Shown in pieces: positions 1-64,000 of a DNA stretch of 64,000 bases. Position 1 is the first letter of the stretch. The number at the start of each line of letters is the position of its first letter. Position numbers and translations under genes: made by a program. The notes under the pieces are model-generated. The model saw only the letters and a list, made by a program, of their open reading frames with translations. It did no database searches and was not told the origin of the DNA. This stretch comes from Rapana venosa (taxonomy: Eukaryota > Mollusca > Gastropoda > Neogastropoda > Muricidae). The DNA lies in NCBI GenBank assembly GCA_028751875.1, contig CM054145.1, positions 5,263,626-5,327,625 of the forward strand. The letters run 5' to 3'.

Positions 1-180
1 GCTTCTTGTTCTTTTTTTTGTTCTTTTTTTTAAACTCCTATCAACCTTCAGTCTTGCTCCTATTGGCTCACAAATATCATTCCACCATTCGACGCTGCTG
101 TTATCACTACTTTCATGTTCCTGTTTTTACCAGCAAAATGTTACAACAAGATCGATGTGGTGGGTTGATTGATGAATTGA

Positions 181-535
181 TTGACTGATTGATTGATTGA
201 TTCTTTTTTTTCGAGGATAAGAAAATAATCGCTCATGTGCTTTCCTTTTACATCCAGTACCCGTGTGTATGCAGTTTTGTAAATTCTGTCATCCGTTCCC
301 ACCGACACACACTCTTCCAAAAAGCAGGTTTTAACGTGTGCGTAAGATGTTCTGCGCGCGTTCGCACACGGGACCTCGGTTTGCAGTCTTACCCGAAGGA
401 AGTTATGGGGAGGAGTGGAGTCAGCACTAATGTTAACTCCAGGGGAAAACATCCCCTTGAACGGGATTCGAACCCGGGTCAGCAGATCACAAGCACAATG
501 CGCAACGCTCTAACCAACCACGCTATCCCGTCCCT
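181..535 (-). mobile_element. tRNA-derived SINE, family 1
   Basis: Read on the minus strand, the element begins with a tRNA-like head at about 535-465. It has an A-box-like stretch (tagcgtggttggttagagcg) and a B box (GGTTCGAATCC at about 465-477). A body of about 250 bp follows, ending in a (GATT/AATC)n tail near 170-205. Parts of the same body recur at 5038-5222, 15420-16195, 31880-31965, 39395-39560 and 57530-57810, which shows it is a dispersed family. The short ORFs across it are not genes. Confidence 0.7.
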
Positions 536-905
536 CGGTGGTCTAGAGGTAATGTGCCCGCCAAGAAAGCAAGAAGTCGTACGTTCGATCCTCGTTTGAA
601 CCCAACTTTTCCCCTCAGCCTGGGTACGGGTGCTAGTCTTTCAAATGAGACGATCAGCTGAGGCCCTGTGTTGGATACACATTTAGCGCACGTAAAAAAA
701 ATATATAAAATTTTTAAACCCCAAAAACCCACGGGGAAGGGGAAGAAGAGACTTGTCCTCGGCAAAGTTATGGTGGGGGGAGGGGGGGGGGGGGAGTCAC
801 TCTCATAAGGAAACATTTAACAATTACAAATCGGAAGAAAAAAAAAATTGGGAAGCGTCGTTCTTGTGGCGAAGCGTCCTACCCAGGGAGAGCAACACGA
901 ATTTC
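531..905 (+). mobile_element. tRNA-derived SINE, family 2
   Basis: The element starts with a tRNA-like head with an A-box-like stretch (tggtctagaggtaatg) and a B box (gttcgatcctc). The body contains gctagtctttcaaatgagac and agcgcacgtaaa, and ends near the block cctacccagggagagc. Related pieces occur at 2225-2500, 11995-12310 (minus orientation) and 28060-28175 (minus). It abuts the family 1 SINE head to head. Confidence 0.65.
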
Positions 906-1376
906 AAACGTTCATTTTTGCAAATAAAAAGATGGTAGAACTTCACAACATTGGGAACATTCAGTAAAGTTTCGGTAAATACTTCTCCTTTTCCCCCCTT
1001 CCTACTTCCTTCTAAATAAAACTAGAACAATTGAAGATAATATACAATGCAAAACTGAAAGTTATAAACAAACAAAGGCGAGGAGTTTTCCAGGAAACAC
1101 TTCAGAACTAAACTGAAACTCAAAAAAAAAATTTTTTTAACACCTTCCAACCAACCAAATGCAAACTGAAAGTAGAAGACATGACGTGTATTCCAAGAAA
1201 ACATTATCATGCGCCTGTGCGTCACCCATCCAAGGGGCGTGTACATGCACAGGCAGGTAGTTCAGGCAGGCGACTGCATAATCATCATTTCAGCCTGCGC
1301 TCTCCAACGAGTCACACACACCGCGGAACAAACCTTCACAAATCTTCGACGCAACACTACCGGGAGGAAAACCAAA
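906..1376 (+). other. 5' flank / putative 5' UTR of the TRIM-C1q gene
   Basis: There is no recognisable gene or repeat here. It lies directly upstream of the chosen start codon at 1377 and probably includes promoter and 5' UTR. An in-frame upstream ATG at 1209 would add 56 residues with no domain character; I treat it as UTR because the ATG at 1377 has the better context (A at -3 and G at +4) and starts just before the RING. No TATA box or transcription start can be fixed by eye. Confidence 0.35.
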
Positions 1377-1784
1377 ATGGATGTTCATGGGGAAAGTAAA
1401 AAGGAATCGGACGATTTTCACCACTGTAGTCTGTGTATGGAATCTTACAGCGTCAGTATCCGAACGCCTAAACTCTTGCCTTGCTTCCACACTTTCTGTC
1501 TCCCGTGTTTGATCACGCTGACACGGGACAGCGTTGGAGAGGAGCCGGAGAAGAAAGAAGGCGAGGAAAAGGAAGGCACCACCAGTGAAGATGAGGTCCC
1601 CAGCCACGAAGATGAAGAACTGGACGATGCTGCAGATCTCAAACCAGATCCCTCTGATGCCGAGAGCGTTCACAGCGAAACCTCTACTGGAAGGAAGTAC
1701 GACGGAAAATGCAAGAAGTCTTTCCGATGCCCCACCTGTCGCAATGTTATCCCTATACCTCCAATGGGACTACGGGGCCTGCAG
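1377..1784 (+). CDS. TRIM-C1q exon 1: RING finger
   Basis: This exon encodes residues 1-136. Zinc ligands are visible as C17-x2-C20, C36-x-H38-x2-C41-x2-C44 and C118-x2-C121, a C3HC4 RING. Between C44 and C118 lie 73 residues rich in Glu, Asp, Ser and Lys, longer than the usual spacing at this position and likely a disordered acidic insert. The exon ends in CAG followed by the donor GTAAGA, phase 0. The start has a good Kozak context (ccaaaATGG). Confidence 0.85.
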
Positions 1785-1986
1785 GTAAGATAGCCTAGTT
1801 ACGTGGTTGTTGAGAGTGTTAATTAATGAAAATCGTGGCCCGGTACAGTTAGTCGTGAGGGCACAGGGAGTGTGAGTCAGTGTCCGCACTATTATTTTAT
1901 GTTGCACGTCTCTTCAGTTGTGGCTGGTTTTTCTGCATGAAATGGTTTTAGGTTGCTGCTGCTGCTGCGCTCTCTCTCGCTCTCCC

Positions 1987-2027
<41 letters not shown>

Positions 2028-5000
2028 GGAGGGTGCTGTTGCCACTAATTTTGTGTGTGTGTGTGTGTGTGTGATCTTAAATCCTGATCAGTTTTGTTTT
2101 GATTTAGAGTATACATTTGGTTTTATGAGAGTGGCTTTCTTTTCTACATAATTTTGCCTGGGACAACTCTCCTGTCTGTGTCTCTATCTGTCTGTCTGTC
2201 TGCTGTCTGTCTCTGTCTCTCTTACATGTGCTAAATACATGTAGCACACGGGACCTCGGTTTATCATCTCATAAGATAGCATAGATTAGCTCCCATCCCA
2301 CCACCCAAGGGCTAGTGGATGGGAAAAAAAGTTTAGGTTCAAAACCTGCACTTGTCGCTTTTTAGGCTGGTGTGCTATCTCTTACACTGATCTGATAGGG
2401 AAACAAATACAGTTGCAGACAGGGAAAATAAATAAATAATGGGTGGCGCTGTTTTTGTGGCGACGCACTCTCCCCAGGGAGCTTGAGCTGTCTCAATGCA
2501 CCTACTCTTCAGGAAGTGGATGAACTTGATACACCAGGTGTGCCTGATCTTGATTGATTCTGTTGTGTTATTTCATTCCAGCAAGAGTGCGCTGGAAGAA
2601 CTGAGCTTTCCATGTTCTGATTATGCTGGACTTAAGTGACTTGCCACAGTGATTTATTTGAACTAACTCTGATGTTGTTTGCCTCTACCTGCACCGTTTT
2701 ATCTTATACTCCTTGTGAAGTTCTTACCTTCAAGGAGAGAATACCACTTTGCTCTGCCATGGGAATTGTACAGTGGTCGGAAACTTTGGTTTAATCCTGG
2801 TAAAACACATTCTTCTTTTTCTTCCAACGCTCAGGCAGCAACCTTTGTTGTCTGTTATATGAGCAAAAATGCGTCACGCTACCCTTATGCACCTTACAAG
2901 TCAGGCCCAGTGCATCTGACTTTGGCATAAAAGAGAATTGTTATCTTTTAAGTCTTTCTGGGAAAAAAGGCAGGAGAATGGACCAAGAAGGCAGAAAATA
3001 GTCAAGAAGGAGGTGACAGGAAGAACAGGAACAAGGCTGAAACAAAGAGATTTTTTTTTTTAAAGAGGAAATTTCTAGCACAGAATTTCCAGAATGTGGG
3101 GATGCTGTTTATAATGATAGGCCCCGGCAACTCCACGTGGGAAGTAAAATGCATGAGATATACTTGATTTCCCATGCTAATGGGCTTCAACACTAAATAT
3201 AGAACATATGCGGCATATTTTCATAGATTTTTTGCTTTATTTTGCGTCTAATGGTAATTCTAATATCAAATTTGTAATGAGTATGTGGAAAGCTTTCAAA
3301 CAATATGTCTCAAGACCATAATTATTACATTCTGTTTAAAAAATAATTATGATAAAATCCAAATTTGATGACGTCATATAATCTTTAAAAAGATGATCTT
3401 CCCACACTTAGATCATCCTACTTTTGGGATATGTTAAAAGTTGGCTACTTTCCTATCAAAATAATAATAAAATCATTACTATTGCAATTAGTTCCTTTCT
3501 TGGCACTTTTTTTTGCAAAGATTGACTAGACTAAATGCTTAACACCAGTTGCATGCATATTCCTGCCTCTCTGTTTCATAGCAATTCGAGTCGCAACTAG
3601 CCTAGCCAAGGCTGAAGTGCCAGATCAGGGTCAGGCCACGTCACATGAAGCTATCGAGAGCACTTGCCCCGGCTTGTGATTGGCTGCTGCAATCACGTGT
3701 CCGGAATCCGCCATCTTGGGCACAATGTCACACCCGCCCACCCTCGTATACACACACACAATTCTGACAATTATAACAATTTTTATGGTATCCACACATC
3801 TTACTACACATGTCATCTAACTTTTTGTAATAGTTTAACGCTTCTCGATCAAAACACGAAAAAACTCACCTGAGAAGTTCATGGTGTTGAGAGAAAACAC
3901 AGACAAGTTGAGAAAACTGCTTGAACTTGAGGTGCTTCGGTCTGGTATCGAACGCAATGGAGGAAAAACGCGCGGAAAGACCACGCGGTAAGCATCACTT
4001 ACCTAATTAGCCAGTGCAGCATCTCTTCATTGGAGATGGGGAAAGTTATCATCTATCAAACAATACGACAGGCCGTTCTGTCCTAGCAGACGAAAAACCA
4101 AGATGGCGGATTCCAGACACGTGATTGCAGCAGCCAATCACAAGCCGGGGCAAGTGCTCTCGATAGCTTCATGTGGCCACTCTGCTCTTCAACCTTGAAC
4201 TCTTGCCTACTGTTGTTTTGCAAGCTGATGCAGTTTATCGCTCGCACAGCGCGGAAGCAAGCGCAGCTCAGTTTGTCGCTACTTGACTAGTCTTGCTCAA
4301 TTTTTGCAGTTTCTGTCTTGCTTTGTTTGAAACGACACAAATCCATTTAACTGGGGCGATCGCAATCAATCAGGCGACTTTACCGTAGGCTACCTTATCG
4401 CGCATGCGCTAATTTAGCAGTTACCTCCCTTGGACATTTCTGGTGTCTGCTAGGCCTACCTTTTTGTGCTTTTCGTCCACACTCCCTCACACATTTCAAC
4501 CTATAGGCTATATGTTGGGACAATCTTGTGTGTGTGTGCACAAAAAAATGCATTTTTCGTTCATCATCATCATCCTTTAACAGTATACTTTCGATAGAGA
4601 AGCCTTGATTTTCCAGATTTTGTTTTCTCAGAGGTTATCATTTTCAAGGGGATTTCAAGGCCTTGCAAACTCTGCATGTAGCACTGCTGCAGTCAGCTGG
4701 TGTGGCTATACACCCAAGATTATCTAGTCAGAACTGGGGTGTCTACGTAACTGCTTAGAACTTCCTTTGAAGGTCCTTAACTTTGTGTCCCTGAAAGTGC
4801 GAGAAAGCCCTGTAGCTAGCTGACAAAACTCCACAGTGGAGTGAATTCCTGAAGGAAGTAATTGCAAGACTCCGCCAGAAAGGGGTTTTATCCCCTCTCA
4901 GTATGCATTCTTTATGTTGTTTTGTTGCTATTGTTTGTTTTCTTTGCTGCCTCATCTTCCCTGATGTTAGTGGCCTGCTGTTACCACGATGCACGTCTCA

Positions 5001-6696
5001 ATCTGTCCGCTCAATCCATACCCAGTTTCGTTATTTTTTATTTATTTTACTTTATTTTTATAGAGGATAATGGAATAAGCATGTATGTGCTTTTTTACAT
5101 CTAGTCCCCGTGTGTATGCGAATTTGTGAATTCTGTCATCTGTTCCCACCGGCACACTATGGCCTACTCTTACGAAAAGCGGAACAGGATTTAGCATGTG
5201 CGCAAGATGTTCTGCGTGAATATTATGTCATATCCTCAGGGTCAGAAGTCCACAGGGAACCCATCACTGTCAGGCTGCCATGGGGCCACCAGCCAGAGGG
5301 GCCCTGCACTGCTGCTGGGTCACTTTGGTGGTGCTTAGTGGTGCCTGTTCTGAGCTAACATACGCTGGACACCACCTCCTAAGCCCCCTATGGGTGACAG
5401 TATTAGCTCAGTCATTGAATCAGACTAAGTGAGTTGCCCACCCGAGGTGGCAACCACCACAGGACCGCCCCAGGTGAACTTTCAACCCCAAAGGCCTTGA
5501 CATAAACTCACCACAGGTACAGAAGTGTTTGGGGAAACCAAAAATGAGGTCACCATGAGACCAGAGCAACTAGCACCAACCACCAAATCAGGGGCATTTC
5601 TTTTTTAATTGTGTGATGGACAGTGAAGATGAGGATGATGTAATGATGCTGCTATGGAAGTGCATATGCTTTGAGACTACCTGACAGAGTTGTACTCTAT
5701 GCTTTCTATCATAATATATCCCGGCATCAACCAGGCTCAGGAGATACAGACACCTGCAGTGTTGGTAAGGTAATTTAAAACAACACTCAAAATCGCATCC
5801 GTAAAGTGGACGAAGCTCTACAGCGTGGTCTCAGTCTTCCCAGTGAGCCCACAGCACACTCACTCTGGATAGGCACCGGCCAGAGCTGGGAAAAATCCCT
5901 ATAACTGATGGAATTTAAACCTGCAAACTTCCAGTCCGTAACCCAAGGCACTGACCCCACGATCCACTCTTAATCAGAATCACATCCGTAACCCATCTGT
6001 TTTCCGTTGCAGACCAATTTCTACGTGACAGCCGACTTGGACGCCAGCGCGGAATCAGTGGACAAGGCCCGTGTCCTGTGTGAGATGTGTGAAGACGGGC
6101 ATCAAGAGGATGCTCAGCACTACTGCCGACAGTGTCAGCAGCACATGTGCCAAACCTGCCGTCGCCTGCACGACCGCGTCACAGGCGCTCGCAGTCATCA
6201 GGTGGAGAAGCTGTTGGATCTCTCCAGGCCCAAAGTGGAATCGGTCAGGCAGGGGATGAAGAAGTGCCAGTTCCACCCTGACCAGCTCCTCTGCTTCCAC
6301 TGCTGCAAGTGCGACGTGACTATCTGCCTGCACTGCAAGCTGACCTCCCATGAAGGTCATGACACCCAGGACATGGCCACGGCTGCTGTCCAAGCCAAAG
6401 AGGAAATGGGAGGTCTAAGAGCTCGGGCAGACCAGCAGGTAAGATTTTTGGTTTCTTTTGGGGGGTGGGGGGTTGCGCAACACGAAATCTAAGCTTGGTT
6501 GCTTTGTTTTGCACATGTACACAAAGAATGCTGTGAAATCAGGGAGGTCGTGATCCACAGGTGGTAAAAAATAATAATAATAATAATAATAAATGGAATT
6601 TATATAGCGGTATCTTGCACAGACAAATCGCTCAACTCATTCTTACACAGTCATGCAACCAATAGCAAGTGATAGTTCTAACAAGTCCAAATGTAT

Positions 6697-6776
<80 letters not shown>

Positions 6777-9700
6777 GTTATACACTTTGGCAGGGTGATG
6801 GATTTTTGGCTGTTGAAAAGCAGGGACAGCTATGAAATGAAACAGGAGAGGAAAATCTTAGGTTTGAAACAAATATGTCTTGAGGCCAGATTTTAAAGTG
6901 TCACAAGAAGGCCTTTGGTGAAGAGAGATAGGGAGGCCATTCCACATTGATGGACCAGAAACAGAGAAAGAGCGACAGCCGACGGTGGACTGGCTGAATC
7001 TAGGTATTCGTAAGGACAAGGTATCTGCTGCAGAGCGGAAGGAACAAGGAGTGTAAAGGTCAAGACATTCACAGAGGTAGGAGGGTGCTATTTTGTGGAG
7101 ACATTTGTAACAGAGAGTACTGATCTTATAGTTTATTCTTTGTGACACAGGCAGCCAGTGGAGAGATCGCAAGAGAGGGGTACTGTGCTCAGATTTTTTC
7201 TTTCTGAGGACTAGTCGAGCTGCAGAGGTGGTGAATGTGGACAAAGTGTTCAGTTCAAATTTGCTGTGAGGAGACACAACTGTCAGTTTCCCCCACTTTC
7301 ATCTATTCTTGGCTGCTATCCATCCCATCCCAGCCCAGCTGGTGCTAAATTTAGCAGGACCTGACCACACTTGGACTTGGTGAAAGGAAGTGGCACACTA
7401 ATTTTAGCACTGGGCCCTTCGACCAAGTTATGCTGGATTTGCGCGCTGTGGAGAGTGCATTGCAGTGCCTTAGTAGACAGAATGCCGGATTTCTATGTGA
7501 CAGATCTTTGTAAAACACTGGGCATAATCTTTGTTTCTACTACTGTTTTTACCATTATTTTTTGCTACCATTATTCATTCACATCCTTTTTTTAAAGTCT
7601 TTTTTCAATAGAAATATACAGTCTTGCAGTGATTGAGAATAGCAGGCAAAGGTGGGTGGCTTTTTAAACTATGCAAACAATGGACAGAAAATGAAATGTA
7701 GGTTATAGTCAAGATATCCCCCAACGTCTTACAGATATCCCCCAACGTCTTACAGATATCCCCCAAAGTCTTACAGATATCCCCCAAAGTCTTACAGATA
7801 TCCCCAAAGTAAGAATACGGCTAACTGGGTGGTGGGTAAACGGTCGTGTTTGCAAAATATCATCATTGGTGAACCTCAGAGCTCTAGCTGAGGAACGGAG
7901 GGGGGGAAAAAAAGCTTGAAATGTTCGGCACTGTGGTTGGAAAAATATATTCAGATGCCTGTTTTCTCATGTTTTTATCTGTCAGAATCTCAGCAAGATC
8001 ATTGCTGTGTTGCTGATGACAGTGGGTGTGATTACTAGTCATTACAAACAATGATAATGTCATCACCATCCATGACCATCATTATCATCCTCCTCATTGA
8101 ATTCCAGCTACTGTTACTAGAAGCCTGCATCAGTCGCCTGGAGAGAGACGAACTGGATATGCAACGCCAGAAACAGGACGTCAGCCACCAGGTGTCCTCT
8201 CGCTACGATCAGCTGATCGGATGGGCTGCACGGGCCCGGGACGAGCTCCTGGAAGAGGTGGCAGCCAAAGAGCAAGCCTTCCTGAGCGACATCCACCTGA
8301 AGAAGGCGTCCGCCTCCTTCTTCAAAGGCAACCTCTTCAGCAAGAAGATGCGAGCCTCCCAGACCACCACCAGCCTTGGGTCCGACGTGGTTTTGCTGAA
8401 GAACGAGCTGCAAGGGGCACTACTGAAAGACGAAGCACTGGAGGAGCACCAGAAGCTGGCAGCCAGAAAAACGCACCAGACATTTTTCAGAAGTTTCAAC
8501 GAGACGACGGCCTTGGAGCTAGCGACCGTGCGGGCCTTCATGGGTGAACTGGTGGAGGCCTCTGCAGACGATGGTGATCTCCCTGAGTTCTCTTTCTGGG
8601 AACTGGGTCAGGCAGTCACCAAAATGCAAGCGGATCTTCAGGAATTGAAAGGTAAGTTCTTGGATTGTGAGTTTCTCTCAGCTGAGTTGCTTAGCTGTAA
8701 CTAGGTTGAGTCGTCATCCGTAGCGCAGGTATCTATTTCACTGCAGGATGATGGGTAGACCTGGCACTTTTTGCTGTGGATATTATGTTATATTCTGTGA
8801 GGTTGCATTATGTATTATTGTGAATGCATTACTGTGAATGCATTATTACAAATATGTAGTTCAATATCATATCTACTGATGCACTGTTTTGGGCATTCAC
8901 TGAGAAGCAAGCGAAACCCAGAACTGGGCAGAAGTGACACATTTCAGCCAATACCGAGCATGTAATGACAGAATTGATGCGGGTTGTCAACATTTCATTT
9001 ATATTATCACACGTTGTAAGTGGGTTTGTTTGGGGCAGGGGGGGGGGGGGGGTCCTTTAGCGATTGATTTTTTTCTTCTTGTGAAAGGAAACATTTTGAT
9101 ACAGTAAACAGTCCCAGCTTTCTCAAGTCGTCCTTTCAGAACAAGATGGTGCAGGTTGTCTACTGGGTTTACTCCTGTCATCTGGGCCGCCATCTTGAAC
9201 TGATGTGCACTTCCATGAAAAATGATCGTGCATTTCATTTATATGTATGCACACGATGTAATGAGCGCTTTTGCACACAGGAGCTTAGTATGAAACCCCA
9301 TCCAAATTACTTGCTGGGGAATACAGTCAGACCGAGTGTAAACTGCAGAAGGTGGCACTGACCAAAGTGCTTAGCTGTGACCCCAGCCGTCTACCATCAG
9401 ATAGGGAATCTGGCACAGCCCACAAGCTTTGTCAGTAACTGTTATTGCTGTCAGCAAAGTGCCAGGGTCTACATTTGGAAATGTTGCTATGCTTTCATAT
9501 CCAGACTGTACTTCAGCCATGACAAGCTCTTAGCATAAACAAACCTTGCTCTCCCATGAACGAGAAGAAAACAAAACAAACTCTGAAGTCAGTGTGGCTG
9601 CCTATATTTGTGGTAAGGTTCTTGTAAAACAGCCGTACTGCGAATTTCTCATCCAGTGGGTTTTTTTTGGGGGGTGCGGGTTTTTTTTTGTTTTTGGTCA

Positions 9701-10585
9701 CATAGTGATTGCCAGGTGGGATGAGTGAGGTGGTGTATATTCTGGCTTACCCCCAGGGCGTTAATCTGAGGAGCACACAGTAAGCTCTTAACCATGAAGC
9801 TATTCTGCTTCTTTTCTTCTTTTTTTTATTAATATGTTCTATTTTCCAGGTGGGGTCTTTTTTTATATGCAGTCCACTTGGCAATACCGTAAATGCTTTA
9901 GAAAATTCTCTCCAATGATTAGTATCGTATTTTGTATGATTGCGAGTTACTTTGTCCTTCTTGTAGACCACACTGATACCATGTGTGTGAGTGTGTGTGT
10001 GTGTGTGTTTGTACGCGAGCGCGCATGTTTGTGTCTGTCTGATTCTGCCAGTGTCCCTGTGTGTACGCGCATGTGTGTACACATGCATCTGTGTACACAT
10101 GCAATGTTCACATCTGTGTACTCGTGCAATGTGCGTCTGTGTGCAAGCACTTCTGTAGCATATGCATGCATACACAGAACTAAATTTTTATGTGTGCAGA
10201 CAAAGTCCCTGTCAACAACAAAGTGTCTTTCCACGCAAAACTGATAGTTAAGAGCACCTACAACGTTAACCAGAAAATTATTTTCGGCCAAGTCCTGACT
10301 AACGAAAGCAACGGCTACAACAACAGCACTGGTATCTTCACAGCCCCAGCAGAAGGTACCTACATGTTCACGACGACCGTTCGAAACTATTCAAACGGCT
10401 GTGGCTGCAGCGTTGCTTTGATGGTCAATGGTGTAGACTGGGCACAAACGTGTGCACCAGAAACCTCCACTGCTCACTGTGTGGCTACGCTGAAGGAAGG
10501 GGAGCAGGTTTGGGTGCAGCCGCTCCAGAACACTACATTTATGGCAAATGCCTGTATGTTTTCTGGTGCTCTTGTTTCTCTGTAA
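1377..10585 (+). CDS. TRIM-like E3 ubiquitin ligase with C-terminal C1q domain (RING-Bbox1-Bbox2-CC-C1q), 4 exons
   Basis: This is the whole-gene span. Exons 1377-1784, 6013-6438, 8108-8651 and 10200-10585 have clean GT/AG borders and compatible phases (0, 0, 1), and total 1764 nt, or 587 residues plus a TAA stop. Domains in order are: RING at residues 17-121, B-box 1 at 159-198, B-box 2 at 221-252, coiled coil about 279-455, C1q at 460-587. The RING/B-box/coiled-coil order is that of TRIM ligases, where the RING recruits a ubiquitin-loaded E2, the coiled coil dimerises and the C-terminal domain selects the target. Here that last position holds a C1q domain, normally found in secreted recognition proteins. 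There is no signal peptide ahead of the RING, so a cytosolic protein is expected. Function in innate immunity is inference. The alternative is that the C1q exon belongs to a separate transcript, but it has no start or signal peptide of its own here and its entry phase fits exon 3. Confidence 0.82.
1968..2072. repeat. CT and GT microsatellites
   Basis: There is a run of CT dinucleotides to about 2024, then a GT run at about 2054-2072. A further TCTG-rich stretch is at 2172-2222. The 77-residue reading frame over it is low complexity and not a gene. Confidence 0.85.
2225..2500. mobile_element. Composite of SINE family 2 pieces in opposite orientations
   Basis: At 2225-2360 the sequence (gggacctcggtttatcatct, ggatgggaaa) matches the minus orientation of the copy at 11995-12310. 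At 2390-2500 (tctgatagggaaacaaatac, gtggcgacgcactctcccca) it matches the other half in plus orientation. The two halves therefore face each other, indicating a rearranged or double insertion. Confidence 0.5.
3634..4180. mobile_element. Foldback MITE with long terminal inverted repeats
   Basis: The left arm at 3634-3719 and the right arm at 4098-4180 are reverse complements over about 80 bp with only a few differences, including a 5-base insertion near the outer end (ggccacgtcac versus ggccac). The shared core includes cttgccccggcttgtgattg. About 380 bp of AT-rich sequence lies between the arms and has no transposase. I could not settle a target-site duplication. Confidence 0.75.
5038..5222 (-). 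mobile_element. SINE family 1 fragment
   Basis: It matches the body of the element at 181-535: gaggataatggaataagc, ccccgtgtgtatgcg, ctgtcatctgttcccaccgg and gcgcaagatgttctgcgtg appear in the same order. The tRNA head is missing. Confidence 0.6.
5235..5975 (-). mobile_element. Long tRNA-headed dispersed repeat, family 3
   Basis: Blocks such as cactctatgctttc-like, ggagatacagacacctgc and gcacactcactctgg recur in order at 26315-26715 and 36600-37333. In the best copy (36.6-37.3 kb) the minus-strand start is a tRNA-like head with a B box (GGTTTGAATCC). The copy here is older, with a partly decayed head (atggaatttaaacctgcaaa). Confidence 0.6.
6013..6438 (+). CDS. TRIM-C1q exon 2: B-box 1 and B-box 2
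   Basis: This exon encodes residues 137-278. It opens with TNFYVTADLD, so with the end of exon 1 it reads LQTNFYV, the junction commonly seen after TRIM RINGs. B-box 1 ligands are C159, C162, C174, C177, C182, C185, H189 and H198. B-box 2 ligands are C221, H224, C233, C236, C241, C244, H249 and H252. The acceptor is TTGCAG, the donor CAG/GTAAGA, and both borders are phase 0. B-boxes bind zinc and support RING oligomerisation. Confidence 0.88.
6569..7277 (-). mobile_element. CR1/L2-like LINE, 3' end with reverse-transcriptase C-terminus
   Basis: Minus-strand frame 7277-6858 reads through LHWLPVSQRINYKISTL, then LCYKCLHKIAPSYL, then WNGLP, and ends in LKTYLFQT, the conserved C-terminal segment of CR1/L2-type polyproteins. 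The element continues to a 3' end with the TATAAATTCCATTTATT motif and an (ATT)n tail at 6569-6592. Similar 3' tails occur near 38618 and 45121. The copy is 5'-truncated and carries an AG microsatellite in its 3' UTR. Confidence 0.8.
6703..6775. repeat. AG microsatellite
   Basis: About 35 AG dinucleotides with one interruption (aaagag) near the end. Short RE/ER-repeat frames over it are artefacts. Confidence 0.95.
7711..7805. repeat. 21-bp tandem array
   Basis: A unit of 21 bp (agatatcccccaacgtcttac and variants with aaag for aacg) is repeated between four and five times. Because 21 is a multiple of three, the minus strand stays open as a GDICKTL repeat; there is no other reason to call it coding. 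Confidence 0.85.
8108..8651 (+). CDS. TRIM-C1q exon 3: coiled coil
   Basis: This exon encodes residues 279-459 plus the first base of codon 460. It is rich in Leu, Glu, Lys, Gln and Arg with heptad-like spacing (for example CISRLERDELDMQRQKQDV), as in the antiparallel coiled coil of TRIM proteins that drives dimerisation. The acceptor is TTCCAG and the donor is AAAG/GTAAGT, phase 1. Reading continues past the donor for 17 codons before a stop, which is intronic. Confidence 0.82.
8652..10199 (+). other. Intron 3 of the TRIM-C1q gene
   Basis: The intron runs from donor GTAAGT to acceptor GTGTGCAG. It contains a poly-G run near 9040-9053 and GT-rich sequence at about 9980-10190 that reaches the acceptor. 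I see no gene or clear mobile element. Confidence 0.65.
10200..10585 (+). CDS. TRIM-C1q exon 4: C1q domain
   Basis: This exon encodes residues 460-587 and ends in TAA at 10583-10585. The jelly-roll C1q pattern is clear: KVSFHAKL at the start, NNSTGIFTAPAEGTYMF in the middle (the C1q signature with the F-x5-G-x-Y-x-F spacing) and FSGALVSL at the end. Five cysteines lie in the second half, including GCGC. The entry phase (AC completing an Asp codon) fits exon 3. C1q domains of this size are abundant in molluscs, mostly in secreted proteins; I see no secretion signal in this gene. Confidence 0.85.
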
Positions 10586-11336
10586 AGATGATCTGCCCCC
10601 CCCCCCTCCCACCTACCCCCACCTTTAAGTTTTTGGACCTATTTTCTTCTGAAGGCTTACCAAGGTATCAGCGACAGCAAACAGCACTGCTGGTGAAAGG
10701 CTTGCTTCTGACTTGCAACTTGGGGCCACAGACTTCATGGGCTCTGTTCAATTTTGTCAAATAACACTGAGTCTCATTTGGGGTTTTGGTGGTGGTAGTG
10801 GTCATTTGATATGTCTGCCCATCGTGTTCGACAATGACCTCCAAAACGCAGAGGTGGCAGCTGCTGTTTTGGAAATTGAGCAGAAATTTGATTACAGTGG
10901 GGATGCCTTGCCATAGTACACCCTACTCTCATGGCCAAGTGGGCATAAGGACAGTCAGCGTTGGAGATGTTCTCCAAAAGCCAACTAGCCCCCAGGGCTG
11001 CAGCACATAAGGACTGTGCAAGTCGAGCCTCCTAGTCAGAGAGTCATAGTCAATCACTACAGACTAAGCTGTAAAGTGGAAAGCCACTGATCATACAGCC
11101 TATCACTTTGCTGTTGCTCCCAGCATCAATGGTTAATCAAGTGCTGTGATAAAGCCCAGGTGCTGAAGGCATAGCTTTCTAACCATAATATACATGTACA
11201 GGGTTATCAGCATGGCCATACTTGTAAGCAATCCTTGTCTTTCTCGGGAGTACCTGACACTGGCGTATTTCGTTCAGCCCCAAAAGAACAGAGCACCCCC
11301 TATGCTGGAAAAGCGAGAAAAGCTGGTGGACTCTGG
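10586..11336 (+). other. 3' flank of the TRIM-C1q gene
   Basis: This probably includes the 3' UTR. No AATAAA signal is obvious close to the stop codon. There is a C-rich run at about 10596-10621 and no gene or repeat that I can name. Confidence 0.4.
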
Positions 11337-11772
11337 GGAAGAAAAAGCACCAGCATTGAGGATAACAATATGGGGAAGAAAAAGCACCAGCATTGAGGAT
11401 AACAATATGGGGAAGAAAAAGCACCAACATTGAGGATAACAATATGGGGAAGAAAAAGCACCAACATTGAGGATAACAATATGGGGAAGAAAAAGCACCA
11501 ACATTGAGGATAACAATATGGGGAAGAAAAAGCACCAACATTGAGGATAACAATGTGAGGGAAAGAAAAAGCACCAACATTGAGGATAACAATATGGGGA
11601 AGAAAAAGCACCAACATTGAGGATAACAATATGGGGAAGAAAAAGCACCAACATTGAGGATAACAATGTGAGGGAAAGAAAAAGCACCAACATTGAGGAT
11701 AACAATATGGGGAAGAAAAAGCACCAACATTGAGGATAACAATATGGGGAAGAAAAAGCACCACATTGAGGA
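11337..11772. repeat. 38-bp minisatellite
   Basis: About eleven copies of a 38-bp unit (core gaagaaaaagcaccaacatt then gaggataacaatatgggg). The first copies have cagcatt and two internal copies have a 40-bp form (aatgtgagggaaag). Because 38 is not a multiple of three, all minus-strand frames remain open and rotate, producing three long overlapping false ORFs. Confidence 0.95.
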
Positions 11773-11994
11773 TAATTATCCCATGAAGCGAGCTCTCTTC
11801 ATTATGAATGTACACATCACACACTGTCTATGGAAACCGAGTGAAAACATGGGGGTTGAAAAGCACTGTCCATTTCCTTGCCTATCCATTTTTTAAAGCA
11901 AAAAAACCAACAACAACAACAAAAAGTAACAGAGTCTTCAGATCAAGCCTGCCGTAAAGTGTAAACTGACAAGTGAGCTGACCAGGTCAAGTTT

Positions 11995-12310
11995 TATTAT
12001 ATTTATTTATACCACTTTAAGTCACAAGATTTCTCTGTGTGAAATTTGGGCTGCTCTCCCCAGGGAGAACGTGTCGCCACAAGAGCAGTGCCACCCTTTC
12101 TTTTGGTTGTTTTGGGGTTTTTTGTCTGCAACTGTATTTATTTCCCTATCAGAGTGGCTTTTTTCTAAGAATTTTGCCATGGGTTCTTTTACGTGCGCTG
12201 AATAATTTTGTGTAACACACAGGACCTCGGTTTAATGTCTCATCCGAAAGACTAGCGCCCAGACCACCACTCATGGTTTAATGGATGGGGGAAAATTTTC
12301 GGGCCCAAAC
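11995..12310 (-). mobile_element. SINE family 2 copy
   Basis: Its reverse complement carries ggcgctagtctttcggatga, agcgcacgtaaaag, tctgatagggaaataaatac and gtggcgacacgttctccc in the same order as the element at 531-905 and the half-copy at 2390-2500. The head at the right end is incomplete. Confidence 0.6.
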
Positions 12311-13261
12311 GGGATTAGTTGTGCAAGTTGTGTACATTGCAAACTATTCACTTTTTCCTGATTTGCTCGAAAGTACTGGACACATTTTTGTACATTCCAA
12401 GTGGCGGCCAGTGGGCAAGCCTCAGGCAGAATTACAAACACAGGAGAAGACCAGGCACTGTACACCCCACCCAGTTAGGTAACACAGAGAGAAGAGAAGT
12501 CAACATTCTGTAGAAAATGTGCGTGGTCATCTCACGTAAAGAATAAATTTGACACCGACCAGCACGAACATTTAATTCACTGACTGCGCTTTTTTTTCTT
12601 TTTTTTGAACATAAGAGTACAGTTGTGCATACACAGAGAAAAAAATGACTGCTCATAGTGCAGCTGAACTAAAATTGAAAATGTCTTAAAAGTAGCCCAA
12701 CTAACAGCACATTTAGGTATTTTTGATGTGGCAAAAAGGATAGTTTTTAACTTGTGACCCTAGTTAGATATCAGTTTCTGTAGAAAGTACAAGCAAATTA
12801 TTGTGGTTGGCAGCCCTGCCAAATCAATCAGATCGCACATTTTTCATACCTTAAAGTACACAATGCAACAAACATGGTAGTGAGTACACTCCACCTTGTG
12901 ACTGCTCCTAAAACATTCTGAAGAAATCGGAACCATACCGACCTATGTAGGTATGTTCTACGTTTAAAAAAAAGGAAGTTTGATGGAGAGCTGTTTGTCC
13001 CCAGACAATGATTTATCAAAGCTTTTTTTTTTTGGGGGGGGGGGGGGGGGGGGAGTACTGCTAAGCTAGTGTGGAGGCAAGCGACTAAGAGTATGAACAT
13101 TCCAAGAAAAAGTGTTTGGCAGTTTCACAAGAATTGTTGCGAGCACAAGCTGAATTGTCAAGTTGACATCTTTCATTCAAATCACCCTTTAGTAATAAAA
13201 AAGGAAACCCCGAGTATTTGTTGCTTCCCTTTCCCACAGTAGGGACTGCAGTATCTAAGCT
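12311..13261. other. Intergenic sequence without recognised feature
   Basis: I see only a T/G homopolymer block at about 13023-13053. The short reading frames show no family resemblance. Confidence 0.4.
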
Positions 13262-13640
13262 AGAAAGACGTCATTTTTAATTGAATGTGTAATTAGATAA
13301 AGATGACTTCAGCTAGTTGTAGCGAGCAGAATGACATCATTTCAATAGAATTAAGAAAAGATAATTGTCAGAAAGATGACTTAAGCCAGTCTTAGTGAAC
13401 AGAATGATGTCATTTCAATTGAATGTAATAATAGATAATTGTCTGAAAGAGGACTTAAGCTAGCTAGCCTTAGTGAACAGAATGATGTCATTTCAATTGA
13501 ATGTAATAATGGCTAATTGTCAGAAAGATGACTTAAGCTAGTCTTAGTGAACAGAATGGTGTCATTTCAACTGAATGTAATAATGGATAATTGTCAAAAA
13601 GATGACTTAAAGCTAGCCTTAATCAAGTTAATGAACAGAA
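13262..13640. repeat. Tandem array, about 75-bp unit
   Basis: Five copies of a unit with agaaagatgacttaagc, cttagtgaacagaatg and tgtcatttcaattgaatg, each ending in taattgtc. Copies differ by small indels and substitutions. The last copy is interrupted near 13620. Confidence 0.9.
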
Positions 13641-13979
13641 TGAAGACACCACTGTATTGTAGAACTACTGTGTGATTAATTTAAGTAGTGCACTGTGGTT
13701 AGGTGGGTAACCTAGATCGTGTAGGTTTTTAGTTGAAAAGTATTTTATTTATGGTGCATTTGTCTCGTGCTTACTGTGGCATTACTTGTTCTTCCATTCA
13801 CACGACATGTTGGTTTTGTTTTGTGAAAGGCAATCAAACAGCAATCAAAGACTTTTCCCCCCAAAATCCTTTTTATCAGTCAGTAAGTTTTCTCTCCTGT
13901 AACCATCATCACCCAACTACGCACACATCTGAGTCTGTACTGACTGTATTATTTTGTTTTCTCTTCTCTAAAAACTGTG

Positions 13980-14275
13980 GGGGCGTGATAGCTCAGTGAT
14001 CAGACCACTCACTTTCCCCAGCCAAGGTTAAGCAGCATCAAGTGTGATTACCACTTGAATGGGTGACCATTTGCGTGCCTTGGCTTCAGTACAGTCTCCC
14101 AGTTCACCCAGCTGTAAATGGGTACCTGCTCTCTTTAGGGTCAGGGAAGCTAAAGCAGCGAGGGAGAGAAGATGGGCACCACCCTCAAAATGCTGGCCTC
14201 TTTTAGAAGTTGAGGTGTCTGATGCTTCACTCCCCTACAACCACATAGGTTACAGGACATCTTTACCCTCTTAAC
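13980..14275 (+). mobile_element. 5S rRNA-derived SINE (SINE3-like)
   Basis: At 14025-14085 the sequence ggttaagcagcat, then ttaccacttgaatgggtgac resembles the internal promoter of 5S rRNA (box A, intermediate element, box C). A tRNA-like stretch (gatagctcagtgatcagacc) precedes it. The tail (tgaggtgtctgatgcttcac, ccacataggttacagg) is shared with the copy at 44858-45118 and with a tail-only piece at 38690-38765. Confidence 0.7.
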
Positions 14276-14504
14276 AACTATCACCCAGCTAGCACACATC
14301 TGAGTGTTTTTTCCCACCACTTTCTTGTACTATTGATTGCTTGAGGAAATACAATGTATTGAACTGAAATTCTTTTTCTTTCCCCTACAAGTTGCGAGAA
14401 ACTGAACCAGTTTCATGGTTATGTGGGTCTGACAAACTGAACAAAAAAATGGTCCTGCCAGTTGTTCATGTGGCTTTTTTCCTTCCTTTTTTTTTTGGTA
14501 AGGT

Positions 14505-14725
14505 ATTTTGGATACAGCCAAAATTAAATGGGAAAAAAATGCTGCTTCTGTAAATTTGGCTGAAAATAAATGGGGAGAAAACATGTTGCTGCTTCTGTAA
14601 ATTTGAAACATGTTGCTACTTCTTTAAATTTGGCTGAAATTAGATGGGGAAAAAATGTTGCCGCTTCTTTAAATTTGGCTGAAATTAGATGGGAAAAAAT
14701 GCCGCTGCTTCTGTAAATTTGGCGT
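14505..14725. repeat. Tandem array, about 42-bp unit
   Basis: About five copies of a unit with tgctgcttctgtaaatttgg then ctgaaattagatggg and an A run of varying length. The two minus-strand ORFs over it are by-products of the array. Confidence 0.85.
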
Positions 14726-14924
14726 AACAAGGGAAACGATTTGTCCATGATATGATTTGTTTTGTTGGTTTGTGGTTTTTGTTGTCAACTTTTTTAAGGA
14801 AGTGGTGGGGCTTGGTGTTGTTTGCCTTGGGGTTTTTTGGTTTGCTTTTCTTAAATGGAAAGCCGTTAAGGTTTTGGAAAGTTTCTTATTCCATGTGTTT
14901 TGGATTTGTTTTCATTGTTTATGC

Positions 14925-15030
14925 CTACTCATTTTTGGGCAAATGTACATAGTATGCCAGGTTTATGCCTACTCATTTTTTAGCAATGTATATATGCAAT
15001 GCTTATGCCTACTCATTTTTGAGCAAATGT
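14925..15030. repeat. Short tandem repeat, about 43-bp unit, three copies
   Basis: The phrase tatgcctactcatttttg and variants, followed by an agcaaatgtac-like segment, occurs three times. Confidence 0.75.
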
Positions 15031-15419
15031 ACTACATAATAAGAAGAAAAAAAAGTTATTTGTAAGAAATATTTTGGTAAGAAACGAGCTGGTTCGGCAG
15101 TGTGCATGTCGTTTCTTAGGTTTAAGGGTCATACTCTTTTTCAATGGTTTTCTTTTTGTCTGTTCTTTGGTACCCTGTTTAGTTGCTTTGCTAGTGCATT
15201 TCATTTTTGGAGTGGCTTGTGTTTTGGTGGCAGAGGGTAAAATCATATTCTGTTCTTGCTGTTGTTTGCTTTTAGCGTTCCTTGGCTAGAGCTGTGAGGC
15301 TCACCGATGGTCAGATTATGTGATCGCAAATGTTAACTCACGGTTAAGGTAGCAGCATACCACCTTCGGGGAGGATGTCTGAACGCAACACCAGTGTGCC
15401 AAGCATTTTTTTTTTTTAA

Positions 15420-16195
15420 CTTCGTCATCCATTTGTACAGGCACAAAATGGCCTACTCTTCATAAAGGTGGAACAGGTTTTAACATGTGCACAGGATGTT
15501 CTTTGTGTGTTTGAACATGAGACCTCGGTTTCTAGTCTCATCCAAGGGACTTTCGGGGGGGGGGGGGGGGAGGAGGGGAGTCAGCATGATGTTAACTCCA
15601 GGAAGGGGGGGGGGGGGGGGGGGAGGAAGGGGGAGTCAGCACTGATGTTAACTCCAGGAAGGGGGGGGGGGGAAGGAGGGGAGTCAGCACTGATGTTAAC
15701 TCCAGGAAGGGGGGGGGGGGGGGGGGGGGAAGGAGGGGAGTCAGCACTGATGTTAACTCCAGGAGAGGGGGGGGGGGAAGGAGGGGAGTCAGCACTGATG
15801 TTAACTCCAGGAAGGGGGGGAGGAGGGGAGTCAGCACTGATGTTAACTCCAGGAAGGGGGGGGGGGGAAGGAGGGGAGTCAGCACTGATGTTAACTCCAG
15901 GAAGGGGGGGGGGGGGGGGGGGGTCAGCACTGATGTTAACTCCAGGAAGGGGGGGGGGGGTCAGCACTGATGTTAACTCCAGGAAGGGGGGGGGGGGGGT
16001 CAGCACTGATGTTAACTCCAGGAAGGGGGGGGGGGGGGTCAGCACTGATGTTAACTCCAGGAAGGGGGGGGGGGGAGTCAGCACTGATGTTAACTCCAGG
16101 AAGGGGGGGGGAATCCCCTTGAACAGGCACCTCAGTGACAGTTTGAATCTGGTCGGTGGGATCAAGAGCGCACTGTTCTACCACTAGGCTATGCC
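15420..16195 (-). mobile_element. SINE family 1 copy with internal G-rich minisatellite
   Basis: The left part (ggcctactcttcataaagg, ttttaacatgtgcacaggat) and right part (aatccccttgaacaggcac, and a head-like aagagcgcactgttctacca) match the family 1 SINE at 181-535. In that reference copy the motif gtcagcactaatgttaactc occurs once, between them. Here the equivalent segment, with a G run, is repeated about twelve times from 15555 to 16110. The poly-G lengths vary from copy to copy. The long G/P-rich ORFs on both strands are artefacts. Confidence 0.8.
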
Positions 16196-16447
16196 GCCCC
16201 CTTGTTGCTCTTATTTGCAGAGTGTTAGTAGCACCGATTTTTGTACGTTACTCGCAGTCATTACTTGAAACACTGAGACTGAAGAGTCATGTCTTGAGTT
16301 TACTTGGTTTTAAAAATGGTTGCCAAATGAACAGCTGATGATTTCTGGTCCTTCATGCAGACATAACACACAATCTGTGCGACGCTCCACCCCATAGTGA
16401 GTCACATTACTCTGCAGGTAAATTTTTAGCTATCGGCATGTTATTAA

Positions 16448-17441
16448 CCTCTCAACTGCCCAGTGCAAGTGCACCCTATATGCTGGGGAATAAAATTCCT
16501 ATGTACCACTGCTATGTTCATATCCCTCTTACTCAGAAATTACTACCTGAATAATCCTGATAGTCGACCCAATGACAGTATATATATGGTAGATTGCTTC
16601 GAGGCAAGCTCAAATTGATATTTTAGTGATTTCACTGCGAAAATATATTTAAAATCGACAAAAAATACACTTTCTTCATCACCACTGTCATTCTGAGTAC
16701 CCCCCATCTCAGTAATGTCAAACATAAGTCCAGGCTAAATCTCATTCATTTTTTTAGAACGCATGATCTCCTAAATCATACACAATCGTTTTTCATCACT
16801 GTCAGGTAAAATAAAGTTTTATTTGCCACTTTTTCAGCTGTGTAAAGCTATTGATACCTTCAACAAGAAGTGTCAGCCACTTTGAACAAGAACTGCCCAA
16901 GCAGTCATGCATATAAACACAAAATACGAGCTAAAAAATGATTGTTTTTGCCACAGTTTTTGCAGCTGGATGTTGCCAAGCAACAGGAAAGTGATCCCCA
17001 CTAATTTTGGAGTTCTTTCCCTTTAACTATGGAGGCACCGTGGTCGAGTAGTTTAGGCGGTCAACTCGTGATCCAGAGGTCTCGGGTTCGATCCCCGCTC
17101 GGCTCGGTGTTGTGTCCTTGGGAAAGACACTTTACTCCTATTTTCCTCACTCCACCCAGGTGTACAAGTGGGTACCAGCTCTGCTGGGGAAGTATCTGGC
17201 GACAGACTAGCGTCCTGTTACAGGGGTGGTGAAAAACCATCAGTTCGCTTAACGCTACAGAAACCGGGATAAGCTCCGGCTCTATGGGCCTTCTGGCTCG
17301 AAAGAACATACTTTCCCTTTAACTATAGTCAAGGAAGCTGGCTTGTTTACTTCGGTTCGACACCCCAGAAATTTTCCGGGTTGTATGCTATAGGGTGCAC
17401 ATTTAGCCCCGGAAATATTCCGGGGTGGGGCAGTCTAGTGG
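16448..17441 (-). mobile_element. piggyBac-like non-autonomous element, copy A (carries a nested SINE)
   Basis: The element is flanked by TTAA at 16444-16447 and 17442-17445. The inner ends are related inverted repeats: cctctcaactgccc on the left, and ccactagactgcccc as the reverse complement of the right. TGCACCCTATA occurs inside both. TTAA target duplication with CC-starting ends is the piggyBac pattern. Minus-strand sequence retains a decayed acidic frame (TQNDSGDEESVFF), compatible with a transposase N-terminus. About 700 bp remain once the SINE at 17031-17311 is discounted. The inverted partner is at 19665-20337. Confidence 0.75.
17031..17311 (+). mobile_element. tRNA-derived SINE, family 4, copy 1 with perfect 15-bp target duplication
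   Basis: The head has an A box (tggtcgagtagtttaggcgg) and a B box (GGTTCGATCCC), and the body ends in tctggctcgaaagaacatac. The target duplication tttccctttaactat is at 17016-17030 and 17312-17326. A second, nearly identical copy is at 38154-38438; I see about four base differences over 280 bp, so both are young. Confidence 0.9.
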
Positions 17442-17679
17442 TTAATAATCTGCAATAAAAAGGCTATTCAATGCAAAAAAACTAAAAATCAGACAATTCT
17501 ATGAAAAGATATTACTAGCTCAAATGCTAGACACCAGAAAGCAACAAACTGACAAGTTTTACCTTGTTACAGATGATCTGAGTGAGGGCTAAATTGTTTT
17601 TGAAACACGTTTTTAAAACAAAAGGAAACAAACTTATGCCTCGATACTTCATTACAAGGTAGAACAGTGGCTATAGTGT

Positions 17680-17789
17680 TTATAATCAATCAAAATCTCA
17701 ATCACAACCTGACCTCCACCTGCTTAAAATGACTCCTAGCAGAAAAGTGGGTCAGGTGCAAAGCGACTCATTTTGTGGTGGAGTGTCAC
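17680..17789. repeat. Dispersed repeat adjoining the 34-bp array
   Basis: The segment with ctcctagcagaaaagtgggt and gtggtggagtgtcaca is closely matched in reverse complement at about 46050-46150 (acttttccaccaggagccat, gtgacactccgccacaac). The 34-bp array begins immediately after it here, but there is no array at the 46 kb copy. Confidence 0.65.
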
Positions 17790-18600
17790 ATTTCTTCCTG
17801 TATGTAGACATAAGACGTTTGACTTTTCTTCCTGTATGTAGACGTAACACGTTTGACTTTTCTTCCTGTATGTAGACATAACACGTTTGACTTTTCTTCC
17901 TGTATGTACATAGCACGTTTGACTTTTCTTCCTGTATGTAGACATAACACATTTGGTTTTCTTCCTGTATGTAGACATAGCACGTTTGACTTTTCTTCCT
18001 GTATGTAGACATAGCACGTTTGACTTTTCTTCCTGTATGTAGACATAGCACGTTTGACTTTTCTTCCTGTATGTAGACATAGCACGTTTGACTTTTCTTC
18101 CTGTATGTAGACATAACACATTTGGTTTTCTTCCTGTATGTACATAGCACGTTTGACTTTCCTTCCTGTATGTAGACGTAGCACGTTTGACTTTCCTTCC
18201 TGTATGTAGACGTAGCACGTTTGACTTTCCTTCCTGTATGTAGACATAACACGTTTGACTTTTCTTCCTGTATGTAGACATAACACGTTTGACTTTCCTT
18301 CCTGTATGTAGACATAACACGTTTGACTTTTCTTCCTGTATGTAGACATAACACGTTTGACTTTTCTTCCTGTATGTAGACATAACACGTTTGACTTTTC
18401 TTCCTGTATGTAGACATAACACGTTTGACTTTTCTTCCTGTATGTAGACATAACACGTTTGACTTTTCTTCCTGTATGTAGACATAACACATTTGACTTT
18501 TCTTCCTTTATGCAGGACGTTAACATAACACATGATTTGACTTTTCTTCCTTTATGCAGGACATAAACATAACACACAATTTGATTTTTCTTCCTGTATG
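17790..18600. repeat. 34-bp minisatellite
   Basis: More than twenty copies of a 34-bp unit (core cttcctgtatgtagacataa then cacgtttgactttt). Variants gacatagcac, gacgtagcac and a shortened tgtacatagc form cluster locally, which indicates recent local homogenisation. The last three copies are more diverged (tttatgcaggacg). Three overlapping long minus-strand ORFs rich in TGRKVKR are artefacts, since 34 is not a multiple of three. Confidence 0.95.
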
Positions 18601-19664
18601 CAAAGTACATGATTTACACATATTCATGATGTATAATTCAGACTGATCTACAAGACTTATGGAACATTTTTTTGGTAGGAAATCTTTTTTTTTTCTCTCT
18701 CTCAGTGGATCAGGTTATATTACATGCTTTCTAAGAAAAGTATTGATGTTCTAATTTCTTTTCTTTAAAAATAAAAAAATTCTGCATTTAGAGTAATGTT
18801 TGAATATTCTGAAAAAAGCCAATCTATAAAAAAACAACTCAAATATTTTCTTTTGGTTTTGTTTAAGTCGATTTCTCTAAGAAAGAAGCTTTAGAGGAAA
18901 CTAAATACATATGAATTTGAAGATTTCTTTCGTTTTTCAAAATAAAACTGGAAACATTTCTCTTTTAATAAAGATTAGTTTCAGAATTCTTTGGTGTTAT
19001 CTTATTTTGTATGTATGTATGTACGTATCATAGATGTCAATGATGGAATTTCAATTTGGGAAAGGGGGTGGGAGGGTTTAGGAGGACAGCTTACCCCCCC
19101 CCCCTCCCTCTCCCCCTTTCTCGAAAAAGCAGGGGGCACAGCGCCCCCCAAAGCTAAAGCATTTTTACGCTTAAAGCATTTAACATTTCATCTCCTGACA
19201 AAACAGTATAGTCAGGAAAGAACAGTGTGCTACACTTTGAAATGAAATGGCTGTAGGCAGAAACCAAAAGTACAGATATCACTTATCACATCTGCTTTCA
19301 CAAAGTACAAAATCCGTAAACAAAATCGTGTTAAGACAAGCATTAACACCAGCTGAGCTGATCTTTTGTTGCTTTTTCTTTTATTTGTTATATAGCAGAT
19401 CTTGAGGAAGGTGGTTTTCATTGGTCCATGGGACAAGTGAAGGTGAAAGTGAAAGGTGGGTGGTATAAGATCCACAGTATCGAATCTGGGCCGGGCTATG
19501 TTGGAACTTCGTAACTGGCTACAGCTTCACATTTGTCCACCCACTACTGCCTGCAGGCCGATAGATACCCTTTATCACATGCTCAGCAAAACCACTTGAT
19601 GTGTTTGTTGCTACTTCGGTAATCTAGTCCCTGAACTCTGCTTTCATCAGTTCTACAGCATTAA
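18601..19664. other. Intergenic sequence without recognised feature
   Basis: AT-rich, with a C run near 19096-19106. No family resemblance found in any frame. Confidence 0.4.
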
Positions 19665-20337
19665 CTGCTTCACTGCCCCTGCCCAGAAATTTTCCGGGGC
19701 GAAATGTGCACTCTATACGGCAACAACCTGGAAAAATTGGCCAGTTTTCTTGACTACAGTTAAAGGGAAAGAACTCCAAAATTAGTGGAAATCTCCTTTT
19801 GCTTGGCAACATTTGACTGCAAAAATGTGGCTAAAGCGATCATTTTTTTAGCTCATATTTTTTTGTTATTTTGCATAGCTGCTTGGACTGTTCTTGTTCA
19901 AAATGGCTGACTCTTCTGATTGAAAGCATCAATGACTTTACACAGCTGAAGAAGTGGCAAATGAGACTTTAGATGATCCTGACAGTGATGAAAATGACTT
20001 GTATGATTCAGTGAAGATGAAAAAACGAGCGAGATTTTGCTTCGAATTATGTGTGATGCTATTGCAATAAAGATAGGGAGAGGGGTACTCAGAATGACAG
20101 AAGTGATGAAGAAAGTGCTTTTTCATCTATTTTTTAAATTTTTTTAAAAGTAAAATTAACAGGCCAACTACTTTGACCTTGCCTGAAAGCAATCTATATT
20201 ATATTACTTTCACTGGACAGAATATCAGGATAATTCTTCACATAGTTTCTGAATTATAGGGACATGAACACAGCAAGCAGTAAATAAGAACTATATCCCC
20301 AGCATATAGGGTGCGCTTGCACTCAGCAGTAAAGAGG
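19665..20337 (+). mobile_element. piggyBac-like non-autonomous element, copy B (inverted, SINE-free)
   Basis: This copy is inverted relative to copy A. The left end follows TTAA at 19661-19664; the right end reaches agcagtaaagagg and is followed by TTTA, probably a mutated TTAA. The stretch cagttaaagggaaagaactc is the reverse complement of the sequence into which the family 4 SINE inserted in copy A, so it shows the empty site. A plus-strand segment at 19900-20025 reads an ATG with MADSSD and later DDPDSDENDLYDS, an acidic N-terminus like those of piggyBac transposases, with stops between. Confidence 0.72.
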
Positions 20338-21057
20338 TTTACCCTCCTGACCCTTACGACTTAGTGCTTACAACTATGACTAAGAGAATCGCGCCAAAGA
20401 GAAGTTACTCTGCAGATGATGTACACAAAAAAGTACAAATACTTTCTTTTTTAATCACCAACTGCATAAAATTGATGAATCAATTCCAAATACATCACTG
20501 CACCTAAAAAGGTAACTGTTTTCCCTTTGTAGTAACTGGTACAGGGGAAGAAAAAAATCAAAGTCAGCAAGCAGAGGATCATTGCTCATAACAAGGTCAC
20601 AATAGACTTCAGACTTGCTCTCTTCCGTATTTCTTCAAGAGTTTAAACCTCCAAAAACAAACTTACCAGCAATAGCAAGTCTGAAAATCGATTTTAGAAG
20701 TTTCACTATGTGCCGATGTTCCCTCAAAAAATATACTGCATGGTGACTAGAGTATCTATACCCCCACCTTTTGCTGGAAAAAATACCTGTTGAACTATCT
20801 ACATTTCTTCCAGGTCTATCAATTACTATTTGCTACTACACCCCCCCCCCTCCCCCCTAAAATTGTGTTTGTGTTGCCCTTTGTTCAGTTCTAAACAACT
20901 TTCATTCAACATGTATTATTCAAATATGCATGACAAAACGAATAACACACCCCTGAAAATATGAACATTTTTCTTTTTCTCTCTGTTAATTTACTAGTAG
21001 TAGTGTAATGTATAGTGCAGAACTGCACCAGTATAAGGGTTAAAAAATTTTTTTTAT
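20338..21057. other. Intergenic sequence without recognised feature
   Basis: I see a C run near 20840-20860 and nothing that can be named. Confidence 0.35.
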
Positions 21058-21385
21058 AACAGTCAGACGGCAAAAATGAGCTGAAAAGACAAAGTACCAA
21101 ACGAACAAGTCCTCATTTCACTAGGAATCCCAAAAGAACTATTAAAAACGGCCAAAATTCTTAAACTGCCATATTCTGGACATATAACAAGACATGAGAG
21201 TCCACCCAAAACAGGGAGAGTGGAAGGAAAGAAAGAGGTAATGGAAGACCCAGACATCAATGGACAGATGATGATGTCAAAGACTGGACAGGCAGTAAGC
21301 TAGCAGAGTGTGTGTATGCCCAAGACAGATCAACTTGTAAGATCTATGGCACGTCACCCTCCGTTTTGGGACAGCACCCATAAAC
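21058..21385 (+). mobile_element. RTE-like LINE, 3' fragment
   Basis: Frames across the stretch give GRPRHQWTDDDVKDW (one extra base), SKLAECVYAQDRST and before it a decayed FGHITRH-like segment, the C-terminal tail typical of RTE-type reverse transcriptases. Frameshifts and stops are present and there is no 5' part. Confidence 0.6.
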
Positions 21386-22735
21386 AGCCACAAGACCAGA
21401 GGCAGTCATTTACAAAAGCAAAATCGGTTTAATTAGAACTGAGGACAGCAACAGGGAATACACGGCAATATCACAATCACACAAGATTTCATCCACCCTC
21501 ACCCTCTCTCTGTGCTAAGATGGCCATCAGATAGATAGTTTCCATATCTTCAACAAACAGACATCTGTAGTTAGTTAACAGTTGCATGCATGCATCTACA
21601 CGACTTCATTTCTCCTGTAACTCCTTGAGAAGTTGTCGGGGCACTGCATTGCTCTGACTTCTTCAGGTCCGATGTCTCCTAACCCTAGTGGATATCTGAC
21701 TGGCTACTGACTGGCTAAGTCGTTAAGATCCAAATCAAGGTCAGGTCTGGTTCTGCCTTGTATATTCTGTACAGTGTCCCAACAGCTCCTCAAGCAGGGA
21801 GATAGCCATTCATCACCCTTGCAGAACTAACCCAAGTTCCACACTTTAAAATGTGTCCTTTCTGTCAGTCACTCATAACAAAATTTTTTTGGTAAAGATG
21901 GCATGCTTATTGCATGCTAGAATGAAGTATGCCAACAGTAGTCTTTTCCTGGCCACGCTGTAGCTGGTTCTGCATGAACAGTGAGCAAACAAGTGAATGA
22001 ACTAGCTTCAAGTCTTCCAGGCTGGATTTTGAACACCTAACTCTTTGATACATCACCACCAACGATGAGGTCTTCAGCAAAAGCACCGACTTTCCAGCAT
22101 CACATACAAAATACTTGACAGTCGGGGATGAATGACGGCATTCTACGTCAAAAGCATGTCTCTCTCTCTCTGCCTGCGTTTTCCAGAAACAATGGGTTGG
22201 GTTTTTTTAGCACATGCGTCCATCTGATGGCCACCTAAAGGCTAAACTTCCATCCACTTGCTCTAGCACACTGACAACAGGAATCCAGACATTTAAAAAA
22301 AAATTTCAATATGCCCCCCCCATGTTCAGCCTCCCCTTCTACCCCTTATCACGAGGTAAATAAATACGCACATGGTGACATCGATATCTGAGGGACTTCC
22401 CATTGTTTCTGCTAATATTTCCGTGACAATTCTACAAAACTGCATCTGTAAACATAACGCAAAGCTTTTAAAATAAACTTAAACATATCAATCATCAACC
22501 TCAAAAACAAAAGAAAAGTCACTGCTAATCTTTCTGTTTGCATCTGACATATTTCTGCCAAGGCAAACTCCCACGGAGAGAACGAAAAAGCAGTGAATCC
22601 TCAAAACACATTCTTCCAACGATACAACCCCACCCTCCCCACACACACAAATGATGAAATTTTGAACATGACAGATCATGATGCCGAATCACACTGCACA
22701 CTTCGGAGCAGAACATCACACTTGCTCCGAGAAAA
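21386..22735 (-). other. 3' UTR/flank of CCT2
   Basis: This sequence lies downstream of the CCT2 stop codon and probably includes the 3' UTR. I cannot identify the polyadenylation signal with confidence. No gene or repeat recognised. Confidence 0.4.
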
Positions 22736-22908
22736 TCAATGGCAGCGGTCATCTCGCGGTCTCTGGCGTGGCGCGGCTCTGATGATGTTGTCCACACGCA
22801 GGATCATCTCAGCAGCCTCAGCCCCGCTGACCAACACCTGACGCTTGACCTGGAAGGACTCGGTGATGCCCAGCTCATTCATTTTGCCCACGTCCCCTCC
22901 CTCCATGT
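22736..22908 (-). CDS. CCT2: CCT2 last exon (C-terminus)
   Basis: The exon encodes [18 protein letters not shown], then [18 protein letters not shown] and [14 protein letters not shown], with the stop TGA at 22738-22736. The acceptor is TTTCAG. The first two bases complete an Asp codon begun in the preceding exon. This is the conserved C-terminal equatorial segment of the beta subunit. It appears intact. Confidence 0.93.
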
Positions 22909-24555
22909 CTGAAAGAAACCGACCATCAGACCGCCATGGTTAAGAGACATCCAGCTCACTTTTAGCATGACACACACACATATCTATATATATATATCTG
23001 CACTCTCCCAAAGTATCGGAACAACAGAAACTTGTGCAAAAATTGTTGCATGTGGGTAGCAACAGAGAACATCGAGCAGAAACATCTTGCATGCTTTAAA
23101 AGAAAAAACCAATCAAACTCAAAACGGTGGACAAATCTGCTTCGGACATACCTTTCCAGGTGTTTGCTGCGTCAGATGTCTTGGTTCTATTCCAAGCCAC
23201 TCATGACAATTACCACTCGACTCTTCGTTGTCGTCAGTCACCACTGCCCAACTCAAGAGTCACTCTTTGATTCTCCACATTCTTTTTGCCACTATCGTCC
23301 ATTTGTCAAAGATCTCAACTAAAACCTCTCAAAACTATTGCCAGACTCTTCCGTCACGAGAGAATTCTGAAATCTGCTTAAGCTCCATTTCAATTTGAGT
23401 CCACATTTTTTTTTAAAAACTCCCTCAAACACCACAACAAAACAAGCATGGTTGGTGTTCAGGCCTCATTTTGAAAACTAGAAGTCATGGTTGCATTCCA
23501 GAGGCACACACCAGCACAAAATTCTAGCACCTTGAACCAGGTAACCACAGTTGCCAGCAGCTACAGGCGACCGACCAATACAGCTTGGCGACTATAATCA
23601 CCACTCTGTGCTAAAAGTAGATTGTTCTAGCACCGCTCTTCTTGGGAAGCGCGGCAGGGAGCGACTGGGTCCACAGTATTGGTTGGCCCTTCTCTTGTCT
23701 GCCAGATCTTGTTGCAGATGTCTGCTGCCACAACAAGCACGATAAGGAGATCGACTTCATCACTGGCGTCATTACCCTGTCTGCCTGTGGAGGCAAGATT
23801 CCAGCAGTGCTCATCACCAACAGGAGTCTGCAGCATGGTCTGGCAGACAGGGGAAGGGTAGAAAGCAGGAGACTCCGTGGTTGATAGTCACACTCCCCTA
23901 ACAAGGCTGTCTCTAGCTCTGTCCCAACCGTGGTACCATCAGCCTCACCTTCAGCCATGCAGGCAAGGCGATGTTGAAGAGCAGCCTTCAGACTTGAACG
24001 ATGCTCAAGTCGTCTCAGAATAAGCCAACAAGAGAGAGGAGAACTGCTCCACTTCAAAGCAGAGGAGGCAATTTAAAACTTTTTTTTTTAAACACCCACC
24101 CTTTCCATCACTGTACAAATTTCCTTTTCTCCTAACACTTCAACCATGACTAGTGTGTGGAGAGGCAAGGTGTCTCAGAATAAGACCACAACTGAGAACT
24201 GCCCTTCGCAGAGGAGGCAGTTTGAAACAAATAAAAAATACATTAAAAAAACACCCACCCTTTCCATCACTGTACAAATTTCTTTTTCTCTTGACACTCC
24301 TATCACATCTACAGCGTGAAGGAGGCTTTAAAGCACTCTATACAAATCATGCGTTCAGTCATTCATTAATTCTCTGGAAGAGCAAGAAGATTAATCTGGG
24401 CATTGTTGTGAGGTTGGTTTGCAGGGTAGAAGCAGTACTGGAAAATCACATCAGCCACCAAAACCCCCCAACAAAATAAAACAAAATATATAAAAACAGA
24501 AAGAGAGGCCAGAAAAACAGGGAGGCAGAGAGAGAGAGGGAGAAAGACACAGACA

Positions 24556-24596
<41 letters not shown>

Positions 24597-24621
24597 GGGG
24601 GGGGAGAGAGGGGAAAGACAC

Positions 24622-24692
<71 letters not shown>

Positions 24693-27600
24693 CTGACAAC
24701 CTGACCAAACACAACATGGACAGAGAGTTGTTTTTAAAAAAAGGGCGGGGGAAAAAAGACGGACTCACCTAGACCCACAGTTTTCTGTCCCTCTGTGTGA
24801 GCGGCTCTCATCCTGGCCACCAGATCAGCGCTGTCATACCCCGCGTTGTCCGCGATGATGGTAGGCAGCTGAAACCACAGGAGCAACGTCGCTGAACTGG
24901 GCCAGCAGCAGACTCTACAACTGGTCTTTCCTCAATGTGAACACAGGTCCTAACATATCAAGTGAGTCAGATTTCTCTGTTTATTTTGGGGGGTGGGTTG
25001 GTTTGATTTTTCAACACAACAGAGGGCAACTTTTTTTTGGCCTCAAGTTAAAAGCCAACAAGACTCAAAGTGATGCACATTAATAGTACAATCACCCCTC
25101 AGAAAAAAATTTTAAAATCAATGGAACAGATCTGGAATATGTTCAAAATTTCAAATATTTAGGCTCTGAGAAAGAGATTAATGACTCCTGTCTACAAGAA
25201 ATCAAGGCTAGAACTGGTATTGAGCGATTCAGTTAAACATTTGGAAAGACAGAGGCATACCTAAATATATCAAAATTGGAATTGCGAGCACTAATACGGC
25301 CTGTATTGCAATACAGAAGCCTGGACTCTACTTAAATTGGAAAAAGACAAAATAAACGCAGCCTATATGTGGTTCTGCAGGCCACTTCTAAGAGTCAAAT
25401 AGTCAAAAATAACAAGTGAAAGCATTCTTGACAAACTCACAGTTGCAAAGACGAATGTCCACTTAAACTGATAAGTGTGGAGTGCAAAAGGCTGGTCATG
25501 CCAACAGAAACACAGACAAATCTGATGACGACAGTTCTCCAAGGTATAAAGTTGAGGGCAGAAGGAAAAGAGGCAGACCACCAACATCCTACACTGCCTA
25601 CGTCACTGAGGTCAGTGGTCTGAGAAGACTATTAGAAATTGGAGAACTCGGCAGAGATGGAAACCCTGGTAGCAATACATGGAGCTCATGAAACTATAAG
25701 TTATTTGGGATATGTTTTACTGTGTACTTTTTAAAATACAAAGCTAAGAAATTTTTAACTTTGACACTGGTGGGCAAAAACGGAAGCATACACAAAGTCT
25801 CACTATTGGTGAACCTCAGAGCTCTAGCCGAGGAACCAAAAAACAAAAATAATTTTAAAAAACAAAAAAACCCCAACAACCACAAAATTAAGGAAACTTT
25901 GACATCAACTAACTCAATAACTTCTGAACCCGTTTCTAAAACTTCCTCAACTTACGTATTGGAACTTTTCCTGTGATTTTCTTTATAACCAACATTTGCA
26001 TTGCAATAACAAAATTGAAATAAAAAAAGAGGGGGGGGGGGGGACAAAAACCGCTGGGGCAGAGCGAATTTTTTTTTTTAAAAGAAGAAACTTGTACTGG
26101 GCACAGAGTGAATTTAAAAATAAACTAAATACTAAAGTGTACTGACCATGCGGAGGGCTCTGGCGAAAGCTTCCATGGCAATGGCCTCTTTGCCAGGTGT
26201 TTTGGCCGCCAGTTGGGACACAGCTTCCGCCATCAGCATCTCTGAGCAACCTGCAACACCAATCCATCCCCATCACGTGTGCACAGTCACTTTTAGTGTG
26301 TGTGGTTGTTTAGGGGTTTTTTGTGGGAATCAGAGACAATTTTCTTTTATGATGACGAGGATGATGAAACAATGCTGCTATGGAAGTACATTTGCTTTGA
26401 GACTACTATCTAACAGGACTGTACTCTACGCTTCCTACCATAACATATCCCGGCGTCAACCAACCCCGAGAGACACAGAGACCTGCAGTGTTGGCCAGAT
26501 AATTTGATCAACACTCTCAAAATCACACCCGAAAAGTGGATGAAGCTGGACTGCATGATCCCAGTCTTCCCAATGACCCCACAGCAAACTCACTATGAGT
26601 AGGAGCCGGCCAAAGTTAAAAAAATTCCCTTTTATAGGATTTGAACCTGTGACAGTCACTTTTTCATCCATGTCATTTACACCTCTGCCAACCAAGAAAG
26701 CCACATCAGTGCAGTCATCTCAACCTAGTCCACGACTCGCATGAATATTCACTTCATTTTCCAAGCATAGTAATCTCTTCAAATATCAAAACCCTGTCAC
26801 TTTCATTCATCAGAACCCTGTCACTTTCATTCATTTCATGCAGCTTATAGCCCCACCAGCCACAAAGGCCACATCAGGGCTGTCATGTTATCTCAACTTC
26901 AGCAACGCCAATTACATTCTCCTCAAGTTCAACATCAACACCACCCTTCAAATACTCTAACACCATCAATCCAGGGGAGAGAAAAAAAGATTAAAAAAAT
27001 ATTAAATGACAAAAAACGCCTGAACCCCTTTATTCCTCACACTAAACCCAGGCTGTGTAGAGGACGCCAGCTTACAAAATAAAATTTAAAAAAGAGGCAT
27101 AAAGGAGGACAACGAACACTTCAAGGAACAGGGGAAAAAAATAGAAAAAAGGCCATCCATGCAAATAACACTGCAGAATGGACACCCTGTTCCTATTCCA
27201 GTGTTTGTAACATTACTCGCTGGCCGGTTGCCAGAACATAACGATACAGGCAAAAAAACATATCATGAAAAGAAAATATTTGTAAGCTTTGCTTGAAAAG
27301 AAACAAGAGAAAGGATTCTAAACCCCCCCCCCCAATCTCATATTACATTGGACGTGACCTTAACTTCTGTATTCCTAACATCAAATCAAATAAAGCATAC
27401 TGAAGACCTCAGGAATTCCACTATTCCATCATCCACATACTATACCAAAAAAAGAGATAAAAGACACTTTTGCACTTCAAGCACCAAAAAACAAAAATAA
27501 TGTGAAATGCCACATGGGGAAAATATCACTGCAGAATGGCCATCCTATGCCCATACCAGTGTTAACAATTTCACTACTTGGTCACCAAACCCAAACAGTT

Positions 27601-30600
27601 CAGACAACATGTAAAACTGCATTAAAAAGACAGGAGAGTGGACCAGGAAAGGTTAAAATGAGAGAGAATGAAAAAGCAAACGATAGATCTATGTACGCAA
27701 TAGAAATGGGGTTTTAGCAGTTTTCCTGAAGTTGGGTTACAACTACTACCAACGAAAGCACCCTCTCCAACAACTTCACAGGGGGACAGACATCCCACCA
27801 GACGTTACCATCAGGTCCTCAACACAAAATGCAGAAACGGTGACTTGCACCAACTGCGTATCTTAGGATACACAGCTATTATGTAGCGGCAGATTTCAAT
27901 CTCTAGCATTTGCTCAGGCTGTTAGACTGGAATTTGTTTCTATATATTCATTCCATCATCCAACCATTTATGGGTGGCATGTACCCCCCCCCCCCTTTAC
28001 TCCCTCCCAAATCAGACCTAGGGTATATTTAAATCATGCAACATGCCCTGTCTTGCTACAGACACACGCATGCATATACCACTTTCAGTCACAGCAGATC
28101 TCTGTGTACAATTCAGGCCAGTCTCCCTGGAAAAAAATGTGTTGTCCCCACAAGAGCAGCACCATCCATTTCTTTCATGTGCAGCCTTGCTCAACATACG
28201 GTATGACAGTGATTGCACTTTTACATTACAAGCAGAATTCTTCACAACGTAAAAAAACTACTATTTTTAGGTTTAATAGTGCAGCAATATCACTAAGCAA
28301 ATGATGCAAAAAACCCGCTTTCAATGGTCTTTAGTCTTTCATTCAATTTATTACTCTTTGCTAATTGATGAACTCTGGTTTTGTTACCAAAGCACCACAT
28401 GTGACCGGAGATGTAGCTCTGGCTAGAAAATGCTTCCTCACACCAGACTACTCCCTGTGGGCCGCGGGCTGTCAGAAAAATAGCATCAACCACCCTCGGT
28501 TCGAGCATAATTCACGTTCTCCTCCTCTTTGTTGCTCGTTCAATTTCTTCTGTCACCTTCTTTAGTATGTGCCACCTGATTGGGTCATCCTGCCTATTCA
28601 AGAGTGGACTTAAAGTTTACAATTTATCTCATCGTGATGTCAGTTTGCGGGCCTGGTTCGGCATTAAAGGCAGCACGAAATTTTTTTGCTCAAGTTCATG
28701 ATAGAAAAATAGTTGTCTTGTCTACGCGTTGACGAAGGATTAGGTATCCACAATACCAACCCAAAGACAATTACTTTTAAATCAAGCTAAGTCTTCACTT
28801 TCAGCTGTATCCACTCTATCCAGCAATTGCGATGAACTGAACCAACTAGACTTTTAAAAGGAAAATGGCAAGCTTAGGACACTCCTGACTCGAGTTCTGA
28901 ATTTGCCTGTGGGACCACACTGTATATCAACATATATAATACTTACATCCTTATGGTTGATTCAAATTACGTTGCGCAATGGAATGGCTCTTGCGGGAAA
29001 GCAGAATCAGGCTATCCAAATTGCTAGGTGGCTCCACCAGAATAAGGTGCACGCCATTCGACCCACGCAGCTCTCCCAAATAGTTGGAAGATTACATTCT
29101 GTTCCAGTTTGATTGTGGAGTTGAGGAGGGGAAATGTGGTGGAGCGAGGAGGTGGGTCGATGTGTAGAGAGAAGATGTGTGCGTGTCATGGTTGGGTGTT
29201 GTTATTTCCATGTGGATCGTACAGTTTTTGCTTATTTATACCCTGTAATCGCACCAATTTTATCATGACACCCATGTTCAGAAATGATTCTTTCTTTGCA
29301 TATGAGATCGTCAAAACCAAGTAGTGACCAATCAAAATGTACAGCTCTGACTCTTCTGACCAAATAAATACCATACTCAAAAAAAACCCCACACGCCCAA
29401 CTTTGGTCCATCCATCAAATTTATAACCTCATTATAGACATATATTCTTTTTTATTCAAAATCAACATATGGTGACAACAAATGAAGGTGACGTATTATG
29501 GACCAATCGACACAGCAGTTATGATTTTTGGTTTAGAAATTGCATCTTGCAATCCACCTAAGAGTCTTTGAAATAGAGATATTCGGTGTTCAATGAGAAA
29601 TAGAACATGTTCACCCTGTGACTACAGATGTGTCACTAACAACACTTTGCCACCTGAGTCAGCATCCAATGTGGTTATTCTTTTTTCCTTTAATTAATCA
29701 TCATCATAAGCGAATGCGCATGTTGTTTTCCTGTACTAGTTCATGACATAGCTTACTCTCTTACTGCTGTGTATAACATGAGATTTAGTTTATCTCATTC
29801 AAAGATATACTACGATCTTTATCACTGTCCATGTGTTGGGCGGGTGATAGATCGAACTCGACTCTCTTTTAGCAGGCTGTGACTCTCGACCACTGCATCA
29901 CCATCTGGCAATCCTTCCACCCACCTATTATTATATAGTATATTACTATATATTATGTAAGGTGTTCCAAAACTATGTGTCGTAGAAGTAGGAACAACGT
30001 AGAACTCATTTTGTGAGCGATTTAGGGTAGCACCATCTTCTACTTGTGCTTTATTCCCTAAAGAGTTACTCTTTACTGTAGGTGATAGGATTTTGGCAAG
30101 TGCAACTAAATAGTCACCCATCATTGGTACCTTACTGATGCTAGCTTCATACTGATTCTGTGCAGTCTCCTGCAGTTGAGGGTTTCGTCTGCTCGATCAC
30201 ACTTCTGTCAGGTGCGCGGACCAAGCTTGGTTTGGGCAGTCTAGTGAGGTGATTTCTCACTGACATGTTACGCGTATTAGGTAGAATTGTGTTTTGAGTA
30301 GAAGCAGTATATGGAAAACGAGAAACAATTCTTGAACTGAACTCACTCAGTGCTTGCTGAGGCTGGTGGTTGGCCATGTGGTCCAGGAAGAAGCTTTTGT
30401 CCTTGTTGATTTTACAATTAAGGATGGTGTTATATATTTTGTTGCGTCTCGCGATGTGAGATGGGCGATCTGTTGCGACAACGTGACGTGGTTCCCAGAT
30501 TAGTATTTTATGGGTTCTGTCGGAAGGATCTGAAGGTGTGTCAGAACGAGTGTGTGTGATTTGGGGTTTGGGATGGTAAGGGACTGTTGTTATGTTGATT

Positions 30601-33600
30601 CACTTGTGCCAGTAGTCATGTTTTCGCCGCTTCCCGGGGCCTGTGTTTATATCAGGGGGCGTGCCCACGCTAAAACGGGAAAGCGGGGGTGCGATAGGCT
30701 CGCGCATGCGGCCCTTCCGCTATGTTGGCATGTGCAACGCTCTTGAACAGTGTGATAAACTGATGGTTGTTGGTAAATTGTTGTGATACAGAGGCAAACT
30801 TGATTTGTCTCTGATAGGTTGACGGAAAATGATGAGGACCCTGAATTCCTGATTTGCTATCTTCCGTGGGGATGGTTTAGTTGCCGGCTGCCAAAACAGG
30901 GACGGCTCTTTGTTGCGGCTGGCATTTCGCTCGTACTAAACTCTGTTGCTTCTAGGCACGCGCGGGTCAGGGGTCCAAGTCAGGGTCTCGGGTGCAGACA
31001 CATTCTCTTTGCTGTGCTATTAGCGACTGGGCGATTTTATTTGAGGTTATTTATCATTCGCGTGGATGTCCTACTTGTTTTGTACAGTATCATATTTAGT
31101 GAACAAAACTTAGATACTGCTTACTTGTTTGTGGTGACGATGTACAGCTATTGGTAACTAATTTAATTTTTTTTTTACAAACACGGTGTTTCCAAGAAGA
31201 AGGGCTGAGTGTTTGGGTGTTTTCGTCTCTCTCTGGTGTGTGTGTGTGTGTGTGTGGGTAAGTAAGTAAGTAAGTCTTCAGAGCAACCCTAAAAGGAGAC
31301 TGCATAAGATGAGGGAGGAGGGGGGGGGGGGGGGGGGGTGTGGAGAGGAGAGAGAGAGGGGGGGAGAGTCGTGTTGTTGTGGAGTGTGTGTGTTGTGTGT
31401 GTGTGTGTGCGTCCCTGCAGGTATGCGTGTGCGTGTGGGTGTGTGTGTGGTGTGCGGGGATGTGACGTGTGGCGTGCGTGCGTGGGGCCGCATGCGCGTA
31501 TTGCGCGTGGTGTGTGTTCGCGCACACGTGTGTGCGTGCGTGTATGGTATGGTGCCCGTGTATGCATGGTGTGACCGTGTGTGTGTGTGTGTGTTTGTGT
31601 GATCGGCCACAGCATCTACATGTGCCAGGTGCTTCCTGTGTGTGTCAGTTTCAAGTTTAGTTTTCTCAAGCACAGTGTGCCGTGGCACTTCTTGTAGTTA
31701 CTGTGGTGTGGTGTGCACACGCGCGGTGTATGAGGTGTGCGTGCAGGCGGTATGTGTGAGTATAGGGTATGCGTATATGTATTTATGCCATTTTGTGTGT
31801 ATGTTTGTTGCTTGTGTGTGTATGTGTGTGTGTGTGCACGTGCGCTCATGTGTGTGTGTGTTTATTTATTTTGTTATTCTTTTTTTCAAGGATAATGGAA
31901 TAAGCACTCATGTGTTTTTTAAAAATCTAGTTCCCGTGTTATGCAGTTTTGTAATTTTGTATCCGTTTGGTGTGTGTGTGTGTGTCTGTGTGTGTTTCTT
32001 TCCGCTTTTTTTTGGGTGTGTGCTTTGATGTAAAGTGTAGGGCATGTGTGCAATTTGTTTTTTTACACAACACAGGACTGATAAGTGTAACATTTGATAC
32101 AACAATTTCTAACAGGATAGAAAATGCTTTTGAATAGTTCAGAAACATCAGTGAATAAAAACCGAGCCATTTGTGAGGTATCTGGCTTGATGACGTTTAG
32201 GATACTGGACAGACATTTGTTTTCTACTGTGTTTCGGGGTTATGTTATGAGCTGTACTGGAATTGGTTCATGAACAACCTTCGCTGTAGCAAGGATACCG
32301 CTAAAGCTGATGAAAAGTGTGTACGTGCTGTAACCCCTGACCAGCAGGAGTGTTATGAGAAGTCAGAAGCTGACATAATGACTGCGGCAGGACTTCTCCC
32401 ACACTCTCCATCACCCTGCCTTCACGGCGCTGGCGCGGCGGTGCTGGTAGCCGGTACGGTGTGTGTATTTATGGCTGGGTTCTGCCGCAGGTTCAAATTC
32501 CGCAGCCCCCCCAGGTTAGTCGTTGCATGCGTCTATTCAGTTTTTCCATTGTCATTGTTTTTAATAAAATATACTGCTTTTTTAGAGATGAGGAGGTTAG
32601 AAATATGTCTGTTTTTTGTGATTGTGTTTCTTCCTGCACACTCTCCTGTTTATCTTCATGTCTGTTTGAACTCTGCTGTCACATAACTCACGATGATAAG
32701 AAAGTACATGAGTTTGGATGTCCAAAGATAGTCGTTTAAAGCTCATTTTCAGAGTGCTTTGCTTGTCGTTTTAAACAATTCACTGTGCAAGGAAGATGTC
32801 GTGAAAGACCATCAAGGGTAATTTACCGGTTGAACACATGCTACGCTGCAAGCGGCTAGTGCTGCCTTTCCTTTTGGTCCTTGTATTTTTCTTCCACGCC
32901 CTGCAAGTGCCAGTCATGAACTTTGGCTGGAAACTTAAACGGGGGTTTGGAAGCATGTGAGAAAACAGGAAAGACTCAGGTGTAGGAGATGTGGTTTTTT
33001 GTCTAACAACAGGTTGTGCTCAAAACATCTAGTGTGAAAAAAGACCCAGCCTGAGAATGTTGAACCTTAGCCTTGCTGATGCCATTTTACTTCACCAAGG
33101 TGATAAATAGATTTATCAGTCTCGTGTACTCACTCTCGTCGCAGATACAACGAGTATGCAGCCCACAGTCTCGTTACCTCCACTTCACGAACTCCTACTC
33201 ATTCTCCAGCTCTCCATCTTTGCTATCCTTCCCGCCGCTCGATCTTTATCGTGCAGGCTTGAGAAGTTCTGCCATCACTCACAGTATACTGCTTATGGCC
33301 AACTGTGAACTCAGACTCCAGATCTCTGTTAGGCAACACTCAGCAGGCCTTTCTCTCCAGTCCTGCAGTATGGACCAGTCAGTTCACCCATGGTGCAGCT
33401 GCCCCTGTCTTACAAACAGCAGGCTGAAGCATGGAAAGCCGTTGTCCGACATGTGAAGACAGGGTCCCAGCAATCAGTTGAAGCCCTCAATGGTGGCTTT
33501 TTATCCACGGATTGGAATGTTGTCCTGGATGACAACAGCACTGCAGACACCCAGGCAGATGTGATCTCCTGCTATATCAACTTTTGGGTGGACATGGTCT

Positions 33601-36600
33601 TGGAGAGCAAGGAGGTCAAGATCTACCCAAACTCCAAGCCATGGATCTCCAAAGAACTCCGCACCTTGATTGAAAGAACTTTCAAATGACATGAAAACTT
33701 CAAAGAGATTCAGAAAGCAATAAACAAGAGAATACAAGCAGACAAGGAGGAGTATTCTGCAAAGGTGGAGGAACATTTTTGTCAAAACAGGCCCAAACAG
33801 TTCTGGAAGGACGTCCAAACTATAACTGGATATAAAGCAAAAAAAGGGGAGATTGTGACAGAGGATGTCCCCATAGCTGGAACACCACACACTCACAGTT
33901 CTTATACCAGTTTGACCAGAAGAACTTTCAAACAGAACAAGCAGAAGCTATGAAGACCGTTAAAACACTAAACAGCATCTCCAGTGATCATGAAGAGAAT
34001 GAGGTGCAGCAACTGTAGAGTTGCGTGTGCCCCGACTACATCAGCGCTAAACCCAGGGATGCCGTGACTCTCTTGCTCCAGTCTTCACTCGCCTGTTCCA
34101 GTAATTCCCTTTGACACCGGGCACATCCTCAGCGTCTGGAAAACCTTGACAATTATCCACAGTCCTCAAAGAAACAACTCCAGCAATTAAATGACTATAG
34201 GCCTGTAGCATTAACATCAATCCCATTCAAGTGTGCTGAAAAAATCGTTCCTCATCAGCTGAGGCTCCAGACTGCAGAGCACCAAGACCCCTCCAGTTTG
34301 CCTGTTCTAAAGGCAGGGGCACAGACGATGCTCTGCTGACTCTACTGCACAATCTATATGAACATTTACACCGTCCAGGAACTTACACCAGAATTCTTTT
34401 TCTGATTTTTCAAGTGCTTTTAATACATTACAACCTCATCTTTTATGCAGAAACTGCTGGCATGAATGTCAAACCAACACTGATAGCATGGATTTTTAGC
34501 TTTTTAACAGAAAGACCACAAAGAGTGAGGATAGGGCAAACTGTGTCAGACTACCTGTTGACTAATACAGGGGCCCCCCAAGGATGTGTTCTATCACCAG
34601 TCCTTTTTACCCTCTACACAGCTGACTGTCGCTTTACCGCTGACAACAATATTCAAATCAAGTTTGCTGACGATACATCACTAACTGGGCTTCTGAAGAG
34701 CAGTGAGACCTCATACAGATCCACAGTCAAGTTTTAGAAGACTGGTGTGACAAGAAACTATCTGGAAATGAATGTGTCAAAAACAGAAAGAATGATAGTT
34801 GATTTCCGAAAGGAAAAGCAAGCAGCACCAGTTACCATCAAGAATGAAGAAGTGCGGATAACCAGTGCTTATAGATATCTTGGCACGATTATTGACGACA
34901 GGCTGAGGGGGACTGAAAATGTTGATGACTGTTATAAGAAAGCAAACCAAAGAATGTTCTTAAGAAAACTGCGAAGCTATTTTACTGAGGTTTTATCAAG
35001 CTGCAGTGCAAAGCATTGCATTGTACAATCCAATCTGCTATTTAGTAACACCAGAAAATCTGACACCAACAAGCTAGACCGCATCACAAAAGCAGCACCA
35101 AAGATCATCCAAAAGGACATCACTCCAGCCTCGAGTCTCTACGAGAAGAGCTGCCTGAAGAAGTTGACCAGGATCATGAAGGACAACACCCATCCTCTCC
35201 ACCCTGCACTGGCCCAGTGTGCGTCCAAGCGTGAGGTCAGCAGTCGTCTTCTGTCCATAAGAAGCAGAACCTGCCAATACAGAGACTCCTTCCTGCCCAC
35301 AGCTGTCAGACTCTTTAATGTCAACTCCAGTGACAGCATCCTTGCCTGCACCGAAGAGAGCCGGAGAAAGAGAGAGTGTATGTGTGTGTGGATGGGTGTT
35401 GTGTTCTGCCATTCAGGTGTGCGCGCGTGTGTGTGAACAGATGTATAGGGGCATAGAAGTAGGGGTGGTGGGTGGGTGGATGGACGGATGGCTACATGCT
35501 AGGATGGAGTGGTGGCTGTGTGGAGGGGGAGGGGAGGGTTTGGGGGTCTGTGATGGAACTCACGTGCCCAAGTTGTGTGGCTGCTGTGTGCATGGTCAGG
35601 CATATATGGGCCTCTGAACAGCGTGAAGGGGTTTGTGAGTGTGTAGGGGTGGCGGCGGGGTGGAAGTATGGAGCAGGGTGGTTGTGAGATTAAGGGAAGG
35701 AAGGGGGGTGAGGAGAGGAAGGGGACATGGAATGGAGGAAAAAAGTGTGTGTGTGTATGTGCTTGCATGCGTGCATGCGTCCATGTGTGTGTGTGTGCTC
35801 CAGCTGGAGTGGGAGCAAATGTGCACATTATGCATGTTGTCTGTAGCATGTACTTGTAGGCCTAGTGGCGGGTTGCATGGTGGTGGCTGTGGTGCCAGGG
35901 AAGGGTGGGGGGGGGGGGGGTGTTTCAGAGGCTGGGTGTGCTGACTGAGGGAAGGAAGGAAGGAGCTGGGGGTGCAGCACCATGGCTGCTGGGCTGTCAG
36001 TGGACTTCTGGCTGTCCACTCTTACTTTGTGCTCGGTGCTGTTGTAGCCCTTCCTTTGTATGTTTTGTTTGATATGCTTGAGCACCATTTTCATCTTAAT
36101 ATTCAACTGGAATTTTTATTACTGTTTGATTCTTTTAGCTTGATGTGTGTGGGTGTGTGTGTGTGTGTGCGTGCGTGCGTGTGCTTGTGGGTTTGTGTGT
36201 TGTGTTTGCGCATGTGTATATGTATGTGTGTGTGTACATGCATTCGCGTAGGTGCGTGCCGCGCGCGCGCGTGTGCGTGTGTTTAACTACTGTTACCTTT
36301 TATCCCGTGTGTTCAGATTTATGTATGTCCATATGATCTGATATGATTTTAATCAATGTAAAACAAATTTCCTTTAATAGAATTGTGTGTGAATATGTGA
36401 ATATGTGTTACCTTTTATCATATGCATTCATTTTTATAAATTCTGTATTCTATTACTTTCTTCGATATGTTTTAATCACTGCAAAGCAAATTTCCTTTAA
36501 ACAGAGGACTATAAAAGAATTGAATTGAACTGAATTGAATTGATGTTCCTTTCCACCTATTCCCATGCTGCTCATTTCAATCTCTCCACCCAAGCCATAC

Positions 36601-39600
36601 ACCCAGATTCGTTATGTCTAGGTCAAAAGACATCCTCCAGGAAGCCCATCAATATCAGGCTGCCATGAGGCCACCTGCCATAGGGGCCCTGCACTCCTGC
36701 TGGGCCACTTTGGAGGTGTTCAGTGGTGCAGGACACTATATACTAAGCCCCCTACTAACGACAACACTAGCTCAGTCACGGAGCCAGACTGTGTGAGACG
36801 CCCATCCAGGTTGGCAACCCCAACAACATCCTTCCGACAACCTTCCTCCACTAATCCCCAACCCTAAAGGCTTTGACACAAACATACCACAGGCACAGAG
36901 GTGTATAGGGAAACCAAAACTGAGCTCACCAGGAGACCAGAGCAGCTGGGGTTACTGAATCAGAGGCAATTTTATTTTGTACTGCATGATGGTCAATGAT
37001 GATGAGAATGATGTAGCGATCCTGCATGTGCTTCAAGACCACATGACAGTGCTGTCCTCTATGCTTTCCATCATAATACCAGCATCAACCAGGCCCAAGA
37101 GATACAGACACCTGCTGTGTTGGTCTGGTAATTTGAGCAACACTCTCAAAGTAGCATCCATAAAGTGGATGAAACTTGATTGAGTAGTCCCAGTCTTCCC
37201 AATAAGACAATAGCACACTCACTCTGAGTAGGAGCCAGCCAGAGTCTGAAAAATCCCTATGCCTTATGGGATTCAAACCGGTGACATTGCAGCCTGTAGC
37301 CCAAGGCGCTAACCACTGAGCCATGGCCGCCAGTTCCTGGAACCAGTTTGCCTTTGAAAGTGTGTAGAGTCTGAATATTTGTTTAAAAAATAATTTTTTA
37401 ATGGGGAAGAGACTTCACCACAAGGGAACTTGAGAAGTGGAAAGATCTTTTGCCAAACAATTTGAGAATGGTTCTATGGTTCCAGTACACATACATCTAT
37501 ACTTTAACACCAAAAAATAAACAAAAAAGCTCATAAAAATTTCCCTATCTGCATCACACATTTGCCCCTTTCGAGTAGGCTTCAAATGCAATCTATGGAT
37601 CTATCTATGTTCATGCCTGTGCATCAATACAAGCAGAAAGCACCCTACAAACTCTGACCAAGCTACTCGCATAGCAGTAACCCCTTCCCCGACCTCGTTT
37701 CACATCTTATTAAAGGTTTCAACTGAACCCATCTCCCGCCCCACACCGACAGACGAGTATAGAGGGCACCAACCTGTCACAAGAGCCAGACGTTCCACGC
37801 CCTCAAAGTCGGCATGCTCAATGGCCATCACGTTGGCATCTGCAAACAGCTGCTCCGGGTAGTTGTAGATCAGCTGTCTGCCATACAACAACACATGACA
37901 TTCATTGTACAGGGTCTGTCCTTCTTTTTCTTCTTCTTCTTATCATCATCATACATTTTTTAAGTTACTTCTTTTTTTTTTTTTAAATATCCAAACTTCC
38001 CTTACCTTCTTTTTTTTTTTTAAAAAAAGAAAAAAAAAGGCAAGGGGGGGGGGGGGGGGGGGAGGAGGAGTTCTTTTGGTTTTTTTTAATTCCTTGACTA
38101 CAGCTCCGAGGTTTACCAATGATGAGATTTTGTGAATGCCACTGTTTTTGCCCTGAGGAGGCACCGTGGTCGAGTGGTTTAGGCGGTCAACTCGTGATCC
38201 AGAGGTCGCGGGTTCGATCCCCGCTCGGCTCGGTGTTGTGTCCTTGGGAAAGACACTTTACTCCTATTTTCCTCACTCCACCCAGGTGTACAAGTGGGTA
38301 CCAGCTCTGCTGGGGAAGTATCTGGCAACAGACTAGCGTCCTGTCACAGGGGTGGTGAAAAACCATCAGTTCGCTTAACGCTACAGAAACCGGGATAAGC
38401 TCCGGCTCTATGGGCCTTCTGGCTCGAAAGAACATACTACTGTTTTTGCCCACCATGAAGGTAGCTGCATTGCTACTCTGGGCATAAACTCGTGTTTTCC
38501 AACCAAAAAGGGCAGAAATGTGTACACATTGCAGCACATATACACATGAAAAAAAGCATGTCTGCATTTTCCATTATCCTAAAAAATAAATAATAAATAA
38601 ATACTAGACAAATAAATGATAATAATAATGTATGGAATTTATACAGCGCTGAATCTAGTAAAACTAGAAATAATGGCTGCCACCCTTGGAGAAGCCGAGG
38701 TCTCTGACACCTCTCTCCCCAAACCCCACATGGGTTATGGGTACACCTTTACCTTTTACCACCTTTTAATAGCAAGACTCTGCAGATGCGCAAGTGTTTT
38801 CTGAACGACTAGTCAGTCAGTCAAATGTCTGAACACACCGACAACTTCTTGACTTCTCTCCCAAGACTCCCTAAGGAGTTACCAGTCACTAGACTGAATT
38901 TGTCAGGCAGTGTGTGCGTGCGTCTTGGACAAGCTTGACGTGACACAGCCCATTCCCAGATGTCTTCTAGGCATGTCTGCACCATCCACGCCACCAGCCA
39001 TGAAAGATGAAGAACCTACAGCCCTATGCTGGAAAACAGAGATATTACAGTCCTATTACAAAGAAATCATGGTGTTTTTCACTGTTTTTGCTTTATATTC
39101 TTTGGCTAGAGCTCTGAGGTCTGCTCTACCAGGAAAGCTAAAGAACATACAACCCTATGCTGGAAAACAGAGATATCACAGTCCTATGTACAAAATATAC
39201 CTCTAAGGGGTTGTCTTTTTTTGTTTGTTATGTTCCTTTGCTAGAGGTCTGAGGTTCGCTAATGGTAATATTTTGATACAATACTATTTTCCCACCATTA
39301 AGAAAGCCACATTCCAACTTCAGAGATGATGTCTACACATGACAAGAGTATGCCTGTGGATGGGGGTTTTGGGGTGGTTTTTTTAATATCTTCATCCAGT
39401 CATACTGGCCAGCTTGTCTCCTCATGCGAAAAGCAGAACAGATTTTTCAAATGTGTGCACGATGTTCTGCATACATTTAGGTCCCAGGTATAAAGTCTCA
39501 CCTGGGAAGTGAAGTTAGCACTGATGTTAATCAGGAGGGAGACGAAATCTTTAGTACAGGTGTACTCAGCAGTGGTTGGTTCAAACTCTTAACAGTGGTA

Positions 39601-42600
39601 GGCTCAAAGAAGAAACGTAAACCACTAAATAACATCCTGCCCCTGAATTGTCCTGTCACTTAACGTTACTGCCCCTGGGGATGCCTGGCCTGTCAGCATA
39701 ACAGATCCCCACTCTGGATTCTGTGCTAGCAGATTCCTCTTTCCATCCTCTTTCTTTCTGCTGGTTGTTTTTCTCCCTGTCACCACCTTGTTATTTTTGC
39801 CTTCTTGGCCATTTCGCCTTTTCCCAGAGAGACTAAAAATAATAATTCTCTTATGCGAAGTCGGATGTGCTGGGCCTGATTATAGGTGCTTAACAGAACA
39901 GTGCAACGATTTTCGCTCATATGACAAGACAAAATAGTTGCTGTCGGCTTTGACGACGGACGACGACGACGATGGAAGACTTACTGTTGATGAAGACATT
40001 GCAGCCGTGCTTGTGATCCTGCACTTGTCCTTCATTATGGCTTTCTCGCCAGCTCAACTCAGCCACTTTGGACACGGCATGTACGCGTAGCGGGAACCAA
40101 ACACTGTCACACACCACACGCACTAAGCTCTACAATCCTTTCTCTCCGTTATGTTACTGCTCTTATCCAGACACACTCAGAAAATTTCACGACACGAGGT
40201 TTATTCATACTTCATATCCATCATTGCCTTTTATGCTTTTTAATATTTTTTACGTTCAACCAACTAACAGTCATAAGAGAGAACTGTGATTTTTCAAATT
40301 TTGTGTGAGAAATTTAGAACTCGTTGTTATAGTAGTAGCGAGTACCAGAGGCCATATCGTGGCTGTCACCTCATAAGATGTTAAATTTCATAAAATGTGC
40401 AATTTAATACAGATTAACATAAGGTATAAATCAATCGATCTCATTCCTTGTTCAAGCCTGGCCAACCATAAGGGTCACCCGGATGGTCTCCGGTTGTAGG
40501 AGAAACCATCAACCACACATAAAATTAGTAAAACAATAACAGATTCCTTAAAACAACCTGTTCGGAGTGACTATGACACCTCACTTCCCCAAAAAGGACT
40601 TTAAAAATGTAAAAGAAAAGGACACAGATCCCAATTTGTATGCGCTGGATCTTCCACGGCATACACTAAAGCCAAGGAGCAGAAGAGAGATCACAAAAAT
40701 GAGCATGGCTTTTATTTCTTTGGCTGTCCACTACTGACCTTGATTTTATCAGAGTCCATGGGGGTGTTGGCAATGAGGATTTTGCAGTTCTCCATTTTCT
40801 TGGGCTGGTTCAGCCCCACCCTCTTGTCCAGCAGAAACCCTGAACACGCACATGCACGCACATACACACACGTCACATACACACACAATTAAAAGGTTTA
40901 ATTTCGTTCATCCCTTTTCAGGTATGGAGGACTACAAACGAATTCAACAGGAGAATAAACCTAACAGCAATACACCCCAAAATATTATCAATACTAACAG
41001 CAACGAAACACATACACATGTACAAGATATACATAATAGACACTACCACAACTTTAATACCTATATTCATTTCATGCTGCCTATAGCTCACAACCACAAA
41101 ACCCATATCAGGGCTGGTCCTGTGTTCAGTTACCAAACCTACAGGTATATTCACTTGAGTTCAAATTAAGACGGCTGAATCCCGAATATCCAACATTAAC
41201 CCAATCCGGGAAAAAGAAGATAAAATACACAAAAACAAGGAGGCGCTATTCTAACTCTAAAGGGCAGAAGTGGAGTAACATAAAATCGTGGGTCTCACTT
41301 GTCAGGTAGGAGTTCTCAAGTTGCACCAGCTTCTTGATGATCTGAAATGGTCCAGGTTTCCATGCCTGGTACAACAAAGGACACAGGTCTCCTCGGCTGA
41401 GTACTAACACACAGCTGAATACAAACAAACACAACATGCTACCACAGCAGAACACAACACAACATGTACACAGTGAATACGACACAACACTGCTACCACA
41501 GCAGAACACAACACAACACTGCTACACAGCAGAATACACACACACTGCTACCAAGTGAATACAACACAACACTGTACCACAGCGAGACACAAACACATAC
41601 ACTGCTGTTACCACAGCAGACACAACCACACTGCTACCACAGCAAAACAAACACAAACTGCTACACGCTGAATCAACACAACACGCTACCAAGCAGAAAC
41701 AACACAACACTGCTACCACAGCAGATACAACACAACATGCTACCAAGCAGAATACAACACAAACTGCTACAACAGCAGAACACAACACAACACGCTACAC
41801 AGCAGAATCAACAACACTGCTAACAGCGATACAAACAACACTGTACAACAGCTGAATACAAACACACTGTACACAGCGAACACAACACAACACTGTACAC
41901 AGCAGAATACAACACAACACTGCTACCACAGCAGAACACAACACAACACTGCTACCACAGCAGAACACAACACAACACTGCTACCACAGCTGAATACAAC
42001 ACAACACTGCTACCACAGCAGAATACAACACAACACTGCTACAACAGCTGATAAACACACACTGTACCACAGCAGAACAACACAACACTGCTACCACAGC
42101 TGAATACAACACAACACTGTACACAGCTGAATACAACACACACTGCTACACAGCAGAACACAACACAACACTGCTACAACAGCAGAATTACAACAACACT
42201 GCTACCACAGCTGATACAACACAACTGCTACCACAGTGAATACAACACATGCTACACGTGATACAACACAACAGCTGAATTACAACACTAACACTGTACA
42301 CAGCTGATACAACACAACACTGCTACAACAGCTGAATAAACACAACATTTACAACACAACACTGCTAACAGTGAATACAACCAACAGCTACAACAGCTGA
42401 ATACAACACAGCTACAACAGCTGAATACAACACAACACTGCTACAACAGCTGAATACAACACAACACTGCTACTACAGCAGAATACAACACAACACTGCT
42501 ACAACAGCTGAATACAACACAACACTGCTACAACAGCTGAATACAACACAACACTGCTACAACAGCTGAATACAACACACAGCTACACAAAGCAGAAACA

Positions 42601-45600
42601 ACACAACACTGATACAACAGCAGAATACAACAAAACCCTACCACAGCGAAATACAACACAACCCTTCAACAGCGAAATACAACACATCACAACAACACAC
42701 CCATGAAACACAACAGCAGAATACAACACAACAACAGCGAAATACAACAACATACAGCACAATGCTCCAACAGCAAAATACAACACAGCGCTACAACAGC
42801 AGAATACAACAACAACAGCAAATACAACAACATACAACACAATGCTCCAACAGCAAAATACAACACAGCGCTACAACAGCAGAATACAACACAACAACAG
42901 CAAAATACAACAACATACAACACAATGCTCCAACAGCAAAATACAACACAGCGCTACAACAGCAGAATACAACACAACAACAGCAAAATACAACAACATA
43001 CAACACAATGCTCCAACAGCAAAATACAACACAGCGCTACAACAGCAAAATATACACAAGTGCTACAACAGTAGAATACAGCACAACCGCTACAACACAG
43101 AACCGAACTGAAACCCTCCCAGCCCACACCAAGCCTCAACCCAGCCCATGAAGCTGGGGGTAATACCTTCAGTCTCAAGATGGCATCAACAGCCAGGGTG
43201 GAAAAGTAGTCCTTGTGCTGGGTAAGGATCTTGGAGCTCAGAGTGGTCCGGGCAATGTTCATCAGATCCTCGCGGAACTTCTTGGTGTCTTTCCTGTCCG
43301 AGCACAATCACCACCTTCAGCTCAAGAGGATACCATGGCTTTTGTGTTGTGAGTGAGTGAGTGTGTGTGGGTGTTGTGTGTGTGTGTGTGTGTGTGCAAG
43401 AGAGAGAGAAAGAGAGAGTGTGTGTGTGTGTGAGTGAGCGAGTGTGCAAGTGCATGCATGCATGTGTGAGGGCATGCATGCATGTGCAAGTATGTGTGTG
43501 TGAGGGAGTGCATGCTTTTGCAAGAGTATGTGTGTGTGCGCAAAGGATGATGTCTAAACACAATACTTGAGCACATGCAACACACAAGTACAAGGAAAAG
43601 AAAACTTCTAAGAGATCTTCCTTTTCTCTTCACCCCCTCCGGTAGTGGTTGAAAATGTAAAAATGGTCTGCTGATAATCAATGGATGGATGCAAGTCGAT
43701 GTGCAATGTTGGGAACATTTTTTGTGTGTCCCTCGGCTAGAGCTCCAAGGTTCACCTGTGGTGAGATTTTTGCGTGTGTGACTGGTTCCACCCCCACCAT
43801 ACAGGTAGCCGTACTCTGACTTGAGGAATGCTGGTACCTATACAAGAATCTGTATAGCCTCAAGGTCTGATAGTAAAGAGTAACTTCAGCCTGGGCCTAC
43901 CCATTGTCAATGGCGCTGTTGACCAGAGCGCGCCGTGCCTCGTCCACAGCCTTGCGCCATCCAGCGATCACCGTCTGGGGGTGGATCTTCTGGCCCACTA
44001 AGGTCTCAGCCTCCTGCAAAATGCACGTGCGCGCGCACACACATGTAATCGTTTTAAAATAAAGCATGGTACATTCTATACACCCTACATAGGCAAGCAA
44101 GCTCATCGTCTTTTCTTTCTCTCACACCTACACAACGCACGCACACACACCCACAAAAGGAACATACAGGTATTTGTTATCAGTACAATTGTTTTCATCT
44201 TAGATGCATGTTACAATCAGATTCCTCTTAATTAACTTTCTTCTACTGTCAGCAGGTCATGTGTACAGAATGACCTTCAACTCTTTCTACCCCCTTGCAA
44301 TGGGTCTAACAATCATTGGATGACCCTTGAAAGTGAAAGCAAATGGTCAATAACATCACCTACATCATCCCAAAATATTCTGGATTTGCCATGTGGCCTA
44401 ACAAGGTTGAGCTGGAACATTCCAGGAACCATGCTACTACGGTTAACATAACAACCTCCACTCTCCTTTACAGGTGATGAAATCCTCTTAAGTCAGAGAA
44501 TGGCTGCCTTCATCTGGCAAGGTATTGAAAAAGTCTTTCACGCAAACTGTGTACACACCGATTCCCGGGTGGGACGAGTGAGTCAAAAGTGCATACATAT
44601 TCTGGGTGACACCCCACCACCCTCAGATGATGCCCCCCCCCCCCCACCTCACAGGGTGTTAAGCTGGGGAAATGCCCAAGAAGGAGCAGCACCAGTAACA
44701 CAAGAGAAACACTGACAAGAGGGGGCCATGAATGATAAAATTTTACCTTCAGCAGTTCACAAGCCAGAACCACCACCGATGTTGTGCCATCTCCAACCTC
44801 ATCATCCTGAACCTTGGAAATGTCTGAAAACAGTCATCAGGCAATCTCAGTAAAAGGTAAAAGTAAAAGGTGTCCCATAACCTATGTGGTCGTAGGAGAG
44901 AGAGGTGTCGGAAACCTTCACTTCTCCAGCAGCCAGCATAATGAGGGCGGAGCCCATCTCCTCTCCCTTGCTGCTTTACCTTCCCTGACCCTAGAGAGGC
45001 AGGTACCCATTTACAGCTGGGTGAACTGGGGGACCGTGATGAAGCCAAGACGCCAACGGTCACCCATCCAAGTGGTAACCATGCTCAATGCTGCTTAACC
45101 TAATCTCAGTACATGGGACTTAATAATAACAACAATATAAATGGAATTTGTACAGTGCTAAATCTTATACAGTGAACAAATCAAAGCGCTTAATTTTCTC
45201 CTGGTGGAGTTACTTGTGGCACTTCACTGAATTTTTTCAGGTGACAGTTGTGGGTAAGCCAAACCTGGTGGAGCCCATTCCTCTCCAGGTAGCAGGGTGC
45301 ATGCTGGGTATGTTTGTGTCATCCATCCCACCGGTCATAGCAAGCTTGTGTGTGTTGTGTGTGTGTGTAAAAATTGGATGGGATTTAAATGTGTGCTCAA
45401 GATGTAGTGCACGCTTTCAGGCGCATGACTTCAGTTTATTATTTCATCCAAGGACTTTCCAGGAATGGGCAACATCATGTTAAAACATAAAGGGGAAAAA
45501 AAGAATGTGCCCTAATTTTACAGGGGAGAAAAGAATTGTCTCACATGATTGAAAAAAAGAAAATGCTGCAATTTATAAAATGTATTTTTTTTTTATTCTT

Positions 45601-47915
45601 TTATATCGAGGACAAGGGAATAAGCTTTTTTTAAGTCTTTTTTCACCCAGCCCCTTTAAACTTCGGACATAACACACAAATAAAGGGTCTTCTTTTTTTT
45701 TAAAATTTCTTTTTTTTATTTAATTCCGCAATACATAAATGACTGAAAAACACTAAAACCAACACACACACCAGAGTAAAACAACAAGAAAAGCAACACG
45801 CAAAAACTCCCCCTTCACTCGCCCCCCTCAAAAACCCTGCAGAGACAACTTACCAAACCACACCTTGCAGCGGGGTTGCAATCCGATAGCCTTGGGGAGG
45901 GGGCCCATCTTTTTGTCATTTAAACGGGCTTCTGCGGGGCCCTGCAGGATTTTGTCCTGTGACCAAAAACAAACCCTTACACGTATGCTCTTCACTAACT
46001 GGTCTGTATTATACCATTTAGCACCTATCCATAGGCTCTAGGTGATTTACAAGACGTGTGACACTCCGCCACAACATGAGTGAGGCGCTTAGCACCTGAC
46101 CCACTTTTCCACCAGGAGCCATTTTAGGCAGGTGGGCGTCAGGTTGTTCATTTTAACATTTTGCTTAATTATAAAACTATAGCTTTTTTTCTACCTTAAA
46201 ATACAGGTGTTTTAAAAATCCCCAAAGCCCTCATTGACCACTTTCAATGTTAAACTTGTCCATTTCTCTTTTTTGTCTTTTCCCGCAGGTTATCATTAAA
46301 GTTTAATAACTTTCATAAAAAAGAAGGTCCAAATTTTAAATCTGGTTTTTCAGCGCTAAAAAATTCCCATACATTTTTTATTATTATTTTTTGTATTAAA
46401 AGGGCATTTTTTTTTGGGGGATTAAAAACATTTAAAAACAAAAAATTGACCTCATTGCAATGTAATTCATGTGGTGGAACATCCATTTTACCCTTTCCCC
46501 TGCAGACCCCCCCCCCTCTCCTTTATACTTCCCCCCTTTTTCATGCAGCATTTAATACACCAGTATGTTATAAAAATTCCCACAAATGCTTCATAACACC
46601 TGACCACCCACCCCCTTCACACATGGCCACCCGCACAGCCTTATCCACACACACCAAATACACACACACATTCAATCACATACACCGCTTCAGAATATGA
46701 AGTTAATTTAAAATTTTGTTACAAATTTCTAGCTTAGTCACCAATCGTGAAGAGACAGGCAATGACCTAGTTAAAAACAAGATCCTCTCTCGCTGTTTTT
46801 TGTTTCCTACTGTACACACGCATACAAAAACAAAGCGACGTTTTTAAAAATTTTTTCATAAATTTTATGCACTTGTGATTAAAAAGATAATTCGCCTTGA
46901 AAAAGCCGGGGGGGGGCCTTCATATAAATAGCCCCCCCACCTTCGGGAAAATGTTGTGCTAGATATTCCCCCTTTTTCTACCCCTCTTTTTTTTTCTTGC
47001 CTTGTTCCTTTTTTTTCCTGTCACCTCCTCCTTTCTATTTTCTGCCTTTTTGGTCCATTCTCCTCCCTTTCTTCTCCAGAAAATTTAAAAAGAATTTGGA
47101 TGCACGGGGGCCCAACTTGTCAGGCGCCAACAGTAGTGAAAATGCATTTTCGCCATATGACAGACAACAAATTTTCCTTGCTGTCTGAGCTTTTTGATGA
47201 AGAAAAGAAAATTTATTGATTAAGTTTTATTGATTTTTTGACAGTGAGTGTACATGATTTGGCAATTGTTTTCTTTGGCTGGGTCCTTTTGTCGTAGAAG
47301 CTGAGTTAACATCAACCCGCTCCTTTTCTCCCAAAAGTCCTTCAAGAGACATAAACCGGGGTCAGTTTGCAATGCATGCAAACATCTGCGCACATAAAAA
47401 CCCGTTCTGCTTTTCAGAAAGTGGGCCATTGTGTGCGGTGGAACGATGACAAAATGTACAAACTGCATACATCAGGACGAAGAAAAATAATAAATAAATA
47501 AATAAGCACTCGGCACAAGGGTCGGGTGGGTAGACTCCGGGAGGAAAATACGGCCGGGGCTCAACCCGGGCCAATCAATCAAATACACCATTCTAACCAT
47601 AAAGCTATCCTGCCCCCGGCTTGAAAGTTGTTGTGCCTTGAAAAAGCCCGAAAAACCCTCAGGCACACAGTATCTTTTTACTTGGGGTACACCCTTCAAG
47701 CTTTTCAAATGTTCTAAAACATTTTCCCCCTTCACACTTACAGGTTGCAATGAATGCATTTGAAGAAAAACAATCGAAAAGGATAGCCACTTTGGGGAAA
47801 AGTCGCGTTTTTCCGTCACCCAAAAAAGAACATTTACCATTCCTTTGGGGCCCCCGGGGTACTCTCACCAAATCCCAAATTGCAATGGCACCCAAAAAGG
47901 GTGAGAAACAAAACA
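22736..47915 (-). CDS. CCT2: T-complex protein 1 subunit beta (CCT2), multi-exon, incomplete in this assembly
   Basis: This is the whole-gene span. Exons in transcript order: about 47915-47838, 45956-45854, 44823-44747, 44013-43901, 43293-43167, 41365-41299, 40839-40739, 40103-39984, 37877-37774, 26250-26147, 24868-24769 and 22908-22736. The pieces follow the CCT beta chain in order, including the nucleotide-binding [61 protein letters not shown] and the C-terminal [17 protein letters not shown]2 is one of eight paralogous subunits of the cytosolic chaperonin that folds actin, tubulin and other proteins using ATP. About 80 residues are missing between 26250 and 37774. Exons at 40.0, 41.3, 45.9 and 47.9 kb carry indels, and the start exon was not found. 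I read these defects mainly as assembly error because the clean exons are highly conserved. Confidence 0.88.
23620..23745 (-). mobile_element. RTE-like LINE fragment (reverse transcriptase)
   Basis: Minus-strand sequence reads [20 protein letters not shown] with a neighbouring frame giving LPKKSG, which matches the ICNKIWQ...LPKKG stretch of RTE-type reverse transcriptase, also seen at about 61630-61700. It may extend left to 23540 and right to about 23900. It lies in a CCT2 intron. Confidence 0.55.
24528..24692. repeat. AG-rich microsatellite
   Basis: Three AG runs with GGGG and AAAGACAC interruptions. Leu/Ser-rich minus-strand frames over it are artefacts. Confidence 0.9.
24769..24868 (-). 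CDS. CCT2: CCT2 internal exon
   Basis: The exon encodes [20 protein letters not shown] and [13 protein letters not shown]. The acceptor is TTTCAG and the donor GTGAGT. It starts in phase 0 and ends with one base of the next codon, and joins the last exon in frame. Intact. Confidence 0.93.
25040..25690 (+). mobile_element. RTE-like LINE, 3' fragment
   Basis: Broken plus-strand frames give [30 protein letters not shown], then [14 protein letters not shown] and [16 protein letters not shown], the post-catalytic region of RTE-type polyproteins in order. Stops and frameshifts are frequent. It lies in a CCT2 intron. Confidence 0.65.
26147..26250 (-). CDS. CCT2: CCT2 internal exon
   Basis: The exon encodes (G)[18 protein letters not shown] and [16 protein letters not shown]. 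The acceptor is TTGCAG and the donor GTCAGT. Its first two bases complete a Gly codon that should come from an exon I cannot find. The next exon follows in frame. Intact. Confidence 0.92.
26315..26715 (-). mobile_element. tRNA-headed repeat, family 3, partial
   Basis: It shares gatgaggatgatg-like, tatcccggcgtcaaccaac, gagacacagagacctgcagt and gcaaactcactatgagtagg with the copies at 5235-5975 and 36600-37333. The head has decayed (aggatttgaacctgtgacag). Confidence 0.55.
26716..30146. other. CCT2 intron sequence, mostly unrecognised
   Basis: It holds A-rich low-complexity stretches (26.9-27.5 kb), C runs at about 27322 and 27983, and a SINE family 2 piece at 28060-28175 (gtctccctggaaaaaa, ccacaagagcagcacc). 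The two CCT2 exons expected between 37.8 and 26.2 kb were not found here. Confidence 0.4.
30147..30590 (-). other. Open frame of about 147 codons, function unknown
   Basis: The minus strand is open from about 30590 to the stop at 30147, with an internal ATG at 30377. It reads [20 protein letters not shown], then [21 protein letters not shown] do not recognise a family. It could be a mobile-element remnant or a chance frame. There is no splice or start evidence. Confidence 0.25.
31228..31862. repeat. GT-rich low-complexity tract
   Basis: Long imperfect GT/GC-GT runs with a G run at 31320-31338 and an AGTA run at about 31258-31274. The His/Thr-rich minus-strand and Cys/Val-rich plus-strand ORFs over it are artefacts. 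Confidence 0.85.
31863..33379. other. CCT2 intron sequence with a SINE family 1 fragment
   Basis: At 31880-31965 the sequence tcaaggataatggaataagc and ctagttcccgtgttatgc matches the family 1 SINE tail. The rest is unrecognised, including a 138-codon open frame at 32270-32686 without family resemblance. Confidence 0.45.
33380..36542 (+). mobile_element. Non-LTR retrotransposon (jockey/CR1 superfamily), decayed
   Basis: Plus-strand pieces occur in order. First is a pre-RT linker ([42 protein letters not shown]). The RT region at 34410-34735 has [20 protein letters not shown] and [11 protein letters not shown], so the catalytic FADD is present. Then come [27 protein letters not shown] and the C-terminal [10 protein letters not shown] at about 35300. 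The 3' UTR is GT-rich and ends in a (TTGAA)-type tail at about 36515-36542. Stops and frameshifts break it into at least four frames, so it is inactive. It sits in the CCT2 intron that lacks the expected exons. Confidence 0.8.
36600..37333 (-). mobile_element. tRNA-headed repeat, family 3, best copy
   Basis: The minus-strand start at 37333 reads ggcggccatggctcagtggt and tagcgccttgggc, followed by the B box GGTTTGAATCC, a convincing tRNA-like head. The body runs to about 36600 through blocks shared with 5235-5975 and 26315-26715. The 79-residue frame over the head is not a gene. Confidence 0.7.
37334..37773. other. CCT2 intron sequence, unrecognised
   Basis: No repeat or gene recognised in this stretch. 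Confidence 0.35.
37774..37877 (-). CDS. CCT2: CCT2 internal exon
   Basis: The exon encodes (R)[17 protein letters not shown] then [17 protein letters not shown] and the first base of a Gly codon. The acceptor is GGCAG and the donor GTTGGT. The next segment of the protein, roughly from GGEIAST to the Gly-rich loop before CSEML, is absent from the window. The exon itself is intact. Confidence 0.92.
38154..38438 (+). mobile_element. tRNA-derived SINE, family 4, copy 2
   Basis: Nearly identical to 17031-17311, with A box tggtcgagtggtttaggcgg and B box GGTTCGATCCC. The target duplication actgtttttgccc is at 38141-38153 and 38439-38451. It has three extra bases (tga) at the left junction. It inserted into a copy of the short dispersed repeat described under findings. 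Confidence 0.9.
38452..39983. other. CCT2 intron with repeat fragments
   Basis: A CR1-like 3' tail is at about 38618-38650 and a 5S-SINE tail at 38690-38765. A duplicated block (ctatgctggaaaacagagat) is seen at 39024 and 39154. The short dispersed motif occurs near 39100 and 39240, and a SINE family 1 fragment at 39395-39560 (gcacgatgttctgcatacat, tagcactgatgttaatc). Confidence 0.5.
39984..40103 (-). CDS. CCT2: CCT2 internal exon, disrupted by small indels
   Basis: Minus-strand pieces VFGSR, VSKVAEL, MKD and HGCNVFIN occur in the right order for the segment between DKIK and RQLIYNYPE, but in different frames. At least four bases appear missing or changed, and both splice borders look short by one G (acceptor CAG/TGTTT, donor AACAG/TAAGT). 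The defects are single-base and often within runs, which points to consensus errors rather than gene decay. Confidence 0.75.
40739..40839 (-). CDS. CCT2: CCT2 internal exon
   Basis: The exon encodes (G)[17 protein letters not shown], then [16 protein letters not shown]. The acceptor is TTCAG and the donor GTCAGT. It starts with two bases completing a Gly codon and ends in phase 0. Intact. Confidence 0.92.
41299..41365 (-). CDS. CCT2: CCT2 internal exon, disrupted by small indels
   Basis: After acceptor TACCAG the minus strand reads a damaged GNLDAI, then IIKKL and LENSYL before donor GTGAGA. This is the segment between LRLK and GFLLDK. At 67 bp it is about ten bases shorter than expected. 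Missing bases include one in the GGCAGTGG-like start and some in the Gly-Gly codons. Confidence 0.75.
41400..43090. repeat. Tandem array, about 30-bp unit passing into an 83-bp higher-order unit
   Basis: From 41400 to about 42690 a unit of 29-30 bp (gaatacaacacaacactgct then accacagca or acaacagct) is repeated some 40-50 times with many one- to three-base deletions. From about 42700 to 43040 an 83-bp composite (aatgctccaacagcaaaata at its start) repeats about four times with high identity. The Cys/Val-rich minus-strand and Gln/Thr-rich plus-strand ORFs are artefacts. Confidence 0.9.
43167..43293 (-). CDS. CCT2: CCT2 internal exon
   Basis: The exon encodes (G)[17 protein letters not shown], then [20 protein letters not shown] and ILRLK. 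The acceptor is GACAG and the donor GTATTA. It joins the preceding exon through a split Gly codon. Intact. Confidence 0.92.
43330..43545. repeat. GT-rich low-complexity tract
   Basis: Imperfect GT runs with GA and TGCA interruptions. His/Thr/Leu-rich minus-strand ORFs are artefacts. Confidence 0.85.
43901..44013 (-). CDS. CCT2: CCT2 internal exon
   Basis: The exon encodes [20 protein letters not shown], then [18 protein letters not shown]. The acceptor is TTGCAG and the donor GTAGGC. It begins in phase 0 and ends with two bases of a Gly codon. Intact. Confidence 0.93.
44747..44823 (-). CDS. CCT2: CCT2 internal exon with GDGTTS nucleotide-binding motif
   Basis: The exon encodes (D)[18 protein letters not shown], then LACELLK. 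GDGTTS is the conserved phosphate-binding motif of group II chaperonins. The acceptor is TTTCAG and the donor GTAAAA. Intact. Confidence 0.93.
44858..45118 (-). mobile_element. 5S rRNA-derived SINE, second copy
   Basis: The minus strand from 45118 reads ggttaagcagcattgagc, then ggttaccacttggatgggtg and acc, a clear match to the 5S internal control region. The tail (gacacctctctctcctacga, ccacataggttatgggacac) matches 14200-14265. It is followed to the right by a CR1-like 3' tail at about 45121-45195. Confidence 0.78.
45235..45853. other. CCT2 intron with SINE-like fragments
   Basis: Pieces of family 1 SINE sequence are visible (gtgctcaagatgtagtgcac, tcatccaaggactttcc, tatcgaggacaagggaataa). 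Homopolymer runs become frequent from about 45580. Confidence 0.45.
45854..45956 (-). CDS. CCT2: CCT2 internal exon, heavily corrupted
   Basis: The acceptor CACAG is followed by DKIL, and the donor is GTAAGT. Between them nucleotide-level resemblance to the expected TNDGATIL-KAIG-DNPAAKVLV coding segment is plain (aaggctatcgga, aaccccgctgcaaggtg), but the frame is broken several times. The exon sits in the low-quality part of the window, whereas the neighbouring exon at 44747-44823 is clean. Confidence 0.65.
46050..46150. repeat. Dispersed repeat, inverted relative to 17680-17789
   Basis: It carries gtgacactccgccacaacat, tgacccacttttccaccagg and agccattttaggcaggtggg, matching the reverse complement of the segment next to the 34-bp array. 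Confidence 0.6.
47838..47915 (-). CDS. CCT2: CCT2 5'-proximal exon, corrupted
   Basis: The minus strand reads GAIAI, DLV and a damaged LGPKGM ahead of donor GTAAAT, the segment GAIAIGDLVKSTLGPKGM of the beta subunit. The right border is not fixed. The donor and gtgccattgcaatt are intact, while runs of C, G and T are inflated. The preceding exon with the start codon was not identified. Confidence 0.62.
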
Positions 47916-50900
47916 AAAAAAAAGGAGTTTTCGTTTTTGCAATTCTACAGAGAAAAAAACCCAAAAAAAAAAAAGTAAAATTTGTAAACATACTGACAAA
48001 TGAAACCCATAAATAGAAAATTGGCTCATGAATTTTTAAATAGCATTACAAATGGTGTGGTGGCACGTGCATGTTGCATGCGTGCGACAAGGGGTGGGTG
48101 CTAAAAATTTATTGACGAGGGGGGAAGTAGGTGAGTGGTTTGGTGACGAGCAAGTCAATTTTTTTTTAAATCAAATTTTTGATTTCGGGATAATGAATAA
48201 CACTTGTTTTTTTTTACACCATCCCCAAGTCAAATGATGAACGAGTGGGGATGAGATCAGGGTTCAACGACTTGTGGAAAAAATTTGGGGCCCTTTTTTA
48301 GGGGCCATTATTTCCAAATTCCAGGACAGACAGGAGGGGAGAACTTTTTTTGCTGCCCAGGGCCAAAGGCCAAAACATTGATGAATGATTCAAATTTTGG
48401 GGCCAGCCGGGGGGGCCCCAAAACCCCCTTTTAAACACTTTACTTAAAAAACCCAAATTTCAAACTCATGTAAGCAAAGTCCCTTGCAAAAAAACTGCAT
48501 GTTGGATATTTTTATTGACACAAATTAAACTTCATTCTAAAAAAAATGCTTTCAATCATAGAACCAAATAATTAAAACCCTCACAGAAAATTTCAATCAG
48601 GGTTTTGGGGAAGTCTCCATGCTTGAAAAACCAAAGCAAAGTGAAAACGAAATAAGGTCTCGATTTTAATGGGTTTTCTCACAAACAACTAGCAAAGTGA
48701 ATAGACATATCCCTCAATTTTCATCTGAGTGAACAGCCCCTCCTTCCCTTATCAAAGAACAGATGGTTCCCGGTACAAAAACTGGTAATAACAATACCCC
48801 ACACAGTCCCCCTTTTCCCAAAATTTCGCTCCTTTATTTAAATCTCACACTGCAACTGCAGGCTTTCACAACACATGCGCAAAACACAAGAAAGCACCAA
48901 AAACCACACAAGCATGCACAAAGAGACCGCCCGAAAAGGATTTTGCTGGACGCAAGTCCTTCAATAATAAAAATATAAAAAATCCCGTACGCAATGCAGA
49001 CCGAGGGGTAGGCCAAACACTGCTTAAAAAGGGAGCCCAAAAACCCTCTCCCCAAGTATTTTTAAAAAAAAGTCTCCCAATAACTGAATAAGTTTGAATT
49101 TTAAGTAAAGCAAATGAACCAACCCACTTGGCGGAAAAATATGCAAAGTGCTGGTTTTTCTGACTTGCCTTATAAACTGGATTTGTTTCTTAGATTTCTT
49201 CGGGAAAAATCGTGGGATAACCCCTCAAAAAAAAAATAACAGATTTTGGCTACGGGGTTTTATTGTATTCCCATTTTGACACCCACTGTATCACGGCCTG
49301 CCATTTTGTAAACTGTGCATGCTACAAGAGAAAAAAATAGGCCTGCTGGCTAAAATTTTGAAAAAAACTCTAAGAAGGACTTAAAGCGCAAAAAACAAAA
49401 TTTTTTTTGTATTTTTTCGACTCATAATTGCATTTCCAAAGTTTAACATCTTTTCAACAAATTACGACAACCCAAAAGGGAAACCCTAATAGCAACGACG
49501 GGATTCTACATCTACCCGATAAACATCTAAAACCCTTATCTTTTCATTTTCCAAATTTTTTGTTTTTTTTATCATATATTTCAACAAATTCCCCCATATT
49601 CTCATTTTGGGTCCGGGGGGCCCTCATTTTAGGGTTTTTGGGGGCCTTTTTATCTTCTGGGCTTTGGGGCTTTTTTTTTTTGCCCCTTATAGTTAGGGGA
49701 AAAATTTTGGGGGTTTTTTTTTCCTTTTCCTGTTTTTCCCAAAAAGGGACTAAAAAAATAAAAAATGTTCAAAAAATTTGCCGGGGGAAAAAAATTTTTC
49801 CCTACCAACACGTTCCTCCTTTTTCCTCTTCCAGGCTAAAACGCACGGGGTTTGGAACTGATAAAAACATATAAAAAAATTTTCAAAAAAACAATTTTTT
49901 GAAATACCAGGCTTTATATTTAAAACATGATTCTCCCTGGGGTCTTTGGGTTGCAAAAAAATAGTTCTTTTCATCCCTTCCCTGGTTTCTTTTTTCCCCA
50001 CCAAGTTTTTTTGGGTTTTTGTTTTCCCTTTTTTTAAAAGAATTAAAAGAAAAATTTCCCCCAAAAATTTAATGCACTGGGAAAACTTGCGCAAAAACTA
50101 AACAGTAATCACCCTAAATTAAATAAAAGAAAATCCGGGGGAAAACGGGGAAAAAGACAAAAATACAAAAAAAACTGCGCAGCAAAATTAAGACACATGC
50201 AACCATTCTCCAAAACTGTAACCCAAAAAAGGAAATGATTACCAAAAAAATTTTTTTTTATCAGGGCTTTTAAAAACCCTTTTTTCCCAAAAGAGGTTGT
50301 AAAAAGGAAAAAAGGAAATAAAAAACCCCTAAAAACAAAATTTAAATTGAAAAAAGTAAAGGAATAAAACCCCTTAAAAAATTTGTTGAAAGTTTTCAAA
50401 TGGAAGAAACAAGAAAAATTAAATAAATTCCACTGATCCTTTAATTAACCCCCCCTCAGTCATGCTCTCAAATTTGTAATACCAAGTCAGCAAAAAATTG
50501 TGGTTTTTTTTTGGGGGTTTGTGAAAGGTTGGGGAAAAAAACCAAAATATTATAGTAAGGAACAAAAAAAAGGGATTTTTTGGGGAAAGAATTTTTTAAA
50601 AAAAACCCAACAGAAAAAGTTTTTTTTTCACTTTTTTCCCCCCTTTTTTCAAAAGTAAAATGGGTGTTGTTGGGGTTTTTTCGCCAAAAAATTTTAAATG
50701 TTTTTGGAAAAAAGGTTTTTTGAAAAAATTTTTTAAAACAAACAACAAAAAAAAAATTTTCCATTTTTTTTTCCAAAATTACAAATTTAACCCAAAAAGA
50801 AGCCTTTATTTGAAGGAAAAATAAAAAAAATTTAAAAATTTTTCCCATCTTATTCTTTACTCAAAAAATCAGCCCTTTTTTGAAGGGAAAAGGTTTTTTT

Positions 50901-53900
50901 TAAAAAATTGCCTATCATTGATTGGGGAACTCTTTGCAGATAAGCCTTTTGGGTAAAAAGGGGAAAAGAACACTTGGCAATTTTTAAATTTCTTAAAAAA
51001 AGTTTACTTTTATGCCCAATTTTTTCTGGGGATCCAAACAAAGTTTTAAATTTTGGGTTTTAATTTTCCGAAAACCCTAAAATCCCCTCCAGGGACCAAA
51101 AAACATACAGGTAGTTTTTCTTTAAAAACTTTTGAACCTTAATATTGACTTGGAAATTTTGGGGGTGAAAAATTGGTTGTATAGCTTTTTAAAAAATACA
51201 TTTTTGTTTTTTTTCATCAATTACATAATGTGTTTTCAGTTTCAAAATGGCCGCCAAGTGGCAAATATGGTGAACATTTAAGTGAAATGGTGAAACACTA
51301 TTTTTGTGAAAACATCTAGAAAAGAAACAAAAATCTTTTTAACTCATTTTTTAATGTTTAATCAATGAATAAACCCTATTTTAATGATTAACATTTTGCA
51401 GCATTTCATTTTTGAAATTTCTTTCTGAGAACCACTTCACAATGCCAATTTACGGGTGGAAAAGGGAAGGGGACGGGTTCTGCAGTATGGGGCTCAGTGC
51501 TCCCTGCTAAACTTTAAACCTCGATGTCAAGAACTAGGCTGGTGAAATTTAAAGCACAGGGTTAGAGGCACGAATCCAAAGCGCAAGAAGCCAAATCACT
51601 GAATCAGCCAAAGCCCCCAAACCCACAATGATGAAACACCATTTGAAGGAGAAAAAGACCACAAAAGCAAAAATTTTTTCCCCGCCCTTTTAAAATTTTT
51701 TCTCTTAGGCAGTTGAACCCAGCTTGATTCTTATTTGAAATTTTTTCCCACTGTTGTGTACGGGGCTGCCTCTTCCACAGAATTTCCTGTCAGTTGCTCC
51801 CACCACTGTACATAAAACATTATGTGTTTTTCCTACCTTTTTTTCAAAAGAAATAACAGTTTTTAAAAAGTCCCCATGAAGCGTGAAGGGATCATAAGTC
51901 TCCAGATGATGCCCATTTTTGGTGGTTACAACATTTTCCCCAAAATCCTTAAATGACACAGTTTCCCCTATATGAACTGGCTTGGACAAAATTCTTTCTA
52001 TTGGGATCCTGAGTACTTTTCTTCAAAATTTGTCGAAACACGCAACCCTGGAACTCAGTTACAATTGATTTTACAGAGAAATTTTTGGCTGTTTTTATCA
52101 AAATTTTTCTCACCTTCTTTTTTAGTAAACCCAAAAACTGAATCAGCAATGCTTTCAAATCCGCAACACACCTTTGGAACAACTGTTTAGAGTTCCAGAA
52201 AAATATACCTCAGCTTGTTAAATTTAAATTTTTATTTTTATGTCACATTAAAAAAAGAAAAACAAAAAGGTTTTTAAAACTGTTATGCATAGAAAAGAAA
52301 ATAATTTGGGGAAAACACTATGACCACATAAGAAATCCAACAAAGTCTTTATTCCATTTGGTGCTAGAACTTGGGAATGACTGCAGTACAAATTTCACAG
52401 ATTTATAAAGGGAAAAAAAAGAATTATTTACCCGAAGACATCTGTTTTTAAAAAACTTTTATTGTAACATTGGGGGTGGTGTGTGTGGGTGTGTGTGTGG
52501 TGTGTTTAGCAGCCTGGAACCAATCAACCCCAAAAATTGGGAAAAGGGAAATGAATGGGAAATTTGGGGGGGGGGGGGGTTGCTAGGCGATAGACACTGA
52601 CTAAAACGTATTGTGTATTAATAATATTTCAAAAAAAAAAATAAGCTTTCATTGATATTTCTGCACTGCATGTAACTCACCTTTATAGTTCCGGAGAAAA
52701 ACCATTGATATCACATTAATTTTTGGAAAGTTGCGTAAACCCAAAAACCCCCGACAACTAAACAAAGAAAAAAAACTAAAAACCCCCCTTTTTAATTTCA
52801 CCAAAAAAGATACTAAAGTGGAAATTTGGGCAAAACAAAAACAAAAAACGGGAACTTTGCTTCATGAAATCACTATCCACGACACTCGGGTTTTCTTTTT
52901 CTTTGTTAGGGTGGCATTCGGGAAATCTAAAAAAATCGCTATTTTACCCTGTAACCTACCAAAAAAAATACTTGATAGAGAACTTTTAAACTATCTTATT
53001 TGCAATCATCGTAAATTTTTTGAAGTAATTTGGGAAAACACAAATCGGGGAGCTTTTTCCTTTCCGGTTCGCACATTCCGAAAATCGACAACGATCGTAA
53101 TAGCCTTTCTAAGTCTTCGTTTCAACATCGCAAATTATTTCGCAAACCACGCGATCTTTGTAAAAAAAACTGTTTAAAACATGAACAATTGAAACATTTA
53201 TGAAAAATTTCCCCGAAAAACAAAAAAACGTCGATCCGACAAGATCGGTTTTAAGTCGGTTCCGATGTCCGTTCCCTTGCCCTTTCTTAACGAACTTTTC
53301 CACCGTTTAACACTTTGCTTTTTTTGGTTTTTCGGTGGAGGACGTCCCCTGAATACATTTTCCCATTTCCCAAATTAGTACAAATAGGTCGCTATTTGAT
53401 TTTCACCTGATATTGGCAATTTTAAGCTAAAAGTTTTTTTCGAGTTTGCCGTCGGGGATCGGAAACCCCCAAAAAAACCCGTTTTTTTGCGAAAATTTGC
53501 CAGTTATGAAAAAACTTTCACCCATCTTGTATTTTACAATAAAAAACTGAAAAAAAAATGAACCAATAAAGTACAATAGTTGTCTGCCGAATACGCATCG
53601 GTTCAAAGTGGTCAGTCCTTGAAGATTTTACATTTCGCGAAAAAGGCGGGCCCGCACTTTTTTACGGAACGCACACCTCATTTCACACCTTTGCGAATAC
53701 GATAACAACCACAGAAAAAAAAAGCACTCAATAAAAAAAGAAAGATTTTAACTTTTTCGGATATGCCGTGTTTTTTAATCAGTAAAACAGAACGGAGTAA
53801 TGAGGAAGTGAAAAAACTGAAAATTTTCCACTTTTCAGCAGTGATAAGAATTTGCCTGGGGGTGCCGCACTATGTTGGTGTGTGTGTGTGGTTGGGGTAT

Positions 53901-56900
53901 TTTTAAATAAACACCAACAGGGATTTTGTGGATTTCAGGATCACGAATGAAGAACAAAGGGGAATGTGCAAAGTTGAGATCTGAATCTGATAGTCCAATA
54001 GACTGCGCTGGTTTTTTGGGGACTTTAAAACCCCCCACAAAAAAGGCAGAACTTCGTAGGGATGGAAAAAACCAAAGGGAAGACCTAGCAAAACCTGGGG
54101 GCCCCGTATGCAGATTATCTTTGAGACAGGGGGTAAATAAGGGGCAAGCTCAAAACGAGAGAGAGGAGAGGCTTTCAATGTCAAACCCCCCCTAGAAACA
54201 TGACAACAACAAAAAAGAAGAAGAAGAAGAAAAGGGATGTGTGTGGATTTGTAGAAAGCTTCATTTTCAAAGCTTTGTTTTTTTGTTTGTAATACTACAG
54301 GGTTTAAAAAATAGTTTTATAACTTTTTTTTTCCCTTTCAATGTACTTGTAGGGTTACATCAGTGCTAATCCAGCACCCCCCGGGCACCACACACACACA
54401 CATAATCTTTCCATGGCTTTTACACATAGCAAACCCCATACACACCATTTTCTTATTTTGGGGTTATTTTTCACACCTGTTTTACTATTGACTATAAATA
54501 CTAAAATTTTAGCCACTAAGTCTATAGCCAGTATATATGAAAATAGGGCATCCATTTCAAAAAAAAGTGGTTCTTGTGCTAATTAATACAAGAATATTTT
54601 CAAGCTAACTGGTTTTGGGGTTTGGGTGTGTGTCTCCACATTTTGTGGAATAATTTTGGGGATTTTGTTCTATCATTATTTTTTTTATAAAAACTAACAT
54701 ATTTATATTTTACATTTGATCTGATTTTCTTCACTGAAATAATTTTATTTTCAGGTCACTTCGTCGTTTTTTAAAAAATCCATTTCACTGATTTTTTTTG
54801 TCACTGAAAGAGGTTTTTTACGAGGGGTTTTTAAAAAAAAAAAATTTTTCATTTTGATATTATTTTGGAGGGGGGCACTTTAAAATTTTTCACTTTTTTC
54901 TTCTTTGCCAGCATTGATTTTTTTTGTTTAAACCCAATATTTTCCCCGTTGGACTCAAAGACACAAATTAACAATCCACCTGCCATTTTGTCCCCTGAAA
55001 CCCCCACTCTGATACCAAGTCCAAAACCATGGGGAAGCCAGCCAGGGGGCCTGAGACCAAACCCCAGTCCATATTTGACCCCAAAAGGAACCAGTTGACA
55101 CCAAAAAAGGCACTTGCCCTGGGATGGCAAATTTCCAAAACCAGGACAAGCATGGATCCCGTCAAAACAACGAACAGCTACAGTCTTTCGTCTTCAAAAG
55201 AGAAGCGGAATGCTGAAAGTAACCCTTTTGGGAAAATGGATACAGCAAACATCCTAACAAAGGGCACACGTACCCAAAACATACAAAACCCAATACGAAA
55301 GGAAACATGCTGCCAACACGGGCAACATTCCAAAGATGAATGCCAGCAAGGGTGTTTTTTTACCAAAGCCCTGCAGTCCTACAAAAACCCCGTTTGGTGT
55401 TTTTCGCCAAAATGCCCGTAGTCCACAAACCCTTCTGCAACAAAGAAACTGAAAATTTCCCGCAGAATTGGAAACCACAGCTCCTTACAAAATTTTTTAT
55501 GCTGCAATGATCCCGCTCACACCGGGCAAAAAAGAACAACTGAAAACTTACAAAACGGGCACAAAAAAAAAGTGTGAAACCCTCACATTCATGAAAAAAA
55601 AAAAACATGAAAACAATAGGCAAACCCCGAGTAACAAGGGGAACACCACCCCTCAAAAAGAACAGGTCACATTCTAAGACTTTTGCATAGGGGAAACATG
55701 CTAAACACCACCACCCAAATTTTTTAAAAAAAATAACAAAAAACATTTAGCTGTACCCCTACCAGGGAAAATGATATTGTAAAAACCCCATTAAAAAGTA
55801 ACCGTAACACTAACATAAAAGGCCCAAAAAGGGTTTAAAACGACATTTTTGCACCTCAGTTTTTTTCCCCATTAAGCTAATATTATTAATTCATTTTTCA
55901 AGGACAATACGAACATGATTACATTTCTATTCCAAATGCTAAGTTGGTGGGGGGGTTTACTTTTGGGGTTTTTGGGGGGGGGTGAGGGGGGAAAAAAATC
56001 CAACAGTGGAGAATTGGGGGTGGAGGGGAAATGCAAACACAAGGTCACAGAACACATGTTAAGGAGGATCAAGATCGGTTACTATTTTTTTAAAAAATTA
56101 AATCCAGCCCCAGGGCCTACATAATTTTAATATTAATTTTTAAAACATTTTTTTTGGGGAAACTCAGACGTCACCAAAATTTTTTTTACAGTTTGTTTAC
56201 ATGACCGACCAACATACACATGGTCTTTTTTTATAATCAATAAAAGCCTGACGACTGGAAAACTACCAATCTGAAATTCTTCACTCACAGCCTTTTTCAG
56301 ACCGCACAGCCTTTTCAGACGCGCCTGGTAACCAACTCAACACATTGATCAAATTCTGCAAAACCTTTTTAAGGCTGCTCATCACGAGATCTGTACAAAG
56401 CACAAGCCCCCAAATACAGAAAATATACACAAACTGGTATTTTCTGTCCACTGTTTGCGTTTAAGCTTTTCAACACTACACTAAATATTAATGGGTTTTG
56501 CCTAGAATTTTAGTGTGACTCAGCGATCGATCATGTTCATCAGGGGGAGGCAGCGACCACGTGCAAACAACCCCCCATTTGTTTTTAGGCTTGAGATAAA
56601 AAAAAAAACTAAGGGAATTTTGAACCAATGACCATTTTACTAACCCAAAACTACTGAACGTGACAGATTCCTTACCTCTTGAAAACCAAACACAGTTTTC
56701 CTTTCCACCGGCAAAAGAACTTCTCGGAACCTTCCAAATTCTCTGCCCTTTAGTTCGCACGACTCGTTGCTACAAAGAAGGATCGGAATTCCCCGAGTTC
56801 TTCAGGCTGGCGTTGTCTTCTAAAACAATGAGTTCAGCGACGTGTTTTGACTCGAATACAACTGAACGAAGAGCAAATCTGAATCCTAATGGAACCGTTT

Positions 56901-57529
56901 TGCTCATAACCTAATCATCAGTGATTATTCTCTTTTCCCCCCAACCCCGCCTTAAGTGACATAATAAAGTGATCGACGTTCACTGATCGATCACCCTGTT
57001 CAAAAAAAACAAAAAAGCCCTCGTGCAAACAGATACCGGCCCCATCATTAAATTTAACCTAAAAAAAATAAATTTAAAAAATGAAATAATGAAAATTCAG
57101 CCAAATAAAAATGAATGAAATGAAGTAATTTTAAGAAACGAAATAAGTGAAAGGGGTCACCTAATGTTGATAATTTACACTAGAACATAATTCGAACTCA
57201 GAAATGAAAGAGAAAAAAAAAAGGGGGGGGGGGGGAAAAGTCTTTTAAAAATTTTGACATTCTTAGTCCTTTTTGACATTTCAATATTTGCCCCAAAAAC
57301 ACACAAAAGCCCCCCAAAAACACACTTTTTAATTCCCCAAACTATTTTTTTTCTTTTTTTTTAGATTGATAATGTTTAACTAAAAAAAAAAAAATTTTTT
57401 TAAAAAAAAAGAAATAAAAAAAATTTTAAATTTAAGTTGGTAACGTTTTATTTCCATTTTTTATGGTGTGGTGTGTGGGGTGTGTGTGTTGTCCACGTGT
57501 GCAAAAAGTAGTTTTTAAATTTATTTAAA
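47916..57529. other. Low-accuracy stretch with no supported gene
   Basis: The sequence is dominated by A, T, C and G homopolymer runs of 4 to 10 bases with broken frames throughout. The CCT2 first exon should lie here or beyond, but I cannot find it. A G run is at about 52566-52580 and GT tracts at 52480 and 53877. The ORFs of 60-148 codons lack any family resemblance. Confidence 0.5.
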
Positions 57530-57810
57530 ATTCTTTTCTTTTTAGGATAAGGAATGACCCAAAATTTTTTTAAGCATCCAGTTCCCCCTGTGCATGAGGT
57601 TTTTGCAAAATTTGCTATTCATTCCCCTTGCACAAAAATGGCCTACTCTTTCCAAAAAGCAAAAAAAATTTTTTAAGATTTGTGCAAGATGTTTGCTTTT
57701 CGCACATGGGACCCATTTTTTTATCAACCAAAGGACTTTGGGGAAATGGAGTTTTCACGAAGTAACTTCCAAAGGGGAAAAAAAATCCCCTTGAATACCA
57801 TGATGTTGTG
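57530..57810 (-). mobile_element. SINE family 1 copy in degraded sequence
   Basis: The order aggataaggaatga, catccagttccccctgtgca, ggcctactctttccaaaaag, gtgcaagatgtttgc and aaaaatccccttgaata follows the family 1 SINE, with homopolymer differences. Confidence 0.5.
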
Positions 57811-58419
57811 GAAGACCGAAACCTAATTTAATTTTCTAAGGCCACAGCCCCATACAAAGGGGAGACATAAATGAATACGAAAGGTCAAAAGTACAAACAC
57901 GAAAAGAAAATGTAAGCAACATTTCAAAGACATTACATAGCAATTTTAAATCCCTGCTTTCCCCGCACATACGCAAACTCACATGTATTCTCGCGCACAC
58001 AACACACCGCGCATGCCCATGCACACACACACACACACCACACACACATTTTGTTTATCAAACAAGAAAAGGGAAAAAAAACAATCAAATTTTGTTCACA
58101 AAAGAATCAGGACAAAGCTAAAACATTAATGTTGAGAATCGTTTAGCTTTTCCGGCGTTCTTTAACAAAATATAAAATCTCTAGAATTAAAGATACATCA
58201 TCATTTTGGCTGCTGAATAATTTTCCACTGGGTATTATATGATGCTTCACCACACTGAGAGTTTCTGACGGGTACTTTTATACAACAGAGAAAAATCACA
58301 TGCATTTATCTTCTAACACGTTTTTTACAGAATGGACATTTTTCCCCTTTTTTCATCAAAGACGCATTCTAAATTTAGAAAATTAATTTCCGAACTCCAT
58401 TTGAAAACGCGCCCAAACT
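57811..58419. other. Unrecognised sequence
   Basis: An AC microsatellite is at about 58022-58046. Nothing else can be named. Confidence 0.35.
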
Positions 58420-59838
58420 ACTCATAAATTTTTTGACAGAAATTTGTCAATGTACCTTTTCTCTGTCCAGACGCACTTACTTTACTAATAAACACGGTCA
58501 CATTTTCTTTTAAAAAAAAAACCACTCTTGCAGAACACACTTTTAAACTTTTTTTGAAATTGCGTAATGAACGTTTTTTCATTGCCACACTCCAAAGGCC
58601 AAACAAGAGAAACCATTTGACACAGCAAATTACGGATAATGTCACCCAATTGCACGACCCCCATTTTGAATTCCAACACTTTTGTAAGCACAGAATACTT
58701 ACCTGCGTTTTCAGAACTTGAAACCCAAAATCATGCAGCTTGCTGCCGATTTATGTATAGGGGTGTCCTCCCATTTTCCCCTACCACATTTTTGGCGCTC
58801 TTTAAAGAATTTTTCAGGAATCTCTCATGCAACAAGTTACTTTTTTCTAAGGAATCAATTTTGGTACCCCCAAACTTCCGACCGTAGGGGAACATAGGTT
58901 GGACTTGTGCATCAAACATTTTTAAAAAAAAACTTTTGGGGGGAGTTACAACCATTCGGAAAGGAATTCAAAATGTCAGAACTCTTCTTTGCCGGCTTAT
59001 CCTTCATTCACGCTATAGTCCACTCATTTTTTTGGGGCAGGATACCCCCAAGTACTTGTAGGAATTCACGCTTCTAATTTTCATTTCCCTAAACCATTTC
59101 TTTTTTTTGATGCTAAAAACCCACTTTTTCTGAACACCAAATTACTTTACTTTTTTCCAGATTTTCTTTCAAACCTCTTGTAAAAACAGCAGTTTTAGTT
59201 GGTTTCTGTAAGCCAAAAAACGAGATGACATTAAACAAACGTGGCAAACATCAAATGAACAACTTTTTTCGTTGGTGAAACGTATTGCATGCTTCCCCTA
59301 CTCAATACAGTTCCATTCAAAATAAAAAAGAAAAGATAAGGTGAAGCAACACAACCTTGTTTTAGACCTTGGACACACAAAAAAACTGAAAATTAATTAC
59401 CGTTTCTTACACACTCTTGACAGTATCAACATGCTCTTAAAATGTTTTAGCATCTTTCCGTGTACCCCTGCTCTGAATAAAACAGACCACAACACAGGAC
59501 GTTGAATGTTATCGTATGCTTTACAAAAATCTATATAAGCCACATAAAGTTTTGCATTATTCAAAAACTGTTTCTGTATACAAGCATGTAGGGTGAACAC
59601 ATGATCCACTGTCTTCGGAATCCTGCCTGGCTTTCATCTATCTTATTGTTGCTTTCTGCCCATTCATACAATCTTTTGTTAAGAATGGACGTAAAAACTT
59701 TGCATAGTGAGCTAATCAAAGATATTCCCCTATAATTACCAGGGTCATCAGTTTTTCCCTTTTTGTGGAGTGGCACAATTATAGACTTGGTCCATTCAAT
59801 GGGGTAAACACCTGTGTCAAGAATACTATTAAACATCC
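58420..59838 (-). mobile_element. Non-LTR retrotransposon, 3' part of RT (outer element)
   Basis: Minus-strand frames read, in order, MFNSILDTGVYPIEWTKSII, VPLHKKGKTDDPGNYRGISL, VAYIDFCKAYDNIQR (RT motif A), QGLKQGCVASPYLF, VNSYKYLGV, then FDAQVQPMFPYG and FLKNSLKSAKNVVGENGRTP, and finally GNEKTFITQFQKKFK near 58520. This is the canonical order of a LINE reverse transcriptase and its C-terminal region. Frameshifts, many at homopolymers, interrupt it. Its upstream part lies beyond the younger insertion at 63060-63590. Confidence 0.75.
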
Positions 59839-59849
59839 TAAGGAGGAAT

Positions 59850-62800
59850 TATGGTCAGGTCAGAGACTCCCTCTGCTACTGGTAACCATGTAACCCAGTA
59901 CCACCTGCCACATGTGGGGAGTAAACCCAACCAAAAAATCCGACCTGGAGAGGGATGGGCTCCGCCAGGTTTGATTTGCCCAAGATACACCAATGACAAA
60001 GACAGCCAGAATCTCCATACCGGATCGGTCGTCGCCCGGGTTACCAAGGACCGCGCCTTCTGTTGCTCATCAGGACAGATGTCGAAAGTATGCTACTGAT
60101 GTAAAACGCAGCAAAATTCGTGCCAGAAACACCATCATTGGCACATGGAATGTACGGACACTAAGAGCTGCAGGCAAAGTGGAAGAACTGACACATGAGA
60201 TGTCCAGATATCAATGGCACATCCTTGGGCTCTGCGAAGTCAGGTGGAAAAACATGGGAGAAACAACGACCCAGGAAGACCACAAATTATACTACAGTGG
60301 AAAACAGGATAAACATGAACACGGCGTGGGTTTCTCGTTCACAAAGACACCGTGAACACCGTCATGAGCTGTCAGCCTGTGTCCAGCAGACTTATACCAT
60401 CCGCCTGAGAGCAACCCCCTTTAACATAACTATAGTACAGGCATACGCCCCTACATCAGACTGCACAGATGAAGCCGTAGAAGAATTTTATGACCAGCTA
60501 CAAGAGGTTCTGAATCAAACACCCAAGAAAGACATCCTCGTTGTGCAAGGCGACTGGAACGCCAAGGTAGGAGAAGATGCATGGAAAGACTGGGAGGGCG
60601 TTTGTGGGCCACATTGTAATAACCAATCAAATGAAAGAGGCTTGAGACTCCTGGATTTGCCAGTAACAACCACCTCCAGCTAGTGAATACATTTGGGCCC
60701 ACACAAGAAACCAGAAAATGGACATGGCATAGCCCAAATGGAGAACACCACAACCAAAAAAAATTACATCATGGTGAAAAGACGTTTTCAGTCTAGCGTT
60801 AACATCGCACAGACACGAAGTTTTTCCAGAGCAGACATAGGAGTGATCAGATTTTGTAAAGATGACTTTCCGACTACGTCTAAAGAAAATCCACAAGCGG
60901 AACAACATCAAAATAAAATTTTGACCTCGAGAAGCAAAAGGACCCAGAGGTATTAGAAATTTTTCAAGCAAGGATGGGTGGAAAGTTTGCAGCACTCACT
61001 GTGATAGACTCAGACATAGAACACTGACGAATAGTTTCAATACAGGGGTGACTGAAACAGCAAACGAGCTTCTTGGCAAACGCCGACCATCAAAAACATG
61101 GTCACACCTAACCTCCTACAACTATGCGACTAACGTAGAGAGTTGAAGAAAAAGAAAAATGAAACAAAAGAAAGAGCAGAACAATATAGGGGCATCAACA
61201 AAAGAATCAGGAAGTCCAGACGGAGGCAAAAGAGAAATGGATCGGTGAACAGTGCCAAGACATTGAAGAGAACATCAAGAAAAACAATAGCAAGAAAGCA
61301 TATCAGCTGTGAAAGACCTGACTAGCACGAAACAGAGAAAAGGTTTAACAATCCAAGACAAAAGGGGAAAAGTGTCTCACTGACGACCAGGATATCTGAA
61401 CAAAAGGACAGAATAAGCTCCGACCTGTATAACTATAGAACCGCAGGAGATCCAGAAGTCCTTAATGTACCCGAAAGCAAAGACACAAGACAGTCCACCC
61501 AAATCCTCCGAGAAAAGTGGAAACACAGTCAGATCGTTTAAAAAAGGGGGAAGTCAGCAGGGCTGACAATATTCCAGCTGAGTTGGTCCAAGCTGGGGGG
61601 GAAGCCATGATCAGCGCCCTACTAAGAATCTGCAACAAGATCTGGCAACAGGAAAATGGCCAACACCATGGACGCAAGTCACTCATCACCCACCCTCCCC
61701 AAGAAAGGAAATCTACAACAATCCCCATAATTACCGCACAATCAGCCTCATATGTCACCCAAGCAAGGTCATGCTGCAGATAATATTGAATAGCCCTGAA
61801 GCCACAAGCAAGACCATCATTGCTGAGGGGAACAGCAGTTTCAGAGCGGGGCGCAGCACAACAGAACAATATGCAACCTCAGAATACTATGTGAGGGGTT
61901 ACCTTCAACATCAACAAGACCTTTACCACGTATTTATCGATTTTAAGAAGGCATTGACAGGGTGTGGCATGCAGCTTTGTGGGCAACCATGAATTTTTAC
62001 AGCATCAATGCAAACCTGATCAGAGTCATCAAAAAGCTGTACAGCGAGGGCCCCCAGTGCATGTACACAACAACAACATTGGAGAAGGTTTCGAAAAACA
62101 GTTGAGTAAGGCAGGGCTGTCCCACTCTCAAACCCCCTCTTTTCAACATCTTCCTTGAGAGAATCATGGCTGATGCAAATGGAACATCATGAAGGATCAT
62201 CAGCATTGGTGGCAGAACGATCACAACCTCCGCTTCGCAGATGACATTGATGGAATAGCAGGATCAGAAAAAGACTTTCCACCTAAACAGAACACCTGAA
62301 TAAGGCCTCCAAAACATAAAGGGATGGAAATCAATGCAGAGAAGACCAAACTGATGACTAATTTAAAACCAACGGCATTAGCACTGATATCAGGGTTAAT
62401 GACCAGAAGCTGGAAACAGTTTCAAAAGCTTTAAGTACCTGGGAGCCATTGTATCCGACCAGGGATCCAAGCAGAATAGTATGCAGGACTGCACAGACAA
62501 TAACAGCTTTGTCAAAACTAAACACCATCTGGGGAGATAAGAAAAATCTCACTTATCTCCAAGACAGACTAATGGGGCCCCCCTTGTCATATCCATATTT
62601 CTGTATCCTGTGAATCATGGACCCTGACTGCAGAATTTTGGGGAGAAGAGTACAGGCAGTGGAGATGAGATGCTTTCGGAGACTCCTTGGCATCTCCTAC
62701 AAAGACCACATAAGCAACGAAAGCGTGCATAACAGAATCCACAAACCATTGGGCCCCATAAAACCTTCTAACGATCGTGAAAAAGCGTAAACTAAATGGT

Positions 62801-63048
62801 ATGGGCAAGTCACAAGATCCCAAGGGAAATTTCAAAGACAGTTTTGCAGGCACTGTCCAAGGAGGAAGAAGAAGAGGCAGACCAAGGAAGAGCTGGGAGG
62901 ATAACATCAGTGAATGGGCAGGGCCCAGAACTCAACAAAACCCTGAAGAAAGGCAGAACAGAGAGAGGAATGGAGGGAACTGGTTGCTGAGTCTTTGAGG
63001 GTGCCCCCACGGTCGTCAGACTACGGGACAGATAGATAGATAGATAGA
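59850..63048 (+). mobile_element. RTE-like non-LTR retrotransposon inserted in the outer element
   Basis: The endonuclease domain reads GTWNVRTLRAAGKVEELT, LGLCEVRW, GDWNAKVGEDAWKDW and NERGLRLLDL (60120-60680), carrying the Asn, Glu and Asp-x-Asn residues of APE-type enzymes. The RT region reads ADNIPAELVQAGGEAM, ICNKIWQ, FIDFKKA and FADD (about 62236). The C-terminus reads KRKLNGMGK and GRRRGRPRKSWEDNISEW. The 3' tail is (GATA)n. The target duplication taaggaggaat flanks it at 59839-59849 and 63049-63059. At about 3.2 kb it is close to the full length of this group but is broken by frameshifts. Confidence 0.85.
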
Positions 63049-63059
63049 TAAGGAGGAAT

Positions 63060-63590
63060 GGCATGATAGCACCCACCGATGCTTTAAGCTTTTTCATTAG
63101 AATCCATAGGCCCCAGCGGCCTTCCCTTACCTAATGTCTAACTGCTGTTTAATCTCTTTCTTCTTTTATACCCCTTTCCAAAACTAAAATCCCCCTCCCC
63201 CTTCCCCTGCTATAAAACTTTGTCACCCTGTTTCTTGCCCCCCAGCGCCTGCATTCGGGTAGCACTTTAAAGTGTTACGCCATGCTCCTGTATTTATTTC
63301 ACTAAACGGGAGCCCCCTTGTATCGGATTTCCGATTGATGACCAAAATTTTTGGGATCTTTCATGAGTTTAGGTGCCTCAATTGGATCTTTTTAAAATCT
63401 GTGTTTTTAATGTTTAAGCGTTTTTTATAGTCTTTTTTTCTTTCCTGAAACATTGTTTTCCCCTTTTTTTCTAGTTTTTTTTTATATTTCCCTTTAAATT
63501 TCCCTTTAGCAAGCCTTTTTTTCCACACATTCTTGGTCAACCATGGAGAAAATCTTTTGTACTCCCATTTTTCCCCCCCCGACATTTTTA
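63060..63590 (-). mobile_element. Outer non-LTR retrotransposon, 5' part of RT and linker
   Basis: Minus strand 63097-63060 reads KKLKASVGAIMPFL, which continues directly in frame into RMFNSILDTG at 59838 once the younger element and one target copy are discounted. Upstream, 63585-63361 reads PWLTKNVWKKR and MFQERKKDYKKRLN, a basic linker typical between the endonuclease and RT of LINEs. The endonuclease would lie past the window edge. Confidence 0.65.
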
Positions 63591-64000
63591 ATCATGCCTT
63601 GACTCATTTTTTAAAATAATGCTTTTAAAAATATTTTCCCAAGTCCCTGATCTTTTCTACTGTGGCGAGTTGCACAGCCTCTTGCACTTTTTTTTGGAAT
63701 CTGAAAATATCAAAATATTCAAAAAAAACCCTCCTTCTTGTTTTCTTTCCAAAGTTTTTTATTTAAACCGATTTTCCTTCTTTGTGACTCCTGTTCTGTA
63801 GTTTTTTAAAAAACAAAAATTTTAAGGGGGCATGGGGATGATTCTATTTTTTCCTCCACACGAAAAATTTTTTAAAAGTGTCATTTAAAACAATAAAAAT
63901 ACAAAAATCTACAACCTATTGCCCTGAGGGCATATGTCAGTATACTTCTTATTCGGTACATTACATAACCGTTCATGTTTTTTAAATCAAAAGATACAAA
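63591..64000. other. Unrecognised low-accuracy sequence at the window edge
   Basis: Homopolymer-rich, possibly the continuation of the outer LINE on the minus strand. No motif can be read with confidence. Confidence 0.3.

Follow-up and report, generated by a model that had tools for sequence, protein, structure and literature searches.

TRIM coiled coils are antiparallel and the C-terminal domains of TRIM proteins recruit the substrate, and RING self-association controls the activity of TRIM2 and TRIM3, according to an excerpt of PMC9732051. Subfamily C of the TRIM family, as listed in a section of PMC3503706, combines classes VII and X (TRIM2, 3, 32, 45, 56 and 71). TRIM21 acts on antibody-coated viruses, as an extract of PMC6722209 describes. 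Caprin-2 is called a cytoplasmic signalling protein in an excerpt of PMC4440618, and its C1q domain is a homotrimer in the account given in part of PMC11480233.

The window, which is the whole 64,000-nucleotide stretch of Rapana venosa DNA analysed here, contains a four-exon gene on the plus strand. The predicted product of 587 amino acids consists of a RING finger, two B-boxes, a coiled coil and a C-terminal C1q domain, in an order given by Pfam, alignment and a profile match. Exon 1 (1377..1784) contains the start codon and a split RING finger with a long acidic insert (residues 50–114). Exon 2 (6013..6438) encodes B-box 1 (C159...H198) and B-box 2 (C221...H252), with PF00643 found in two stretches. 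Exon 3 (8108..8651) encodes the TRIM coiled coil (a long helix), further helices and a short heptad-spaced stalk. Exon 4 (10200..10585) holds a complete C1q domain (residues about 463–587) and the stop codon. The exons are separated by three plus-strand GT-AG introns, namely intron 1 (1785..6012, phase 0), intron 2 (6439..8107, phase 0) and intron 3 (8652..10199, phase 1), the last of which is the fusion joint. The 8651/10200 boundary was taken from the preliminary description of the locus and the other boundaries were read off the sequence. A script tested the GT-AG choices at the six boundaries in windows of 11–25 bases, and a single combination was open throughout, giving the 587-residue protein with intron phases of 0, 0 and 1 and the sole open joint reading at each intron.

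The exons have a G+C content of 0.48–0.58 versus 0.42–0.44 in the introns. Third-position G+C is 0.66 in the TRIM part and 0.55 in the C1q part. Every exon has matches in proteins of other snails that begin or end within a few codons of the predicted splice points, and the Nucella protein P0001 contains the identical coil-to-C1q joint inside one annotated protein. The proposed four-exon splicing rests on this homology and on the automatic gene models of the relatives. At an E-value of up to 1e-3, none of the 53 listed relatives matches the window outside 1332–10579, and these relatives therefore gave no sign of a different tail exon. Rfam at the gathering score and ARAGORN gave zero matches within the window. 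Directly 5′ of the start codon at 1377 stands AAAACCAAA. The frame upstream of 1377 is open to 1185 and contains a second ATG at 1209. A start at 1209, which adds 56 residues including a short hydrophobic run, was rejected, as the 1377 position is where eight of ten aligned relatives start, with MAT or MAS. In a Kyte-Doolittle scan from the ATG at 1377, the highest 19-residue mean is 1.2, and this absence of a membrane-like hydrophobic stretch ruled out a membrane protein. The same scan found no signal-peptide-like N-terminus, which is occupied by the RING finger.

The RING finger is recognized by Pfam from residue 17 (28.1 bits, cut-off 25.2). Its zinc ligands, predicted from the sequence, are C17, C20, C36, H38, C41, C44, C118 and C121, and R122 follows the last of them. 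The residue in this position of RING fingers, the 'linchpin', helps to hold the ubiquitin-loaded E2. In an 11-row alignment, C118, C121 and R122 are invariant and the six ligands from C17 to C44 are nearly invariant, with P0008 starting after the first RING half. The insert between C44 and C118 contains 23 acidic (D/E) and 10 basic (K/R) residues among the 65 residues at positions 50–114. The RING of TRIM56 (5jw7) was matched by phmmer in two pieces that flank the insert. Identity to the Nucella protein is 86% in the first RING half, 73% in the second half and 56% in the insert.

The B-box region scores 24.7 bits in Pfam (cut-off 24.1), in two stretches. The ligands predicted from sequence and alignment are C159, C162, C174, C177, C182, C185, H189 and H198 for B-box 1 and C221, H224, C233, C236, C241, C244, H249 and H252 for B-box 2. 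B-box 2 is 92% identical to that of Nucella. With the RING, B-boxes and coil arranged N-terminally in order and the predicted zinc ligands present, the predicted protein has the layout of a TRIM of the RBCC type. The putative coil assignment rests on profile matches of the family to TRIM3 (8amr, positions 201–364, E 1.3e-20) and KAP1 (6h3a, positions 124–344). In the window protein, the first helix of the coil fails a plain heptad test, with 1353 of 5000 shuffles scoring as high. A single-chain model of Batillaria P0003, built from a 30-row alignment (mean pLDDT 79.1, pTM 0.33), forms one 106-residue helix (239–344) followed by shorter helices. The last helix (423–451) leads into the C1q domain, and confidence is low at its end. 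In the stalk of the window protein, heptad spacing was equalled or exceeded in 29 of 5000 shuffles. Seven of nine proteins (window protein, P0003, P0006, P0009, P0016, P0023 and P0028) have stalk heptads beyond composition (29 or fewer of 5000 shuffles), and those of P0001 (1222 of 5000) and P0002 (1496) are not significant. The stalk is lengthened to 99–244 residues in P0006, P0016, P0023 and P0028.

The C1q domain is called by Pfam at residues 471–585 (62.1 bits, cut-off 23.7, E 7.9e-17). Exon 4 modelled alone reaches a pLDDT of 93 and matches solved C1q domains, among which Caprin-2 and C1ql1 are tied as the closest folds. The predicted fold is a jelly roll with the conserved core residues that characterize C1q/TNF domains. 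A Foldseek search with the full-length P0003 model returned only C1q entries among the best 50 matches, a result that tests the C1q part and not the coil. In these matches, C1ql1 ranks first and Caprin-2 only 30th; therefore, the likeness to Caprin-2 is not a family trait. Pfam found neither NHL nor filamin in the window protein and no SPRY match at an E-value of up to 1. Membership in the NHL class (TRIM subfamily C, class VII) was rejected, as the C-terminal NHL is absent and C1q stands in its place.

The first protein search scored 7998 candidates, limited to those sharing exact words with the query, and listed 53 relatives. The predicted TRIM–C1q fusion is not a chance join, because 11 of the 53 relatives among the matches listed carry a Pfam C1q domain behind a TRIM-like core. 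These are Nucella P0001 (69% identical to the window protein), Batillaria P0002, P0003 and P0016, Pomacea P0005, P0007, P0008, P0023 and P0028, Littorina P0006 and Babylonia P0009. Nucella, Batillaria and Pomacea belong to three different branches of Caenogastropoda, and Littorina and Babylonia are Caenogastropoda as well. The preliminary description had proposed the fusion with these domains and coordinates, which the single open splice reading and the Pfam calls bear out. It had also named absence of the combination from all related genomes as an outcome that would count against it, and the fusion does occur in database entries from five caenogastropod genera.

Among the matches listed, these genera account for 22 named snail proteins, and the other 11 of these lack a Pfam C1q domain. 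C1q was also found in none of the 11 named relatives from elsewhere (Haliotis, five from Gigantopelta, Dreissena, three from Patella, and Branchiostoma) and in none of the 20 unnamed relatives, again among the matches listed. An alignment-based search, which scored 7997 candidates likewise sharing exact words, listed 51 proteins and none beyond the first set. The C1q part of P0005 used as a query gave three matches among 148 candidates, all from Pomacea and all already known. The absence of TRIM–C1q proteins outside Caenogastropoda applies to exact-word protein searches. NCBIfam, a prokaryote library, gave no family in three relatives.

The TRIM core is incomplete in some C1q-bearing proteins. 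The first RING half is missing from P0008, B-box 2 from P0023 and P0028, and both B-boxes from P0016, and P0006 has a RING and a B-box that fall slightly short of the Pfam cut-offs. The tail of P0001 after the start of C1q and a second TRIM piece in P0002 are likely errors of the automatic models. Database names include 'tripartite motif-containing protein 45-like', 'myosin-13-like', 'hypothetical' and 'uncharacterized', and several gastropod relatives are annotated as TRIM45-like, TRIM56-like or TRIM2. Three of five scanned relatives without C1q (P0017, P0018 and P0022) have weak C-terminal NHL matches of 17.7–21.0 bits (cut-off 20, one above); therefore, C1q appears to sit in the place of the substrate domain. 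NHL gave no match in P0013 and P0015, whose tails are propeller-like by eye only.

Core trees were built from the N-terminal parts of 37 of the 54 sequences (the window protein and 36 of the 53 relatives), leaving out P0011, P0029, P0031, P0035–P0037, P0039–P0046, P0048, P0051 and P0052. In the first tree, rows were cut at 480 residues, and some C1q residues remained in a few rows (e.g. P0008). In the clean-cut tree, C1q-bearing rows ended ahead of the stalk, or at 400 in the case of P0016, and all others at 430. A caenogastropod clade of 18 rows holds every C1q-bearing row with support of 100/99 in the first tree and of 98/97 and 98% of 200 bootstrap trees in the clean-cut tree. The closest neighbours of this clade are the C1q-less caenogastropod TRIMs P0013, P0014, P0015 and P0049, and together they form a 22-row group supported at 97/91 in the first tree. 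Long branches make deep placements in the core trees unsure. Each of the five species has two to five clade members.

C1q most likely joined the TRIM core once, as judged from the sequences, because the core parts form one caenogastropod clade. Five of the 18 rows (P0004, P0010, P0012, P0038 and P0050) have no detected C1q and are read as losses after one gain or as truncated gene models; the database marks P0038 and P0050 as partial. By eye, the end of P0010 resembles a frameshifted copy of the P0009 stalk. P0047 was scored as C1q-bearing by eye, as its last residues resemble the start of C1q, and Pfam makes no call. The C1q label needs five changes on the core tree with either cut, and on the tree alone C1q may have been gained several separate times. 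The neighbouring C1q-less rows suggest that C1q replaced an NHL-type tail, a replacement that is less sure than the single clade. In a tree of C1q alone, three of nine inner branches are starred and the end branches are very long. C1q and core distances correlate with a Mantel r of 0.87, a value that was reached in none of 5000 permutations and is probably owed to close pairs, and with a Spearman coefficient of 0.42; this is a weak sign that the two parts may have travelled together.

The core used for comparison with C1q comprised the RING halves, the B-boxes and the first coil helix and excluded the RING insert, the helix-2 linker and the stalk. The core is more alike than C1q in eight of eight pairs (p from 0.009 to 8e-7), which share sequences and are not independent. 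Identity between the window protein and Nucella is 77% in the core and 60% in C1q, and that between Pomacea P0005 and P0008 is 86% and 70%, respectively. Divergence in the excluded parts often equals or exceeds that of C1q. Between the window protein and Nucella, identity in the RING insert (34/61) is lower than in C1q (58/97), and between P0023 and P0028 the helix-2 linker (31/85) is lower than C1q (63/128). In the pairs among Pomacea P0005, P0007 and P0008, the stalk is lower than C1q (12/27 in the stalk of P0005 versus P0008). Within C1q, an excess of changes in loops over strands reached p < 0.05 in two of five sets (p 0.037 and 0.018), with p values of 0.07, 0.14 and 0.44 in the rest. The lower conservation of C1q would fit a recognition end under changing demand and, equally, weak or relaxed constraint.

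We consider the protein to be a cytosolic TRIM ubiquitin ligase whose C1q end, at the C-terminal target-binding place, picks what is marked, likely in defence, and give this reading a probability of about 0.5. The RING would load an E2 carrying ubiquitin, the coiled coil would pair two chains in an antiparallel manner as in other TRIMs, and the C1q domains would form threes as solved C1q domains do. Because a TRIM dimer would contribute two C1q domains and a C1q trimer would take up three, assemblies larger than the dimer would result. The C1q end may bind a repetitive surface, such as a microbial sugar or lipid, exposed phosphatidylserine or an oligomeric protein. Binding to a repetitive target would raise the local RING density and thereby switch on ubiquitin transfer. 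The intracellular pattern-sensor role suggested at the outset is plausible from the sequence, because the predicted protein has no signal-peptide-like start, its C1q is less conserved than the core, and each species has two to five clade members. The most likely setting would be a defence role directed at invaders in the cytosol or at damaged compartments, because C1q is less conserved than the RING, B-box and coil core and because of these two to five members per species. A bolder form of the proposal, which we hold to be rather doubtful, is a cytosolic complement-like sensor in which twofold, antiparallel TRIM dimers and threefold C1q trimers would assemble, on the repetitive surfaces of microbes or damaged membranes, into a self-completing net, so that recognition by C1q would itself ignite RING clustering and ubiquitin coating. 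Such a sensor would be a counterpart of TRIM21 that needs no antibodies, and it would have arisen a single time, in caenogastropod snails, when C1q took the place of an NHL-type tail. To our knowledge, molluscs have no antibodies.

The rival that survives best, although unlikely, is a non-immune scaffold in which a Caprin-2-like cytosolic C1q trimer would cluster an endogenous receptor or RNP, with the RING regulating turnover in development or signalling. The C1q domain of Caprin-2 is one of the two closest solved folds to the exon 4 model, and its trimer is reported in part of PMC11480233 to aid LRP5/6 phosphorylation, probably via aggregation. Roles in the nervous system and in development are described for class VII TRIMs in an excerpt of PMC9732051. 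However, similarity of the predicted fold is by itself no proof of function, and a conserved developmental scaffold would not be expected to show a less conserved C1q or several clade members in each species.

A catalytically dead remnant, in which the split RING is inactive and the protein is a cytosolic C1q-type binder only, is improbable. The long acidic insert that separates the RING halves speaks for it, but all eight zinc ligands and the following arginine are conserved in every row that includes them, and the insert diverges most (56% identity to Nucella) while the RING halves remain at 86% and 73%.

Less probable still is a C1q sink, which would join other C1q-domain chains by the shared trimer face so that mislocalised or excess C1q proteins are degraded. 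The C1q head is a heterotrimer (excerpt of PMC8949502), and 161 C1q-domain proteins were found in a mussel transcriptome (section of PMC5549309), but the gastropod Aplysia has only 11 C1q genes (part of PMC9334734). Moreover, C1q-domain proteins are described as secreted, with four named as lacking a signal peptide, in an extract of PMC10672478; therefore, partners may rarely meet. A gene-prediction fusion of adjacent TRIM and C1q genes that are not spliced together is the least probable reading, since automatic models can hold errors (P0001 tail, P0002 second TRIM piece) but the joint recurs in five named genera and several family members, the reading frame of exon 4 is open only from 10184 onwards and has an ATG at 10190 but no signal-peptide-like stretch, and no listed relative matches the window beyond 1332–10579.

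No description of a TRIM, RING or B-box combined with C1q was found among the open-access papers listed, and within that scope the statement in the preliminary description that no C1q class of TRIM has been described agrees with the literature. C1q does not occur in the main text of the TRIM surveys PMC3503706 and PMC3137616, and the C1q-domain review PMC10672478 contains none of the terms RING, B-box, tripartite and ubiquitin. The combination is likewise not described in the available sections of PMC9334734, PMC5549309, PMC8382680 and PMC10672478. As far as found, TRIM–C1q sequences are public in databases but undescribed. The C-terminal domain is the basis of TRIM classification, and C1q would add a C-terminal class. 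A complement pattern-recognition domain on a TRIM core would let molluscs pass directly from the binding of a pattern to ubiquitin tagging inside the cell. The protein would also be a test bed for whether a twofold coil and a threefold head make ligand-switched ligase assemblies.

The core of the window protein may lie near TRIM subfamily C: its RING is closest to those of TRIM56, TRIM2 and TRIM32 among solved structures, and its B-box 2 and coil match the subfamily member TRIM3 (8amr); KAP1 matches the core too, and gastropod TRIMs with other tails are also among the nearest matches. Unlike this subfamily, it has C1q and no NHL or filamin in Pfam. It shares the C1q fold and conserved core residues with molluscan C1q-domain proteins but differs from them in the attached TRIM core and the lack of a signal-peptide-like start. 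Caprin-2 is described in part of PMC11480233 with HR1, HR2 and C1q, and with no RING or B-box, unlike the window protein. In fish TRIMs, C-terminal exon swaps likewise produced new TRIM architectures, and the gained domains include a chromodomain and RanBD/cyclophilin A, as opposed to C1q here (excerpt of PMC3137616). The window protein would work like TRIM21, in which a recognition domain behind the TRIM core meets the cytosolic invader (extract of PMC6722209), but TRIM21 binds antibody Fc through PRY/SPRY, whereas the window protein carries a C1q tail.

The TRIM-C1q fusion is accompanied by variant architectures among the database relatives of the window protein (P-numbers). Three relatives contain a C1q domain but not the full B-box pair: P0023 and P0028 from Pomacea have no B-box 2, and P0016 from Batillaria has neither B-box. 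Long coiled coils are placed ahead of the C1q domain in all three proteins. The Pomacea relatives P0005, P0007, P0008, P0023 and P0028 probably share one chromosome, given that the longest contig in each of their listings has the same length of 31,531,291 bases.

P0002 (Batillaria) is annotated as a single protein in which RING, B-boxes, coil and C1q are followed by a second B-box and coil piece, and perhaps represents two tandem genes merged into one model. In P0010 (Babylonia), the tail looks by eye as if the P0009 stalk had been translated in the wrong frame, the stalk being the heptad-spaced stretch between the TRIM coil and C1q in the C1q-bearing Babylonia relative; the C1q domain of P0010 may therefore have been lost through a frameshift or an annotation error.

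The gene is located in a repeat-containing window. Directly ahead of the gene, positions of about 455–535 are perhaps a tRNA-derived SINE. By eye, this segment resembles a tRNA T-loop region on the opposite strand; ARAGORN called no tRNA there. The ORF lists reveal long head-to-tail repeats at about 11320–11760, 15500–16180, 17740–18610 and 41400–43150, where several frames are free of stops. Retroelement reverse transcriptase and endonuclease pieces are found at 34240–35436 and 60192–61992 through sub-cut-off Pfam matches to RVT_1 (E = 2.2e-6 and 5.1e-5) and Exo_endo_phos_2 (E = 4.1e-4).
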